A stretch of DNA of 51,200 nt from Desulfobacterales bacterium (GCA_016209225.1 JACQWO010000071.1:1-51200), one strand, 5' to 3'; positions 1-51,200 are shown, counted from the stretch's first letter. The notes: generated from the sequence alone by a model not told the origin. Program-made: numbers and translations.

Positions 1-2
1 AT

Positions 3-110
3 GCTATTTATGTTGTCAAAGAACGTTTTTCGAAGGCTTGGGGCCAACTGAGAAAAATTTTCACCCTATTTGACCGTCGTTATGGGCATCCGCTCATAAT
101 GACTGCATAA
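3..110 (+). CDS. 3' end of an unidentified protein (truncated by window edge)
   Basis: An open frame enters from the left edge and ends with TAA at 108-110, leaving 35 residues that finish in RRYGHPLIMTA. The tail is basic and aromatic (YVVKERFSKAW near the start). I do not recognise the family. A transposase C-terminus is conceivable because a repeat-element end follows directly at 120-144, but this is only a guess. Confidence 0.35.
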   Translation, partial: AIYVVKERFSKAWGQLRKIFTLFDRRYGHPLIMTA

Positions 111-456
111 GGGATGCCTGACTTTTTACGAGTCCATCAAAGTTGCTACTCTATATCTCATGAATCATTATTTTTTTCAAGAAGTAATTACTAGGACAGG
201 TCTGGCGAAACATGGTGTCCCAAATGTTCTTCATAATGGAGATAAGTTTGACATAATAAGCGCTAATAACCCATTTAAGAGACTCGCAGCCTTTCAGGTT
301 TTCTGCTGCCTTACAAAAACAATTTGACAAGGATATGTCGTCCAGGTATTATGATGGATAATCTTGGGCCAGTAAGTAAGCAGTATTTATGCAGAGTACA
401 GTTAACGACATTCTCTGCCACTCGCAAAAATCCTAAAAAAGTCATCGATAAATGTT
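111..456. other. intergenic region with a repeat-element end
   Basis: No convincing gene is seen. Positions 120-144 (GACTTTTTACGAGTCCATCA and following bases) closely match the right end of the MITE-like repeat at 27613-27637, so this is probably a solo end or relic of that family. The rest is AT-rich with no recognisable RNA or promoter. Confidence 0.5.
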
Positions 457-2232
457 ATGAGAAATAAGATTATTGTCACCAATATACTCTGTTCTATTCT
501 AATAGTCCTCATCCTGATATCCCATGTTTTCGCAGATGTTGGTGAAAGGGAGTATCAAGAAGCTTATCAGACATTCAAATCCCTCGAGGTTTCAAAGGCG
601 AAGAGAATGTCCAGGACCAACTGGATCTATTGCGCCGGAAAATTCGAAAATATCTATAAAAAATATCCAAAGGCTTCAAGGACTGATGATGCCGTGTACA
701 TGGCGGGAAAGGTCTATCAATCTCTATACCGCTATTCAAATAAAGAATCTGATCTTAATAAAGCAATCCAATTGTACCAGAGGATGATCGAAAGTTATCC
801 GGAAAGTAAACTGGCAGACGATGCCCAGTTCAGGATTGCTGAGATTTATGAGAAATACAAGGATGATAAATCAAAGGCATATATTGAATACTCTAACGTT
901 ATCTCTAACTTTCCAAAGGGGAACGTAACGCGAAAGGCAGGACTAAGCCTGGATAGGCTCAAACAGTTCAAACCAACCACTATATCTAAAAGATCGTCTC
1001 TGTCTAAAGGTGAGGGTGCAATAAAAAACACTAAAAAAGAGGTGAAAATAACATCGTCTCCGTCCAAAAGTGAGGATATAATAAAAAACACTAAAAAAGA
1101 AGACGACATCAGATTGCCCCTGTTTAAAGGCGAGGGCACTGGACTTGTTACCGGGATTAAACATTGGTCCAATCCTAACTACACCAGGGTTGTTATTAGT
1201 TTAGACAAAAAGGTTCCCTACGAAAACCATCTTTTGAGGCGAGACCCTTCAATCCAGAAGCCTAAACGTTTGTATATCGACCTCTTTAATACCAGGACCA
1301 GCCCGGAATTAAATCAGCAAATTCTCATTCAAGACGGCCTTTTAAAGATGGCTCGAGCAGGACAGTATACGAAGGACTGTGTACGCGTGGTACTGGATAT
1401 AGAGAGTATTAAAAGCTATAAGATACTTCCCCTAGAGGACCCCTTTCGAATAGTCATTGATGTAATAGGCCAAGGCGCCACATCCAAAGAGGGGCATCTG
1501 ATGCCAGGGGATAGTAAATCACTGTCTTTAAGCCGACAACTGGGCCTTGGTATTGGTAAGATCGTTATCGATCCGGGGCATGGAGGGCATGATCCAGGTG
1601 CAATCGGACCTTCAGGGCTTAGAGAGAAGGATGTGGTTTTAGAGATCGCCAGGAAACTGGAAGGTATAATCAAGGGAAAATTGGGTTGTGAAGTGGTCTT
1701 AACCAGGAAAGATGATAGATTCATTCCCCTGGAGGAGAGGACTGCTATTGCTAACACCCAGAAAGCAGATCTATTTGTATCCATTCATGCCAATGCAAGC
1801 CCCAATAAAGATGCCCATGGTATTGAGACCTACTTTTTGAACTTTTCAGCGGACGAAGAGGCCATGAAGGTAGCAGCCAGAGAAAACGCTACATCCACCA
1901 AGAAGATGAGCGATCTTAGGGCCATCTTACGGGACCTTATGTTGAACTCAAAGATCAATGAATCCAGTGTACTGGCTGGACATATTCAGAAGTCTTTAAC
2001 AGGGAAACTCAAAGCTGAATATTCAGATATTAGAGACAATGGGGTTAAGCAGGCTCCTTTCTACGTACTTATCGGCGCTGAAATGCCAAGTATCCTGGTG
2101 GAGGTTTCCTTTATCAGTAATAAAATAGAAGAAGAAAGGCTTAAAGATAGTGAGTACCTTGAGAGACTGGCCTCTTCTATATTCACAGGGATCAGAGGAT
2201 ATATTGACGGGATAAAGGTTGCCGCATACTGA
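457..2232 (+). CDS. N-acetylmuramoyl-L-alanine amidase (AmiC type) with TPR and AMIN domains
   Basis: Periplasmic amidase that cleaves the bond between MurNAc and the stem peptide during cell separation. A Sec signal peptide covers about residues 1-26. TPR-like helices follow (about 30-170, with YPKASRTDDAVYMAGKVY and YPESKLADDAQFRIAEIY), then an AMIN domain (about 215-335) and a C-terminal Amidase_3 domain (about 367-585). Zinc and catalytic residues are visible in DPGHGGHDPGA, the Glu of REKDVVLE, SIHANA and VEVSFISN. The linker at about 175-215 holds three imperfect repeats (SSLSKGEG, SSPSKSED, LPLFKGEG). The N-terminal TPR part is unusual for AmiC and may serve protein contacts. No strong ribosome-binding site precedes the ATG. 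It lies directly upstream of the tol operon, which fits a shared envelope-constriction role. Confidence 0.9.
   Translation: MRNKIIVTNILCSILIVLILISHVFADVGEREYQEAYQTFKSLEVSKAKRMSRTNWIYCAGKFENIYKKYPKASRTDDAVYMAGKVYQSLYRYSNKESDLNKAIQLYQRMIESYPESKLADDAQFRIAEIYEKYKDDKSKAYIEYSNVISNFPKGNVTRKAGLSLDRLKQFKPTTISKRSSLSKGEGAIKNTKKEVKITSSPSKSEDIIKNTKKEDDIRLPLFKGEGTGLVTGIKHWSNPNYTRVVISLDKKVPYENHLLRRDPSIQKPKRLYIDLFNTRTSPELNQQILIQDGLLKMARAGQYTKDCVRVVLDIESIKSYKILPLEDPFRIVIDVIGQGATSKEGHLMPGDSKSLSLSRQLGLGIGKIVIDPGHGGHDPGAIGPSGLREKDVVLEIARKLEGIIKGKLGCEVVLTRKDDRFIPLEERTAIANTQKADLFVSIHANASPNKDAHGIETYFLNFSADEEAMKVAARENATSTKKMSDLRAILRDLMLNSKINESSVLAGHIQKSLTGKLKAEYSDIRDNGVKQAPFYVLIGAEMPSILVEVSFISNKIEEERLKDSEYLERLASSIFTGIRGYIDGIKVAAY
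1000..1140 (+). repeat. in-frame repeat in the amidase linker
   Basis: Three imperfect tandem units of about 60 bases each contain (C/G)TAAAGG(T/C)GAGG-like words, separated by the motif AATAAAAAACACTAAAAAAG, which appears twice. The encoded linker is low in complexity. The words resemble the intergenic CTAAAGGGGAG motif near 18552. Confidence 0.6.
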
Positions 2233-2255
2233 TTTGCTCTGCCGGGAAAAGTCCA

Positions 2256-2284
2256 TTGACATAGGACGATAAATTAAATAGGAT
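2256..2284 (+). promoter_or_regulatory. candidate sigma-70 promoter for the tol operon
   Basis: TTGACA at 2256-2261 and TAGGAT at 2279-2284 are separated by exactly 17 bases and lie about 30 bases upstream of the tolQ start. The -35 box is consensus; the -10 box is weak. Confidence 0.4.
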
Positions 2285-2314
2285 TAATGTATATTCAATA
2301 ACTAGGAGAAATGG

Positions 2315-3085
2315 GTGAATAACATAGCAGCATTACTCAGTTATATTGTCCCTGGATATTTAGACAGGGCTTTAAAAGGAGGAGTAGGTGACATAGTTCT
2401 CAATGCTGGTCCCATGGTCCAGTTTGTTTTAATAATTTTATTATCCTTTTCTATAGTGTCCTGGGCTATAATCTTTTCAAAATTCAGATTGTTACGCCGC
2501 GCAGATCGAGAATCTAAAAAGTTTCTAGAGTTTTTTTGGAAGAGCAAAAAACTCCCCATCATATTTGGAGAATCAAAGAAGATTAAGGGCAGTCCAATAG
2601 CAGAAGTATTTCGAGCTGGGTATGTTGAATTGAGTAAACTGAATAAGGTTAAATCCGATTCAGTAGTGAGAGGAAACCCCGATGATGTTGCCTCAATAAG
2701 TACGGAACTGGGGGGGATAGACAATGTCAGCAGGGCATTGAACCAGGCAGTAACCTCTGAAACAAACAAGTTAGAAAGGGCGCTTCCGTTTTTAGCGACC
2801 ACTGGGAATACCTCTCCCTTCATAGGGCTCTTTGGAACGGTGTGGGGTATAATGGATGCGTTTAGAGGTATAGGGATTAAGGGGTCCGCCAGTTTAGCCG
2901 TTGTTGCACCAGGGATATCCGAGGCATTAATAGCCACAGCTGCAGGGTTAGCCGCTGCTATACCTGCCGTTGTGGCATACAATTATTATCTAAACAAAAT
3001 CAGGATATTGACCTCGGATATGGAAAATTTTTCTTCGGAATTTCTCAATATAATAGAGAGGCATCTCTTTAAAAAAGCAGATTAA
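2315..3085 (+). CDS. tolQ: TolQ proton-channel protein (MotA/TolQ/ExbB family)
   Basis: Inner-membrane subunit of the Tol-Pal motor that uses the proton gradient to energise TolA during outer-membrane constriction. Three membrane segments are visible: about residues 33-55 (VQFVLIILLSFSIVSWAIIF), about 155-180 (containing GNTSPFIGLFGTVWGIMDAF) and about 200-225 (ALIATAAGLAAAIPAVVAYN), the last two being the family signature. The start is GTG, chosen because AGGAG at 2304-2308 is correctly spaced; the nearby ATG at 2311 runs into a stop after three codons. The 256-residue length is slightly above the usual 230. It is followed 25 bases later by tolR. Confidence 0.95.
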   Translation: MNNIAALLSYIVPGYLDRALKGGVGDIVLNAGPMVQFVLIILLSFSIVSWAIIFSKFRLLRRADRESKKFLEFFWKSKKLPIIFGESKKIKGSPIAEVFRAGYVELSKLNKVKSDSVVRGNPDDVASISTELGGIDNVSRALNQAVTSETNKLERALPFLATTGNTSPFIGLFGTVWGIMDAFRGIGIKGSASLAVVAPGISEALIATAAGLAAAIPAVVAYNYYLNKIRILTSDMENFSSEFLNIIERHLFKKAD

Positions 3086-3110
3086 ATACCTTTCTATAGA
3101 GTGAAGGCCT

Positions 3111-3524
3111 ATGAGTCCTCAAACAAACGATAGACGATTCTTATCTGAAATAAACGTAACACCTTTGGTTGACGTGATGTTAGTTCTTTTGATAATTTTT
3201 ATGGTTACTGCTCCAATGTTACAACAGGGTATCGATGTGAACCTCCCTAAAGTTGCTGCGAAAGATATCCCTGCTAAAGAGGAAAAAGTAGTTTTGACCA
3301 TTACCAAAAACGGGGAGATATCTATAAACGAACACCCTGTTGAATTGTCCGGACTAAAAGAAAATTTAGAAAAGATATATGAAACCAGAATCAGTAAAGA
3401 GATATTTCTAAGGGCTGACGAAACGGTACCTTATGGGTTTGTCGTGAAGGCTATGTCTGAAATTAAGGAGGCGGGAATTGAAAAATTGGGTATGATTACC
3501 AAACCTCTAGAAGAGGAGAGATGA
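3111..3524 (+). CDS. tolR: TolR (ExbD/TolR family)
   Basis: Single-span inner-membrane partner of TolQ. The N-terminal helix INVTPLVDVMLVLLIIFMVT carries the conserved proton-carrying Asp, followed by the family motif GIDVNLPK. The C-terminal periplasmic domain (about residues 60-135) has the expected FLRADETVPYG segment. The 137-residue length is typical. The stop overlaps the tolA start (ATGA at 3521-3524), so the two are translationally coupled. Confidence 0.95.
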   Translation: MSPQTNDRRFLSEINVTPLVDVMLVLLIIFMVTAPMLQQGIDVNLPKVAAKDIPAKEEKVVLTITKNGEISINEHPVELSGLKENLEKIYETRISKEIFLRADETVPYGFVVKAMSEIKEAGIEKLGMITKPLEEER

Positions 3525-4369
3525 GTTTTTTGAACAGCAAAACTCTCAGTAATGGTGCATCTTCAATAGAATTGGAGAAGATGATCATACCATCAATTCT
3601 TCTCCACCTAGCCATTATAGCCCTTGTGATTGTCGCTCCAATCTTATACATTAAGAGAGCCGCTTCTCCCCAAATATATATGGTTAGTTTGGTTTCTGCC
3701 CCCTCAGAAAAGCCCTTGGGATTAGGGGAACAACAGACGGACAAAGAGGTTCAGAAAATTGAACCTATTAAGAAGATTACGCCTACACCCATCAGCAAGA
3801 TAGCCAAAGAGGTCACTATTGCGCCTCTCAAAAAGAGGGTTATAGTAGAAAGTGGCTTTGCCAAAAAGGTCTCCCCTGATGAAATAAAAGATAGGGAATC
3901 AAGCAAGAAGATAGAAGAGGCTATAAGCAGGATAAAAAGGGAGGATAGAGACCCCAACAGGAAGATAGAGGAGGCTATAAGCAAGATAAAAAGGGAGTCC
4001 TCTGAACAAGGAAATATGACGGCTGAAACTAATGCCCCAAAAGGAGAAGGGGGCGTTATAGCTTCAGGAATAAAGGGTCTGCGATTTAAAATCTATTACA
4101 CTATAATCTGGGGCAAAATAAAGGAGGGTTGGGTACTTCCGGAAGGCCTTATAAAAAATAAAGAGGGGCTAGAGGCTGTTATATCTTTTAAGATTCTAAG
4201 AGACGGGGAAATAAAGGATATTAGATTTGAAAAATATTCAGGAAATTCTTATTTTGATAAATCTGTATTAAGGGCTGTAGAAAAGGCCAATCCTCTTCCA
4301 TCCTTACCCGTAGAACACAAAGGGGATTACCTCGATATAGGGGTTAGGTTCCATTCATCTGAGTTGTAG
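3521..4369 (+). CDS. tolA: TolA/TonB-like energy transducer
   Basis: Links the TolQR motor to Pal/TolB across the periplasm. One N-terminal membrane anchor (about residues 24-46) is followed by a Lys/Glu/Ile-rich helical rod with two near-identical units (KIEEAISRIKRE and KIEEAISKIKRE at about 128-160), then a TonB/TolA C-terminal fold (about 190-280, with LEAVISFKILRDGEIKDIRFEKYSGN). At 282 residues the rod is short compared with E. coli TolA. Position between tolR and tolB supports tolA over tonB. A degenerate copy of the GGCTAAAGC repeat begins right after the stop codon. Confidence 0.88.
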   Translation: MSFLNSKTLSNGASSIELEKMIIPSILLHLAIIALVIVAPILYIKRAASPQIYMVSLVSAPSEKPLGLGEQQTDKEVQKIEPIKKITPTPISKIAKEVTIAPLKKRVIVESGFAKKVSPDEIKDRESSKKIEEAISRIKREDRDPNRKIEEAISKIKRESSEQGNMTAETNAPKGEGGVIASGIKGLRFKIYYTIIWGKIKEGWVLPEGLIKNKEGLEAVISFKILRDGEIKDIRFEKYSGNSYFDKSVLRAVEKANPLPSLPVEHKGDYLDIGVRFHSSEL

Positions 4370-4370
4370 T

Positions 4371-4430
4371 CAACTGCTGCTGGCTAAAGCTAAGGGCTTG
4401 AGGGTTCAAGGATGCAAGGGATCAAGGAAG
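4371..4430 (+). repeat. GGCTAAAGC-type 3'-end repeat, degenerate copy
   Basis: The stretch TCAACTGCTGCTGGCTAAAG followed by GGGCTTGAGGGTTCAAGGAT starts within two bases of the tolA stop. It matches the copies at 18430 and 19135 but has lost most of its stem. The tandem words GGTTCAAG/GGATCAAG that follow supply the tolB ribosome-binding site (AAGGAAG at 4424-4430). Confidence 0.6.
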
Positions 4431-4439
4431 ATTTTTTTA

Positions 4440-5756
4440 ATGAAAAAAACAGGTTATATTTTTATTATATTTATATGTTTACTTTTCTTTAGTCCTGCCC
4501 TTTCTCATACTAAGACATACATTGATATAGATTCTCCTTCATTTAGAAGATTCCCGATAGCTATAACCTATTTCAAGAATCTTGGAGGTAAAGACAATAA
4601 GGGGGATATGTCAAAAGAGATATTTGAAGTATTGACTCAAGATCTGGAAGTTTCTGGACTTTTTACTATTATGGATACTTCCCTCTTCATAGAATCTCCT
4701 GTAAACTCTGAATCCGGCAATGATAATAAAATCAATTTTGGAGATTGGTCTATAATTGGCGTTGAAGCCCTGGTGAAAGGCAGCTTTCGTTTTGATAATG
4801 GCAATCTGGAGATAGAGGCTAAACTGTATGACGTATTCCATGGCCGGTTTCTTGTGGGTAAGAGGTATGTAGGCGAGAGACAAGACCTCAGGAAGATGAT
4901 ACACAGGTTTTGCAATGAGATTTTACTGAGTTTTACCGGTGAAAAAGGGGTCTTTGATACAAAGATAGCCTTTGTTTCAGATGAATCGGGGTATAAAGAA
5001 ATTTATGTTATTGACTTTGATGGGCATAACATGATAAAGATTACCAATCATAAATCTATTGCCCTTTCACCCGCATGGTCGCCTGATGGTAAAATGATTG
5101 CTTTTACGTCATACAAAAATGGGAATCCTGATCTCTATGTTAAAGACATTATTGTCAATAAAGAGGATAGAATTTCCCATTACGAAGGCTTGAATATAGC
5201 CCCTGCCTGGTTCCCGGATGGGAGAAAACTGGCAGTAACCTTGAGCTTAGAGGGAAACCCTGAAATATACGTGCTTGATAAAGATGGAAAGAGGCTCAAA
5301 CGCCTGACAAATGATTGGGGGATAGATGTTTCTCCAACCTGGTCCCCGGATGGGAAAGAAATCGCCTTTGTCTCCGACCGATCAGGAAATCCAGATATTT
5401 ACGTTATGAATTCTCAAGGGGAAGATGTGAAGAGGCTCACCTTCCAGACGAAATACAGTGCTTCTCCAAAATGGTCTCCAAAAGGAGACAAAATTGCATT
5501 TTCTTCTTTGGCAGAGGGACACTTTGATATATATACAATGAATCCCGATGGAACGGATGTTAGAAGACTTACATCAAACTCAGGGGATAATGAATACCCA
5601 TCATGGTCTCCTAATGGGAGATTTTTAACCTTTACCTCTGCCAGAGGGGGAAATAAAAGGATATATATAATGAGAGCTGATGGAAGCGGGCAAAGGCAGA
5701 TTGGGGCATTCAAGGGCAACCAATTGAATCCATGCTGGTCACCTAGACTCCAGTGA
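4440..5756 (+). CDS. tolB: TolB periplasmic beta-propeller protein
   Basis: Periplasmic partner of Pal and TolA. After a signal peptide (KKTGYIFIIFICLLFFSPAL) comes the TolB N-terminal domain (to about residue 125) and a propeller made of PD40 repeats, visible as SPAWSPDGKMIAFTS, SPTWSPDGKEIAFVS, SPKWSPKGDKIAFSS and YPSWSPNGRFLTFTS. I choose the ATG at 4440: AAGGAAG at 4424-4430 is nine bases upstream and the protein then opens with a normal signal peptide. The frame stays open to a TTG at 4398, but those 14 codons are read from the upstream repeat. The protein is 438 residues, normal for TolB. Confidence 0.95.
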   Translation: MKKTGYIFIIFICLLFFSPALSHTKTYIDIDSPSFRRFPIAITYFKNLGGKDNKGDMSKEIFEVLTQDLEVSGLFTIMDTSLFIESPVNSESGNDNKINFGDWSIIGVEALVKGSFRFDNGNLEIEAKLYDVFHGRFLVGKRYVGERQDLRKMIHRFCNEILLSFTGEKGVFDTKIAFVSDESGYKEIYVIDFDGHNMIKITNHKSIALSPAWSPDGKMIAFTSYKNGNPDLYVKDIIVNKEDRISHYEGLNIAPAWFPDGRKLAVTLSLEGNPEIYVLDKDGKRLKRLTNDWGIDVSPTWSPDGKEIAFVSDRSGNPDIYVMNSQGEDVKRLTFQTKYSASPKWSPKGDKIAFSSLAEGHFDIYTMNPDGTDVRRLTSNSGDNEYPSWSPNGRFLTFTSARGGNKRIYIMRADGSGQRQIGAFKGNQLNPCWSPRLQ

Positions 5757-5810
5757 GTGATATAGTATAGATAGACTGAAGACTGAAGGCTTTTAGGGGT
5801 AAATCGCAAA

Positions 5811-5888
5811 TACTCAGGAAGATAGATTGAAGGCGGAAGGTTTTTCGAGATGTTTATAAACTTCAGCCTAAACACCTGAGCAGTTACT
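5811..5888. repeat. intergenic element with CCTGAG(C/T)AGTTAC end
   Basis: The left end TACTCAGG (5811-5818) and right end CCTGAGCAGTTACT (5875-5888) are imperfect inverted repeats of the family best seen at 12662-12753. The interior and left flank contain the ACTGAAGACTGAAGGC and CTTCAGCCT words shared with 19758-19834 and 47107-47140. Confidence 0.6.
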
Positions 5889-5916
5889 TTAATTTAACAA
5901 AAGGAGGTAATGAAAA

Positions 5917-6591
5917 ATGGTTAAAAGGTTGTCGGTTTATTTGTTGGTTTTTGGTTTAATAGTTTCCTTTTCCTTGTTTTTAAATGCCTGCTCAAAAAAG
6001 GCTCTAAGAGAAGGGATTGAGAAGAAAGAAGAAGCAGCCAAGGCCGAGGAAAAAGTAAAGGAAGAGTTAAAGGGAGAACCAAAGGAAGAAACAAAGGTTT
6101 CCCAGCCTCTGAAATCAGAGGAGACCGATAAGGCAGCAACAGAGGCGCAACTGAGAGAAGAAGAGCTTAAGAAACAGAGAGAAAGAGAAGAGGCTGCCAG
6201 GAAAGAAGAGGCTGCTATTAAAGAAGATGCTGCCAAGAGAGAAGCAGCAGTTAGAGAAGAATTTGAGAATACGGATATTCACTTCGATTTTGACAAATTC
6301 TCCCTCACCAATCAAGCAAGAGAGATATTGGCGAAGAAGGTTTCCTGGCTTCAGGGTCATACTGATTTAAAAATCAAGATTGAGGGGCACTGTGATGAAC
6401 GGGGGTCCAATGAGTATAACATGGCTTTGGGGGAGAGAAGATCAAACAGTGCTATGCAGTACCTGGTTACTGCTGGGGTTGAGGCTGCCAGGGTTTCCAC
6501 TATAAGTTATGGCGAGGAGAAACCCTTAGATCCAGGACACGATGAGGATGCATGGGCAAAGAATAGAAGGGCGCACTTTAAAATAGAGTAA
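5917..6591 (+). CDS. pal: Pal, peptidoglycan-associated lipoprotein
   Basis: Outer-membrane lipoprotein that anchors the envelope to peptidoglycan. The signal peptide ends in lipobox LNAC with the modified Cys at residue 25. A long Glu/Lys/Ala-rich coiled-coil (about 28-115) leads to an OmpA-like domain with the peptidoglycan-binding signature IEGHCDERGSNEYNMALGER. The final block KNRRAHFKIE is typical of the family. A strong AAGGAGG precedes the ATG. At 224 residues it is longer than E. coli Pal (173) because of the charged spacer. Confidence 0.96.
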   Translation: MVKRLSVYLLVFGLIVSFSLFLNACSKKALREGIEKKEEAAKAEEKVKEELKGEPKEETKVSQPLKSEETDKAATEAQLREEELKKQREREEAARKEEAAIKEDAAKREAAVREEFENTDIHFDFDKFSLTNQAREILAKKVSWLQGHTDLKIKIEGHCDERGSNEYNMALGERRSNSAMQYLVTAGVEAARVSTISYGEEKPLDPGHDEDAWAKNRRAHFKIE

Positions 6592-6600
6592 CAGTTCACG

Positions 6601-6735
6601 GTTCTCAGTTTAAAGTTCACGGTTTAATTACAACAGCAGGCATTACAACAGCAAGCTTAAGCTTGCTGTTATTATATAAAGCTTGAAGCATTTTTGCCAA
6701 CTGTTAACTGCAAACCGTAAACTAGTGAACGGATA
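6601..6735. repeat. intergenic nested inverted repeat with AACAGC palindrome
   Basis: A perfect 24-base palindrome sits at 6647-6670 (half-site AACAGCAAGCTT); the identical palindrome is at 23905-23928. It is nested in a wider imperfect inverted repeat of GTTCACGGTT-like words (about 6595-6635) against TTAACTGCAAACCGTAAACT (6703-6722). The palindrome is followed by ATTATATAA, so it could also act as the pal terminator. Confidence 0.65.
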
Positions 6736-6821
6736 CAAAATAGTTTCAGATTAAACTTTAGTGATGCCCTTTTAAGGCTTCCATTCCCCGGAGGGCTTGG
6801 TTCATTTGTCAGGAGAATGTC

Positions 6822-7838
6822 TTGGTTAGCAATGCCTGTAAATCCCTGTTATTTCCATTATGGAGGCCGATTTTACTTTTGATTTCGGTATCCCTTATAT
6901 TTTTTTTGAATGGGTGCGCTTCTAAGAAGGATATTGTTAGCCTTCAATACGACTTAAACAGCTTAAACGCGCAGATCACTGGTTTAAGAAAGGATATAAA
7001 AAAGGATACTGAGCAGTCTCTTGACCTGCTGAAGAAAAATGAGGAAAAAATACGCGGAATTGAGGATAGAATTGCGGGGTTCAAAGGTAATATTAAGGAC
7101 ATTGAGGATAGAATTGCAGGGCTCGAAGGTAATATTAAGGAATCTATAAGTCCTGTGAGGAAGAATCAGGCTGATGCAAGCGCAAGGCTGGATAACTTAC
7201 AGGTTCAGATTCGATCTTTGGGAGGAAAGATTGAAGAATACGGTTATCTTTTAGATAAACAAAACAGAGAAAATACCTCTTTAAAAAAGGGGTATGAATC
7301 TGAAACAAAGACCATTGAAGCAAAATTGTCTGGATTGGAGAAGCGTCTCCTTTTTCTGGAGGGATTTTTGGTCTCTGAAAGCGCCCCTTCTACTGAAGAA
7401 ACTCCCTCTAAGGAGGGAACTTCCAAACAGAGTGAGGAGAAAGAGGCAACCGAAACCAAGAGGCCAGCCAGTGAGGAGTTGTACCAGAAGGCGTACAATG
7501 ACTTTAAGAAAGGGGATATAAATACCGCTAGAACAGGGTTTCGAAAATATCTAAGGGTATTTCCCAATGACAACTATTCGGATAATGCCCAATACTGGAT
7601 TGCGGAATCCTTCTTTATAGAAAAAAAGTACAGAGAGGCTATACTGGAATTTGAAGAGGTTTTAAGGAAATATCCCAAGGGCAACAAGGCCCCCAGTGCC
7701 CTATTAAAACAGGGTTTGGCCTTTTATAGATTGGGGGACAAAAACAGTGCCATGCTGTTATTCCAAAAGGTCATCAAGGATCATCCAGGCTCTAATGAGG
7801 CTAAGATAGCCAAGAAAGAGTTGGAGAAATTGGATTAA
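6822..7838 (+). CDS. cpoB: CpoB/YbgF, cell-division coordinator with TPR domain
   Basis: Last gene of the Tol block; CpoB coordinates peptidoglycan synthesis with outer-membrane constriction. The TTG start is chosen from AGGAG at 6811-6815; no in-frame ATG is near. The N-terminus looks like a lipoprotein signal (LIFFLNGCAS, lipobox LNGC), which differs from soluble E. coli CpoB. A coiled-coil follows (about 40-175, with the repeated unit IEDRIAG), then a linker and three TPR units (about 215-338; ELYQKAYNDFKKGD, SDNAQYWIAESFF, APSALLKQGLAFYRLGD). Confidence 0.9.
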   Translation: MVSNACKSLLFPLWRPILLLISVSLIFFLNGCASKKDIVSLQYDLNSLNAQITGLRKDIKKDTEQSLDLLKKNEEKIRGIEDRIAGFKGNIKDIEDRIAGLEGNIKESISPVRKNQADASARLDNLQVQIRSLGGKIEEYGYLLDKQNRENTSLKKGYESETKTIEAKLSGLEKRLLFLEGFLVSESAPSTEETPSKEGTSKQSEEKEATETKRPASEELYQKAYNDFKKGDINTARTGFRKYLRVFPNDNYSDNAQYWIAESFFIEKKYREAILEFEEVLRKYPKGNKAPSALLKQGLAFYRLGDKNSAMLLFQKVIKDHPGSNEAKIAKKELEKLD

Positions 7839-7870
7839 GGAGGTTCAGCGGTCAGCTGAATGCTTCCTGA

Positions 7871-8947
7871 TTATCTTACATTCAACAACATAAAGATTCC
7901 AACCATCAAGAAGATAAAATTGGATATCCATGCAGAAACTATGGGTGGTAGAGTGCCATTGTGTCCTAAAGAAAGAGCAATTGACAGTATAACCCAATAA
8001 CCAAAGCTTATTATTATGCTAATCCCAATCCCGCTAATGATTCCTCTCTCCCTTCCTGTTCTTAGGGCAAAGGGTATCCCAAAAAGCGGCATTATAATGC
8101 CCGCAAAAGGGAAAGCCAGCTTTGCATGCATGTCAACCAGATATTTTGTAGCATCGTAGCCTTCGGCTTTAATCTTTTTAATATAGCCTTTAAGTTCACT
8201 GTAACTCATCTCATCGGCACTCTTTTCTACAATCTTGAAGTCGTCAGGAGTCTCTGAGATAGGAATTATTTTTTCATGCCACCTTTCCATTCCGACTTCT
8301 CCTCCATTCTCAAAGTTTCTGGAACAAATGTCATAGAAATACCATTTCTTATTAATCCATCTAGCTGTATTTGCGTCTATACGCCTAATCAGATTGAAAT
8401 CTTTATCAAAATAGTAGATGGTTATACCTTGGAGGGTGTTTTTTTTGGGATCGAATATGTTGATATTGTAGATGGAGCTGTTACTTCTGTACAGAATCCT
8501 GTTTTGTTTAAAAGAACCACGCGGATTCTTTTTTTCTAATCCTGTCCTTTCAATATATTTGATCCTCTGGTTTGTATAGGGTAAAATAGACTCATTGCCT
8601 ACCAGAGAACCAATACTGACCAGTATGGATATCCCTATGACAGGAACAATAATCCTATATATGCTTACCCCGCTTGTCATAATAGCTGTAATCTCGCTGT
8701 TTTTAGACAGTATCCCTAAGGTTATGACAGAGGAAAGCAGAGTGGCAACAGGGGCGACCTGAACCATTATAAGGGGAATCTTAAACATGAAATATTCAAT
8801 AGTTGTAGAGAGAGGGACCCCTTGCCTAATAAAGTCATTTATATTCTCAAGAACGTCAACTATAAGATAAATGACAACGAAAGCGCTCATGCTCAAAAAA
8901 AATATCTTTAAAAATTCTCTACCGATATATCTGTTTAAGATGCTCAA
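7871..8947 (-). CDS. LptG/LptF-family lipopolysaccharide export permease
   Basis: YjgP/YjgQ-type inner-membrane subunit of the Lpt ABC machine that extracts lipopolysaccharide. It opens with SILNRYIGREFLKIFFLSM, has membrane helices near the N-terminus and at the C-terminus (FPFAGIIMPLFGIPFAL and three more), and a beta-jellyroll periplasmic part between. The frame is open up to 9073, but I place the start at the TTG 8947 because GGGAG is seven bases upstream and the protein then has 358 residues, the normal family length. No second permease (LptF/G partner) is adjacent. It is convergent with cpoB, 32 bases apart. Confidence 0.85.
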   Translation of the reverse strand: MSILNRYIGREFLKIFFLSMSAFVVIYLIVDVLENINDFIRQGVPLSTTIEYFMFKIPLIMVQVAPVATLLSSVITLGILSKNSEITAIMTSGVSIYRIIVPVIGISILVSIGSLVGNESILPYTNQRIKYIERTGLEKKNPRGSFKQNRILYRSNSSIYNINIFDPKKNTLQGITIYYFDKDFNLIRRIDANTARWINKKWYFYDICSRNFENGGEVGMERWHEKIIPISETPDDFKIVEKSADEMSYSELKGYIKKIKAEGYDATKYLVDMHAKLAFPFAGIIMPLFGIPFALRTGRERGIISGIGISIIISFGYWVILSIALSLGHNGTLPPIVSAWISNFIFLMVGIFMLLNVR

Positions 8948-9102
8948 CTGCAGGCTCCCATGTATCCATACAACTGACCGCATACAACGGACAACTGATA
9001 CTATAATAACTTTATCGTATAATATAAATCGAGTCTTGTAAATCGTTTTTTTCTCCCTGGTTTCCTCTTGCAATTTGGGCTTGCTGCTGGTATCTTTTAA
9101 TT

Positions 9103-9164
9103 CGTAATTCGTGAATCGTGAATGGGTTTTTTATTTATTTCCGACTCACGATTCACGACTTACG
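9103..9164. repeat. inverted repeat of CGTGAATCGTGAA words
   Basis: The arm at 9103-9122 and its complement at 9145-9164 match at about 18 of 20 positions, with a T-rich 22-base loop. It lies in the divergent region between the lptG-like gene and deoB. The style (short repeated words forming a long stem) is the same as in the other intergenic repeats here. Confidence 0.7.
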
Positions 9165-9192
9165 GTTTTATTAAAGAGGAGATGATTATTTA

Positions 9193-10374
9193 ATGTCATC
9201 AATTTGCATTAAACGCATAGTTCTTATAGTACTGGATAGTGTCGGCATTGGTGAGCTGCCAGATGCTCTGGATTACGGTGATGTTGGAAGCAATACCCTT
9301 AAAAATATTGCTGAGGAATTGGGAGGATTGAATCTCCCAAGTTTAGAGTCTATGGGATTGGGATTGATAGAGGATATAAAGGGATTAAGAAACAACATAC
9401 TACCCACGGCCTTTTATGGAAAGATGTCAGAGATGTCGAAGGGGAAGGACTCCACTACAGGCCACTGGGAGCTAGCCGGTGTGATTCTGGATACTCCTTT
9501 TCCAGTATTCCCAGATGGGTTCCCCCAAGGGATTATAGAAGAGTTTAAGGAGGCAACAGGGCTGGATGTCATTGGAAATTTTCCCGCCTCAGGCACAGAG
9601 ATCATTAAAGACCTGGGAGAGGAGCACTTAAACACAGGAAAACCTATAATATATACTTCAGCGGACAGTGTATTTCAGATTGCTGCTCATGAGGACATAA
9701 TCCCTCTAAGTAGACTCTATGATATCTGTCAGGTAACTAGAGAGATACTGAATTCTTATAGTGTATTAAGGGTGATAGCCCGTCCCTTTATTGGCAAACC
9801 GGGCAGTTTTAAAAGAACAAGGGCAAGAAAAGATTATTCAATTCCTCCTCCCAGGGATACGATTTTAGACGTACTGAAAGAGGCTGGATTGCCGGTGATA
9901 GGTGTAGGTAAAATCAGCGACATATTTGCAGGCAGAGGATTGAGTCTAACAATCCCTACCGAAAACAACCTTGATGGAATAATCAAGACCATTGAAGCGA
10001 TAAAATATACGAATAAGGGGCTGATCTTTACAAACCTGATCGACTTCGATATGATATGGGGGCACAGAAAAGATGTTAAAGGATATGCCAACGGACTGAA
10101 AGAGTTTGACAACAGCCTTCCTGAGATTTTAGGCTTGCTAACCGATGGTGATCTGCTGATTATTACGGCTGATCATGGATGCGATCCCACAACCCCGGGC
10201 ACAGATCATTCCAGAGAGTACGTTCCTCTGCTCGTGTTTAACCCATCCTGTCCTAAAGGAAGATGTTTAGGTGTCAGACGTACCTTTGCCGATGTAGGAC
10301 AGACCATAGCCTCGGCGTTCGGTGTAAATTCCCTTGAGAATGGAATGAGTTTTTTGAAAGAGGTCATATGTTGA
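9193..10374 (+). CDS. deoB: phosphopentomutase
   Basis: Interconverts (deoxy)ribose 1-phosphate and 5-phosphate in nucleoside salvage. It belongs to the alkaline phosphatase superfamily with Mn-binding and active-site segments visible: RIVLIVLDSVGIGELPDA at the N-terminus, DSTTGHWELAG with the phosphorylated Thr, FDMIWGHRKDVKGYANGLKEFD and ITADHGCDPTTPGTDHSREYVP. The 393-residue length matches the family. GAGGAG lies 11 bases upstream of the ATG. It appears monocistronic; the next gene has its own promoter. Confidence 0.96.
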   Translation: MSSICIKRIVLIVLDSVGIGELPDALDYGDVGSNTLKNIAEELGGLNLPSLESMGLGLIEDIKGLRNNILPTAFYGKMSEMSKGKDSTTGHWELAGVILDTPFPVFPDGFPQGIIEEFKEATGLDVIGNFPASGTEIIKDLGEEHLNTGKPIIYTSADSVFQIAAHEDIIPLSRLYDICQVTREILNSYSVLRVIARPFIGKPGSFKRTRARKDYSIPPPRDTILDVLKEAGLPVIGVGKISDIFAGRGLSLTIPTENNLDGIIKTIEAIKYTNKGLIFTNLIDFDMIWGHRKDVKGYANGLKEFDNSLPEILGLLTDGDLLIITADHGCDPTTPGTDHSREYVPLLVFNPSCPKGRCLGVRRTFADVGQTIASAFGVNSLENGMSFLKEVIC

Positions 10375-10425
10375 CAGTCTCTTGAGGTTAAGAGTTCATG
10401 GGGGAATTCTACTAACAAAAAAACC

Positions 10426-10453
10426 TTGACCAACTATCACTGTTTATTATAAA
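10426..10453 (+). promoter_or_regulatory. candidate promoter of the GntR gene
   Basis: TTGACC (10426-10431) and TATAAA (10448-10453) are 16 bases apart, about 55 bases before the start codon. Downstream, the octamer ATTGTATT occurs twice in direct orientation (10468-10475 and 10480-10487), a possible site for autoregulation. Confidence 0.45.
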
Positions 10454-10506
10454 GTACGATAAAATATATTGTATTCTAGATTGTATTATTCTCTGGAGGT
10501 CAATTC

Positions 10507-11196
10507 TTGAATAATAACCCCTTTGAGTTTAAGCTGTTAGTGAAAGAGGGCGAATCCATAGAGAAATCTGTATATAAATTCCTAAGGAAGGCTGTATATT
10601 CCGGTTACTTTCAGCCTGGCGAGAGGCTGGTAGAGGCATCGCTGGCGGAAAGGCTCAACGTAAGCCGCACACCTTTGAGGGAGGCAATAAAGCGGCTGGA
10701 GACTGAGGGGCTTGTGAAGATAATCCCCAATAAAGGGGCTGCAGTATTAAAATCGTCTCCTGAAGAAATAGAGGAGATGTATTTTATTGCCGGTGTACTT
10801 GAAGGTCTCGCAGCCTATTTGGCCGTGGATAACCTCTCAGAGGCAGATATAGATAGGATAAGGGGAATAGAGCTCATTTTAGAGGACGGGGAGTGTCAGA
10901 GTGACTATGAGAGGTGGCTAAAGTTAAACAATGAATTTCATAATATTTTTATTTCAGCGTGTAAAAAGTCTCTTCTGATAAGATTATTGAATCAGAGGAC
11001 CGGGCCATTGGGGAGGTACTGGTATCTTGGTTGTACAAGCCCTGGGATGATAGATTCATGTATATTTGCCCATAAAAATATCCTGAAGGCTTTTTCTGAA
11101 AGAGATGCAGAAGCTGCCAGGAAAGCTGTGGAGGAACATCTATTTCAGGTAGGCAGATTAATGAGGAGACATATGGGGAGAATCTTTGTGGTCTAG
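10507..11196 (+). CDS. GntR-family transcriptional regulator (FCD subfamily)
   Basis: Ligand-responsive repressor type. The winged helix-turn-helix spans about residues 18-85 (YKFLRKAVYSGYFQPGERLVEASLAERLNVSRTPLREAIKRLETEGLVKI is the family hallmark region) and the all-helical FCD ligand domain about 90-220. The TTG start has GGAGG at 10495-10499. It precedes the acyl-CoA dehydrogenase and dehydratase genes, so a role as their regulator is plausible. The gene ends in a GAAAAGG/CCTTTTC hairpin (11209-11226). Confidence 0.9.
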   Translation: MNNNPFEFKLLVKEGESIEKSVYKFLRKAVYSGYFQPGERLVEASLAERLNVSRTPLREAIKRLETEGLVKIIPNKGAAVLKSSPEEIEEMYFIAGVLEGLAAYLAVDNLSEADIDRIRGIELILEDGECQSDYERWLKLNNEFHNIFISACKKSLLIRLLNQRTGPLGRYWYLGCTSPGMIDSCIFAHKNILKAFSERDAEAARKAVEEHLFQVGRLMRRHMGRIFVV

Positions 11197-11208
11197 TTAG
11201 TCCACACT

Positions 11209-11282
11209 GAAAAGGTACCCCTTTTCGCTTCAGCATACATCTTTTGCCCCATCTAAGCCCAGTTAGAGATTCCTTCTCTAAC
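11209..11282 (+). terminator. two short hairpins after the GntR gene
   Basis: GAAAAGG-TACC-CCTTTTC at 11209-11226 and GTTAGAGA-TTCCT-TCTCTAAC at 11262-11282 are perfect stems. Neither has a clear U-run, so terminator function is uncertain. The rest of 11197-11488 shows no gene. Confidence 0.35.
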
Positions 11283-11488
11283 GGGGTAAGCTCGCTACAA
11301 GCACTTTACAGGGATCAGGAAGATTATATAAGTTATACTCCGGAATAAGACAACTTCGGGCTTTGGAAAAATAATTACTGAATGCTGATAGCTGACCGCT
11401 GTGAACTTTTGCAAGATGTTCGCTCTCAGGGGACTTCTTCAAAGCTCTCGGCAGGTTTTACAAAGGTCTCACTGAAAGGAGGAAAACA

Positions 11489-12658
11489 ATGTCTATTTGT
11501 TTCGATCTGACAACGGAACAGGAAGAGATTAAACGACAGGCAGGGGAATTTGGCAAGAGAGAGGTTGCACCCATAGCTGCTGAGATTGACGAAAAGGACG
11601 AAATGCCCTGGGACCTGATAAAAAAGATGGGGCAGCCCCCCCATAGATATATGGCAATGTATATACCAAAGGAGTACGATGGCACTGCATGGCCTATATT
11701 GGATATATGCATAGCTGCTGAGGAGATTACATATGTCTCTCAGTCTGCCATGGCCGGAATGCTTATGGAGGCGCCCGGCCTGGCACCAACGACTATTCTG
11801 GCTGGCGGCAACGAAGAACAGAAGAAAAAGTATGTGGCACCTGTAGCCAGAGGAGAGGCATTTGGCGCCTTTGGTCTTACCGAGCCCGGTGTGGGTTCCG
11901 ATGCCAGTGCCCTTGAAACCGTTGCCGAGATGAAAAACGGCAAGTATGTTCTCAATGGGAGAAAGAGGTATATGAGCTTTGCCCATGCTGCAGATTGGGG
12001 AGTGGTTATGGCAAAGACCGATCCTTCCAGGGGAGCAAGGGGTATCAGCGCATTTGTGATAGAAAAGGGGACACCCGGTTATTCAGTTATAGAAAAGGTC
12101 CCGACTATGGGATGCAGAGGGCACCAGGATGAAGAGGTGCTATTTAAGGATTGTGTGCTTCCGAAGGAACAACTGGTTGGTGAAGAAGGGAAAGGGCTTA
12201 AGTATGCCCTATCCACCCTTGATGAGACCAGAACTACCCTGGCTGCCGGTTTTGTTGGACTGACAAGAGCAGCCCTTGAAGAGGCTGTTAAATATGCTAA
12301 GAGCAGGCATGCCTTCGGTCACCCTATAGGTGAGTATCAGATGGTCAGCTTCTCCCTGGGCGATATTGCTACTGAGATTGAAGCAGCCCGACTCCTTGTC
12401 TACAAGGCGGCAATACTCGCTGACAAGAAGGTAAAACACAGCGCCGAGACCGCATCTGCCAAGGCATTTGCATCCCAATTGCTCCTGAAGGCTACTAACC
12501 TGGCAGTGGAGGTTCATGGGGGTTTTGGCTGTACAAAACGACACCCTGTAGAGCGTATGTTCAGGGATGCAAGGACATGGGTCTTTGCCCAGGGAGCCCC
12601 CTATGTGCAAAGGCTGATAAATGCTAGAAGCTTATTTCCTGAATTGACTATAAGATAA
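11489..12658 (+). CDS. acyl-CoA dehydrogenase family flavoprotein, atypical catalytic site
   Basis: Full-length (389 residues) FAD enzyme of the acyl-CoA dehydrogenase fold: N-terminal helices, middle beta domain (GAFGLTEPGVGSDASAL, then LNGRKRYMSFAH), and C-terminal helices (LDETRTTLAAGFVGLTRAALEEAV, HGGFGCTKRHPVERMFRDA). The usual catalytic Glu of the YEGT motif is replaced by Gln (VFAQGAPYVQR, about Q368), and the alternative Glu of the isovaleryl type (LDxER) is a Thr here (LDETR). It may therefore use another base or catalyse a different reaction. AGGAGG precedes the ATG. Its place between the GntR gene and the dehydratase cluster suggests that it acts on a substrate or product of that pathway. 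Confidence 0.85.
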   Translation: MSICFDLTTEQEEIKRQAGEFGKREVAPIAAEIDEKDEMPWDLIKKMGQPPHRYMAMYIPKEYDGTAWPILDICIAAEEITYVSQSAMAGMLMEAPGLAPTTILAGGNEEQKKKYVAPVARGEAFGAFGLTEPGVGSDASALETVAEMKNGKYVLNGRKRYMSFAHAADWGVVMAKTDPSRGARGISAFVIEKGTPGYSVIEKVPTMGCRGHQDEEVLFKDCVLPKEQLVGEEGKGLKYALSTLDETRTTLAAGFVGLTRAALEEAVKYAKSRHAFGHPIGEYQMVSFSLGDIATEIEAARLLVYKAAILADKKVKHSAETASAKAFASQLLLKATNLAVEVHGGFGCTKRHPVERMFRDARTWVFAQGAPYVQRLINARSLFPELTIR

Positions 12659-12661
12659 ACT

Positions 12662-12753
12662 TAACTACTCAGGTTGTCAGGTTCACGGTTCACGGTTGGC
12701 TATCTTCATTGCTCTCTAACCTTGAACCTTGGAACTTTGAACCTGAGTAGTTA
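12662..12753. repeat. intergenic element with perfect 14-bp terminal inverted repeats
   Basis: TAACTACTCAGGTT (12662-12675) and AACCTGAGTAGTTA (12740-12753) are perfect inverted repeats. The interior is built of GGTTCACGGTT and CCTTGAACCTTGG words that can extend the stem imperfectly. It is the clearest member of a family also seen at 5811, 19246 and 47037. Confidence 0.75.
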
Positions 12754-12785
12754 CAGATAAACAAGGTGAAAGAAAGGAGTGCAGT

Positions 12786-13928
12786 ATGGAAAGAGTATTG
12801 AGTAAGATTACAGAGGTCACATCAGATCCTTATGCCTATGTTACTGGGCTTAAGGAGCGTACAGGAAAAAAGGTCATCGGGTGCTTTCCCATGTATGTTC
12901 CGGAAGAGATAGTCCACGCAGCCGATCTGATCCCGGTGGTGATATGGAGAGGCAACGAGTCGGTAACATGGGGGCATGCCCACGTACCGCCTTATGACTG
13001 CGGTATTACAAGAAGCTTTGTCGATGATGCTGTAAGAGGGAAGCTGAATTTTATGGATGGGATGGTCTTTCATGTAAGACAGTGTTTGCAGGTTGGAGAG
13101 TTTCCCCTGATCATAGAGAGGAATGTAAAACCAGCCTATCAGAAGGTTCTGTACCTGCCTCCCATCTATGAGGGAGAGGCGGTGAGGTCATTCTTGCTGG
13201 ATGATTTGGAGTCCTTCAAGACCTCACTCGAAGACTTTACAGGCAAGAAGATAAGCGATGACAGTCTCAAGAAGAGTATCGAGATATACAATGAAAACCG
13301 CAGCCTCCTGGAAAGGGTCTATGAAATAAGGAGAGAAAAACCGGGGATATTAAGGGCAAGAGAGGTAATGCAGACAGTATGGTCCAGCATGTTGATGCTC
13401 AAGGAAGATCATAATGAATTGCTGAAAGAGCTCATTAAGGACATGGAGGGAAAGACTGTAGAAAGCAAAGGAGAAAGGGTTAAGGTTATCCCAGTTGGTT
13501 GTCTCTGTCAGACCTTGCAGTTTGACATCCTTGACATGATAGAGGATCTGGGGATGATTATTACTGATGATGATTTATACGTTGGTTCAAGATACTTTGC
13601 AAACAAAGCAAACCTTAATGGCAGCCCGATAGAGGCGCTGGCTGATCGTTATCTTACCAAAACCCCTCTCTGTCCGACAAAGGGGGTTTGGGACATCCAT
13701 TGGGGTGATGAGGCCATAAAGAAGATGAGGGATAATAATGCCAAAGGTATTATCAGTATTCGGGTAAAGTACTGTCCCCCTCACACCTGTTATTATCCTG
13801 ATTTCAAGAGCAAGATGGTGGAAGAGGGTGTGCCTGAGGTAATGATAGAGATGGAACACGAGATTATGTCTCTGGAAGGCATAAAGACCAGGTTGCAGTC
13901 ATTTGCAGAGACAATAGGAGGTGTATAA
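12786..13928 (+). CDS. 2-hydroxyacyl-CoA dehydratase/benzoyl-CoA reductase BcrC-type subunit, copy 1
   Basis: [4Fe-4S] subunit of the HgdB/BcrC superfamily, 380 residues. Such dehydratases remove water from (R)-2-hydroxyacyl-CoA by radical chemistry after ATP-driven reduction by an activator. Conserved Cys are visible at residues 33 (VIGCFPMYVPEE), 72 (PPYDCGITRS), 100 (HVRQCLQVGEF), in PVGCLCQTLQFD and in KYCPPHTCYYPDF. The stop overlaps the next ATG (TAATG at 13926-13930), giving coupled synthesis with subunit B1. About five of six residues match copy 2 at 15249. The 24 bases at 12754-12777, which carry the upstream region and ribosome-binding site, are identical in copy 2. The substrate cannot be read from sequence. 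Confidence 0.88.
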   Translation: MERVLSKITEVTSDPYAYVTGLKERTGKKVIGCFPMYVPEEIVHAADLIPVVIWRGNESVTWGHAHVPPYDCGITRSFVDDAVRGKLNFMDGMVFHVRQCLQVGEFPLIIERNVKPAYQKVLYLPPIYEGEAVRSFLLDDLESFKTSLEDFTGKKISDDSLKKSIEIYNENRSLLERVYEIRREKPGILRAREVMQTVWSSMLMLKEDHNELLKELIKDMEGKTVESKGERVKVIPVGCLCQTLQFDILDMIEDLGMIITDDDLYVGSRYFANKANLNGSPIEALADRYLTKTPLCPTKGVWDIHWGDEAIKKMRDNNAKGIISIRVKYCPPHTCYYPDFKSKMVEEGVPEVMIEMEHEIMSLEGIKTRLQSFAETIGGV

Positions 13929-15193
13929 TGGACATAAAATACAAAGTAAATCGGCTTGTGACAACTAATGATATTAGACCCATGGTGGATAAGCACTGGG
14001 CTGACCTCAGAACAGCCAAGGAAAGAGGAGAAAAAGTAGCCTGGGCATCAGGCCCCACTTTTATAATCCCCTATGCCATGGGCATGAAATCCCACTTTAT
14101 GGCCGGTTATGCTGCATACTGTGGTGGAATAGGAGCTGCTGACGAGGTTCTGAAGGTGGCTGAAGCGACAGGGGAGCTTTCTGAGTCGTGTTCCTATCAT
14201 CGGCTTCACATGGGCATGGCTGAAGCCATCAAGCAGGGGATAGAGATAAACCCGGCGGCAATACTTCCAATGCCTGATTTAATGGTATCCGGTCGTTTAT
14301 GCCCGGAGATGTCCCATTATGCTGAGGGACTTTACCGAAGGATGAACGTTCCTGTTGTTACTGTTGAGCTTCCCATTGCTTACGCAAAGGAGGATGTGCC
14401 GAGAGTTAAGGCATTTGTTTACAGGCAATTTAAAGAAGTTATTATCCCGGCTTTTGAAAAGGTATGCGGCAAGCCCTTTGATTATGATCACTTGAGTGAG
14501 ATATTGACTGTACTAAAAAAGGCGGCCACTATAAGAAATCAGTGTTGGGAGTTTTTTAAGGATAAGCCATCTCGTTGGACACTCTGGGATTATGGTGTCA
14601 GCATTGCGCCGGTCTTCTATTTGATGGGAAAACCTGAAAGCATTACCTATTATGAGAAACTCCTAAAAGAGCTGCAGGAAAGGAGAGCAAAGAACATTCC
14701 GGCGATAGCCCCGGATGGAGAGAAGTACCGGCTGTACTGGGATGGTTGGATACCATGGGCCTTTTTGGGCAAATTTATGCGCAAACTGATCCCGAATGGG
14801 GCTGTTTGCATATGTGGAAGATATCCCTGGGAATTTTTCATGCATCCTGAACGGCTCGATCCTGAGCATCCCCTGGAATCCTTTGTCGATGCATTTTGGG
14901 GCGAGGATAGCCCCCGATGCTTTTCCAACAAAGCCCCAAAGGGGTCCCTTGAGCTTATAAGCGACCTGATAGAGGAATACTCACTTGATGGAATGATCAT
15001 GTTTTCCTCCAAGTCATGCAGGCTTTGGAACTTGTCTCAGCCGGATATGATGGATGTATTATATAAGAGGCATGGCGTACCCGGAGTTGTTATTGAGGCT
15101 GACATGGTTGATGCATCCATGATTTCCGATTCTCAGATAGACACCAGGCTCGAGGCGTTATTCGAGACGATAGACGGGATAAGAAGAAGGTAG
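13928..15193 (+). CDS. 2-hydroxyacyl-CoA dehydratase/benzoyl-CoA reductase BcrB-type subunit, copy 1
   Basis: Partner subunit of the preceding protein, 421 residues, same superfamily (HGD-D domain). Cys-containing motifs are GYAAYCGGIGAADE, ESCSYHRLHMGMAEA, GRLCPEMSHYAEG, CICGRYPWEFF and MFSSKSCRLWNLSQPD. The ATG overlaps the A1 stop and is served by AGGAGG inside the end of A1. Length and pairing resemble BcrB with BcrC, but only one short activator gene is present in the cluster, which favours a dehydratase over a benzoyl-CoA reductase. Roughly three quarters of the residues match copy B2. Confidence 0.88.
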   Translation: MDIKYKVNRLVTTNDIRPMVDKHWADLRTAKERGEKVAWASGPTFIIPYAMGMKSHFMAGYAAYCGGIGAADEVLKVAEATGELSESCSYHRLHMGMAEAIKQGIEINPAAILPMPDLMVSGRLCPEMSHYAEGLYRRMNVPVVTVELPIAYAKEDVPRVKAFVYRQFKEVIIPAFEKVCGKPFDYDHLSEILTVLKKAATIRNQCWEFFKDKPSRWTLWDYGVSIAPVFYLMGKPESITYYEKLLKELQERRAKNIPAIAPDGEKYRLYWDGWIPWAFLGKFMRKLIPNGAVCICGRYPWEFFMHPERLDPEHPLESFVDAFWGEDSPRCFSNKAPKGSLELISDLIEEYSLDGMIMFSSKSCRLWNLSQPDMMDVLYKRHGVPGVVIEADMVDASMISDSQIDTRLEALFETIDGIRRR

Positions 15194-15216
15194 AGCGGGG
15201 AGAGTATTTCTGAAAT

Positions 15217-15248
15217 CAGATAAACAAGGTGAAAGAAAGGGGTGTAGT
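15217..15248 (+). promoter_or_regulatory. duplicated leader and ribosome-binding site of dehydratase copy 2
   Basis: The 24 bases 15217-15240 are identical to 12754-12777 upstream of copy 1 (including AACAAGGTGAAAGAAAGG), followed by GGTGTAGT against AGTGCAGT just before the ATG. The duplicated block therefore began upstream of the A gene. Confidence 0.7.
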
Positions 15249-16391
15249 ATGGAAAGAGTATTGAGTAAGATTGCAGAGGTCACATCAGATCCTTACGCCT
15301 ATGTTGCCGGACTTAAGGAGCGTAAGAATAAGAAGATTATTGGATGCTTCCCGATGCACGTTCCGGAAGAGATAGTTCATGCAGCCGATCTGATTCCGGT
15401 AGTAATATGGAGAGGCAACGAACCGGTAACGTGGGGGCATGCTCATGTACCACCCTATGACTGTGGTATTACAAGAAGCTTCGTTGATGATGCAGTGAGA
15501 GGAAAACTCAGTTTTATGGACGGGTTTGTCTTTCATATAAGGCAATGCCTGCAAGCCGGAGAGTTTCCCTTTATTATGGAGAGGCATTTTAAGCCTGCCT
15601 ACCAAAAGATTTTATACCTTCCTGCCATCTATCCCGGCGATCCCACAAGGGATTTTGCACTAAAAGAATTGGAATCTTTTAAGACATCGTTAGAAGACTT
15701 CACCGGCAAAATGATAAGCGATGATAGTCTCAAGAAGAGCATTGAGATATACAATAAGAACCGCAGCCTTATGGAAAGGGTCTATGAAATACGACGGGCA
15801 AAACCGGAGATATTAAAGGCAAAAGAGGTCATGCAGATTGTATGGTCGAGCATGTTGATGCCCAAAGAAGACCACAATGAATTGCTGACAGAGCTTATTA
15901 AAGGGATGGAAGAAAAGAGTGTCAAAGCCCAAAAAGAAAGGATTAAGGTTATCCCTGTCGGCTGCCTCTGTCAGACCCTTCAATTTGACATCCTTGACCT
16001 GATAGAGGATCTGGGGATGATTGTCCCTGATGATGATCTCTATATCGGTTCAAGATATTTTGCGAATCCAGTCAATCTTAATGGTAATCCATTGAAGGCC
16101 CTTGCTGATCGTTATCTTACCAAAACCCCTCTCTGTCCTACCAAAGGGGTTTGGGATATCCATTGGGGTGATGAGGCCATAAAGAGGATGAGGGATAATG
16201 ATGCTAAAGGTATTATCAGTGTTCGAGTAAAGTACTGTCCTCCTCACACCTGTTATTACCCTGACTTCAGGAGCAAGATGGCGGAAGAGGGGGTACCTGA
16301 GGTGATGATAGAGATGGAACACGAGATTATCTCTCTGGAAGGTGTAAAGACCAGGTTGCAGTCATTTGCAGAGACAATAGGAGGTGTGTAA
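15249..16391 (+). CDS. 2-hydroxyacyl-CoA dehydratase/benzoyl-CoA reductase BcrC-type subunit, copy 2
   Basis: Tandem paralogue of the gene at 12786, also 380 residues, with all the same Cys motifs (IIGCFPMHVPEE, PPYDCGITRS, HIRQCLQAGEF, PVGCLCQTLQFD, KYCPPHTCYYPDF). Differences cluster around residues 105-135 and 190-235, with few near the Cys motifs. The same TAATG overlap (16389-16393) links it to B2. Retention of intact cofactor residues in both copies argues for two working enzymes, perhaps with different substrate range, rather than one decaying copy. Confidence 0.88.
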   Translation: MERVLSKIAEVTSDPYAYVAGLKERKNKKIIGCFPMHVPEEIVHAADLIPVVIWRGNEPVTWGHAHVPPYDCGITRSFVDDAVRGKLSFMDGFVFHIRQCLQAGEFPFIMERHFKPAYQKILYLPAIYPGDPTRDFALKELESFKTSLEDFTGKMISDDSLKKSIEIYNKNRSLMERVYEIRRAKPEILKAKEVMQIVWSSMLMPKEDHNELLTELIKGMEEKSVKAQKERIKVIPVGCLCQTLQFDILDLIEDLGMIVPDDDLYIGSRYFANPVNLNGNPLKALADRYLTKTPLCPTKGVWDIHWGDEAIKRMRDNDAKGIISVRVKYCPPHTCYYPDFRSKMAEEGVPEVMIEMEHEIISLEGVKTRLQSFAETIGGV

Positions 16392-17650
16392 TGGACGTAA
16401 AGTATAAGGTAAATCGGCTCCAAACAACGAATGAGATCAGACCGTTGGTAGATAAACACTGGGCTGACCTGAGGACAGCCAAGGAGAGAGGAGAGTTGGT
16501 GGCATGGGCATCGGGTCCCACATTCATATTTGCCTATGCAATGGGTATGAAATGCCACTTTATGGCCGGTTATTCCGCATACTGTGGCGGCATAGGGGCA
16601 GGAGAAGAAGTCTTAAAGGTAGCAGAGATGGCAGGAGACCTTCCTGAAACATGCTCATATCATCGGCTTCACATGGGGATGGGCGAAGCCGTAGCCAGAG
16701 GGATACCCATAAATCCACAGGCAATACTTCCTATGCCTGATTTGATGGTGGCAGGTCGCCTCTGCCCTGAAATGTCCCATTATGCTGAAGGGCTTCATCG
16801 AAGATTTGGAGTTCGAGTTTTGCCTATTGATCTTCCTGCTGTTGCAAATATAGAAGACATGCCCAGAGTGAGAGAATTCGTTTACAGGCAATTTAAAGAG
16901 GTTGTCATACCGACTATTGAGGAGGTATGCGGAAAGCCCTTCGATTATGATCGAATGAGTGAGATATTAAGTGTACTCAAAAAAGTAGCTACACTCAGAA
17001 ATCAGTGTTGGGAATTTTTTAAGGACAAACCCTCTCGTTGGACACTCTGGGACTATGGTGTAAGTATTGCGCCTGTTTTCTATTTGATGGGAAATCCTGC
17101 AGGTATCACCTATTATGAGAAACTCTTGAAAGAATTACAGGAAAGGAGAGAAAAGGGTATCCCTGCAATAGCACCGGATGGAGAGAAATACCGGCTATAT
17201 TGGGATGGTTGGCTTCCCTGGGCATTTTTAGGCAAATTTATGCGCAAATTTACACCTCATGGCGCAGTTGTCCTCTGTGGAAGATACCCCTGGGAGTTTT
17301 TCCCCCATCCGGAACTGATTGACCCTGAACATCCGGTTGAGAGCTGGGCGGATCTGTATTATGGTATGGAAAGTCATCTGGTTTATACCTTCTCTCCTAA
17401 GGGAACAATAGACTTGATAGGTAAGCTGATTGATGACTACTCCCTTGACGGATTGATCATGTTCTCCTCCAAGACATGCAGGGTAATGAACCTTGCTCAA
17501 CCGGAGGTAATAGATGTGTTGGATAAAAAGTACGGGATTCCCGGGGTAATTATTGAAGGAGACATGATTGATTCAGCTATGATTTCAGATGCTCAGATAG
17601 AAACAAGGCTTCAGGCGTTATACGAAATGATAGATTCAAGGAGAAGGTAA
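16391..17650 (+). CDS. 2-hydroxyacyl-CoA dehydratase/benzoyl-CoA reductase BcrB-type subunit, copy 2
   Basis: Tandem paralogue of B1, 419 residues. The Cys motifs SAYCGGIGAGEE, ETCSYHRLHMGMGEA, GRLCPEMSHYAEG, LCGRYPWEFF and SKTCRVMNLAQPE are kept. It differs from B1 most in the C-terminal third (for example WADLYYGMESHLVYTFSPKG against FVDAFWGEDSPRCFSNKAPK), a likely place for specificity differences. The activator ATG follows four bases after its stop. Confidence 0.88.
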   Translation: MDVKYKVNRLQTTNEIRPLVDKHWADLRTAKERGELVAWASGPTFIFAYAMGMKCHFMAGYSAYCGGIGAGEEVLKVAEMAGDLPETCSYHRLHMGMGEAVARGIPINPQAILPMPDLMVAGRLCPEMSHYAEGLHRRFGVRVLPIDLPAVANIEDMPRVREFVYRQFKEVVIPTIEEVCGKPFDYDRMSEILSVLKKVATLRNQCWEFFKDKPSRWTLWDYGVSIAPVFYLMGNPAGITYYEKLLKELQERREKGIPAIAPDGEKYRLYWDGWLPWAFLGKFMRKFTPHGAVVLCGRYPWEFFPHPELIDPEHPVESWADLYYGMESHLVYTFSPKGTIDLIGKLIDDYSLDGLIMFSSKTCRVMNLAQPEVIDVLDKKYGIPGVIIEGDMIDSAMISDAQIETRLQALYEMIDSRRR

Positions 17651-17654
17651 AAGG

Positions 17655-18446
17655 ATGGCTATAGTGGTTGGCGTAGATGTGGGTTCCCTCTGTACGAAGA
17701 CGGTGATACTGGATGGAGATGGGGGAATTCTGTCATACGACATTATGCGAAGCGGGCACTACTATAAGGGCGCCGCTGATGAGTCCATAGAGAGTGCCCT
17801 TAAATCCGCCGGTCTGAAGAAAAGTGATGTAAGCTATATATTGGGGACAGGCTATGGAAGAGGGGCTGTTGCGGAGGCTGATGCCGAAGTGACTGAGATA
17901 ACATGCCATGCACGGGGAGCTGCAAGGCTTTTCCCCGAAGTTCATACAGTTATTGATATTGGCGGTCAGGACAGTAAGGTAATAGGAATTGGTGACAACG
18001 GTAGAGTGATCAACTTTGTCATGAACGACAAGTGTGCTGCCGGAACAGGCCGGTTTTTAGAGGTAATGGCTTTAGCTCTCTCGGTTGATATTGGAGAGAT
18101 GGGCGATTTGTTTTTTGCCTCTAAGGAGAAGGTAGAGGTAAGCAGCATGTGTACCGTATTTGCTGAATCAGAGGTTATATCCTTATTTGCCCAGGGTCAT
18201 AAAAAGGCCGATATTGCGGCAGGTATTGCCCATGCTATTGCCAGACGCATTGTAGGTATGGTAGGGCAGGTAGGTTTGAGGGAAAAGGTGGTAATGTCAG
18301 GGGGGGTAGCGAAGAATAGTGGGGTTGTACGTGCTATTGAAGAGAGGATAGAAACCAGGCTCCTTGTCCCTCGTGAGCCCCAGATAGTTGGTGCTCTTGG
18401 AGCTGCAATTATTGCTTCCGAGCGTATGTCAGCTACTATCGGCTAA
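17655..18446 (+). CDS. 2-hydroxyacyl-CoA dehydratase activator ATPase (HgdC/component A type)
   Basis: ASKHA-fold, ATP-driven electron-transfer protein that injects a low-potential electron into the dehydratase. Phosphate loops are GVDVGSLCTKTVIL and DIGGQDSKVIGI; the adenosine motif is SGGVAKNSGVV. The two cluster ligands that bridge the homodimer are Cys127 (NDKCAAGTGRF) and Cys166 (SSMCTVFAESEVISL), at the same residue numbers as in the well-studied HgdC. The 263-residue length fits HgdC. It is the only activator for two dehydratases. Its last codons and stop are read from an intergenic hairpin repeat (18436-18455). Confidence 0.93.
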   Translation: MAIVVGVDVGSLCTKTVILDGDGGILSYDIMRSGHYYKGAADESIESALKSAGLKKSDVSYILGTGYGRGAVAEADAEVTEITCHARGAARLFPEVHTVIDIGGQDSKVIGIGDNGRVINFVMNDKCAAGTGRFLEVMALALSVDIGEMGDLFFASKEKVEVSSMCTVFAESEVISLFAQGHKKADIAAGIAHAIARRIVGMVGQVGLREKVVMSGGVAKNSGVVRAIEERIETRLLVPREPQIVGALGAAIIASERMSATIG

Positions 18447-18560
18447 AGCCGATAGCTTGAGGGTTCAAGGGTTCAAGGATTCAAGGGGTCAAAGGGTAGG
18501 GGCAATCCCTTGTGGTTGCCCTGTAGGGGCAGGGATAACCCTACCCCTACTAAAGGGGAG
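18430..18560 (+). repeat. GGCTAAAGCC hairpin repeat plus tandem TTCAAGG words
   Basis: The stem CTATCGGCT-AA-AGCCGATAG (18436-18455) is perfect and contains the activator stop codon. It continues as GCTTGAGGGTTCAAGGGTTC, then a second inverted repeat family (GGGTAGGGGCAATCCC near 18495 facing AACCCTACCCCTA near 18537). No gene is seen between 18447 and 18613 apart from this. Confidence 0.7.
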
Positions 18561-18613
18561 AAGAACCAAATACTTATATGAAAGAGTTATTTTAAGGGTG
18601 AAAGACTATTCAA

Positions 18614-19186
18614 TTGAAGATAAAGATTGATCTCCATACCCATTGTCTCGAGTCAACCGGGGACTCTATCCCCATGGTAGACACGGTAAGAAAAATTATC
18701 CGACAGGTAAAGAAACGGGGACTGGATGGGATCGCAGTCACCGATCATGATAAAAAAGATTATGGATTTAGGGTAAAAGAGGTAGCAGATCTTCATTTTC
18801 CTGGTGAGATTTTGATCATTCCTGGACAGGAGATTTCCCTCCATAGAGAGCATGTGGTGGAGTTGTACCTTCCCAATAATGCTGTATTCAGGTTTTGTGC
18901 CCACCCTTTTTTCGGAGGTCATTTCAGAGAATTCTTAAAAGAAGAGGGTGATAAAATCCACGGAATTGAGATCAAGAACGCAGCATGGCAGCTTCAAGAG
19001 GATAAAGTAAGAGAGGTAGCCAGAAAGTATGATCTTATTATGCTTGAAAACAGCGATGCGCATTCCGTTAGAGATATCGGGATGCATTACAATGAAATAG
19101 AGTTAGAAGATTTGTATAAGCGATGTAATGGGTGTCAACTACCATCGGCTAAAGCCGATGGCTTGAGGCACAGAGGCACAGAGTGA
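18614..19186 (+). CDS. PHP-domain metal-dependent phosphoesterase-like protein
   Basis: 190 residues with the PHP metal motifs IDLHTHC near the N-terminus, IAVTDHDKKDYG, and ENSDAHSVRDIG towards the end, which places it with small YciV/TrpH-like or polymerase-type PHP proteins. The TTG start is not preceded by a strong Shine-Dalgarno, so the start is uncertain. The last 15 or so residues (LPSAKADGLRHRGTE) are translated from the GGCTAAAGCC repeat and are probably not part of the ancestral protein. Substrate unknown. Confidence 0.8.
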   Translation: MKIKIDLHTHCLESTGDSIPMVDTVRKIIRQVKKRGLDGIAVTDHDKKDYGFRVKEVADLHFPGEILIIPGQEISLHREHVVELYLPNNAVFRFCAHPFFGGHFREFLKEEGDKIHGIEIKNAAWQLQEDKVREVARKYDLIMLENSDAHSVRDIGMHYNEIELEDLYKRCNGCQLPSAKADGLRHRGTE

Positions 19187-19258
19187 CAGAGGCACAAAGT
19201 CATGTTACCCTCTGCTTTGTGCCTATGTGCCTTTGCAACTTTGTGCCTGAGTAGTTAC
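19135..19258 (+). repeat. GGCTAAAGCC repeat fused to a CCTGAGTAGTTAC element
   Basis: The stem CCATCGGCT-AA-AGCCGATGG (19142-19161) lies inside the PHP reading frame. It is followed by words GAGGCACAGAGG that pair imperfectly with CTTTGTGCCTATGTGCC (19216-19232) and an end CCTGAGTAGTTAC (19246-19258) shared with 12741-12752. Confidence 0.65.
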
Positions 19259-19287
19259 AAAGAAAGAAATAGGAGGTAGCTAAAGAG

Positions 19288-19731
19288 ATGACAGACTACA
19301 AGGATGACTGCCTTTTCTGCAGAATGGTGAAGGGTGAGGAAAAGTATCTAAAGCTCTATGAGGACGATTTAACCCTTGTGATAGTTGATATCGGACAGGT
19401 CATAAAAAATGATGGTGAAATCATACCCGGCCGCTCCCTGGTGATTCCCAAGCGTCATGTGGTCCATTATTATGAACTGGAGGATGAAGAGGCAGGCCGT
19501 CTATTTATAGCCGCAACGAAGATTGCCCGCAAGATCAAAAAGGTATTTGATCCTGCATTCGTAACCGTATTTATCCGTGGGCAACAGGTTGCCCATTCCC
19601 ACATCATTTTACAACCATCCACCGGAGAAGGAGACCCCATCGATGCCATGTTCATGGGGGTACGGGATTTTTTTAAAGTCGCTCCTGAAGACGCACTCAT
19701 TGAAATGGCACGGAAGATAAACGAGGCGTGA
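19288..19731 (+). CDS. HIT-family nucleotide-binding protein
   Basis: 147 residues. The N-terminal DDCLFCRMVKGE and GRSLVIPKRHVVHYYEL segments are typical of HIT hydrolases, which act on nucleotide phosphoramidates or dinucleoside polyphosphates. The signature HxHxHxx reads V101-A-H103-S-H105-I-I, so the first His is Val while the catalytic middle His is kept. AGGAGG stands upstream of the ATG. It is a single gene between two repeat-rich spacers; specificity unknown. Confidence 0.85.
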   Translation: MTDYKDDCLFCRMVKGEEKYLKLYEDDLTLVIVDIGQVIKNDGEIIPGRSLVIPKRHVVHYYELEDEEAGRLFIAATKIARKIKKVFDPAFVTVFIRGQQVAHSHIILQPSTGEGDPIDAMFMGVRDFFKVAPEDALIEMARKINEA

Positions 19732-19757
19732 CGTAACTGCGAAGAACGATAGGCTGT

Positions 19758-19834
19758 AGACTGTAGGCTGTAGCCTTCAGCCTAAAAACCTAATTAGGTC
19801 AGCGCAGTGACTAACAGCCTTCAGCCTACAGTCT
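19758..19834. repeat. inverted repeat of CTGTAGGCTG words
   Basis: AGACTGTAGGCTG (19758-19770) and CAGCCTACAGTCT (19822-19834) form a perfect 13-base stem, with further CTTCAGCCT words in between. It sits between the convergent HIT and acyl-CoA dehydrogenase genes and may end both transcripts. The same words occur at 5772-5868 and 47107-47140. Confidence 0.7.
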
Positions 19835-19859
19835 AAACTCCAGCTTGTGGAACACCGTG

Positions 19860-20993
19860 TTACAGTCCCATCACATCAGCCAATGCCTCACGATGAAAAT
19901 CGGCATTTCCGAAATACACCCCTGCCGCCTTAGTCCTTCTGAAATAGAGTTGGAGGTCGTGTTCTTCCATAAAACCTGTACCTCCGACAGCTTGATGCGC
20001 AAGTGCAACAAGGCTGCGACAGGAATCGGTTACCCATGCCTTGGTCATGGCAATCTCCCTTTCACAAGACAAGCCTTCGCTTATTCTCCACGCTGCCTGA
20101 TGGGTCATTAATCTGGATGTATCGAGATAGGTTACTATATTTGCACAATGGTGCTGAACGGCCTGAAAACTTCCTACCTTCACACCGAACTGCTCCCTCT
20201 CGCTAACCTGCTCTATTGCCAGCTCCAGTGCCCGTTGACCTCCTCCAACCATCTCCGCACACTTGGCGATTGCTGCCTTTTGAAGGACCTTTTTCACAAT
20301 TGGCCAACCCTTGTCCAGCTCACCCAGGATGTTTCCTTTAGGAACCTTTACGTTGTTGAAAACGACTTCATTCAGTTTATCTCCGGCAAATGTTTTGAGG
20401 GGAGTAATCACTACCCCCTGGCTCTTTGCATCTACTAGAAAGAGGGTAATTCCGTCTTCTTTGTTTTCACCTTCTTTTGTCCTTGCAACACAGATGATAT
20501 AATTGGCAAGATGGGCGTCCGGGACAAAGAGTTTTGTTCCATTGATTACAAAATCATCGGCGTCTTTTTCCGCCTTCACTGCTATCCTTTCGGGCGAATA
20601 CCCTGCAATTGCCTCAGTTAGCGCCAGGGTAACAAATATCTTGCCTTCTGCGATCCCTGGCAGTAACTTCTGCTTTTTCTCTTCATTTCCTGCCTCCATG
20701 AGGGTCATTCCGCCTAAAATAACCGTAGAGAAGAAAGGTCCTGGCAGACAGGAATATCCCATTTCAACAAGGAGCACCATCAGATCAAGATAACTTCCAC
20801 CAATACCACCGTATTCCTCAGGGAATATCAATCCCATCCATCCAAGCTCCGCCATCTTTTGCCAGAGTTCGGGTGTAATCCCATGGGGATTCTCCTCCAT
20901 CTCCCTCACGAATAGAGGCTTGCATTCCTTAGAGAGAAAGCCTTTGGCCGCTTTTTTCAATAATTCCTGTTCTTCATTTAAATCGTAATCCAT
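19860..20993 (-). CDS. acyl-CoA dehydrogenase, probable non-catalytic partner subunit
   Basis: 377 residues with the acyl-CoA dehydrogenase fold (MDYDLNEEQELLKKAAKGFL; VTLALTEAIAGYSPE; FVINGTKLFVPDAH). The C-terminal motif reads GVYFGNADFHREALADV instead of YEGT, and no Glu stands in the isovaleryl-type position, as in the second subunits of heteromeric enzymes such as FadE28/FadE29 or PimC/PimD. It follows the gene at 21044-22207 by 50 bases in the same operon. I infer that the two form a mixed complex. AGGAGG precedes the ATG. Confidence 0.85.
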   Translation of the reverse strand: MDYDLNEEQELLKKAAKGFLSKECKPLFVREMEENPHGITPELWQKMAELGWMGLIFPEEYGGIGGSYLDLMVLLVEMGYSCLPGPFFSTVILGGMTLMEAGNEEKKQKLLPGIAEGKIFVTLALTEAIAGYSPERIAVKAEKDADDFVINGTKLFVPDAHLANYIICVARTKEGENKEDGITLFLVDAKSQGVVITPLKTFAGDKLNEVVFNNVKVPKGNILGELDKGWPIVKKVLQKAAIAKCAEMVGGGQRALELAIEQVSEREQFGVKVGSFQAVQHHCANIVTYLDTSRLMTHQAAWRISEGLSCEREIAMTKAWVTDSCRSLVALAHQAVGGTGFMEEHDLQLYFRRTKAAGVYFGNADFHREALADVMGL

Positions 20994-21043
20994 GCTTATT
21001 TCCTCCTTCAGCAGTTTAGAATAAAACCCACAGATTCAGATAG

Positions 21044-22207
21044 TTATCTCGGCAAGCCCAATCCTCTCTGGGCAATAATGTTTCTCTGTATCTCAGAGGT
21101 TCCCGCGTAAATTGTCTCCACAATACTGGTTCGATAGAATTTTTCCACCTTCCCTTTCAATTGAGCCCATTTGGAACCCTCCTTAATTTGACCATAGAGA
21201 CCCAAAATATCCATCCCCACATTGACAATTCGTTGGGCACACTCTGTGGCAAAGGTCTTTTCCATTGACGACTGATAGTTGGGGATGCCTCCCTTATCCA
21301 GGATATGGGCGAGTTGATAGTAAAGAAGTCGCGTAACCTCAATTTCGGTGGAAAGCTGTGCCAGCTTTTGACGTATCAATGGGTCTTTGGACAGAGTTTT
21401 CCCGTCTACTATTGTTTTTTTTGTGTATTCGACCAATTCATCGAAGACACGGTGGTACCTTCCAAGAGGAAACATCCTCTCAAAATCCAGAGCCGCCATC
21501 AGGTAATAGAACCCTTTGTTCTTTTCACCCACCAGGTTTTCCTTAGGGACACGAACATCTTCGTAGACAACCTCGTTTGTCTGCCAACCAGCCATGGTGA
21601 TAAGGGGGCTTATGGTAATACCGGGACTCTTCAAATCCACTATCATCATTGAAACACCTTTGTGCTTTGCTACATCAAAGTCAGTTCTGCAAGCAAGCCA
21701 GTGGCAGTCTGCAATATGACAACTGGTATTGAACAACTTGTTTCCGTTTAACAGAAAGTAATCACCTTTGTCTTCAGCCCGAAGATTTAATGCAGAAAGG
21801 TCTGATCCTGCCTGAGGTTCTGTATATCCAAGGGCAAATTCCAGTTCCCCACTTGCGATTCGTGGCAGCCACTTCTTTTTCATCTCATCACTTCCAAATC
21901 GAAGAATCGTAGGACCTGCCATATGGGCAGCCACAAAACCGAAAGGCAGACCATGATAACCCATCTCTTCTCGGATCATGTAACTTGCAACATCGGACAC
22001 TCCCAGGCCACCGTATTCTTTTGGCCATGTAGGGGTGAGCCATCCCTTTGCCGCCATCTTCTGGATAATCTTTCGACCCTCAGGTCCACCGTAGATGTCA
22101 CCCATGTCTTCGGTTTCCTTCAACATCTCCGGGGTTGACTCTTTTTTCATAAATTCACGAACCTCTTCCTGTAACGCCTTTTCTTCTTTGGTAAACTCAA
22201 AATCCAT
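21044..22207 (-). CDS. acyl-CoA dehydrogenase, probable catalytic subunit
   Basis: 387 residues, complete fold (FTKEEKALQEEVREFM; ALGYTEPQAGSDLSAL; LLNGNKLFNTSCHIAD; IYAGTSEIQRNIIAQR). The usual Glu of the YEGT motif is Ala (YAGTSEIQR), but LDFER supplies Glu243 at the place used by isovaleryl-CoA and long-chain dehydrogenases. AAAGGAGGT lies upstream of the ATG. In this operon a role in isovaleryl-CoA or related branched-chain oxidation is plausible but not proven. Confidence 0.88.
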   Translation of the reverse strand: MDFEFTKEEKALQEEVREFMKKESTPEMLKETEDMGDIYGGPEGRKIIQKMAAKGWLTPTWPKEYGGLGVSDVASYMIREEMGYHGLPFGFVAAHMAGPTILRFGSDEMKKKWLPRIASGELEFALGYTEPQAGSDLSALNLRAEDKGDYFLLNGNKLFNTSCHIADCHWLACRTDFDVAKHKGVSMMIVDLKSPGITISPLITMAGWQTNEVVYEDVRVPKENLVGEKNKGFYYLMAALDFERMFPLGRYHRVFDELVEYTKKTIVDGKTLSKDPLIRQKLAQLSTEIEVTRLLYYQLAHILDKGGIPNYQSSMEKTFATECAQRIVNVGMDILGLYGQIKEGSKWAQLKGKVEKFYRTSIVETIYAGTSEIQRNIIAQRGLGLPR

Positions 22208-22326
22208 GCTGAACTACCTCCTTTGAATGAAATGAGATTCAAAACTCCCTTTCCCGCTACCTGGATGCAAACCCTTGCGCATATAATAAGGCTAAATTTA
22301 ATAACCCCTTTACTTCAGGCTGTTGC

Positions 22327-22521
22327 TTAAATTTCATCTTTCGGTTCTGGCTCATATGCAAGTCTGCCGTATACACTTTCATAAGACTTGCAAAAAGGGC
22401 AAACCTTTCGATCTACGTTCTTGACAAACCAATAAGCAGCGCCCTTTTGTTTTTTCCTGGCTGTCGTACAAACTGGGCAGACATTCTTACAGAAATTTGC
22501 TGCACTCTCTTTCATTGACAT
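22327..22521 (-). CDS. small zinc-ribbon-like protein
   Basis: 64 residues with two Cys pairs, FCKNVCPVCTTARK near the N-terminus and KVCPFCKSYE near residue 42, spaced as in a zinc ribbon or rubredoxin-like knuckle. A strong GGAGGGG precedes the start, and the gene lies in the catabolic operon between the HMG-CoA-lyase-like and acyl-CoA dehydrogenase genes. I do not recognise a named family. It could bind Zn or a single Fe and might assist the neighbouring acyl-CoA enzymes. Confidence 0.7.
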   Translation of the reverse strand: MSMKESAANFCKNVCPVCTTARKKQKGAAYWFVKNVDRKVCPFCKSYESVYGRLAYEPEPKDEI

Positions 22522-22715
22522 CTCATCCCCTCCATTGAAAAAGGTTGATGTTTATAATAAAGTGCATATGCAAAACGGTTTTCAAACCCAAATGTCAAAA
22601 AAGATTCATATTTCCTATATTTCTTATAATTGTTGGGTTAATCCAACGAACTCAATGAACCCTTGTTTCGGCATTTGGGTTTTGAGCTTGATTTGATATT
22701 TGAGCCTTGTCATTT

Positions 22716-23837
22716 TTAGCCTCTATATTGAGCTTTCTCCGGCCAGCCATCAGGATAAATCTGATTGGGCTTTTCGCCCAGTTTTTCTTTGACTTTTGCC
22801 AATCCTTTTCGTTTAAATTCCTCTCTGGGCTTTTTGGGAATCCTGCCGTTCAGGATCGCTTCAGAACGGAGGCGACGGCCTATGGTCTTCTCCATAATGG
22901 TGCCCAACTCCAGGAGACGATCTACATTTATCCCGATCTCTATACCCATTTCGTCCATCATGACCGCCATGTCCTCCATGGTAGTCAAACCAACCACGTT
23001 AGGGTCCTTGTAGTAATATGCCCCGGTCCCTGTAACAGGAACGCCATCTATGAAGTTGGCAGGCTGGCCTCCCAGGCCGCCAATGGTTCCCTCAAATATG
23101 TCAATACCAGTCTGAAGGGCAGCCAATACATTGGCCAGTCCCCAACCCCGTGTTACATGAAAGTGGCCCACGTGGAGGTCTGTATTCGGCATAGCATCCA
23201 AAACCATGGAATAATAACGGTAGACCTGATTCGGAGGCGCTGAACCGTCGTGGTCCGCATGTTCTATATCTGCAGCGCCTATATCCAGCCATCGTTTAGA
23301 GAATTCCACAGCATCTTCCAGTTTTGTAGGCCCGGAGATAGGGCTTCCCCAGATGGTGCTGACGCAACCGCACATCTTGATCCCTGCATCTGCTGCCTTT
23401 TTTATGCACCGTTCGGCCTCTTTCCAATATGCCGGCAGCGATGTGCCGGAGTTGGCAAAGTGGTGATGTTCATCTGTAGAGACCATCATAAGGATACGGT
23501 CTGGCCCCCAGCCCTCTTTCCTGGCTTCAATTGCCCTGTCCACTGCCTGTTCCCTTATGGTGACCACTGTGAGTTCTATTTCCTCCCAGTTAATACCGGC
23601 CTTCGCTAATTTCTTGCTTCCCCGCAACTGTTTCATTAACTCATCTGAGTCTTTGAACTGGGGCATCCCTTTGGGATTCCCAAAATTGGTTACCTCCAGG
23701 CGTTTGAAGCCGCACAGGATTAACTCTTCCAGGTAAAAGAGCTTTGCCTCTGTAGGTATGAAGTGTTCTTCATGCTGAAACCCATCTCGCACGGTTATAT
23801 CCCCTAGCCTGACCTTTTTAGGGTATTTCAATTCCAT
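22716..23837 (-). CDS. HMG-CoA lyase-like DRE-TIM barrel enzyme, divergent
   Basis: 373 residues. The barrel opens with GDITVRDGFQHEEHF (metal and general-acid region) and carries the metal-binding HVGHFHVTRGWGLAN (His225, His227). The HMG-CoA lyase signature loop reads GGLGGQPANFIDG: the catalytic Cys is Gln258. A C-terminal extension of about 60 residues is also atypical. It therefore probably cleaves or condenses a different acyl-CoA. GAGGAGG precedes the ATG. A canonical lyase exists in the same operon at 26441. Confidence 0.78.
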   Translation of the reverse strand: MELKYPKKVRLGDITVRDGFQHEEHFIPTEAKLFYLEELILCGFKRLEVTNFGNPKGMPQFKDSDELMKQLRGSKKLAKAGINWEEIELTVVTIREQAVDRAIEARKEGWGPDRILMMVSTDEHHHFANSGTSLPAYWKEAERCIKKAADAGIKMCGCVSTIWGSPISGPTKLEDAVEFSKRWLDIGAADIEHADHDGSAPPNQVYRYYSMVLDAMPNTDLHVGHFHVTRGWGLANVLAALQTGIDIFEGTIGGLGGQPANFIDGVPVTGTGAYYYKDPNVVGLTTMEDMAVMMDEMGIEIGINVDRLLELGTIMEKTIGRRLRSEAILNGRIPKKPREEFKRKGLAKVKEKLGEKPNQIYPDGWPEKAQYRG

Positions 23838-23904
23838 AATTCAAACCTCCTCATCAGTCTTTTATCTGCCTTTGTGTTCTGATTTCGGCAACAGCAAGCT
23901 TAGC

Positions 23905-23928
23905 AACAGCAAGCTTAAGCTTGCTGTT
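23905..23928. repeat. AACAGCAAGCTT palindrome, second copy
   Basis: Perfect 24-base palindrome identical to 6647-6670; a partial AACAGCAAGCTTAG copy stands just before it at 23890-23903. It lies between the hydratase and HMG-CoA-lyase-like genes. Confidence 0.75.
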
Positions 23929-23947
23929 AGAGGACGAAGGTCAGTCT

Positions 23948-24736
23948 TCATCTGCCCTTGTATTCCGGTTTCCGCTTCTCTTTAAAGGCATTAAGCCCTT
24001 CAATACGGTCTTCTGTGGGTATTGTTATGGCATAAGCCCGGGCTTCTATGCCCAGACCAATATCAAGGCTGCACTCCATCCCTTTATTGATGGCAAATTT
24101 TGCCTGCTGCACAGCGATAGGGCCGTTCTCAGCAATCTTGTGGGCTATCTCCATACAGGTGTCCATCAACTTATCGGGCTCCACTACATGGTTTACCAAA
24201 CCGCAGGCTAAAGCCTCATCCGCAGTAATACGTTTTGCTGTGTATATAAGCTCTTTGGCCTTTGATATACCTACAACCCTGGGCAAACGTTGGGTACCGC
24301 CTGCGCCTGGGATAATGGCCAGACTGGTTTCTGTCAATCCCATGACCGCATTGGAAGAGGCTACTCTTATATCGCAGGCCAGAGCCAGCTCTAATCCCCC
24401 ACCGAAGGCAAAACCGTTAATGGCTGCGATAACCGGTGCCTTTACATTTTGAACATTAGAAAATGTGGAACTGATGGTATGAATAAACCTCTTGACATCG
24501 TCTTCTGACATGGTTCTTCTCTCAACGAGATCGGCTCCTGTACAAAAGGCCGCCTTTTTTTCTCCTGCTGCCCCGGTAATGATTATGACCCGAAGGTCAG
24601 AATCGAAATTTGCCTCAGAAATAGCGGCATTGAGTTCATTAAGAAGGGCAAAATTAAAGCAGTTCATCGCTTCAGGGCGATTGAGAGTTAAGGTCAGAAT
24701 ACCATCCTTCTCTTCTTTTAACAGGATATCTGGCAT
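23948..24736 (-). CDS. 3-methylglutaconyl-CoA hydratase-like enoyl-CoA hydratase (AUH/LiuC type)
   Basis: Crotonase-fold protein of 262 residues. Oxyanion and catalytic regions are AAFCTGADLVERRTMS, INGFAFGGGLELALACDIRVAS and MGLTETSLAIIPGAGGTQRLPR, with both catalytic Glu. The C-terminus (GPIAVQQAKFAINKGMECSLDIGLGIE, then IPTEDRIEGLNAFKEKR) closely follows the mitochondrial AUH pattern, so 3-methylglutaconyl-CoA is the best substrate guess. I prefer the second ATG (24736) because AGGAGG is seven bases upstream; the first is six bases earlier. It follows the carboxyltransferase gene in the leucine-type pathway order. Confidence 0.9.
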   Translation of the reverse strand: MPDILLKEEKDGILTLTLNRPEAMNCFNFALLNELNAAISEANFDSDLRVIIITGAAGEKKAAFCTGADLVERRTMSEDDVKRFIHTISSTFSNVQNVKAPVIAAINGFAFGGGLELALACDIRVASSNAVMGLTETSLAIIPGAGGTQRLPRVVGISKAKELIYTAKRITADEALACGLVNHVVEPDKLMDTCMEIAHKIAENGPIAVQQAKFAINKGMECSLDIGLGIEARAYAITIPTEDRIEGLNAFKEKRKPEYKGR

Positions 24737-24802
24737 CTTCATTCCTCCTTAAATAACAATGATTCAAGTTATAAGGTTACAGGATTATATGCCAAGTTGC
24801 AA

Positions 24803-26422
24803 CTAAAACTTTAAGTTCCCAAAGACAGAATCTGGAATTGGTTTATGTAAAGCCAGTTCAAAAGCCCTTGCCAGAAAATCCCTGGACTCTTTTAGGGCAA
24901 TTACACCGTCGTGGAATAGACGCGCCCCGGTAAAAAAGGGGTGAGCCTCTCTATCATACTTTTCTCTCATCGTAGCATCAAATCTTGCCACCTCTTCTTC
25001 ATCCATCTCCCTGCCTGCTGCTTCTGCCTTCTTTCTTTCAAGGCTGGTGAGGATAAAGGCCGCTGTCCTTCCGGACATAACAGAAGTCCTGGCACGCATC
25101 GTCTGGAAGGAAAACCTTGGTTTATATGCCCTGCCACACATGCCATAATTGGCGGCTCCGTGGTCAGGTCCTATAACCCACTGGATCTTCGGTACCTGAA
25201 CAGTACTGCACGTACGAACCATATCCGCCCCATATTTGCCGATTCCTCCCCATTCTTCCTGTTTGCCCACCATATATCCAGGGGCGTTCTGGATAAAGAG
25301 CAGGGGGGTTTTATCGTTTCCACAGCGGATCATCCATTCCGCCGCCTTTCTGGCTGCTTCGATAAAGATTACCCCTACCCCATTGGAGGCTATAACCCCC
25401 ACCGGAATGCCCTTCAGCCACATTTTGCCACAGACGATTGTATCACCCCGGCCTGTTTTATACTCCTTTTTATATTCTGAGAAATAACTGTCATCTGCAA
25501 TGCACTTGATTACTTCTCTTACATTTATAGCCCTGTAGGTGTCTCTTGGCAGTATCTCATAGAGTTTTTCCACAGGAACTTTAGTCTCTTTAATCTCTCG
25601 GCGGTCGATATGTGTCTTCTGGGGCGGGTCAAATTTGATCAATTCTCTTAGCTTCTCAATGCCTTCCGCCTGGCTTTTCACAAAGTGGTCGCAGCCTCCC
25701 GAATGCTTTGTATGAACATAGGCTCCCCCTAGATCTTCCATGCTTACGTCTTCGCCTATGGCCGATTTGACCATGGGTGGACCTGCCAGAAAGGCAAATG
25801 CCATCTTTTCGATCATTATTGATTCACAAGCAAGATAGACTATATAGGCACCTCCTGCGGTGTTGCCACCGGTACTTAGGGTATATTGTTTGATCCCCCT
25901 GGCAGACATATTGCACATATTGTAAAACATGGAGCCAAACATTCCCTCATCTGCAAAGCACCCCTCTTGCATGGGCAAAAAGATACCGCCCGAATCAGCG
26001 ATATATACACAGGTCAGACCGCATTCTTCAGCGATCCTCTGGGCACGTATATGTTTCTTCAAGGTTATAGGATAGTATGTCCCTGCTGTCATCCTGCTCT
26101 CGTTTCCGAAGATCATGCAGTCCTTACCGTGAATCCTGCCCACTCCCGTAACCAAACCACCCCCTGGTATGTGGGGCTGTTCCGGGTATCCAATCTCGAA
26201 CCCGGCATCTATACCCACTTCAAAGAATTCTGTGCCGGGATCAATCAACCGGTCAATTAAGTGTCTAACAGGCTTTTTCCCCTGTTTTGCCAATCTATCA
26301 AGCTGCTTTTGTCCACCAACATCGTATGCCTCCTGCCTGTGGGCATAGAGCCCTTCTTCTTCCTTCAGCCAATGATCTCTGTTTTCCCTTGCTGTCTTCT
26401 CTATCTCGGACATATCTGACAT
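24803..26422 (-). CDS. acyl-CoA carboxylase carboxyltransferase subunit (methylcrotonyl-CoA carboxylase beta type)
   Basis: 539 residues with the two crotonase-like halves of biotin-dependent carboxyltransferases: GGGLVTGVGRIHGKDCMIFG, YIADSGGIFLPMQEG, STGGNTAGGAYIVYLACES and FAFLAGPPMVKSAIGEDVSMEDLGGA in the first half, GVIASNGVGVIF and FIQNAPGYMVGKQEEWGGI in the second. Length and motifs fit MCC-beta better than propionyl-CoA carboxylase. No biotin carboxylase or biotin-carrier gene is in the window, so these must be encoded elsewhere, or the protein could belong to a decarboxylase complex (GcdA is related). It follows the lyase gene by 18 bases. Confidence 0.88.
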   Translation of the reverse strand: MSDMSEIEKTARENRDHWLKEEEGLYAHRQEAYDVGGQKQLDRLAKQGKKPVRHLIDRLIDPGTEFFEVGIDAGFEIGYPEQPHIPGGGLVTGVGRIHGKDCMIFGNESRMTAGTYYPITLKKHIRAQRIAEECGLTCVYIADSGGIFLPMQEGCFADEGMFGSMFYNMCNMSARGIKQYTLSTGGNTAGGAYIVYLACESIMIEKMAFAFLAGPPMVKSAIGEDVSMEDLGGAYVHTKHSGGCDHFVKSQAEGIEKLRELIKFDPPQKTHIDRREIKETKVPVEKLYEILPRDTYRAINVREVIKCIADDSYFSEYKKEYKTGRGDTIVCGKMWLKGIPVGVIASNGVGVIFIEAARKAAEWMIRCGNDKTPLLFIQNAPGYMVGKQEEWGGIGKYGADMVRTCSTVQVPKIQWVIGPDHGAANYGMCGRAYKPRFSFQTMRARTSVMSGRTAAFILTSLERKKAEAAGREMDEEEVARFDATMREKYDREAHPFFTGARLFHDGVIALKESRDFLARAFELALHKPIPDSVFGNLKF

Positions 26423-26440
26423 TATACCCCCCCCCTATAT

Positions 26441-27355
26441 CTAATACTTTATCCTTTTTTGTTTTGATAAATAACTGGTTAACGGTTTTTGCACCAATCC
26501 CTCAGTCAATTTACTGCATTCCAAAAGGCTATTTAGCTCTATACCTGTTTCAATGCCCATTGTTTCCATCATGTATACAATGTCCTCGGTAGCTATGTTC
26601 CCCGATGCTTCAGGTATATAGGGACATCCTCCCAAACCCCCTATGGAGCCGTCGAAAACACGTACTCCACACTGTAACGAAGCAAACACATTGGCCATGC
26701 CAAGACCATAAGTATTATGAAAATGGCCGGCTAGAGATGTCCCGGTCAATTCATGGGCAACTTTTGAGAAAACCTCATACACCTGGGCAGGGTTGGCTAA
26801 CCCAGCGGTATCGGCTAAGACTATTTCGTATGCTCCCATTCTCTTAAGCTCTTTGCCAATGTCTATAACCCGGTCAATGGAGCTTTTGCCCTCAAAAGGG
26901 CATTCAAATGCCATGGCAATAACCCCGCGCATCCTTACCCTGTCTTTGGGAACATCTAGAGATATTTCCTCTATATCTTTTAAGGATTCAGAAATAGCAC
27001 GATTGACGTTTCTTAGATTGTGGGTCTCGCTGGCAGACACCAGAAGCACCAGCTCATCTACCTGGCATTCCATGGCCCGCTCATAGCCCCTTTTGTTGGG
27101 GACCAACGCACTATAAGACACACCTTCTTCCCTATGAACCTGATTCATCACCGATTCAGCGTCTTTTAATTGGGGAATCCATGATGGATGGGTAAAGGAG
27201 GTAACCTCTATTCGGGTTAGACCAGTTTGGGACAGACAGTTTACCAGATGTATTTTTTGGTCGGTAGAGACTTCTATACCTTCATTTTGCAGGCCATCCC
27301 TCGGGCCTACCTCTACAATGGTCACTGACTGAGGAAGGTCAAGAATAGTTACCAT
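26441..27355 (-). CDS. hydroxymethylglutaryl-CoA lyase
   Basis: Cleaves HMG-CoA to acetyl-CoA and acetoacetate. 304 residues with VEVGPRDGLQNEG (catalytic Arg19, metal Asp20), the metal motif AGHFHNTYGLGMAN (His211, His213), and the signature loop GGLGGCPYIPEASGN with the catalytic Cys244. It heads the run lyase, carboxyltransferase, hydratase, which together convert 3-methylcrotonyl-CoA to acetyl-CoA and acetoacetate. The repeat element at 27444-27637 separates it from the upstream permease genes. Confidence 0.93.
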   Translation of the reverse strand: MVTILDLPQSVTIVEVGPRDGLQNEGIEVSTDQKIHLVNCLSQTGLTRIEVTSFTHPSWIPQLKDAESVMNQVHREEGVSYSALVPNKRGYERAMECQVDELVLLVSASETHNLRNVNRAISESLKDIEEISLDVPKDRVRMRGVIAMAFECPFEGKSSIDRVIDIGKELKRMGAYEIVLADTAGLANPAQVYEVFSKVAHELTGTSLAGHFHNTYGLGMANVFASLQCGVRVFDGSIGGLGGCPYIPEASGNIATEDIVYMMETMGIETGIELNSLLECSKLTEGLVQKPLTSYLSKQKRIKY

Positions 27356-27443
27356 AGTTTTTTTAAAGGTCTTCTATGAATAACACAGTAATAAAAGAAT
27401 TGAAAGACATATAGACAAACAGGATCGGATATAATCTAAGTTT

Positions 27444-27637
27444 TCAATCTTGATGAACTCTTAAAAAGTCAAAATTGGGATGGCAAAGTAAAAAGCTCCA
27501 GATGCAAGGCGCGCAAATCCGAAGGAGTGAAGCGTACTTAGGGGTACGCTGCAACGACGAAGGATGCAGTGCCTGTCTGCGTGCAGGGCACAGGCAGGCA
27601 ACGCCGCAGATGGACTTTTTACGAAGCCGTCAATCTT
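27444..27637. mobile_element. MITE-like repeat (about 190 bp) with GTAAAAAGTC ends
   Basis: The ends TGATGAACTCTTAAAAAGTC (27451-27470) and, inverted, GACTTTTTACGAAGCCGTCA (27613-27632) are imperfect terminal repeats. Internal features are GGCAAAGTAAAAAGCTCCAG, the hairpin AGCGTAC/GTACGCT (about 27531-27549) and the stem TGCCTGT/ACAGGCA (about 27571-27597). Repeats with this layout are common in deltaproteobacterial genomes as I recall. It carries no transposase. Its right end supplies the last codons and stop of the permease at 27619. Confidence 0.75.
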
Positions 27638-28470
27638 GGGTCTATGGCATCTCTTATACCTTCTCCCAGAAGATTGTATCCCAGCACCGTAATGAGAATC
27701 GCCAATCCAGGGTAAAGAGATAGCCACCAGGCAATTTCTATGTTATCCTTTCCTGCGGTCAGGATATTCCCCCAACTGGGTGTGGGGGGCTGAACCCCTA
27801 TGCCTAGAAAGCTCAATGCAGATTCCGTAAGGATTGCCGCAGCAACCCCCAGGGTAGCAGATACCCATATGGGCGATAAGGCATTGGGTAAGATATGGAG
27901 AAAGATTATCCTGGAATTTTTCGCACCCGTGGCACTTGCAGCCCTTACAAAATCCCTCTCTTTAAGGCTCAAAAATTCAGCCCTCACAAGACGCGTTACT
28001 CCCATCCAGGAAGTAACTCCAATTACAATCATAATATTCCATATATTGGGTTCAAGGATAGCGATTACTGCAAGGATCAGGAAGAAAGTAGGAAAACAGA
28101 GCATTATATCCACAAACCGCATTATCACGTTATCCACCCATTTACCATAAAAACCTGCCAGGGCGCCAAGGAAGGTGCCGATGACAATAGCAATTCCAAC
28201 AGCCACAAATCCGACTAAAAGGGATATACGCGACCCCCATATCATCCGGCTCAGCACATCCCTTCCCAGTTGATCAGTTCCCAGTAAATGATCTCTACTT
28301 GGGGCTTGCAGGGCATTTTTGGTATTTATATCGCCTATATCATAAGGGGATATATATGGAGCTAAAGCAGCAAAAAAGAAAAGGAGAATGACAATCATAG
28401 CCCCGGTTATAGCAAGCCTGTTCCTCCTGAATCTGTGCCAAAAAAGACGTCCTGGAGTTTCTCTTTCCAT
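27619..28470 (-). CDS. oligopeptide/dipeptide ABC transporter permease (DppC/OppC type)
   Basis: Inner-membrane channel subunit, 283 residues. It has the N-terminal FWHRFRRNRLAITGAMIVIL helix, the LLGTDQLGRDVLSRMIWGSRISL signature and the EAA loop LSLKERDFVRAASATGAKNSRII that contacts the ATPase. The C-terminal LTAS and the stop codon are read from the repeat at 27613-27637, so the original C-terminus may have been changed slightly. No binding protein or ATPase genes are in the window; the transporter needs partners elsewhere. Confidence 0.9.
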   Translation of the reverse strand: MERETPGRLFWHRFRRNRLAITGAMIVILLFFFAALAPYISPYDIGDINTKNALQAPSRDHLLGTDQLGRDVLSRMIWGSRISLLVGFVAVGIAIVIGTFLGALAGFYGKWVDNVIMRFVDIMLCFPTFFLILAVIAILEPNIWNIMIVIGVTSWMGVTRLVRAEFLSLKERDFVRAASATGAKNSRIIFLHILPNALSPIWVSATLGVAAAILTESALSFLGIGVQPPTPSWGNILTAGKDNIEIAWWLSLYPGLAILITVLGYNLLGEGIRDAIDPRLTAS

Positions 28471-28485
28471 CTTGCCTTCTTTCTC

Positions 28486-28526
28486 TTACCCCCTTGAATC
28501 CTAGACCCCTTGAATCCTTGAATCCT
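28486..28526 (-). repeat. tandem GGATTCAAGG words
   Basis: On the - strand the spacer reads as repeated GGATTCAAGG and GGGTCTAGGATTCAAGGGGG, the same words that follow the GGCTAAAGCC hairpin at 18456-18490 and the tolA 3' end. Confidence 0.55.
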
Positions 28527-28535
28527 CATGAACCT

Positions 28536-29480
28536 TTACTTAGCTATCTTTATCCGTGGGTCAGCCAATGCATAGGATATATCGGCAATAAGGTTACCCA
28601 GCAGGGTAAGTACAGCTCCAATAACCAGGATACCCATTATCACAGGGTAATCCCTTGCCATAACGCTCATATAGAACAACTGTCCCATCCCTGGTATGGC
28701 AAAGATAGTCTCAAAGATTACGCTTCCGCCGATTAATCCCGGGACCGATAGACCCAAAATTGTTATAACAGGCAACAGGGCATTCCTCAGGGCATGTTTA
28801 AATATTACCACCCTTTCCTTCAAACCCTTTGATCGGGCTGTCATTATGTCATCCTGCCTGATTACCTCCAGCATATTGGACCTTGTGTATCTGGAAAGTC
28901 CTGCTAATCCCCCAAAAGCAGAAACAAAGATAGGAAGTATCAGGTGTTTTGCCCTGTCCATAATCATCCCAAATGCCGGCAGATACTCGTAATTCAGCGA
29001 TTTTAAACCGGATATAGGCAGCCAGCCCAGGTTTACCCCGAATAGGATCATCAAGAGCAATGCGAGCCAGAAGGTTGGAACTGCGAATCCCACAAAAACG
29101 AAAACCGTTGTAAACTTGTCAAAAAAGGAGTCCTGGTAGCTGGCAGAAATAACGCCTATGGGGACAGCTATCAAGATGATCAAAAACATAGAAAGGGCAT
29201 TTATAAGGATGGTGATGGGGATCCTTTCGATGATCTTATCTGTGACAGGTCTTCCGTCCATTGAAAAAGAATTGCCGAGATCCAGGACAATCAAACGTTT
29301 AAGCCACAAAAGATACTGGGTATGCAGGGGTTTATCCAGCCCGTAAATCTTCTCCAGCCGGGCCCTGGCTTCGGCTGTAATCTTGGGGTTCAGATCGGTC
29401 TGGAGACCCGTTGGTGCTCCAGGGGCTAAATGGATGACCATAAAGGAGATGAGAGTAATCCCTAAAAGCAAAGGAATCAT
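28536..29480 (-). CDS. oligopeptide/dipeptide ABC transporter permease (DppB/OppB type)
   Basis: 314 residues with six predicted membrane segments, [11 protein letters not shown] after the first helix and the EAA loop [29 protein letters not shown]. The ATG places the start inside the first helix ([13 protein letters not shown]), about ten residues shorter than usual, and has no ribosome-binding site. The frame stays open upstream back to a TAA (reading [18 protein letters not shown]) without ATG, GTG or TTG, so an unusual start codon upstream is possible. The 65-base gap to the DppC gene holds TTCAAGG-type repeats. Confidence 0.87.
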
Positions 29481-29534
29481 TGAGGCAAAGCGTTTAGCCG
29501 CCAGTGTTACCCGACTTAGCTGTATCCTCTTTTT

Positions 29535-30524
29535 TTAACAGGGTTTGAACATAATGAATTCGTCTTCAATGATTCTTTGAACTTTCCCTTCCCAACGCAT
29601 ACATTCGAGATGGGCAATTGTCTCCATAACTGCAATGCGCTTATGTAGGGGAGGCAAATTATTCCAGTTGAAATCAGGAACATTCCAGGTTATTTGGGAA
29701 GAAATCTCGTAAGCGCTCCGATGTCCTTCAAGAATAGCTTGCCGGATTTCCGCCTCGCGATTATTATGATGCTCTGTCAACTCCGTTATTCTGCCCCGAA
29801 TATCCGCGAATATATCTTCATGAGCCGGAAGGATCTTCTCAGCCGGCAAGTTCTCAAGCTTATGCAAGGAATACAAGTAATCTCCGAGGGGGTTGTCCCC
29901 TGACTGCACATGGTAACTTACATTGGTAGTTATATGGGGGAGAATGTGATCCCCTGAAAAGAGAAGTTGATTTCTCGGTTCATAGAGGCAGATATGTCCT
30001 ATAGAATGCCCCGGCGTCCAGATAACCTCCAGGTTATATCTGCCGGTGGGAATAATCTCTCCTCCATACAAAGTTCTGTCGGGAAAAGTGACTCTGACAA
30101 ATTCAAGAGCAGGCATAGAGGAAGAGTCCAAAGATGAAAGTTCAAGAGAAGGCACCCCATAACGTCTCAACATAGTCCCCACCTTGTGCCGAAGGTCGGA
30201 AAACTTGATATATCGTGTCTCAATCAAGTCTGCTTCGAACTGATGAGTGAGTAGTTTTGTGTCTGGAGAAACCTGTTTGATTCTTCCGGCAAGGCCGAAG
30301 TGGTCCGGGTGGACATGGGTAACTACTATGGTAGCAATGTCAGTTAAAGTTATCCCCATGTCCTTAAGCCCGTTTTTCAAGAAATCGAAGGTTTCGGGCG
30401 TGAACCACCCTGTGTCCACCATGAGCCATCCCTCTTTGCCTTCAACCAGGTAACAGTTCAGGTTTCCTAAGGGATTGTCCGGGATTGGTACTTTTAGTTG
30501 ATATATGCCTGGTGCTACTTTCAT
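29535..30524 (-). CDS. MBL-fold metallohydrolase (LACTB2-like)
   Basis: 329 residues. The metallo-beta-lactamase motif is THVHPDHFGLAGR, with further metal ligands in WTPGHSIGHICLYE, FSGDHILPHI and LPAHEDIF. The C-terminal part (about 255-329; RQAILEGHRSAYEISSQI) looks like the winged-helix domain found in LACTB2-type proteins. These act as thioesterases, glyoxalase-II-like enzymes or RNases; in a catabolic operon an acyl-CoA or thioester role is possible. AGGAGGA precedes the ATG. It is the first gene of the long - strand run. Confidence 0.85.
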   Translation of the reverse strand: MKVAPGIYQLKVPIPDNPLGNLNCYLVEGKEGWLMVDTGWFTPETFDFLKNGLKDMGITLTDIATIVVTHVHPDHFGLAGRIKQVSPDTKLLTHQFEADLIETRYIKFSDLRHKVGTMLRRYGVPSLELSSLDSSSMPALEFVRVTFPDRTLYGGEIIPTGRYNLEVIWTPGHSIGHICLYEPRNQLLFSGDHILPHITTNVSYHVQSGDNPLGDYLYSLHKLENLPAEKILPAHEDIFADIRGRITELTEHHNNREAEIRQAILEGHRSAYEISSQITWNVPDFNWNNLPPLHKRIAVMETIAHLECMRWEGKVQRIIEDEFIMFKPC

Positions 30525-30573
30525 TCTATCCTCCTGCGAAGTCTATATGTCAATGTTTGTTTTTATTACAAAT

Positions 30574-30602
30574 ATTTTACCTCTTTGAGAATATAAAACC
30601 AA
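30574..30602 (-). promoter_or_regulatory. candidate promoter of the catabolic - strand operon
   Basis: On the - strand TTGGTT (30597-30602) and TAAAAT (30574-30579) are 17 bases apart, about 50 bases upstream of the MBL gene. No other strong promoter is seen before the lyase gene, so much of 30.5-19.9 kb may be one transcription unit. Confidence 0.4.
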
Positions 30603-30615
30603 GAAGTATCTTAGC

Positions 30616-30674
30616 TAATTAAAGGCTGAACATTCATTAGTTTTCTGTTTAGTGAAAAGTGGAGGCTTAGCCCT
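30616..30674. repeat. direct repeat L flanking the orphan nucleotidyltransferase
   Basis: GGCTGAACATT, TTTAGTGAAAAGTGGAG and a final CTAACTCT match 31143-31203 with small gaps. In the right copy the last bases are the end of the Res gene; the left copy ends in CTAACTCTGAATGTCC, which may be a relic of a similar gene end. Confidence 0.7.
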
Positions 30675-30691
30675 ACTAACTCTGAATGTCC

Positions 30692-30787
30692 TCAACCTCG
30701 ATCCATTGTCTTTTCAATCAGGCGCTTTACTTCACCCACAAAGACCCTGGCATGCCCTAATACTTCCTTTGTTCGCCATCCCTTCAT
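30692..30787 (-). CDS. tiny ORF coupled to the nucleotidyltransferase
   Basis: 31 codons (starting MKGWRTKEVLGHARVFVGEV) whose ATG overlaps the stop of the preceding gene as ATGA. The position is where a HEPN partner would normally start, but the sequence does not look like one. It could be a truncated partner or chance. Confidence 0.25.
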   Translation of the reverse strand: MKGWRTKEVLGHARVFVGEVKRLIEKTMDRG

Positions 30788-31104
30788 GCCGCCACTCCCG
30801 CACTCAGGACATTTTGAACTAGGGTGCTTTTAGAACAGGGCCCTGTTTCAAATTCCTGCTGTGAATAGGTGACCGTTGATATAATAATGTCATGCTCAAA
30901 CCCAACCTGCCACGCGATATCCATAATAGCCCTGTCAACTAAATCATCCAGCCTTTTCACAACCACACAAACATCAAGATCAGACTCTTGTGTTGACTCG
31001 CCTTTGGTTCTGGATCCAAAAGCCCAGACCCGTGCATCTGAAAAGCGCTCACGAACCAAAGAAGCAAACTCATTAAGAATCTTATTGTCTTTCTTGGTCA
31101 GCAT
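30784..31104 (-). CDS. MNT-type nucleotidyltransferase, orphan
   Basis: 106 residues with the minimal nucleotidyltransferase motif VWAFGSRTKGESTQESDLDVCVV (GS followed by DxD). Proteins of this type are usually antitoxins that AMPylate a HEPN toxin. No HEPN gene is adjacent; only a 31-codon frame follows. AGGAGG precedes the ATG. The gene and its spacers are bracketed by direct repeats at 30616 and 31143, suggesting it was inserted or rearranged as a cassette. Confidence 0.8.
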   Translation of the reverse strand: MLTKKDNKILNEFASLVRERFSDARVWAFGSRTKGESTQESDLDVCVVVKRLDDLVDRAIMDIAWQVGFEHDIIISTVTYSQQEFETGPCSKSTLVQNVLSAGVAA

Positions 31105-31142
31105 AATAACGCCTCCTTTTTAAACTTTCCGTGACATTTTTT

Positions 31143-31203
31143 TAATTAATGGCTGAACATTAGTTCTTTGTTTAGTGAAAAGTGGAGACCTGACTCCATT
31201 AAC
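31143..31203. repeat. direct repeat R flanking the orphan nucleotidyltransferase
   Basis: Contains TAATTAATGGCTGAACATTA and GTTTAGTGAAAAGTGGAG, matching 30616-30674. It overlaps the last bases of the Res gene. Confidence 0.7.
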
Positions 31204-34024
31204 TCTCGCTCTGCATTTGCCGTCCCTTTACAGCACCCTCAATAATCCCTTCCACATCCGCAGGGTTTTTTGATACTACCCACTTCCATCTTCCGAAACC
31301 ACCGTGTCCATTGACCGCACTTACCCATTCGCCGAGGAACTCACGTTTTGTATTATCACGCAGAGTGTCTTTGCCTTTGGTTTCGAGTATGAGAAACTCG
31401 CCGGTCTTGAGTTGGATAATGAAATCCGGTCGGTATTTTCTAACCACCCCACCGAAGACATAGAGGATTTCAAACCCCAGGTGGTCATTCTTAACCCAGG
31501 CTTCCACATTGGAATTTCGGTCAAGTTCAAAGGATTCACTGGCTTCCCATGTGCTGTCAAATACACACATGTTGATGTGAGATTTTTGTGCATGTTCACA
31601 GGGCTTGCCGGTGTACCACGTCTGCATATTGCCGGTAGAGCGAATGGGATGATCTCTATCGAAGATCGGTTCAATGGATTCTGCATTCTCAAAACGGATA
31701 GCTTCCCATATATGTTGAACCACCTTGTTCATATTCAGTGTTAAGAGAATACGCCGTCTGGTATCATCCTGATGAAAGAGGGGAGGCATAATTCGAATCT
31801 TTTCAGATGCGATAAATGACTCAACCAAGCGTATCAATTGGCTCAACAGATATTCCTTGTTTCCTTTCCAACCGGGCTTCATCTGGTCAAAGACATCTCG
31901 CGCGGTTTCAAAGATAACCTTCTGCATCCTGAACTTTCTGCCCAGTTCTTCCAGGTCTATCTTAGAAAGCATAGTCATGTCAGGCTTTCCTTCCAGCATA
32001 GGCGCAAGCTCTGCTCTGGTTGCCGTGTCATGAGCCGATAGCTCCAGCGGTTTTACCCTGTCAAGATCAAGCGTTAGCCTGGGTTTATAAATGTGGTTAA
32101 TACGAATGATATTCGGCCAACTGATCTCGAATTGCTGTTTTTCAACGACTGGCTCAATACGGGGTTTAGGTGGTGGCGGTGGCGGTGGTGGCCCGTCCTG
32201 AGACTCGTGGGGAAGGAATGTAAAAGGCACCCCAAATATATTCACATATTCGGCTTCGAAGAGGTTCGTTTCCGGGTTTACCTCATAGGAAGTCCGTCTC
32301 AACCCACGACCCACCACCTGTTCACACAGCAATTGGCTGGAAAAAGCGCGAAGACCCATAATATGCGTCACAGTCTTTGCATCCCAACCCTCGGAAAGCA
32401 TCCCAACAGAGATCACCTTTTGAATAGTGCCGCCCGGCTTATCTATCTGGCCGATAGTATCGACCATCTGGCGGAGAGACTCTGCAAGCTCTTTTTTAGA
32501 CAGTCTGCGATCCGGTCCGTTTCCCGGTTCGCTTTCTTCATCGGGATCATGCAGAGCTGTGACCTCTTCCTGGGATTCGGCTATCTCAAGCACCCTGGAA
32601 TCTATGTGGAGTATCCTTTCCGGGACACACAATTCGTCGATCCGCACCTTTTTGTGATCAAAGGCGTATTTGATCCGGGCGGCTGTCTCTGTGCGGTTGG
32701 CAACAGAGATCATGACCGGGGGTGTTTTGAATCCAGCATCTTTCCAGGCTTTGGCCGTTTCCAGCCAGTCTTTACCTAGAAGATAATATCCATTGATCAC
32801 CAGATCAGGCAAAGGTTCATGGGCATCTGCCTTCCGGTTAATGTCATCTTTGACCTCAGTGTCATTGTAAATATGATACAATCGGGACTTATAGTCCTTA
32901 GTCAACTGGCCGTCATCACGGATCACCACCCTCGGGGTCTTGACCAGTCCTGACTCTATGGCGTCATTCAACCCGAAATCGCTGACAATCCATCCAAAAA
33001 GGGCCTCTTCCGAACTCTTCTTGCCCGATGGTACAAATGGGGTGGCCGAAAAATCATAGCAGTCCAGAACATTTCTAGCCTCATGGATACGATCAAGCCC
33101 GTTCACCCATATGGTCGCTTCTTCTAAATCCGCTTTTTTTATGCCTTTTACTTTTGACTCAGCAGGCACCCGCCATGCGTGGTGCGCTTCATCGTTGATG
33201 ACAACAATGTTGTTTGAGTTCGCCATCTCGCCCAGCACTTCACAGACATAGGCTTCATTGCTTTTTGCTCCCCGTTTATCCACACTCTTTTTTTTGGTTA
33301 TCTTTTCTTCGCTCTCCCATTGCAGGGCATGCCAGTTGCGGATAAGGACCTTCCCCTGTCGCAGCTTCTCCTTCAGCCCGATGGGTACAATGTTGAACTC
33401 ATCGTAATAGTTGTCAGGAGCAGAAGGCAACAGCACCTTCAGACGGCTCTTCACTGTCAGACCGGGCGCAACAATGAAAATATGCCGGGAAAACCTGGCA
33501 TCCTGGGGATAGGTAACCTTGTTCAAGACCTGCCAGGCAATCAGCATCGCCATAACGATGGTCTTGCCTGAACCTGTGGCCATCTTGGAGCACAAACGAC
33601 TGAAGTGGCCGCCGTCCGAGGGTATCTCTATTCCCACCTTTTCCGATTCAGGGGCTTCGGTAAGCCAGATCAGGGTCTCTATCGCTTCCATCTGACAGAA
33701 AAAGAACCGGCGATACTCCCGTTCTTCATGGTTTTGCCAGTGCTCAAGCAATCGTTTCGTGATCCCTGTAACTCCGGTGTAGGGATTGACAGGGTGGTTG
33801 CGCCATGCCTTAACACGTGATCTGATCTGATTTACAATGGGGATTTCGACAAAAACACCTGGATCATCAAAGGTTTTTGACCTTTCGGAAGCGATTACAT
33901 AACCTGCCGGACGTCTACCTTCTTTGAGGGAAAACAGACGGGTTTCCCGGTCATAGCTCCAGTAATGTCCTGGTTCTTCATAGGGAGAGTTGATGATGAG
34001 CTGATCAATTGTAGATTTGGCCAT
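31199..34024 (-). CDS. type III restriction-like Res subunit: SF2 helicase with PD-(D/E)xK nuclease
   Basis: 941 residues. Helicase motifs: Walker A MATGSGKT (about 149-155), DEAH box VVINDEAHHAWR (278-281), YDFSATPFVPSG, and motif VI region LLCEQVVGRGLRR. Near the C-terminus KYRPDFIIQLKTGEFLILETKGKD gives a PD-(D/E)xK nuclease. This is the architecture of type III Res, which translocates or slides on DNA and cuts with Mod. Its ATG overlaps the HepT-like stop (TGATG), so it is the last gene of a coupled string. The proline run PPPPPPPPKPR near residue 610 marks a domain linker. Confidence 0.92.
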   Translation of the reverse strand: MAKSTIDQLIINSPYEEPGHYWSYDRETRLFSLKEGRRPAGYVIASERSKTFDDPGVFVEIPIVNQIRSRVKAWRNHPVNPYTGVTGITKRLLEHWQNHEEREYRRFFFCQMEAIETLIWLTEAPESEKVGIEIPSDGGHFSRLCSKMATGSGKTIVMAMLIAWQVLNKVTYPQDARFSRHIFIVAPGLTVKSRLKVLLPSAPDNYYDEFNIVPIGLKEKLRQGKVLIRNWHALQWESEEKITKKKSVDKRGAKSNEAYVCEVLGEMANSNNIVVINDEAHHAWRVPAESKVKGIKKADLEEATIWVNGLDRIHEARNVLDCYDFSATPFVPSGKKSSEEALFGWIVSDFGLNDAIESGLVKTPRVVIRDDGQLTKDYKSRLYHIYNDTEVKDDINRKADAHEPLPDLVINGYYLLGKDWLETAKAWKDAGFKTPPVMISVANRTETAARIKYAFDHKKVRIDELCVPERILHIDSRVLEIAESQEEVTALHDPDEESEPGNGPDRRLSKKELAESLRQMVDTIGQIDKPGGTIQKVISVGMLSEGWDAKTVTHIMGLRAFSSQLLCEQVVGRGLRRTSYEVNPETNLFEAEYVNIFGVPFTFLPHESQDGPPPPPPPPKPRIEPVVEKQQFEISWPNIIRINHIYKPRLTLDLDRVKPLELSAHDTATRAELAPMLEGKPDMTMLSKIDLEELGRKFRMQKVIFETARDVFDQMKPGWKGNKEYLLSQLIRLVESFIASEKIRIMPPLFHQDDTRRRILLTLNMNKVVQHIWEAIRFENAESIEPIFDRDHPIRSTGNMQTWYTGKPCEHAQKSHINMCVFDSTWEASESFELDRNSNVEAWVKNDHLGFEILYVFGGVVRKYRPDFIIQLKTGEFLILETKGKDTLRDNTKREFLGEWVSAVNGHGGFGRWKWVVSKNPADVEGIIEGAVKGRQMQSES

Positions 34025-34362
34025 CAGCGTCCCTCTAATATTTTTTCAAGCTCGGCAATCAAAGGAGGAAGGTCATCTATAGCCGTTGACCAGAGTATGT
34101 CAAGGTTGATATCGAAATATGCATGTATAAGTCGGTTTCTCATACCGATGATATTTGACCAGGGGATCTGAGACAATTCCTCACGACATGCGGCTGTTAC
34201 ATTAGCGGCTGCTTCGCCTACAATCTCTGTGCACTTAATAAGAGCAAGCACCAGTTTTCGGTCTATATCGAGAGAGCTTCTTGTTTTACCACAAACAAAA
34301 GATACGGCTTCTTTTGCTGCATCCAGCATATGGTGCAACCGGATCGAATCATCTTTCTGCAT
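34024..34362 (-). CDS. HepT-like HEPN protein (DUF86), embedded in the restriction operon
   Basis: 112 residues from the ATG at 34362 (the frame is open to 34392). The HEPN RNase motif Rx4HxY is intact: MRNRLIHAYFDIN. In characterised MntA/HepT pairs this motif cleaves RNA, and its Tyr is AMPylated by MntA. It overlaps the MntA-like gene by 14 bases upstream and the Res gene by a TGATG downstream. An intact active motif argues for a working toxin locked between Mod and Res. Confidence 0.85.
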   Translation of the reverse strand: MQKDDSIRLHHMLDAAKEAVSFVCGKTRSSLDIDRKLVLALIKCTEIVGEAAANVTAACREELSQIPWSNIIGMRNRLIHAYFDINLDILWSTAIDDLPPLIAELEKILEGR

Positions 34363-34657
34363 ACTGCACCTCTGCCAATTTAAGCACTTCATCTCTGAAA
34401 TAGCGGCTCAGATCTTCGGCTGTTCTCATATCCGCTTTACGTCCCAGGATTTCGGTCAATTCATTCTCCATTCCGGCCAAACGAATGAGACCAGGTATAT
34501 GGTCCGGATCAAATTCAACAAGCAAATCGATATCACTGTCCGACTGGAAATCTCCCCCCAGGAACGAACCGAAGATTGAAAGTTTTTGAATGTGGTTTTT
34601 CTTGCAAAATTCAGCAATTTTTTCTCTAGGGATATCGATGCGTATCTTATCCATCAT
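34349..34657 (-). CDS. MntA-like nucleotidyltransferase antitoxin, embedded in the restriction operon
   Basis: 102 residues with IFGSFLGGDFQSDSDIDLLVEF (GSx10DxD), the minimal nucleotidyltransferase active site. It is expected to neutralise the adjacent HepT-like protein by AMPylation. Its ATG overlaps the Mod stop (TAATG at 34656-34660 on the - strand), with the GGAGGT inside the Mod 3' end as ribosome-binding site. Confidence 0.85.
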   Translation of the reverse strand: MMDKIRIDIPREKIAEFCKKNHIQKLSIFGSFLGGDFQSDSDIDLLVEFDPDHIPGLIRLAGMENELTEILGRKADMRTAEDLSRYFRDEVLKLAEVQYAER

Positions 34658-37206
34658 TACACCTCCATAATCTTCAGGCTCTCAATGCCTCGGTCATCTA
34701 CAATCTTAACTGCAATACGCCGGTTGTCGCCTATCTCAAACGGAAGAGATATAGTTCCCCGATATGCTTCAATAAGCTCCTCATCAATCTCCGCCTTGAG
34801 GTTTTTTGCCAGGCGTGACCAGCCGTCCTTTTGTCCTGACATGGGGAAAAATACCTGCCTTGGTAAAAGGCTCCTCCCGTCATAATCGGTATCGAGCATC
34901 CACATGGAGATATTTTCCGTGCCGCCGGATTCAATGACTCCGGTCTTGGTATTATAATAATCAAAACCCAGTATCTCCACACGGTATTTGTCCCTGTCAT
35001 CTCCTTTGTTTATCTCTTCCAACCTCACATCGGGCTGACCCATGAGCCAGAAACTCTCGTTGCTGGTCCTTTTCTTTTTCAGGTCTTCCGTCTGCAGGTC
35101 AGCATTCATCTTCACCTTCAGCAGGGTAACGCCGGGCCAGTCAGTCTCATCAATATCCTTGGCGGCCTCCGGGTCAAACTCGAAAGAGGCAAAGACGATA
35201 ATTTTAGGTTTGGGTACCAGCTTCTGTGCCTCCTCGATAGCCAGTGCCACTTGCCGCTGTTCCAGTGGAGCATGTTCCGGGCCAAAGGAAATAACCACCC
35301 TTTGAGGCTCTCCATAGGTTACCGATAACTCACGGACTGAATCTGCGCCCCTTTCATTGGGTTTGGTTTCTGCCTCGGCATGGAGCCAGCGCGTCCCGGG
35401 CAAAGGCTCCACCCTGGAAAAGAGGATAAACTGGCCGCTCTTACCGCGAATGCCGGTCTTAAGCAGCTCATCCAGCCACTGAGCATGGCGGAGGGTTTCA
35501 CCGCTTCGGGCAACAGAATCGTCAGCAGAGAGAGTCGATCCCCCATATTCACTTATATCATCCAACGGCCTCACCACCGGCGCGGGCACTGCCTCCACGG
35601 TAAATGGGCCGGTAACCCGCGCTCTGGATTTGTCCATAAAGGGCTGGTCATACAGGGTTTCCTGTGTGGCCGGTTCATTATTGGCAATGGATTTAAGTGT
35701 GATGTGTGGCACTGTCTTGTATTTGAAACCACTTCCCACGCCTTCTTCAAAATGGGCCAACTCATAGTATTCATACAGTGCGGTCATGAGCCGTTGTTTG
35801 GCAAGGGCAAGGGCTACCCGTGAGGTATCGCATGTGATCCACCGTCTGCCCCACTGCTCGGCAACATAGGCCGTTGTTCCTGAACCACAGGTAGGGTCGA
35901 AGACCAGGTCTCCGGGGTCGGTGGTCATGAGGAGGCAACGCTGGATGACTTTGAAGGTAGTTTGAACTACATATATTTTTTCTGAATCGCCTCCTGTTGT
36001 CGTATCATCCCAAAAATTGGTAAAAGGAAATGCTGCAAAATCCGAAAGGAAACGAATATAATTTAACTTATTACCTCTAACTACAATCCTCCTCTCGCCT
36101 GCTAAACGATTTAAGCCTTCGACAGAAGTTTTCCAGTGGTTTCCTGGTGATGGCAAAAACTTTTTGCTTTCAAAGATAAATTCTTGACTTTGGCTGCTTG
36201 GGCCAGATGACAGCAAATGGTCATAACGAAATATCTTTGCTCCCTGCTGAATCTCTCTTCGTCCTTCAAACTCTTCTTTTAGTAATTTTCTTATTTCGCC
36301 AGAAGGAAGCAACACGTAATTATAATTTTCATCTATTGTCTTCTCACGAAACAAAGTTCTAAATTTACCTTTCGTTTTATCTTTTGCATACCAAACCAAA
36401 TAATCCGAAACCGATGCCACATAAGAGCTTTGTACACCAGTTGTTTTTCTAAACGTTATCAAGCTAACAAAATTCCCCACCCCAAACACCTCATCCATCA
36501 ACTCTCTAACATGATGCACATTCTCATCCGAGATCTGCACAAAGATGCTCCCGCTTTCGGTGAGCAGTTCCCGCGCCAAGAGCAGCCGGTCCCGAAGGTA
36601 AGTCAGGTAAGAGTGAATCCCCAACTCCCACGTATCCCGAAACGCCTTGATCATCTCCGGCTCGGCGGTCAAATCCTCGTCGTTGCCGTCCTTTACATCC
36701 CGCTTGTTCACGAAGGGCTGGAAGTTGGAGCCGTATTTGATGCCGTAGGGAGGGTCTATATAGATCATCTGTACCTTGCCGGCCATGCCCTCCTTTTCCA
36801 GAAGGGAATTCATCACCAGCAGGCTATCCCCTGCAACGAATCGGTTCGACCAGTTATGCCTGTGCTTGTAGAATTCGATAGCCTCTCTTAAGGGGGGATT
36901 CTCCTCGGGAGCAGCAAAGAGTGAAAGCTGTTCGTGTTTTTGTCCATTTCTTTTGCGCACCGCCTCGATAATGGTACGAGGGTCAATGCGCTCGTGGACA
37001 TGAAGGGACACGGTCGGAACTTCAAAAGAGGTATGCTCTGCCTTGCCCGCCCATTGCAGGCACGGGTCGATATGCGGGTCATAAGCGTATGACTTCTTGC
37101 CGGCATCTCTATCCGTATCAGGGGTGACAAGACCTACAGGCGGATTGTTAACCCGCTCCTTTCCCTTATGGTCATACTGCTCAATCGGTTTCTTCTTCCC
37201 TGCCAT
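34657..37206 (-). CDS. type III Mod-like DNA methyltransferase
   Basis: Beta-class amino-methyltransferase of 849 residues. The catalytic motif IYIDPPYGIKYGSNF lies near residues 151-154 and the SAM motif FDPTCGSGTTAYVAEQWGRRW near 430, the order DPPY before FxGxG typical of type III Mod (N6-adenine). The long C-terminal half likely holds target recognition and Res contacts. I prefer the ATG at 37206, since GGGGGAGGTG is seven bases upstream; the frame extends six codons to a TTG. It is somewhat longer than EcoP15I Mod (about 640), with an N-terminal block (about 1-120) of unknown role. Confidence 0.92.
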   Translation of the reverse strand: MAGKKKPIEQYDHKGKERVNNPPVGLVTPDTDRDAGKKSYAYDPHIDPCLQWAGKAEHTSFEVPTVSLHVHERIDPRTIIEAVRKRNGQKHEQLSLFAAPEENPPLREAIEFYKHRHNWSNRFVAGDSLLVMNSLLEKEGMAGKVQMIYIDPPYGIKYGSNFQPFVNKRDVKDGNDEDLTAEPEMIKAFRDTWELGIHSYLTYLRDRLLLARELLTESGSIFVQISDENVHHVRELMDEVFGVGNFVSLITFRKTTGVQSSYVASVSDYLVWYAKDKTKGKFRTLFREKTIDENYNYVLLPSGEIRKLLKEEFEGRREIQQGAKIFRYDHLLSSGPSSQSQEFIFESKKFLPSPGNHWKTSVEGLNRLAGERRIVVRGNKLNYIRFLSDFAAFPFTNFWDDTTTGGDSEKIYVVQTTFKVIQRCLLMTTDPGDLVFDPTCGSGTTAYVAEQWGRRWITCDTSRVALALAKQRLMTALYEYYELAHFEEGVGSGFKYKTVPHITLKSIANNEPATQETLYDQPFMDKSRARVTGPFTVEAVPAPVVRPLDDISEYGGSTLSADDSVARSGETLRHAQWLDELLKTGIRGKSGQFILFSRVEPLPGTRWLHAEAETKPNERGADSVRELSVTYGEPQRVVISFGPEHAPLEQRQVALAIEEAQKLVPKPKIIVFASFEFDPEAAKDIDETDWPGVTLLKVKMNADLQTEDLKKKRTSNESFWLMGQPDVRLEEINKGDDRDKYRVEILGFDYYNTKTGVIESGGTENISMWMLDTDYDGRSLLPRQVFFPMSGQKDGWSRLAKNLKAEIDEELIEAYRGTISLPFEIGDNRRIAVKIVDDRGIESLKIMEV

Positions 37207-37326
37207 CCGATTCACCTCCCCCAATGAATTTTTAGGGTGTAATTGCCACTAACATCCTGTGCTTCAACGACTGCTGATTTGTCACTAAAAATCATGCGCT
37301 TATCGCAATAAGGAATATTCAGGGTT

Positions 37327-37836
37327 CTATTTCCATCTTGCTATCCGAAGGGGATATTCCAGGTTTTCTGAAACCTCTACAAGTCGTTGCATGGAGTCGT
37401 CGGTGACCAGTATCAGATCGTATTGAATGGCCTGTGCTGCTATCCAGATGTCATTCTCTTGAACACCGAGTTCCTTTGCGCTTGTTCGTTCAAAAAGGTC
37501 TTCAGGCCATTTTACAGTCAGCCTTCCTCTGCGATCTCTTTGCGAATATTTTTTAAATAATTCTGCACGCAAATCCGAATAGGGACCAATGGTGTGTTTA
37601 TCAATATCAAGTATAAGGGGATGGTTCGACATTTCGCGCCTGACTTGATTCTGACTACCTGTATCCATCTTTGGGGCTATCTTCAGCCCGTATTCTATTT
37701 CTGCCAGGACTATAGTGGATAGCCAGACGGGGGAATGAGAGACGCCTGATAAAAAAGCTTTGACAGTATCATGCTCAGGATGCCGGGCATTCCAAAGAGG
37801 GCTGACTGCACTAGTATCAAAAAGGTATCCGTCCAT
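37327..37836 (-). CDS. PIN-domain nuclease (VapC-like)
   Basis: 169 residues. The acidic PIN residues are visible in LFDTSAVSPLW (Asp7), LAEIEYGLKI, VQENDIWIAAQA and LVTDDSM. No VapB-type antitoxin is adjacent. Instead the ATG overlaps the stop of the N6-methylase gene (TAATG), so methylase and PIN protein are translated together; the methylase or the MerR-like regulator could act as its control partner. A 120-base gap separates it from Mod. Confidence 0.85.
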   Translation of the reverse strand: MDGYLFDTSAVSPLWNARHPEHDTVKAFLSGVSHSPVWLSTIVLAEIEYGLKIAPKMDTGSQNQVRREMSNHPLILDIDKHTIGPYSDLRAELFKKYSQRDRRGRLTVKWPEDLFERTSAKELGVQENDIWIAAQAIQYDLILVTDDSMQRLVEVSENLEYPLRIARWK

Positions 37837-40373
37837 TAGGATTGCCCTGCCTCAATGTCCATGAAAAATTCATGCATGTCTTCGGAATCAAAAGGTGTAA
37901 TTCTCTTTAGAAGTTCTCCGGCGCTGGCTTGTTTCAAATCCATTTCGAGATATTTATGCAATGGAATACAGGGGCTGAAATCTTCCGGAAAATAATCGGG
38001 AAAATGAAATGGAACGGGTCTGGAGTGTCCACGGAAAAGCTCGAGTAGTTTTCGTTCAAGTCTTGGAGGGAAATCGTAGGCTTTCAAAATAAGGCCGTCG
38101 ATTTCCATTATTGTTTTAATGCATTGGTTGATTTCCTTTTTTTCTAAAGGATGCCTTTCAAATTCGAATCTAAGTTTGGCATACTGTTTAACCAAGAAAC
38201 TAATTTTTTCGGTGTCAATAGTATCGGAAAATGGAACTGGAATTTGTTTTAGAGTAACAATCCTATTAAGACGCTTGCCTTCCCTTGTGTAAAGAGCTGC
38301 ATTGACCAAAGGAGAGTTAATAAGGGCCGAAACCACTTCAATATTTATGTCTCTATTTGGCCAAATTCCGATAAAGTTTTCACGACAAACTAAACCGTCT
38401 GAATCTGGATAAGCCACGATCCGCCAAGGGCTACGACTAACAATAAATGTATTCACGATAACCTTAGGTCTGTCCCAAGGAAGCAAATGCGCATTTGTTC
38501 GTTTATATTGTTCGTCCATATTCAGGTAGACAAACCCTAGGGCATAATAAGGTTCTATCTTTTCTCTAACATTGGCTAATCCTTTTTTGAATCCAGGCTT
38601 TGGATCAGAAGATATAAAAATATCCCTACTTTTTGTTAGCGGAATATTCCATTCAATACCCCTGTGAATTTCGGCAATGTCTTTGAGTCTTGGGTTAGCC
38701 TTCAGATACTCCCAAATCTCAAACAGTGGAGGATGCCACAGAGATATAGGCACTGTATGGCTGGCTCGATTTACCTTCTTGCCAATCGCCTCAGGTAGCT
38801 GAGCCGTTTCAAGAAAAGATCGTCTATCGTTTTCTCTGACCCAAAACGTCTTGGTAGAGATAGCCGATCTTGTCGACTCGTCCCTCTCTGAGGCAAGCAC
38901 TATCATGGTTTCTTGGTCTGAATACGCAAAGATACGATCCGGCAGGGCTATGGTTTCGATATTCTTGTAATTTCGGGCTATACGGTCTTGAAGATCAGAA
39001 TATCTTTCCCCCATAATGGCGGATTTTGGCAGAACAAATCCCAACATATCGGGAGGATGTTCCAGGACTCTACGCAAAACCTCATAAGGCTTATGGACAT
39101 TTTGGACATTATCCCCATAGCGATTCCTTTCGGCCATGGAAAAGTCTTCGAAGGGAGGATTACAGAGCACGACTCGGGAAGTTTTTAATAGCCTTTCAAG
39201 AACATTGCCCCCAAAGATATCTTCGGATATGATTTGCCATCCGTCCTGGTTGGGATAATCCGCCAACATGAGAGACAAACGACACACCTCGGATGCAAAA
39301 GTATCAAGCTCGAGAGCTGTCAGCCGTTCTTTCAGATAGCTATGTCTCTGGTGATCTGTCCACGAAACAGGTAACAGTTCCCTGAGCCGACGAAGGGCCG
39401 CAACCAGAAAAACGCCATGGCCGGCACAGGGCTCCAGTACGTAACGACCCTCCTGGGGTAATAACTCAAAAGGAAGCCGGTCCACCATAAGCTCTGCGAT
39501 TATGGAAGGCGTACTGTGTATGCCAAACTGTTCTCTTGTTTCTTTTCGAATAAGTGTATTTTCATAGATAAAGGCCAGGTCTTCCACGGAAAGATTTTGG
39601 AAGTTAAAAGCGCCTCGGAGCCTATCCCACACGATTTTTTGGGTCTTGGGTTCATCAAGGACGCTCTGAGTCCCAGCTTCGAAAGGCCCATAAAACTTTT
39701 GAACGCTGTCAATGATAACACTTGACTTAGAGGTAGACCAATTTCCCGGATGTTTTCTATCATTAAATATCTTTGCGGCAAGAAAGCGAAAAACAAGACG
39801 GAAAAGAGATGTCTCATCCGGCTTACTGCTTAAGATGCTTTCATAAGAGATAACAGCTTCGCGTAAAATATCCTTTAGCAGTCGATCTAATTTAGCGTGG
39901 ATCATGCCTTTTAGAGCCGGTAGGAGGCCTATGTCAACAAAATCGAGTTGCACAGGCTCTGCCACTTGCGCAATAGCTTTTGCCCGAAAGATTGTCTCAG
40001 GACTCCATTTTTTTTTGTTTAACTTAAAAATCTGCCGAATATCTCGGGCGGGAATGGACTCTAAGAAGACAGGTTTTCCTGTGGCTTCAATACGATAACG
40101 ATCAACATGATCCGGAAATGCCTCAAGGAACATTGGAGCGCCAAGAGTTTGATACATCGATATGTGTCTGGGGCCGGATTGACCATTAGCGCTTAATACC
40201 CCGATGCAAGCATTACGATATGATGGTGGCCATTGAGCGAATGCCGCTAAGGGGATAGTTAAGTCTTGAGTTCCAGAAGCGGCTGCATCATCGAAGACAT
40301 AATCTTCCTGCAGAAGGTTGTCTACGTAACCTATTTGCTTTAGTTCGTCACGGATTGTGTAAAAAAGGTTCAT
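37836..40373 (-). CDS. N6-adenine DNA methylase (Eco57I/HsdM-like), large single protein
   Basis: 845 residues. The methylase core begins with GIHSTPSIIAELMVDRL (about 285-300), followed by SAM motif I VLEPCAGHGVF (312-322) and catalytic NPPF (405-408, VVLCNPPFEDF), the gamma-class order. A 280-residue N-terminal helical domain precedes it, and the C-terminal 350 residues probably hold a target-recognition part (LKDIAEIHRGIEWNIP resembles the start of HsdS-like or Eco57I recognition domains). No nuclease motif is seen in it. It is a second methylase in the same operon as Mod, which is unusual for a type III system. Confidence 0.88.
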   Translation of the reverse strand: MNLFYTIRDELKQIGYVDNLLQEDYVFDDAAASGTQDLTIPLAAFAQWPPSYRNACIGVLSANGQSGPRHISMYQTLGAPMFLEAFPDHVDRYRIEATGKPVFLESIPARDIRQIFKLNKKKWSPETIFRAKAIAQVAEPVQLDFVDIGLLPALKGMIHAKLDRLLKDILREAVISYESILSSKPDETSLFRLVFRFLAAKIFNDRKHPGNWSTSKSSVIIDSVQKFYGPFEAGTQSVLDEPKTQKIVWDRLRGAFNFQNLSVEDLAFIYENTLIRKETREQFGIHSTPSIIAELMVDRLPFELLPQEGRYVLEPCAGHGVFLVAALRRLRELLPVSWTDHQRHSYLKERLTALELDTFASEVCRLSLMLADYPNQDGWQIISEDIFGGNVLERLLKTSRVVLCNPPFEDFSMAERNRYGDNVQNVHKPYEVLRRVLEHPPDMLGFVLPKSAIMGERYSDLQDRIARNYKNIETIALPDRIFAYSDQETMIVLASERDESTRSAISTKTFWVRENDRRSFLETAQLPEAIGKKVNRASHTVPISLWHPPLFEIWEYLKANPRLKDIAEIHRGIEWNIPLTKSRDIFISSDPKPGFKKGLANVREKIEPYYALGFVYLNMDEQYKRTNAHLLPWDRPKVIVNTFIVSRSPWRIVAYPDSDGLVCRENFIGIWPNRDINIEVVSALINSPLVNAALYTREGKRLNRIVTLKQIPVPFSDTIDTEKISFLVKQYAKLRFEFERHPLEKKEINQCIKTIMEIDGLILKAYDFPPRLERKLLELFRGHSRPVPFHFPDYFPEDFSPCIPLHKYLEMDLKQASAGELLKRITPFDSEDMHEFFMDIEAGQS

Positions 40374-40414
40374 AACATCTACGGTTATATGTCCTATAAA
40401 TTATTAGAAAAAAC

Positions 40415-40870
40415 TTATTGACGAGGGGATGAAATAATCCTTTCTTTCTCTGAAACTTCCCTGCTTTTCTGAAAAACGTTGTCCGATTTTTGTAAGTTGA
40501 ATATTTCGGTAACGATCTGTTCTGTGTCAAAGCTAAAATATTGCTGTTTTGTTATAGCGCTGAAGTATTTTCCCTTCTCAACGACAATCATGTCAATTCC
40601 ATCAGTATAGATGATCAGTCGAGAAAGGGGCTCATCATCAGGCAACATTGCAGAAAGGTTTCTTATTCCTTCTCTTACTTTTTGGAGACTTAGCCCTTTT
40701 CTTTTTAATGAAACCAATACGCGCAGTTTGACAATATCCTTAAAAGAATAAAAAGATGCCTTACCCCTTTTTTCTGGTGAAACAAGATTAATCCTGACCC
40801 AGTACTTCAATTGATTAACGCTCGCTCCAGTCAATTTTCGGACCAACTTTGTTGAGTAAATATTCTTCAT
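40415..40870 (-). CDS. MerR-like helix-turn-helix regulator
   Basis: About 151 residues from the ATG at 40870 (the frame is open to 40915, which lies at or upstream of the likely transcription start). The N-terminal winged helix reads YSTKLVRKLTGASVNQLKYWVR, then YSFKDIVKLRVLVSLKRKGLSLQKVREGI, the MerR pattern. The C-terminal domain (about 75-150) is not recognised. It is the first gene of the restriction operon and probably regulates it. No Shine-Dalgarno is evident. Confidence 0.8.
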   Translation of the reverse strand: MKNIYSTKLVRKLTGASVNQLKYWVRINLVSPEKRGKASFYSFKDIVKLRVLVSLKRKGLSLQKVREGIRNLSAMLPDDEPLSRLIIYTDGIDMIVVEKGKYFSAITKQQYFSFDTEQIVTEIFNLQKSDNVFQKSREVSEKERIISSPRQ

Positions 40871-40880
40871 TTTGCTTTTT

Positions 40881-40946
40881 GGTTGAAAAAAGAAATAATA
40901 TCGACTTATTTTCAACCAATTTAAACATAAAAAGATGCGAAGTCAA
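40881..40946 (-). promoter_or_regulatory. promoter and 9-bp dyad of the restriction operon
   Basis: On the - strand TTGACT (40941-40946) and TAAATT (40918-40923) are 17 bases apart. Right after the -10 box a perfect inverted repeat GGTTGAAAA/TTTTCAACC (40909-40917 and 40881-40889) covers the start site and leader. It could be the operator of the MerR-like protein or an mRNA hairpin upstream of its start codon. Confidence 0.55.
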
Positions 40947-41100
40947 GAAAAAAGAAATAAAGCTAAGCATATAAACCGTTTGTTCTAAAGCAACAAACAA
41001 GGAAAACCTGGCTCACATTTCGATCTGTGATTCCTCTCTATAAAGATGTGAACCTTGAATTCCCTCTATCCCTACAATCACACACATACCATCTCATGTT

Positions 41101-41246
41101 GTCGAGGACGCTCCGCGTCCTCGACAATCGCTGCGGATTTTATCCGCTTGTGTTCGGCGCGAAGCGCCTCACAACAAGCGAATGCAGCAGTCAATCCAGT
41201 CGGCAAACAAGTTTGCCTCCTGTCTTGCTGCTGATCCGCAGCGATT
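41101..41246. repeat. multi-hairpin element (three inner stems inside a 13-bp outer stem)
   Basis: Stem 1: GTCGAGGACGC/GCGTCCTCGAC (41101-41125). Outer stem: AATCGCTGCGGAT (41126-41138) with ATCCGCAGCGATT (41234-41246), perfect. Inside: TTGTG..GGCGC-GAA-GCGCC..CACAA (41148-41174) flanked by CGCTTG/CAAGCG, and GCAGCA..GGCAAAC-AA-GTTTGCC..TGCTGC (41184-41231). All stems are perfect. No protein gene is seen in 40950-41535; this is the main feature of that gap. It may be a non-autonomous element or a structured RNA. Confidence 0.7.
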
Positions 41247-41380
41247 CGACCATCCAGTAAACGTCCCGCTTTCTTCTTATTTACTCCCCCGCAGTGCTTG
41301 AAGAAGAAAGGTACTCGCATAGCCAAACACTGATCGCGGATTCCTTCTGCTTACGATGATGCCATAGGCTTTGTGCCTGG

Positions 41381-41402
41381 ACATAAAGGAAACAGGCACA
41401 TT
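41381..41402. repeat. short inverted repeat TGCCTG/CAGGCA
   Basis: TGTGCCTGGACATAAAGGAA followed by CAGGCACA: an 8-base perfect stem between the multi-hairpin element and the ATPase relic. Function unknown. Confidence 0.35.
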
Positions 41403-41535
41403 TTCCCCTATTCATTATTTCTATCAACAAGCCATCCTGCCTCACCATGGCATTCCCCTTTTCTGACAATTCTTTTCCAAGCCTTTCCCTCACACCTGGC
41501 CCCTATCTCACCCTCCATTTTCCAATATGCTAGAA

Positions 41536-41580
41536 CTACAAATACCCTCCCAGAAAGAACCACGGGATAGCCACAACCTT
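41536..41580 (-). pseudogene. relic of a DUF4143 ATPase gene 3' end
   Basis: The 45 bases read, on the - strand, [14 protein letters not shown] plus stop, almost identical to the last codons of the intact ATPase at 44581 ([14 protein letters not shown]). The flanking 3' sequences are also similar (CCCCTATCTC against CCCCTCTCCC). The upstream body of this copy is gone and the HepT-like gene at 41579 begins there. Confidence 0.8.
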
Positions 41581-41923
41581 ACTCTAATTCTTCAAGAACT
41601 AATTCGATCAATGGTTTCACCGATGGAAGCTCTTTTTTAATAGCTTGCCACACGATTTCTAAATCAACCCCAAAGTATTCATGGATGAGTTTGTCCCTCA
41701 TCCCAGCCATTTTCTTCCAGGGAACGTCAGGATATCTTTCTCTGAATGTAAACGGGATGTTCTTAGCGGCCTCCCCTATAACCTCAATGCTTCGTATTAC
41801 AGCATTTATCGTTTTCTTGTCTTTGAGAAAGTCCTCCAAAGTCATTCCTTTAACAAATTCGTTGGTTTCATTGATAGAATCAATAATATCGTGAACATAG
41901 TCTATATAATCTTCTCTTATCAT
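41579..41923 (-). CDS. HepT-like HEPN toxin (DUF86), second pair
   Basis: 114 residues with intact Rx4HxY motif [13 protein letters not shown] and the conserved [10 protein letters not shown] helix. It forms an MntA/HepT module with the upstream gene, overlapping it by four bases (ATGA). Its stop codon falls next to the ATPase relic, suggesting that the module was inserted into or replaced an older ATPase gene. Confidence 0.88.
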
Positions 41924-42213
41924 ATCGATATCATCTCCTGAAGAATATATTTACCTATCCTTGGTTTTAATGCCTTCTTAGACACTAGATCAACTTTTAT
42001 CCCAAGTAATTTTGTGATATATTCCTCAAGGTCAAGAAATGTAAAAAATCCAATTGGCTCAAAAAATTCAACTAGGATATCTATATCGCTTTTATCCACC
42101 TGTTTTCCCCTGACATAAGACCCAAAAATCCCGATTTCTTTCACTTTAAATTGTTTTTCTATGATCGACCTATGTCCCTCAAGGATCTTTTTTATTTCTT
42201 CGAGTTCTTTCAT
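41920..42213 (-). CDS. MntA-like nucleotidyltransferase antitoxin, second pair
   Basis: 97 residues. [24 protein letters not shown] contains the GS and DxD nucleotidyltransferase residues. Expected to AMPylate the HEPN protein encoded just downstream. GGAGGT lies five bases upstream of the ATG, within the 3' part of the hsdR relic region. It is a different lineage from the copy at 34349, judging by the low similarity outside the motif. Confidence 0.88.
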
Positions 42214-42225
42214 TCTGTACCTCCG

Positions 42226-42445
42226 TCAGGCTTTTGTGCTCAGGCTGCATATCCCCTCTACTTGCTTCACGCCGCTGTTGGTGATGCCATGCCGAATAAT
42301 ATCAAGCATCCCTCGCAAATACAATTCTTTAAATAAACGCTGAATGAATTTGCTTTCTGTATCTTCTTTGTAGTAGGATTTCGGCTTTTCCCATTCCATT
42401 GGTTGGGATTCCTGGACAAATGAAAAAATTCCATAGGTTAGCAGG
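42226..42445 (-). pseudogene. relic of a type I restriction subunit HsdR
   Basis: A - strand frame ending at TGA 42226-42228 reads FVQESQPMEWEK, then KFIQRLFKELYLRGMLDIIRHG and ITNSGVK. This matches the N-terminal part of HsdR proteins (FVQENQP, then GxLDVLRxGxKxxG). The frame then leaves the homology and stops, and the rest of the protein is missing. It is a remnant of about 70 codons between the MntA-like and AlbA genes and shows that a type I system once stood here. Confidence 0.65.
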
Positions 42446-42449
42446 CATA

Positions 42450-42493
42450 ATCTTTTAAAACTCTTTTAAAACTCTTTTAAAACTCTTTTAAAC
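42450..42493. repeat. four 11-bp tandem units CTCTTTTAAAA
   Basis: Near-perfect units begin at 42450, 42461, 42472 and 42483. The array covers the stop codon of the AlbA_2 gene (42488-42490). The 11-base period places units roughly on one face of the helix. It may be a replication-slippage product. Confidence 0.8.
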
Positions 42494-44146
42494 AATTGAC
42501 CATTCCGAGTACCCGCTGTTCTGTATTTTTCCGCTTATTCTAAGAGATGAAAGCAAATTGGTAACCTTGTTTTTCTTCTGAGTCTCAGTCAAAATATCCG
42601 GCAATTTATCCCGTAGGAATGTCTCAATATTTTTTCTGGGGGATTTTCCAAACTTCTTCAGATACTCAAGAATCAATTTTTTATAATGTTCATCATCAAG
42701 CCCCCGGTTTTTAATATATTGAGCCTTTAACTCACTGTTGGAAAGCGAAGCGGCTGTCTTGGCGGAAATGATGTAATTAGGTTTCCTTCCTTCTATTAAT
42801 CCAAAGTCTTTCAGATTTTTAATCTCACCGTCTGTAAGCTTTTTCCTTTTCTGAACTTTGTCCAATGCAATAATTTGCTCTAATGAAAGTTTAGGGTTTC
42901 GTGCTAAAACTCTTGTAAAATCCAAATCTAAAACCTTGCCGATTACCGTTACTTTAACTTTCCCTTCGGACAAGTCGTATTCCGGCATAGGAAAGAATCT
43001 TTCCCGCTGGTAATTGAACATCTTTCGGATACCGCCTCCTGCAGTATCAACCATCTTTAAGTTGAACATGGCTGTGGCAAGAAACTTATTTCTATAATGC
43101 TCTTCCGGGGCATTTTCCATGACGACTTTCTCCACCGAGCCCGGAATAAAGCTGCCAAGGTTTGTAAAGATCAACTGGTCTTCCATCTCAACTACATTAA
43201 TACGCCCTCCCTTGGTGTAATCCTGATGCGCAATGCAATTATTGATGGCTTCACGGATTACAAATGGTTCATACTGATCTACCTCATCCGGAAACAGCGT
43301 GCCGTCTTTGATATACCGGTATTTCAGGTTGCGGATTTTGGCATATATCTTATCTATTGCCAGAAGCATCGGGCAGCTTTCAATGTGATAATCCTTGTTG
43401 TTACCTTTAGAATCTTTCAATAACCATCGTATTTTTGCTTCGGCAGGACTTATGAAATGTTCCGATTCTTCCCTGCCTAGCAGGATAATGGCTGTTCTGG
43501 TAATTTTTCCTTTGATGGCGATCTTGGCTTTATTTAAAAAAGTAATATCATCCCAGCTATCCAAATCAGCAGCTTTGTCGGTAAACTTGCTTTTAAAATT
43601 TTCGCGGGCTTTTACCATTGCAGCGGGATCAAGATCATCAATGGCAGCATCAGGACAAATAACGGAACTCCAGTCTTCAGATGTGGCTTGCCTGCGGATG
43701 CGTTCAATTTCTTCGAGGTTCAAAGGGGATAAATCTTCGCCATCTCTGCCATAGTAATGCCCGGCAAACGCAATAGGGATGCCGTTGGGGGCAGCAGGGA
43801 TTTGAAACATAACCACCCGGCCATCAGGAAGGTTTAATTCATAAATCTCGACGAAGGTAATCCTATTAGTGGTCTTACCGGCTATTTCTCCTTTTAGATT
43901 ATCCAAATCAGCGCGCTTGTGGCGGAACCTGGAACCGACAATCGTATGCCCCTTGTCTTTAATGCCAAAGACCAGCCAGGCACAATCCGCATTTTTGAGA
44001 TTTGCCTCGTTGCAAAGCGCAGAAAAATATTTGCCCAGTTTGCTAAAATCATAGCTATTTTTGGCTTCCTTAAACTCCACCACTTCGTTTTCGGCAGACA
44101 ACGATCGCAGCTCATTTAATTTATCTATCAGTTCTTTTTCGGTCAT
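42488..44146 (-). CDS. AlbA_2 (Schlafen-like) domain protein with HATPase_c_4 region
   Basis: 552 residues. The N-terminal AlbA_2 domain has ENEVVEFKEAKNSYDFSKLGKYFSALCNEAN and WLVFGIKDKGHTIVGS. The central part has the ATPase-like EPFVIREAINNCIAHQDYTKGGRINV and VDTAGGGIRKMF typical of COG2865-type regulators, and the C-terminus looks like winged helices (LKDFGLIEGRKPNYIIS). Such proteins are frequent next to type I restriction genes, which fits the adjacent hsdR relic. AAGGTGA is eight bases upstream of the ATG. Function: regulator or defence component, unproven. Confidence 0.82.
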   Translation of the reverse strand: MTEKELIDKLNELRSLSAENEVVEFKEAKNSYDFSKLGKYFSALCNEANLKNADCAWLVFGIKDKGHTIVGSRFRHKRADLDNLKGEIAGKTTNRITFVEIYELNLPDGRVVMFQIPAAPNGIPIAFAGHYYGRDGEDLSPLNLEEIERIRRQATSEDWSSVICPDAAIDDLDPAAMVKARENFKSKFTDKAADLDSWDDITFLNKAKIAIKGKITRTAIILLGREESEHFISPAEAKIRWLLKDSKGNNKDYHIESCPMLLAIDKIYAKIRNLKYRYIKDGTLFPDEVDQYEPFVIREAINNCIAHQDYTKGGRINVVEMEDQLIFTNLGSFIPGSVEKVVMENAPEEHYRNKFLATAMFNLKMVDTAGGGIRKMFNYQRERFFPMPEYDLSEGKVKVTVIGKVLDLDFTRVLARNPKLSLEQIIALDKVQKRKKLTDGEIKNLKDFGLIEGRKPNYIISAKTAASLSNSELKAQYIKNRGLDDEHYKKLILEYLKKFGKSPRKNIETFLRDKLPDILTETQKKNKVTNLLSSLRISGKIQNSGYSEWSIV

Positions 44147-44330
44147 GCGTTAAATCACCTTGATTTTCCCTGTTACCACTTCACTTATTAACGCTGTGCG
44201 GTATTCCACCTGGTCCGGGCTTTGAGGTTACAATTTGTGACCTCAAAAATGCAACCTCCTGCTGGGCAAGTGTAAACATAAAATCAGAGGGGAAACGTTT
44301 GATGTTACGTCTAACCGTTTGCTTAAACTC

Positions 44331-44412
44331 CTACAAAACCTCACTGACCCCTTTCAATCTTTTCATAAGGACAACTGCCTTTTTCGATGAGGACTTGGCT
44401 GCATCCAGCATT
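44331..44412 (-). pseudogene. relic of a PIN-domain toxin gene 3' end
   Basis: On the - strand this reads DAAKSSSKKAVVLMKRLKGV, then SEVL and stop, matching the C-terminus of the intact PIN protein at 46012 (AAMSSSEKVVVSFDKDMERL, then KAVSEVL) with a six-residue deletion. The nucleotide match is clear (CAATCTTTTCAT against CAATCTTTCCAT; TTTTTCGATGAGGAC against TTTTCCGATGAGGAC). The rest of the gene is absent. Confidence 0.75.
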
Positions 44413-44449
44413 TATATGCTTCTATATCCATTGTTTTTATCTCGTTACG

Positions 44450-44520
44450 AAAGTAAACTTGCGGTATTTTAAGTATTTTAATTACAAAAAGTAAACTTGT
44501 CAGTATTTAAGTTTACTTTT
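44450..44520. repeat. AAAGTAAACTT repeats with a perfect hairpin
   Basis: AAAGTAAACTT occurs at 44450-44460 and 44488-44498 in direct orientation and inverted at 44509-44519. AAAAGTAAACTT and AAGTTTACTTTT (44487-44498, 44509-44520) form a perfect 12-base stem with a 10-base loop. It lies downstream of the DUF4143 ATPase gene and may terminate it. The rest of 44147-44580 holds the PIN relic and no gene. Confidence 0.65.
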
Positions 44521-44580
44521 CTCCTGGAAGGTTAGTTAACCCCTCTCCCTCTCCACATTTGATTTCCAAAGATTGTAAAA

Positions 44581-45843
44581 CTACAAATATCCTCCCAGAA
44601 GGAACCACGGGATAGCCACAACCTTTTCATCCATAATCTTTACTTCATCTCCAGCATGGACAAGAATGCCTGCTGAGGTTTCAGGATACTCATCCATAAA
44701 TAATCTTAATGTCTCAATATCGGAGTATTTTGGTTTGCTCGATAATTTGACTTCCACAGCCAGCAGTTTACGTCCCCATTCCAGGACAAAGTCCACCTCC
44801 TTGCCTGTGGTTGTCCGCCAGTAGAATATGCGTGGTTTGGGCACCAGAATCTCGGAAAGGGTGCGTAAGTGGAGATAGACCATAGATTCAAAAACCCCAC
44901 CTGCCTCCCTAGAAGACCTGAGTGACTCGATATCGTAGTGTCCGGCAAGAAAAGATACCAATCCTGGATCGTTCCATATCACCTTAGGCGATTTAATGAG
45001 ACGTTTGGTGCGATTGAGGGCAAAAGCCGGCAAACGCTCTACGAGACAGGTAGTCTCTAAAAGATTAATATACCTATGAACGGTAGGCTGACTTATGCCG
45101 GTGTCCCGCGCCACTTCAGTCTGGTTCAATATCTGACCGCATCGCAGAGACAAAGCTACCATGAGCCTTCGAAAATCAGGCAAAGAATCAATCTGTGAAA
45201 GCTGACGAAGATCTCGCTCCAGATAAGTCGCCACATAGCCTTCCCACCATCGCAGGACTGCTTCAGAATTTTCCAACTCCATAAGGAACGGCATGAACCC
45301 TTTACACATTAAAGGAAAGGGAACCACTAATGGGGACTTTATCTTCCCTGCCCGTGGTAATTCCCCCTTAAAGAGCGCCTCCAGTAGATTCGGTGGAGAG
45401 AGAGTGTTCATCTCACCTGTGGTCATTGGATAGAGTGTGAAATAGATGGCCCGCCCAGCCAGGCTTTCGCTAACCTTTCTCATCAGAAGGATATTTGCCG
45501 AACCAGAGAGTATAAACCTATATTTGTTATAATTAGAATCAACCGCTGCCTTCACAGCATCGAGCAAGTTTGTTGATTTTTGAACCTCGTCTAAAACAAC
45601 ACAATCTGCCCCTGCCCAAAGCGATGTTGGATCTCTTCTTGACTGGGAAAGGGTATCAAAATCATCCAGGCTGATGTATCGCCATTCCGAAAAAGGGGGT
45701 TCCTGCTGAAGGAGGGTGCTCTTGCCTACCTGACGCGCTCCGGTCAGGACGACGATTGGATGATCTCTAACAGCATCCCGCAAAGGAGAAGCAATCCAAC
45801 GGGGTCTGTATTTCAATTCAAGATGTGAATGATTATCATTCAT
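44581..45843 (-). CDS. DUF4143 AAA+ ATPase
   Basis: About 420 residues. Walker A is VLTGARQVGKSTLL, Walker B is CVVLDEVQKS, the sensor region is FILSGSANILLMRKVSESLAGR, followed by a winged helix (LNQTEVARDTGISQPTVHRYINLLE) and the C-terminal DUF4143 nuclease-like domain (YWRTTTGKEVDFVLEWGRKLLAVEVK, with ExD..ExK-like residues). The start at 45843 is preferred: the promoter would begin transcription at about 45844, excluding the ATG at 45861. Members of this family are common in archaea and anaerobes, near toxin-antitoxin loci; the function is unknown. A relic of a second copy is at 41536. Confidence 0.87.
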   Translation of the reverse strand: MNDNHSHLELKYRPRWIASPLRDAVRDHPIVVLTGARQVGKSTLLQQEPPFSEWRYISLDDFDTLSQSRRDPTSLWAGADCVVLDEVQKSTNLLDAVKAAVDSNYNKYRFILSGSANILLMRKVSESLAGRAIYFTLYPMTTGEMNTLSPPNLLEALFKGELPRAGKIKSPLVVPFPLMCKGFMPFLMELENSEAVLRWWEGYVATYLERDLRQLSQIDSLPDFRRLMVALSLRCGQILNQTEVARDTGISQPTVHRYINLLETTCLVERLPAFALNRTKRLIKSPKVIWNDPGLVSFLAGHYDIESLRSSREAGGVFESMVYLHLRTLSEILVPKPRIFYWRTTTGKEVDFVLEWGRKLLAVEVKLSSKPKYSDIETLRLFMDEYPETSAGILVHAGDEVKIMDEKVVAIPWFLLGGYL

Positions 45844-45879
45844 GTCATGAATAATAATCAACTATAGCGCAGATGTCAA
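45827..45879 (-). promoter_or_regulatory. promoter of the DUF4143 ATPase, apparently leaderless
   Basis: On the - strand TTGACA (45874-45879) and TATTAT (45851-45856) have a 17-base spacer. The expected start site falls next to the ATG at 45841-45843, so the mRNA would have almost no leader. The palindrome GAATGAT-A-ATCATTC (45827-45841) lies at the first codons and could be an operator. Confidence 0.5.
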
Positions 45880-45981
45880 GGCATTTATTCCAGGCGCCTT
45901 ATTCCTTGGGGACTAACATCATGATGTCTCTCTGCTCACATAGGACGGGGTATTCAAAAACAATTTGATATAGTTCAACCT

Positions 45982-46009
45982 TCAACAGCGCACTTAAGTG
46001 CGCTGTTGA
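45982..46009. terminator. 28-bp perfect palindrome after the PIN gene
   Basis: The half-site is TCAACAGCGCACTT. It follows the 3' end of the PIN gene by two bases and resembles the AACAGCAAGCTT palindromes at 6647 and 23905, with changed but still paired inner bases. It probably ends the AbrB/PIN transcript. Confidence 0.6.
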
Positions 46010-46011
46010 TC

Positions 46012-46422
46012 TTACAAAACTTCACTGACCGCTTTCAATCTTTCCATATCCTTGTCAAAGGAAACAACTACCTTTTCCGATGAGGACATTGCTGCAAGAA
46101 TGCAATCTACAATATCAATATCTAAACTTTCATATTTTAGCAGGGCATTCAGGATTTCCGACCTGTTTGGATTTGCCACGCCTGGGAAATTTATTATTTT
46201 ACTCAATTTATCCACAATTTCATTCTTAGGAATATTGTAAAACTTTTCCATAACATATATAGATTCAACAATAACAACATCCAATATCTCAGCTTTTTTT
46301 GTCCCTTTAGAAATTTCCATCATAAAGGCCTTTGCTCTGGGACTGTATTCCTGGTGATCCTCTAGTAAATATCTGAGGATAATGTTTGTATCAATCAGAT
46401 AAACCTTCCCCGGCTGCTTCAT
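46012..46422 (-). CDS. PIN-domain toxin (VapC family)
   Basis: 136 residues with the PIN acidic residues in YLIDTNIILRYLL (Asp11), VVIVESIYVMEKFY, DIDIVDCILAAMS and VVSFDKDMERL. A ribonuclease toxin by family. Its start lies inside the antitoxin gene (overlap 32 bases), so translation is coupled. A relic of a second copy is found at 44331. Confidence 0.9.
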   Translation of the reverse strand: MKQPGKVYLIDTNIILRYLLEDHQEYSPRAKAFMMEISKGTKKAEILDVVIVESIYVMEKFYNIPKNEIVDKLSKIINFPGVANPNRSEILNALLKYESLDIDIVDCILAAMSSSEKVVVSFDKDMERLKAVSEVL

Positions 46423-46654
46423 TTGCTATCTTTCCTTTAATTTTTTTCCTCATTTCGTTCAAATGAATGTACTTTTTTGCATATTTTTTCAGGCTGCCCG
46501 CCAATATTTCAGCCTTAGCTCCGGGCACTCCTTTCAGCTTTACTTCGCCATCTTCAACAAGAAACAATACACTGCCTTGCTTTTCGATATTTAATTTGTC
46601 TCTGATCGGTTTAGGGATGGTTACTTGCCCCTTTTTTGATATTTTTGCATACAT
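46391..46654 (-). CDS. AbrB/SpoVT-type antitoxin
   Basis: 87 residues. The swapped-hairpin DNA-binding domain is SKKGQVTIPKPIRDKLNIEKQGSVLFLVEDGEVKLKGV (residues about 6-43), and the C-terminal helical tail should wrap the PIN toxin. It is the first gene of the pair and probably represses its own promoter (46714-46742). Confidence 0.92.
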   Translation of the reverse strand: MYAKISKKGQVTIPKPIRDKLNIEKQGSVLFLVEDGEVKLKGVPGAKAEILAGSLKKYAKKYIHLNEMRKKIKGKIANEAAGEGLSD

Positions 46655-46713
46655 TTTAGAATTTCTCCCTATCAGACTTTGTTTTCCAACTTTTCAGATA
46701 ATCTTTACTTTAT

Positions 46714-46742
46714 ATTGTATTAGTACAAAATATATTTGTCAA
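46714..46742 (-). promoter_or_regulatory. promoter and operator of the AbrB/PIN pair
   Basis: On the - strand TTGACA (46737-46742) and TACAAT (46714-46719) have a 17-base spacer. The dyad TTGTA-TTAG-TACAA (46715-46728) overlaps the -10 box, a fitting site for autorepression by the antitoxin. Confidence 0.65.
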
Positions 46743-47036
46743 ACCAAAAAACAAACCTTTGCCCTTTTTTGAGAGCTTTGAAAAACTATAGTTCTTTTGG
46801 AAATTTGTCGATAATAAAAACACGTCTGTATAGCTGTGTGCTTTTGATCTGAAGAGAGAGGGCGGGTAAGGTGGTAAGTTGCATGGTTTATGGATCTGCT
46901 GGCAGTAGACGCAGCTGGACTTACAGAAAAAGGCAAAAATTTACTTGACAGTTATAATGATATATGAGAGATATTCGCAAAAAGCAGTTTTTCGGCAATG
47001 CACTTTTTCAAAGCTGTCTTATTACCTTATGATTTT
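46743..47036. other. intergenic region without a recognised gene
   Basis: A short + strand frame (MDLLAVDAAGLTEKGKNLL, about 46889-46966) looks protein-like but has no start context and is probably a relic or chance. TATAAT at 46953-46958 has no matching -35 box. Confidence 0.35.
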
Positions 47037-47159
47037 GTAACCGCTCAGGTGGATAGGCTGTAGGCAGTTAGCCTGTAGGAAGAAATCATGAGCGACCTGA
47101 ACGGATAGACTGTAGCCTAATAGCCTTCAGCCTACAGTCTAAACAACCTGAGTAGTAAC
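47037..47159. repeat. intergenic element with GTAACCGCTCAGGT ends and CTGTAGGCTG words
   Basis: Left end GTAACCGCTCAGGT (47037-47050), right end ACCTGAGTAGTAAC (47146-47159). Inside, AGACTGTAG (47107-47115) pairs with CTACAGTCT (47132-47140). It combines the end motif of the 12662 element with the inner words of the 19758 element. Confidence 0.65.
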
Positions 47160-47174
47160 ATAATTTTTTGCTAT

Positions 47175-48329
47175 ATGCTTATGGTAAAGACCCTGTTTAA
47201 AAAATATGTAATTATTGGCATTTGGGTATTATTCCTTTTACTCTTTAGCCAGAGTGAATCAAATCCCCAGACATCCCCTGATGACTTTATTACAGCCAGG
47301 GCTGCTTTTTTAATGGATGCTGATACTGGTGCTATTATTTACGAAAAGAATCCGGACCTTCCTTTACCTCCTGCCAGCACTACCAAGATAATGACAGCCA
47401 TTGTTGCGCTGGATAAAAAATCCCCTGATGCTTTTTTCAAGGTTAGTAAAGATGCAACTCTGGTGTCTCCCTGTAAAATAGGAGTTCGTCCTGGTGAGAG
47501 TTGGCAGATGGAAGACCTCATATTCAGCATCCTTCTAAACTCCGCTAACGATGCAAGTTTAGTAGTAGCAGAGGGAACGGCCGGGTCTGTGGAAGAGTTC
47601 GCCCGCCTTATGAATCGCAAGGCAAAGGAAGCAGGGGCATACAATACCCACTTTGTTAATCCTCACGGTCTTGATCAAAAGGATCATTATGCTACAGTGA
47701 GAGATATGACCTTAATTTTTAAATACGCTATAAGTAATCCGATCCTCAGGGAGGTATTAAAAACAAAGTCTATATCAATCAGGGGTCCTGGTTCCAGATT
47801 GGTTCATCTTAGAAATCATAACAGGCTGCTGGGTAATTTTGAGGGTATGATTGGCGGGAAGACGGGATATACATCCCGAGCCAGGCTGTGTTTTGTGGGG
47901 GAGGCTTCGCGCGAAGGCAAAAATCTCCTGGTTTGTGTTTTTGGTTCACAGAATCACTTTAGAGATGCTGCAAGGTTACTTGATTATGGGTTTAACGGAG
48001 ATGCAGTAGAAGATAGGAACGATAACCTCAGGGTTCAGAAACATGAAAATGAGGTACCTTATAATTTTAAGAGTCGTAAAAGGGGTTATGTTCTTCAGGT
48101 TGCAACTTTTTCTAAGAAGAGGAGGGCGGCCGATTTAAGGCAGACTCTTTCGGAAAAAGGATTCCCCTCATTTATTGAAGATGCATCTTTAAAAAATGGG
48201 GTCGCCCGCCATCGGGTTAAGGTAGGTCTGTATCCAAACCTGAAAATTGCCAAGAGAGCTAAAGAGCGCATAAAGAAAAGTTTTGGGCTTCACTCTTTAA
48301 TCCTTCATCAGTCAGTTAGGCCATCCTGA
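47175..48329 (+). CDS. D-alanyl-D-alanine carboxypeptidase (PBP5/6-like) with SPOR domain
   Basis: Trims the terminal D-Ala of peptidoglycan stem peptides. A signal peptide (about 1-29) is followed by the serine peptidase S11 domain with S68xxK71 (PASTTKIMTA), S123AN (LNSANDAS) and K229TG (IGGKTGYTS). The usual PBP5 C-terminal beta domain and amphipathic anchor are replaced by a SPOR domain (about 300-378; GYVLQVATFSKKRRAADLRQ), which binds denuded septal glycan. Either ATG 47175 or 47181 may be used; no strong ribosome-binding site is seen. Confidence 0.93.
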   Translation: MLMVKTLFKKYVIIGIWVLFLLLFSQSESNPQTSPDDFITARAAFLMDADTGAIIYEKNPDLPLPPASTTKIMTAIVALDKKSPDAFFKVSKDATLVSPCKIGVRPGESWQMEDLIFSILLNSANDASLVVAEGTAGSVEEFARLMNRKAKEAGAYNTHFVNPHGLDQKDHYATVRDMTLIFKYAISNPILREVLKTKSISIRGPGSRLVHLRNHNRLLGNFEGMIGGKTGYTSRARLCFVGEASREGKNLLVCVFGSQNHFRDAARLLDYGFNGDAVEDRNDNLRVQKHENEVPYNFKSRKRGYVLQVATFSKKRRAADLRQTLSEKGFPSFIEDASLKNGVARHRVKVGLYPNLKIAKRAKERIKKSFGLHSLILHQSVRPS

Positions 48330-48375
48330 AAAATTACCCCGCACTTAATCCTACTCCAACATTTCCAATTTTGCC

Positions 48376-48395
48376 ATTCCGGCGAAAGCCGGAAT
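48376..48395. repeat. ATTCCGGC-GAAA-GCCGGAAT hairpin repeat
   Basis: Perfect 8-base stem with GAAA loop, followed by CCAGGGAAAACCTGG (second stem CCAGG/CCTGG at 48396-48410) and GCAGACTT/AAGTCTG-like words near 48432-48453. This is a widespread style of dispersed repeat; here it lies between convergent genes and may terminate both. Confidence 0.65.
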
Positions 48396-48553
48396 CCAGG
48401 GAAAACCTGGATGCCCCCGTATCAAGTACAGGGCAGACTTATGAAGTCTGGCATGACGAGAAGGGGACATGTATCTGCTTAAATGAGGTTTCATGGTATG
48501 TAGAAAATAATTTGTCGGAGTAGTGTTAAGTGTGGGGTTGAAAAAGAGGGGGA

Positions 48554-49816
48554 TTAAATCATTCGAATTAGAAGGACGAGGGTAAAGACAATCATTACGA
48601 CTGCGGTTACCCATGCGATCGCGTTGAAGACCGGGCCATTTGTATAATCCATCATCAACTTCTTGTCGTTGATGAGCAAAAGCATGAATATGAGGACAAA
48701 GGGGAGAGCCATTCCATTGATCACCTGCGAGAAGTACATGATCGGGATTAAAGGAACATTCGGATAAAGGATGATTCCTGCCCCTAAAAAGATGAGCAAA
48801 GAGTAGACCCCATAGAACTGAGGGGCTTCCGCAAACTTTTTGTTTATTCCTGTCTCCCACCCCAGTCCTTCACAGATGAGATAGGTTGTGGATAAAGGAA
48901 GGATAGAAGCGGCAAATAGGGAGGCATTGACCAAACCAAAGGCAAAGAGATAAGTGCAATATTTTCCAGCCAGTGGCTGAAGGGACAGGGCGGCATCCTT
49001 CGCTGTTTCGATCCGGATCCCATTTTTGAAAAGGGTCTCTGCGCAGACCAGGATGATGAAAAAGGCAACGATATGGACAACAATCGATCCTATGACTATA
49101 TCGAATCGAGCGAATTTATACTCATCTATTTTGATTCCTTTCTCCACAATCGAAGCCTGGAGGTAAAATTGCATCCATGGCGCGATAGTTGTTCCTACCA
49201 AGCCAATGACCATGGTCATCTCAGATGGATTAAGACTCAGTTGGGGGTTTATAAATTGTTTAAATACATGCCCCCAATCCGGTTTCACGATGATACCTGT
49301 CACGATGTAGGAGAGGTAAAACACGCATGCGATCAGGAATGCCTTCTCCACGGACCGATAGGTTCCCTTCACTACTATCCACCAGACTATAAAGGCGCCC
49401 AGAGGAACGGAGATGAATCTGTTTACCCCAAAAATTTCCATCCCTGCCGCCAACCCCGCAAATTCGGATATGACGTTGCCCATGTTGGTTAAGAAGATAC
49501 CGATTATCAGATAGAAAGCGATTTTAGCGCCAAATTTTTCGCGGATAAGATCGGATAGCCCTTTGCCTGTCACCACCCCCATCCGTGCACACATCTCCTG
49601 GATTACGATCAGGGCGATCATAATCGGGATAAGAGTCCAGATGAGTTTGAGTCCAAAGTTTGCACCGGTTAAAGAGTAAGTAGTGATGCCACCGGCATCA
49701 TTATCAACATTGGAGGTAATAATGCCGGGTCCCGCCAGAATGAGGAATAGCCCCACCATCCTCCACATGGAGCGTATCGAACCCGAAACCGACCTTGTTG
49801 CGTAGTTTTTCTCCAT
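48554..49816 (-). CDS. Nramp-related (NRMT-like) divalent cation transporter, probably Mg2+
   Basis: 420 residues and about eleven membrane helices of the Nramp/SLC11 fold. The TM1 motif, DPGN in Mn/Fe transporters, reads D40-A-G-G43, and the TM6 motif MPH reads A212-P-W214, so the Asn and the soft-metal Met ligand are both lost. As I recall, these replacements (Asn to Gly, Met to Ala) define Nramp-related magnesium transporters. The gene follows a PRC/MgtE_N/CBS gene by two bases, another link to Mg. It is not a typical MntH. Confidence 0.85.
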   Translation of the reverse strand: MEKNYATRSVSGSIRSMWRMVGLFLILAGPGIITSNVDNDAGGITTYSLTGANFGLKLIWTLIPIMIALIVIQEMCARMGVVTGKGLSDLIREKFGAKIAFYLIIGIFLTNMGNVISEFAGLAAGMEIFGVNRFISVPLGAFIVWWIVVKGTYRSVEKAFLIACVFYLSYIVTGIIVKPDWGHVFKQFINPQLSLNPSEMTMVIGLVGTTIAPWMQFYLQASIVEKGIKIDEYKFARFDIVIGSIVVHIVAFFIILVCAETLFKNGIRIETAKDAALSLQPLAGKYCTYLFAFGLVNASLFAASILPLSTTYLICEGLGWETGINKKFAEAPQFYGVYSLLIFLGAGIILYPNVPLIPIMYFSQVINGMALPFVLIFMLLLINDKKLMMDYTNGPVFNAIAWVTAVVMIVFTLVLLIRMI

Positions 49817-49818
49817 CC

Positions 49819-51072
49819 TTATCCTCTATCGTGTGACAATACATCAAGGACACTACGGAACCCGATTACTCCCTTGAGACAGTTATCTTTATCTACCACA
49901 GGAAGTGCTCTAAATCCATACTTCATAAACAACTTAACGACCTCGTCCTGGTCTGTATCCACTTTGACGCTTACCAACCTTGGAACCTCGATTTCGGAGA
50001 GTGGTTGATGGGATTGGGCCGCGAAGATGTCACGAATGCTTACCACCCCCTGAAGCACATTTTCTTCATTCAAGACATAGATGTAGTCTATAATATCTAA
50101 ATTCGGGGCTTCAGCCCTCAATCGGGCAATAGCTGCCTCTACAGTCACCTCTGATGTCAAGCTGAGATAGGCAGTCGTCATCAAGCCACCTGCTGTCTCA
50201 TCCTGGTGAACAAGCAGCTCTCTCAAGTCTTCTGCCTTCTCCTGTTCCATCTCCCCAAGGATTTCCTCAGCCCTTTCTTCGGAGAGATCAGCCAGGAGAT
50301 CGGCCGCCTCACTGGGCGACATTTCCTCAACAATATCAGAGGCTTTCTCTACTGTGATCGTCTCCATGAGGGCTTTCTGGATCTTCGGGACGATTTCCTC
50401 CAGGGCATCGGCAGCGGTCTCTGTATCCAGGGCATGAAAGATAGCAGATCTGTCCCGCCCGCTCAGGTCCTCAATAATATCGGCCAAGTCCGCAGGGTGG
50501 AGGGGAGAAAGTTTCTTCTGAGACACACTTAGCCGGAGGAGATCAGAACCGGAGAGGAGCTGAACATATTGCCAGGATATTAACTTATTGGTAAGATCAT
50601 AAGAAAAGAGCCAGCGTAGGATATGATCCACTGTCTTCTCCCATCCAACTCTCCTCATCAGTCCTCGAAATCCCACATCTACATGAACCAACCTGAGACG
50701 GGAATCCATATTAAGGAAGTGAAGATCATTAACCCTCACCACCTTTGCACCAAAGGTGTCAACGATCTGCCTGTCCATTACCTCCTCCCGAACAAGGAAG
50801 GTATCTTTCTCAGAAAGGAGGAACTTAAAATCACGGAGTTCATCACCAGAAAAGGTGAGCCGGGGTTCTATTTGAAAGATCTTTTCCCATGGGAGATAGA
50901 ACCTCTTTCCCCTTGCCTTTGTTTGAATCACAATGCCAATGACCATTGGGTAAGGGTCTCCCCTTTCGGCAACCATATCCAGAATCTTGCCAATCTTCTG
51001 TCCTGAAGGTTTATAAACCCTTCGATTCAAAAAATCGCTGAAGAAGTAAAAATCCTTGAGGTTATGATTCAT
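49819..51072 (-). CDS. PRC-barrel/MgtE_N/CBS-domain protein, soluble
   Basis: 417 residues without membrane helices. The N-terminal half has two PRC-barrel-like segments (about 8-80, SGQKIGKILDMVAERGDPYPMVIGIVI; about 90-150, VMDRQIVDTFGAKVVRVNDLHF). A MgtE_N superhelix follows (about 190-290; LHPADLADIIEDLS, MSPSEAADLLADLSEERAEEIL), then a CBS pair (about 300-415; DIIDYIYVLNEENVLQGVVSIRDIF, YGFRALPVVDKDNCLKGVIGFR). In MgtE these domains sense Mg2+ and gate the channel, but no channel is present here. It probably senses Mg2+ for the adjacent transporter. Confidence 0.88.
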   Translation of the reverse strand: MNHNLKDFYFFSDFLNRRVYKPSGQKIGKILDMVAERGDPYPMVIGIVIQTKARGKRFYLPWEKIFQIEPRLTFSGDELRDFKFLLSEKDTFLVREEVMDRQIVDTFGAKVVRVNDLHFLNMDSRLRLVHVDVGFRGLMRRVGWEKTVDHILRWLFSYDLTNKLISWQYVQLLSGSDLLRLSVSQKKLSPLHPADLADIIEDLSGRDRSAIFHALDTETAADALEEIVPKIQKALMETITVEKASDIVEEMSPSEAADLLADLSEERAEEILGEMEQEKAEDLRELLVHQDETAGGLMTTAYLSLTSEVTVEAAIARLRAEAPNLDIIDYIYVLNEENVLQGVVSIRDIFAAQSHQPLSEIEVPRLVSVKVDTDQDEVVKLFMKYGFRALPVVDKDNCLKGVIGFRSVLDVLSHDRG

Positions 51073-51082
51073 TAATCAACTA

Positions 51083-51200
51083 TTACTCCTGCATTCTATA
51101 TTTCTGCTCTGCTTTGGGAACATACCATTTAATGAAATCATAGTGTATCCCTATTGGGGAGGGCTTAATCCCTTTGAATCTCTTATGTATTATAGGCAAA
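51083..51200 (-). CDS. 3' end of an unidentified upstream gene (truncated by window edge)
   Basis: A - strand frame open to the window edge ends at TAA 51083-51085 and reads 38 residues, including PSPIGIHYDFIKWYVPK and ending KYRMQE. It stops ten bases before the MgtE_N/CBS start and so probably belongs to the same operon. Family unknown. Confidence 0.5.
   Translation of the reverse strand, partial: LPIIHKRFKGIKPSPIGIHYDFIKWYVPKAEQKYRMQE

Follow-up and report, generated by a model that had tools for sequence, protein, structure and literature searches.

The window, a 51,200-nucleotide stretch of the genome of an uncultured deltaproteobacterium (Desulfobacterales; GCA_016209225.1, JACQWO010000071.1:1-51200), belongs to contig C56; the assembly measures 3.1 Mb and is 98.5% complete. 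On its + strand it carries, in this order, genes for a GntR regulator, an acyl-CoA dehydrogenase (ACAD), the subunits A1, B1, A2 and B2 and an activator, followed by PHP and HIT genes. The features are:

10507..11196, + strand: GntR/FCD-family regulator (Pfam PF00392 and PF07729), syntenic with the operon in relatives
11489..12658, + strand: ACAD (Pfam acyl-CoA_dh domains), upstream gene of the unit to which A1B1A2B2 also belongs
12662..12753, no strand: inverted-repeat element of 92 nt with 36-nt arms, in the gap between ACAD and A1
12754..12785, + strand: A1 leader with Shine-Dalgarno, its first 24 nt being those of the A2 leader
12786..13928, + strand: A1, predicted electron-relay (beta/gamma-type) subunit (Pfam HGD-D, motif columns, AlphaFold2 (AF2) model)
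13928..15193, + strand: B1, predicted active-site (alpha-type) subunit (Pfam HGD-D; Cys88, Cys125 and Cys364, Ala59, Glu127; AF2 model)
15217..15248, + strand: A2 leader, with the same 24 nt as in the A1 leader
15249..16391, + strand: A2, predicted electron-relay subunit, syntenic orthologue of the single A of relatives (up to 97%)
16391..17650, + strand: B2, predicted active-site subunit with a syntenic orthologue, 93-97% identical, in relatives (Cys88, Cys125 and Cys363, Ala59, Glu127)
17655..18446, + strand: activator, an ASKHA ATPase (TIGR00241, 275 bits against a cut-off of 125)

The A1B1A2B2-activator array recognised in a preliminary description is real and spans 12786-18446, with every gene on the + strand; the start given there, 12754, covers the A1 leader, whereas the first gene opens at 12786. 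The TAATG coupling reported for both pairs was likewise recovered, the A stop overlapping the B start each time. The best NCBIfam match of the ACAD is AcrC, at 334 bits against a cut-off of 640. The end motif of the 92-nt element has 85 matches in the genome, compared with 4 for a reversed control, and a scan for promoters and terminators gave no matches above chance level.

Both A and B match Pfam HGD-D, but neither reaches any NCBIfam equivalog cut-off for a dehydratase or a benzoyl-CoA reductase. Expressed as bits against cut-off, A scores 202/700 with HadC, 163/421 with BcrC, 148/454 with BzdN and 133/350 with DCCP (NF040772), and B scores 135/487 with BcrB and 115/750 with HadB; the benzoyl-CoA reductase (BCR)-type models TIGR02260, TIGR02263, TIGR03190 and TIGR03191 give 135/487, 163/421, 148/454 and 51/449, respectively. 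The clade that includes the window pairs is monophyletic in both trees (100/100 for B, 99/99 for A), and its sister group in both subunit trees (100/100 and 100/97) consists of plasmid-borne pairs from Azoarcus sp. KH32C, Sphingopyxis macrogoltabida, Rhodococcus ruber and Rhodobacteraceae QY30, which keep a glutamate that the clade has lost. A firm grouping with benzoyl-CoA reductases, which the preliminary description had set against its own reading, did not occur: union of the clade with BCR/MBR without the sister group was rejected (p-AU 0.005), as was its union with HAD (HadB and HgdA; p-AU 0.0004). When the sister group was included, neither the placement with HAD (p-AU 0.15) nor that with BCR/MBR (p-AU 0.23) was rejected. 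Within the family of benzoyl-CoA reductases and 2-hydroxyacyl-CoA dehydratases, the pairs belong to a lineage of their own, the third. The earlier label 'dehydratase', like the substrates proposed with it, is therefore unproven, given the unmet equivalog cut-offs, a lineage apart from both HadB/HgdA and BcrB/MbdO, an Ala in place of the Glu conserved in the outgroup, and an operon with no identified CoA-transferase or 2-hydroxyacid dehydrogenase. Membership of the benzoyl-CoA reductases is likewise unsupported by cut-offs, activator number or tree, and literature searches found no earlier description of these pairs.

The lost glutamate lies in the active-site subunit. In BzdO the cluster is held by Cys95, Cys128 and Cys380, with Glu65 and His131 as acid/base residues; Glu65 hydrogen-bonds the Fe-bound water and, together with Leu302, sandwiches the substrate ring (PMC11971306). 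B1 residues C88, C125 and C364 align with the three BzdO cysteines, the same coordination being found in HadB, but A59 stands at the position of Glu65 and M128 at that of His131. Position 59 is Ala in all 36 clade B subunits and Glu in 19 of 19 outgroup sequences (20 were compared, the 20th lacking the region; the N-terminus of MbdO was outside the comparison). These 19 comprise a BcrB partnered by a C subunit above its cut-off, BcrB-like proteins, HadB, BzdO, paralogues from the window genome, the plasmid group and a second Alkanophaga type; a Fusobacterium HgdA also reads YPEN here. The column is secure because the flanking Y/A/C columns align well with the YPENYxxxCA of the paralogues. Three further clade markers are found beside the Fe ligand C125 in the sequence, namely Glu127 (36/36 in the clade, 1/20 outside), Arg123 (36/36, none outside) and His130 (34/36; outside mostly Lys). 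The AF2 model of B1 (pLDDT 89.4) is closest to MbdO (TM 0.86), followed by HadB (0.84). Because the catalytic Glu of all other checked relatives is missing, the reaction of the whole enzyme group probably differs from the textbook one; as the Glu was swapped only once in evolution, a connection between the swap and a changed reaction is our inference. A Glu-less clade with a compensating-looking Glu near an Fe ligand offers a natural test of proton handling in radical enzymes.

Cluster ligands were assigned by alignment in both subunits, the AF2 models (built from homologue alignments; pLDDT 89-91) containing neither clusters nor ligands. In A, C72, C100, C241 and C330 are conserved throughout the clade and are the probable ligands of a [4Fe-4S] cluster; this four-Cys set is that of the MBR/BCR-type proteins MbdN and BcrC. 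Every clade member compared has Cys241, as do MbdN and one BcrC above cut-off, but HadC and BzdN do not. The double-cubane ligands of BzdN are Cys36, Cys73, Cys100, Cys263, Cys293 and Cys327 (PMC11971306), and the corresponding residues of A1 are P35, C72, C100, Y265, C296 and C330. The double-cubane set is thus incomplete, since P35 and Y265 stand for two ligand cysteines, and a double-cubane protein was rejected as a candidate on this ground. Cys33 and Cys296 of A are common to HadC; both are absent from a divergent subunit of relatives, A' (see below), and are therefore non-essential as ligands. The A1 model (pLDDT 90.7) has TM values of 0.90-0.92 to HadC and 0.92 to BzdN.

Four known systems bear comparison with the window operon. 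HadBC/HadI (C. difficile; 3o3m, 4eht) and HgdAB/HgdC share the AB heterodimer fold, the three-Cys active-site cluster and a single homodimeric-type activator gene; the window clade differs from them by Ala for the YPEN Glu, the new Glu127/Arg123 and Cys241 in A, and it stands apart phylogenetically, in an operon without identified HAD partners. Class I BCRs (BcrCBAD; MbdONQP, 9g87 and 9gai; BzdNOPQ, 8s02) share the fold, the B-cluster ligands and, in MbdN/BcrC, the Cys72/100/241/330 pattern of A. However, BCR/MBR-type enzymes have two different activator subunits, whereas the window has one activator gene, with one close homologue in the genome, and a separate clade; compared with the BZD type, the window pairs also lack the BzdN double-cubane Cys36 and Cys263 and the BzdO Glu65/His131. 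The plasmid-borne cassette of the sister group resembles the window in its A-B pair, single activator and SDR/ACAD neighbours, but keeps the Glu (HGE), shows only about 32-35% identity to A1 and occurs in mostly aerobic or denitrifying hosts; no characterisation of this 2-hydroxyacyl-CoA dehydratase family cassette was found in the literature. Finally, the double-cubane-cluster proteins DCCP/DCCP-R (6eno, 7yyl) share the fold and activator family but have one kind of catalytic subunit, with the double-cubane ligands of which two are missing here, and the B model reaches a TM of only 0.70-0.71 to them.

A1 and A2 align without gaps and are 84% identical in amino acids and 83% in nucleotides, while B1 and B2 are 74% and 75% identical. 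As had been described, an identical 24-base run, CAGATAAACAAGGTGAAAGAAAGG, containing the Shine-Dalgarno region, is located just upstream of each A start; its length is far above chance, which implies shared descent of the two leaders. The cysteine motifs were also correctly reported as retained in both copies (eight Cys in A and the Fe-ligand Cys C88, C125 and C364/363 in B). Both pairs are under purifying selection, with dN/dS (NG86) of ~0.11 for A1/A2 and ~0.12 for B1/B2. Since each copy retains every residue that is invariant in the other clade members (62 in A and 98 in B), A1B1 and A2B2 are both probably active.

The divergence of B had been placed mostly in the C-terminal third. It does peak between residues 301 and 360, where identity falls to 53-57%, compared with 80-93% at 181-300; residues 61-180, however, also show low identity (63-80%). 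A total of 25 positions are fixed differently between B1 and B2 types, nine of them at 301-360, near F303, the equivalent of BzdO Leu302; a further type difference, W367/M, is three residues past an Fe ligand of B. In the model, the type-specific residues at 301-360 lie beside the putative substrate pocket. These fixed differences support the specialised B subunits proposed earlier and are compatible with substrate specialisation as read from sequence, while mixing of A subunits between the pairs is a plausible candidate.

The two pairs did not arise as the 'tandem duplication' first proposed, because B1 and B2 belong to different, older paralogue clades and same-genus relatives carry A'B'-ACAD-A2B2 instead; a simple recent tandem duplication is ruled out by the B tree and synteny. 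In three same-genus loci (L046, L047 and L063) the order is phosphopentomutase-GntR-A'B'-ACAD-AB-activator-PHP, where the conserved protein upstream of GntR is presumably a phosphopentomutase (named without a family search), A'B' is about 55% identical and AB is 93-97% identical to A2B2. GntR adjoins A'B'/AB pairs in these loci and in L045 and L055, and the A'B' pair was not found in the window genome. By synteny and conservation, A2B2 is the resident pair, whose B2 groups with orthologues from other families. A1B1, in turn, sits between ACAD and A2, at a site where relatives have no A1B1, and B1 groups with L042 (85%, another genus) and L066. In L045 and L047, too, the single A is preceded by the A leader. 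Together, the positions of B1 and B2 in the tree, synteny and the A leader of relatives indicate that an older paralogous pair entered at the A leader, with no fresh duplication, and A1B1 probably arrived there by recombination. Gene conversion as the sole source of the likeness between A1 and A2 was rejected, since for most A1 segments L052 or L042 is a closer match than A2; A1 nears A2 solely in its first segment and at the far 3' end, and recombination between the two would be local at most.

The activator is of the HgdC type, as previously stated, with Cys127 and Cys166 correctly identified; it scores 244 bits with HadI (4eht), 236 with MbdQ and 221 with HgdC (1hux), and is expected to be a homodimer in which these cysteines bridge one [4Fe-4S]. 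The proposal that one activator serves several enzymes is supported, since the genomes checked have 1-5 pairs but a single close homologue of the activator each. With a threshold of at least 60% identity, each of 12 genomes has one activator locus, except for G075 with two fragments; the same genomes carry one pair (three genomes), two (four, including that of the window), three (two, G075 among them), four (one) or at least five (two), counts that are lower bounds in relatives that are mostly fragmented MAGs. In one genome with two pairs (G182) the activator adjoins neither. These observations are the strongest evidence for a shared activator. Sharing is directly testable with so many paralogous pairs per single activator; more distant activators of the window genome (on contigs C2 and C62) could also take part in activation.

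Several explanations can be weighed against these results. The pairs may be HAD-type (R)-2-hydroxyacyl-CoA dehydratases of odd sequence, two paralogues acting on two substrates with a recycled electron and one activator. The single HgdC/HadI-like activator, the top score and best structural E-value of A with HadC, and Cys33 and Cys296 shared with HadC agree with this, but we consider it unlikely: scores are far under the HadB/HadC cut-offs, the conserved Glu is gone, A has a Cys241 that is missing from HadC, the operon has no identified CoA transferase or 2-hydroxyacid dehydrogenase, and the tree rejects grouping with HadB and HgdA unless the sister group is included. Still less probable are class I aryl-/enoyl-CoA reductases (BCR/MBR-like) that would spend ATP per electron on aromatic or conjugated acyl-CoAs. 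Despite the four-Cys set of A, a slightly higher score of B with BcrB than with HadB and MbdO as its top structural match, such enzymes would have two different activators rather than one gene, and here all BCR cut-offs are missed, the Glu65 and His131 equivalents are absent and the union with BCR/MBR was rejected without, though not with, the sister group. A last possibility, in which one pair does the catalysis and the other is a duplication relic that is decaying or has a regulatory role, might be suggested by two similar pairs in one operon and by relatives without A1B1 at the site; the retained invariant residues, the low dN/dS and the orthologue of B1 in another genus make this very improbable.

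The reading that we favour, with moderate confidence, is that of two complete AB heterodimers that are neither HAD nor BCR, with one shared activator and specialised old B paralogues. The activator dimer would spend ATP to force a single electron of low potential out of its bridging [4Fe-4S] and onto the A cluster (Cys72/100/241/330), from which it would pass to the three-Cys [4Fe-4S] of B (Cys88/125/364); there a B-bound CoA thioester would become a ketyl-type radical. The replacement of the acid/base Glu by Ala59, together with the new invariant Glu127 (with Arg123) near Cys125, suggests that proton handling was probably relocated, with a change in the reaction or in its geometry. The old paralogues B1 and B2 would each be adapted to acyl-CoAs of their own, probably bulky or branched ones, with A1B1 having come in between ACAD and A2 under a shared A leader and B2 belonging to the resident pair. 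A bolder form, a third functional BCR/HAD class with a relocated acid/base Glu and an undescribed reaction that takes bulky or alkyl-derived acyl-CoAs through a ketyl radical, is possible but rather doubtful; if true, this class would be common to subsurface Deltaproteobacteria, with up to five pairs per activator, and alkane-oxidising Ca. Alkanophaga.

Neighbouring genes across loci encode ACAD, ECH, SDR, carboxyltransferase, HMG-CoA lyase- and synthase-like, MCM-like mutase and epimerase-like proteins, PFL2-type glycyl-radical enzymes and branched-chain-type transporters, and suggest breakdown of bulky or branched acyl-CoAs rather than amino-acid fermentation. An identification of the neighbouring glycyl-radical enzyme as alkylsuccinate synthase was rejected: it matches the PFL2/dehydratase subfamily and falls under every equivalog cut-off, so no claim of fumarate addition is made. 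The clade has a narrow distribution. Of 395 genomes sampled from the phylum, 10 carry it, and its peptide pattern was found at 21 loci in 84,980 species genomes, all of them Deltaproteobacteria or Alkanophagales except for one untyped 'bacterium' of the window genome's genus. Among 197 genomes of the phylum of Alkanophagales, only the two Alkanophagales carry the clade. Ca. Alkanophaga are alkane-oxidising archaea; the paper describing them refers in this respect to no more than a yjiL activator close to acr genes. Their loci have SDR and CoA-ligase genes nearby, with an AOR-like gene in one genome, and the pairs found there provide a concrete candidate for acyl-CoA steps of these archaea.

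The arms of a short element lying between the ACAD and A1 genes of the operon end in (G)TAACTACTCAGGTT, and since this end motif has 85 matches genome-wide versus 4 for its reversed control, the element is a member of a genome-wide, MITE/REP-like family. An end of the element is present at the same site in two relatives with the A leader before a single A (L045 and L047). The element and other features of the window are:

12662-12753, inverted-repeat element of 92 nt with 36-nt inverted arms
19860-27355, minus strand, two ACADs, two HMG-CoA-lyase-like genes, ECH and carboxyltransferase
31199-46422, minus strand, restriction/defence-like island

The block at 19860-27355, which adjoins the operon and is partially conserved in relatives, resembles an acyl-CoA pathway of the leucine or isoprenoid type. 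The island contains a BPTD_3080-family restriction endonuclease and two DNA methylase-domain proteins, together with PIN proteins, a HepT-like RNase and a Schlafen/AlbA protein.

Further features were found at other loci, the last two in the window genome:

L068, 11941-13647, divergent methylmalonyl-CoA-mutase-like protein immediately upstream of an AB pair
L060, 6943-8649, the same type of protein in the same position
L082 (G000:C62:1-20000), 4330-9587, separate HAD/BCR-like cluster
L084 (G000:C31), 711-4937, protein of about 1400 aa with two activator-type ATPase domains

The mutase-like proteins read CGYFIEEAG where a normal mutase subunit (L055) reads SGYHIREAG. The L082 cluster comprises two closely related B genes, two activators and a single A gene, whose cysteines are of double-cubane type.

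The plasmid-borne sister lineage takes the form of a cassette of A, B and activator genes, next to which lie SDR and ACAD genes (L088, L089, L090 and L098); its plasmid hosts, mostly aerobic or denitrifying, are Azoarcus KH32C, Sphingopyxis, Rhodobacteraceae QY30 and Rhodococcus ruber. On the QY30 plasmid, A1 matched at three places.
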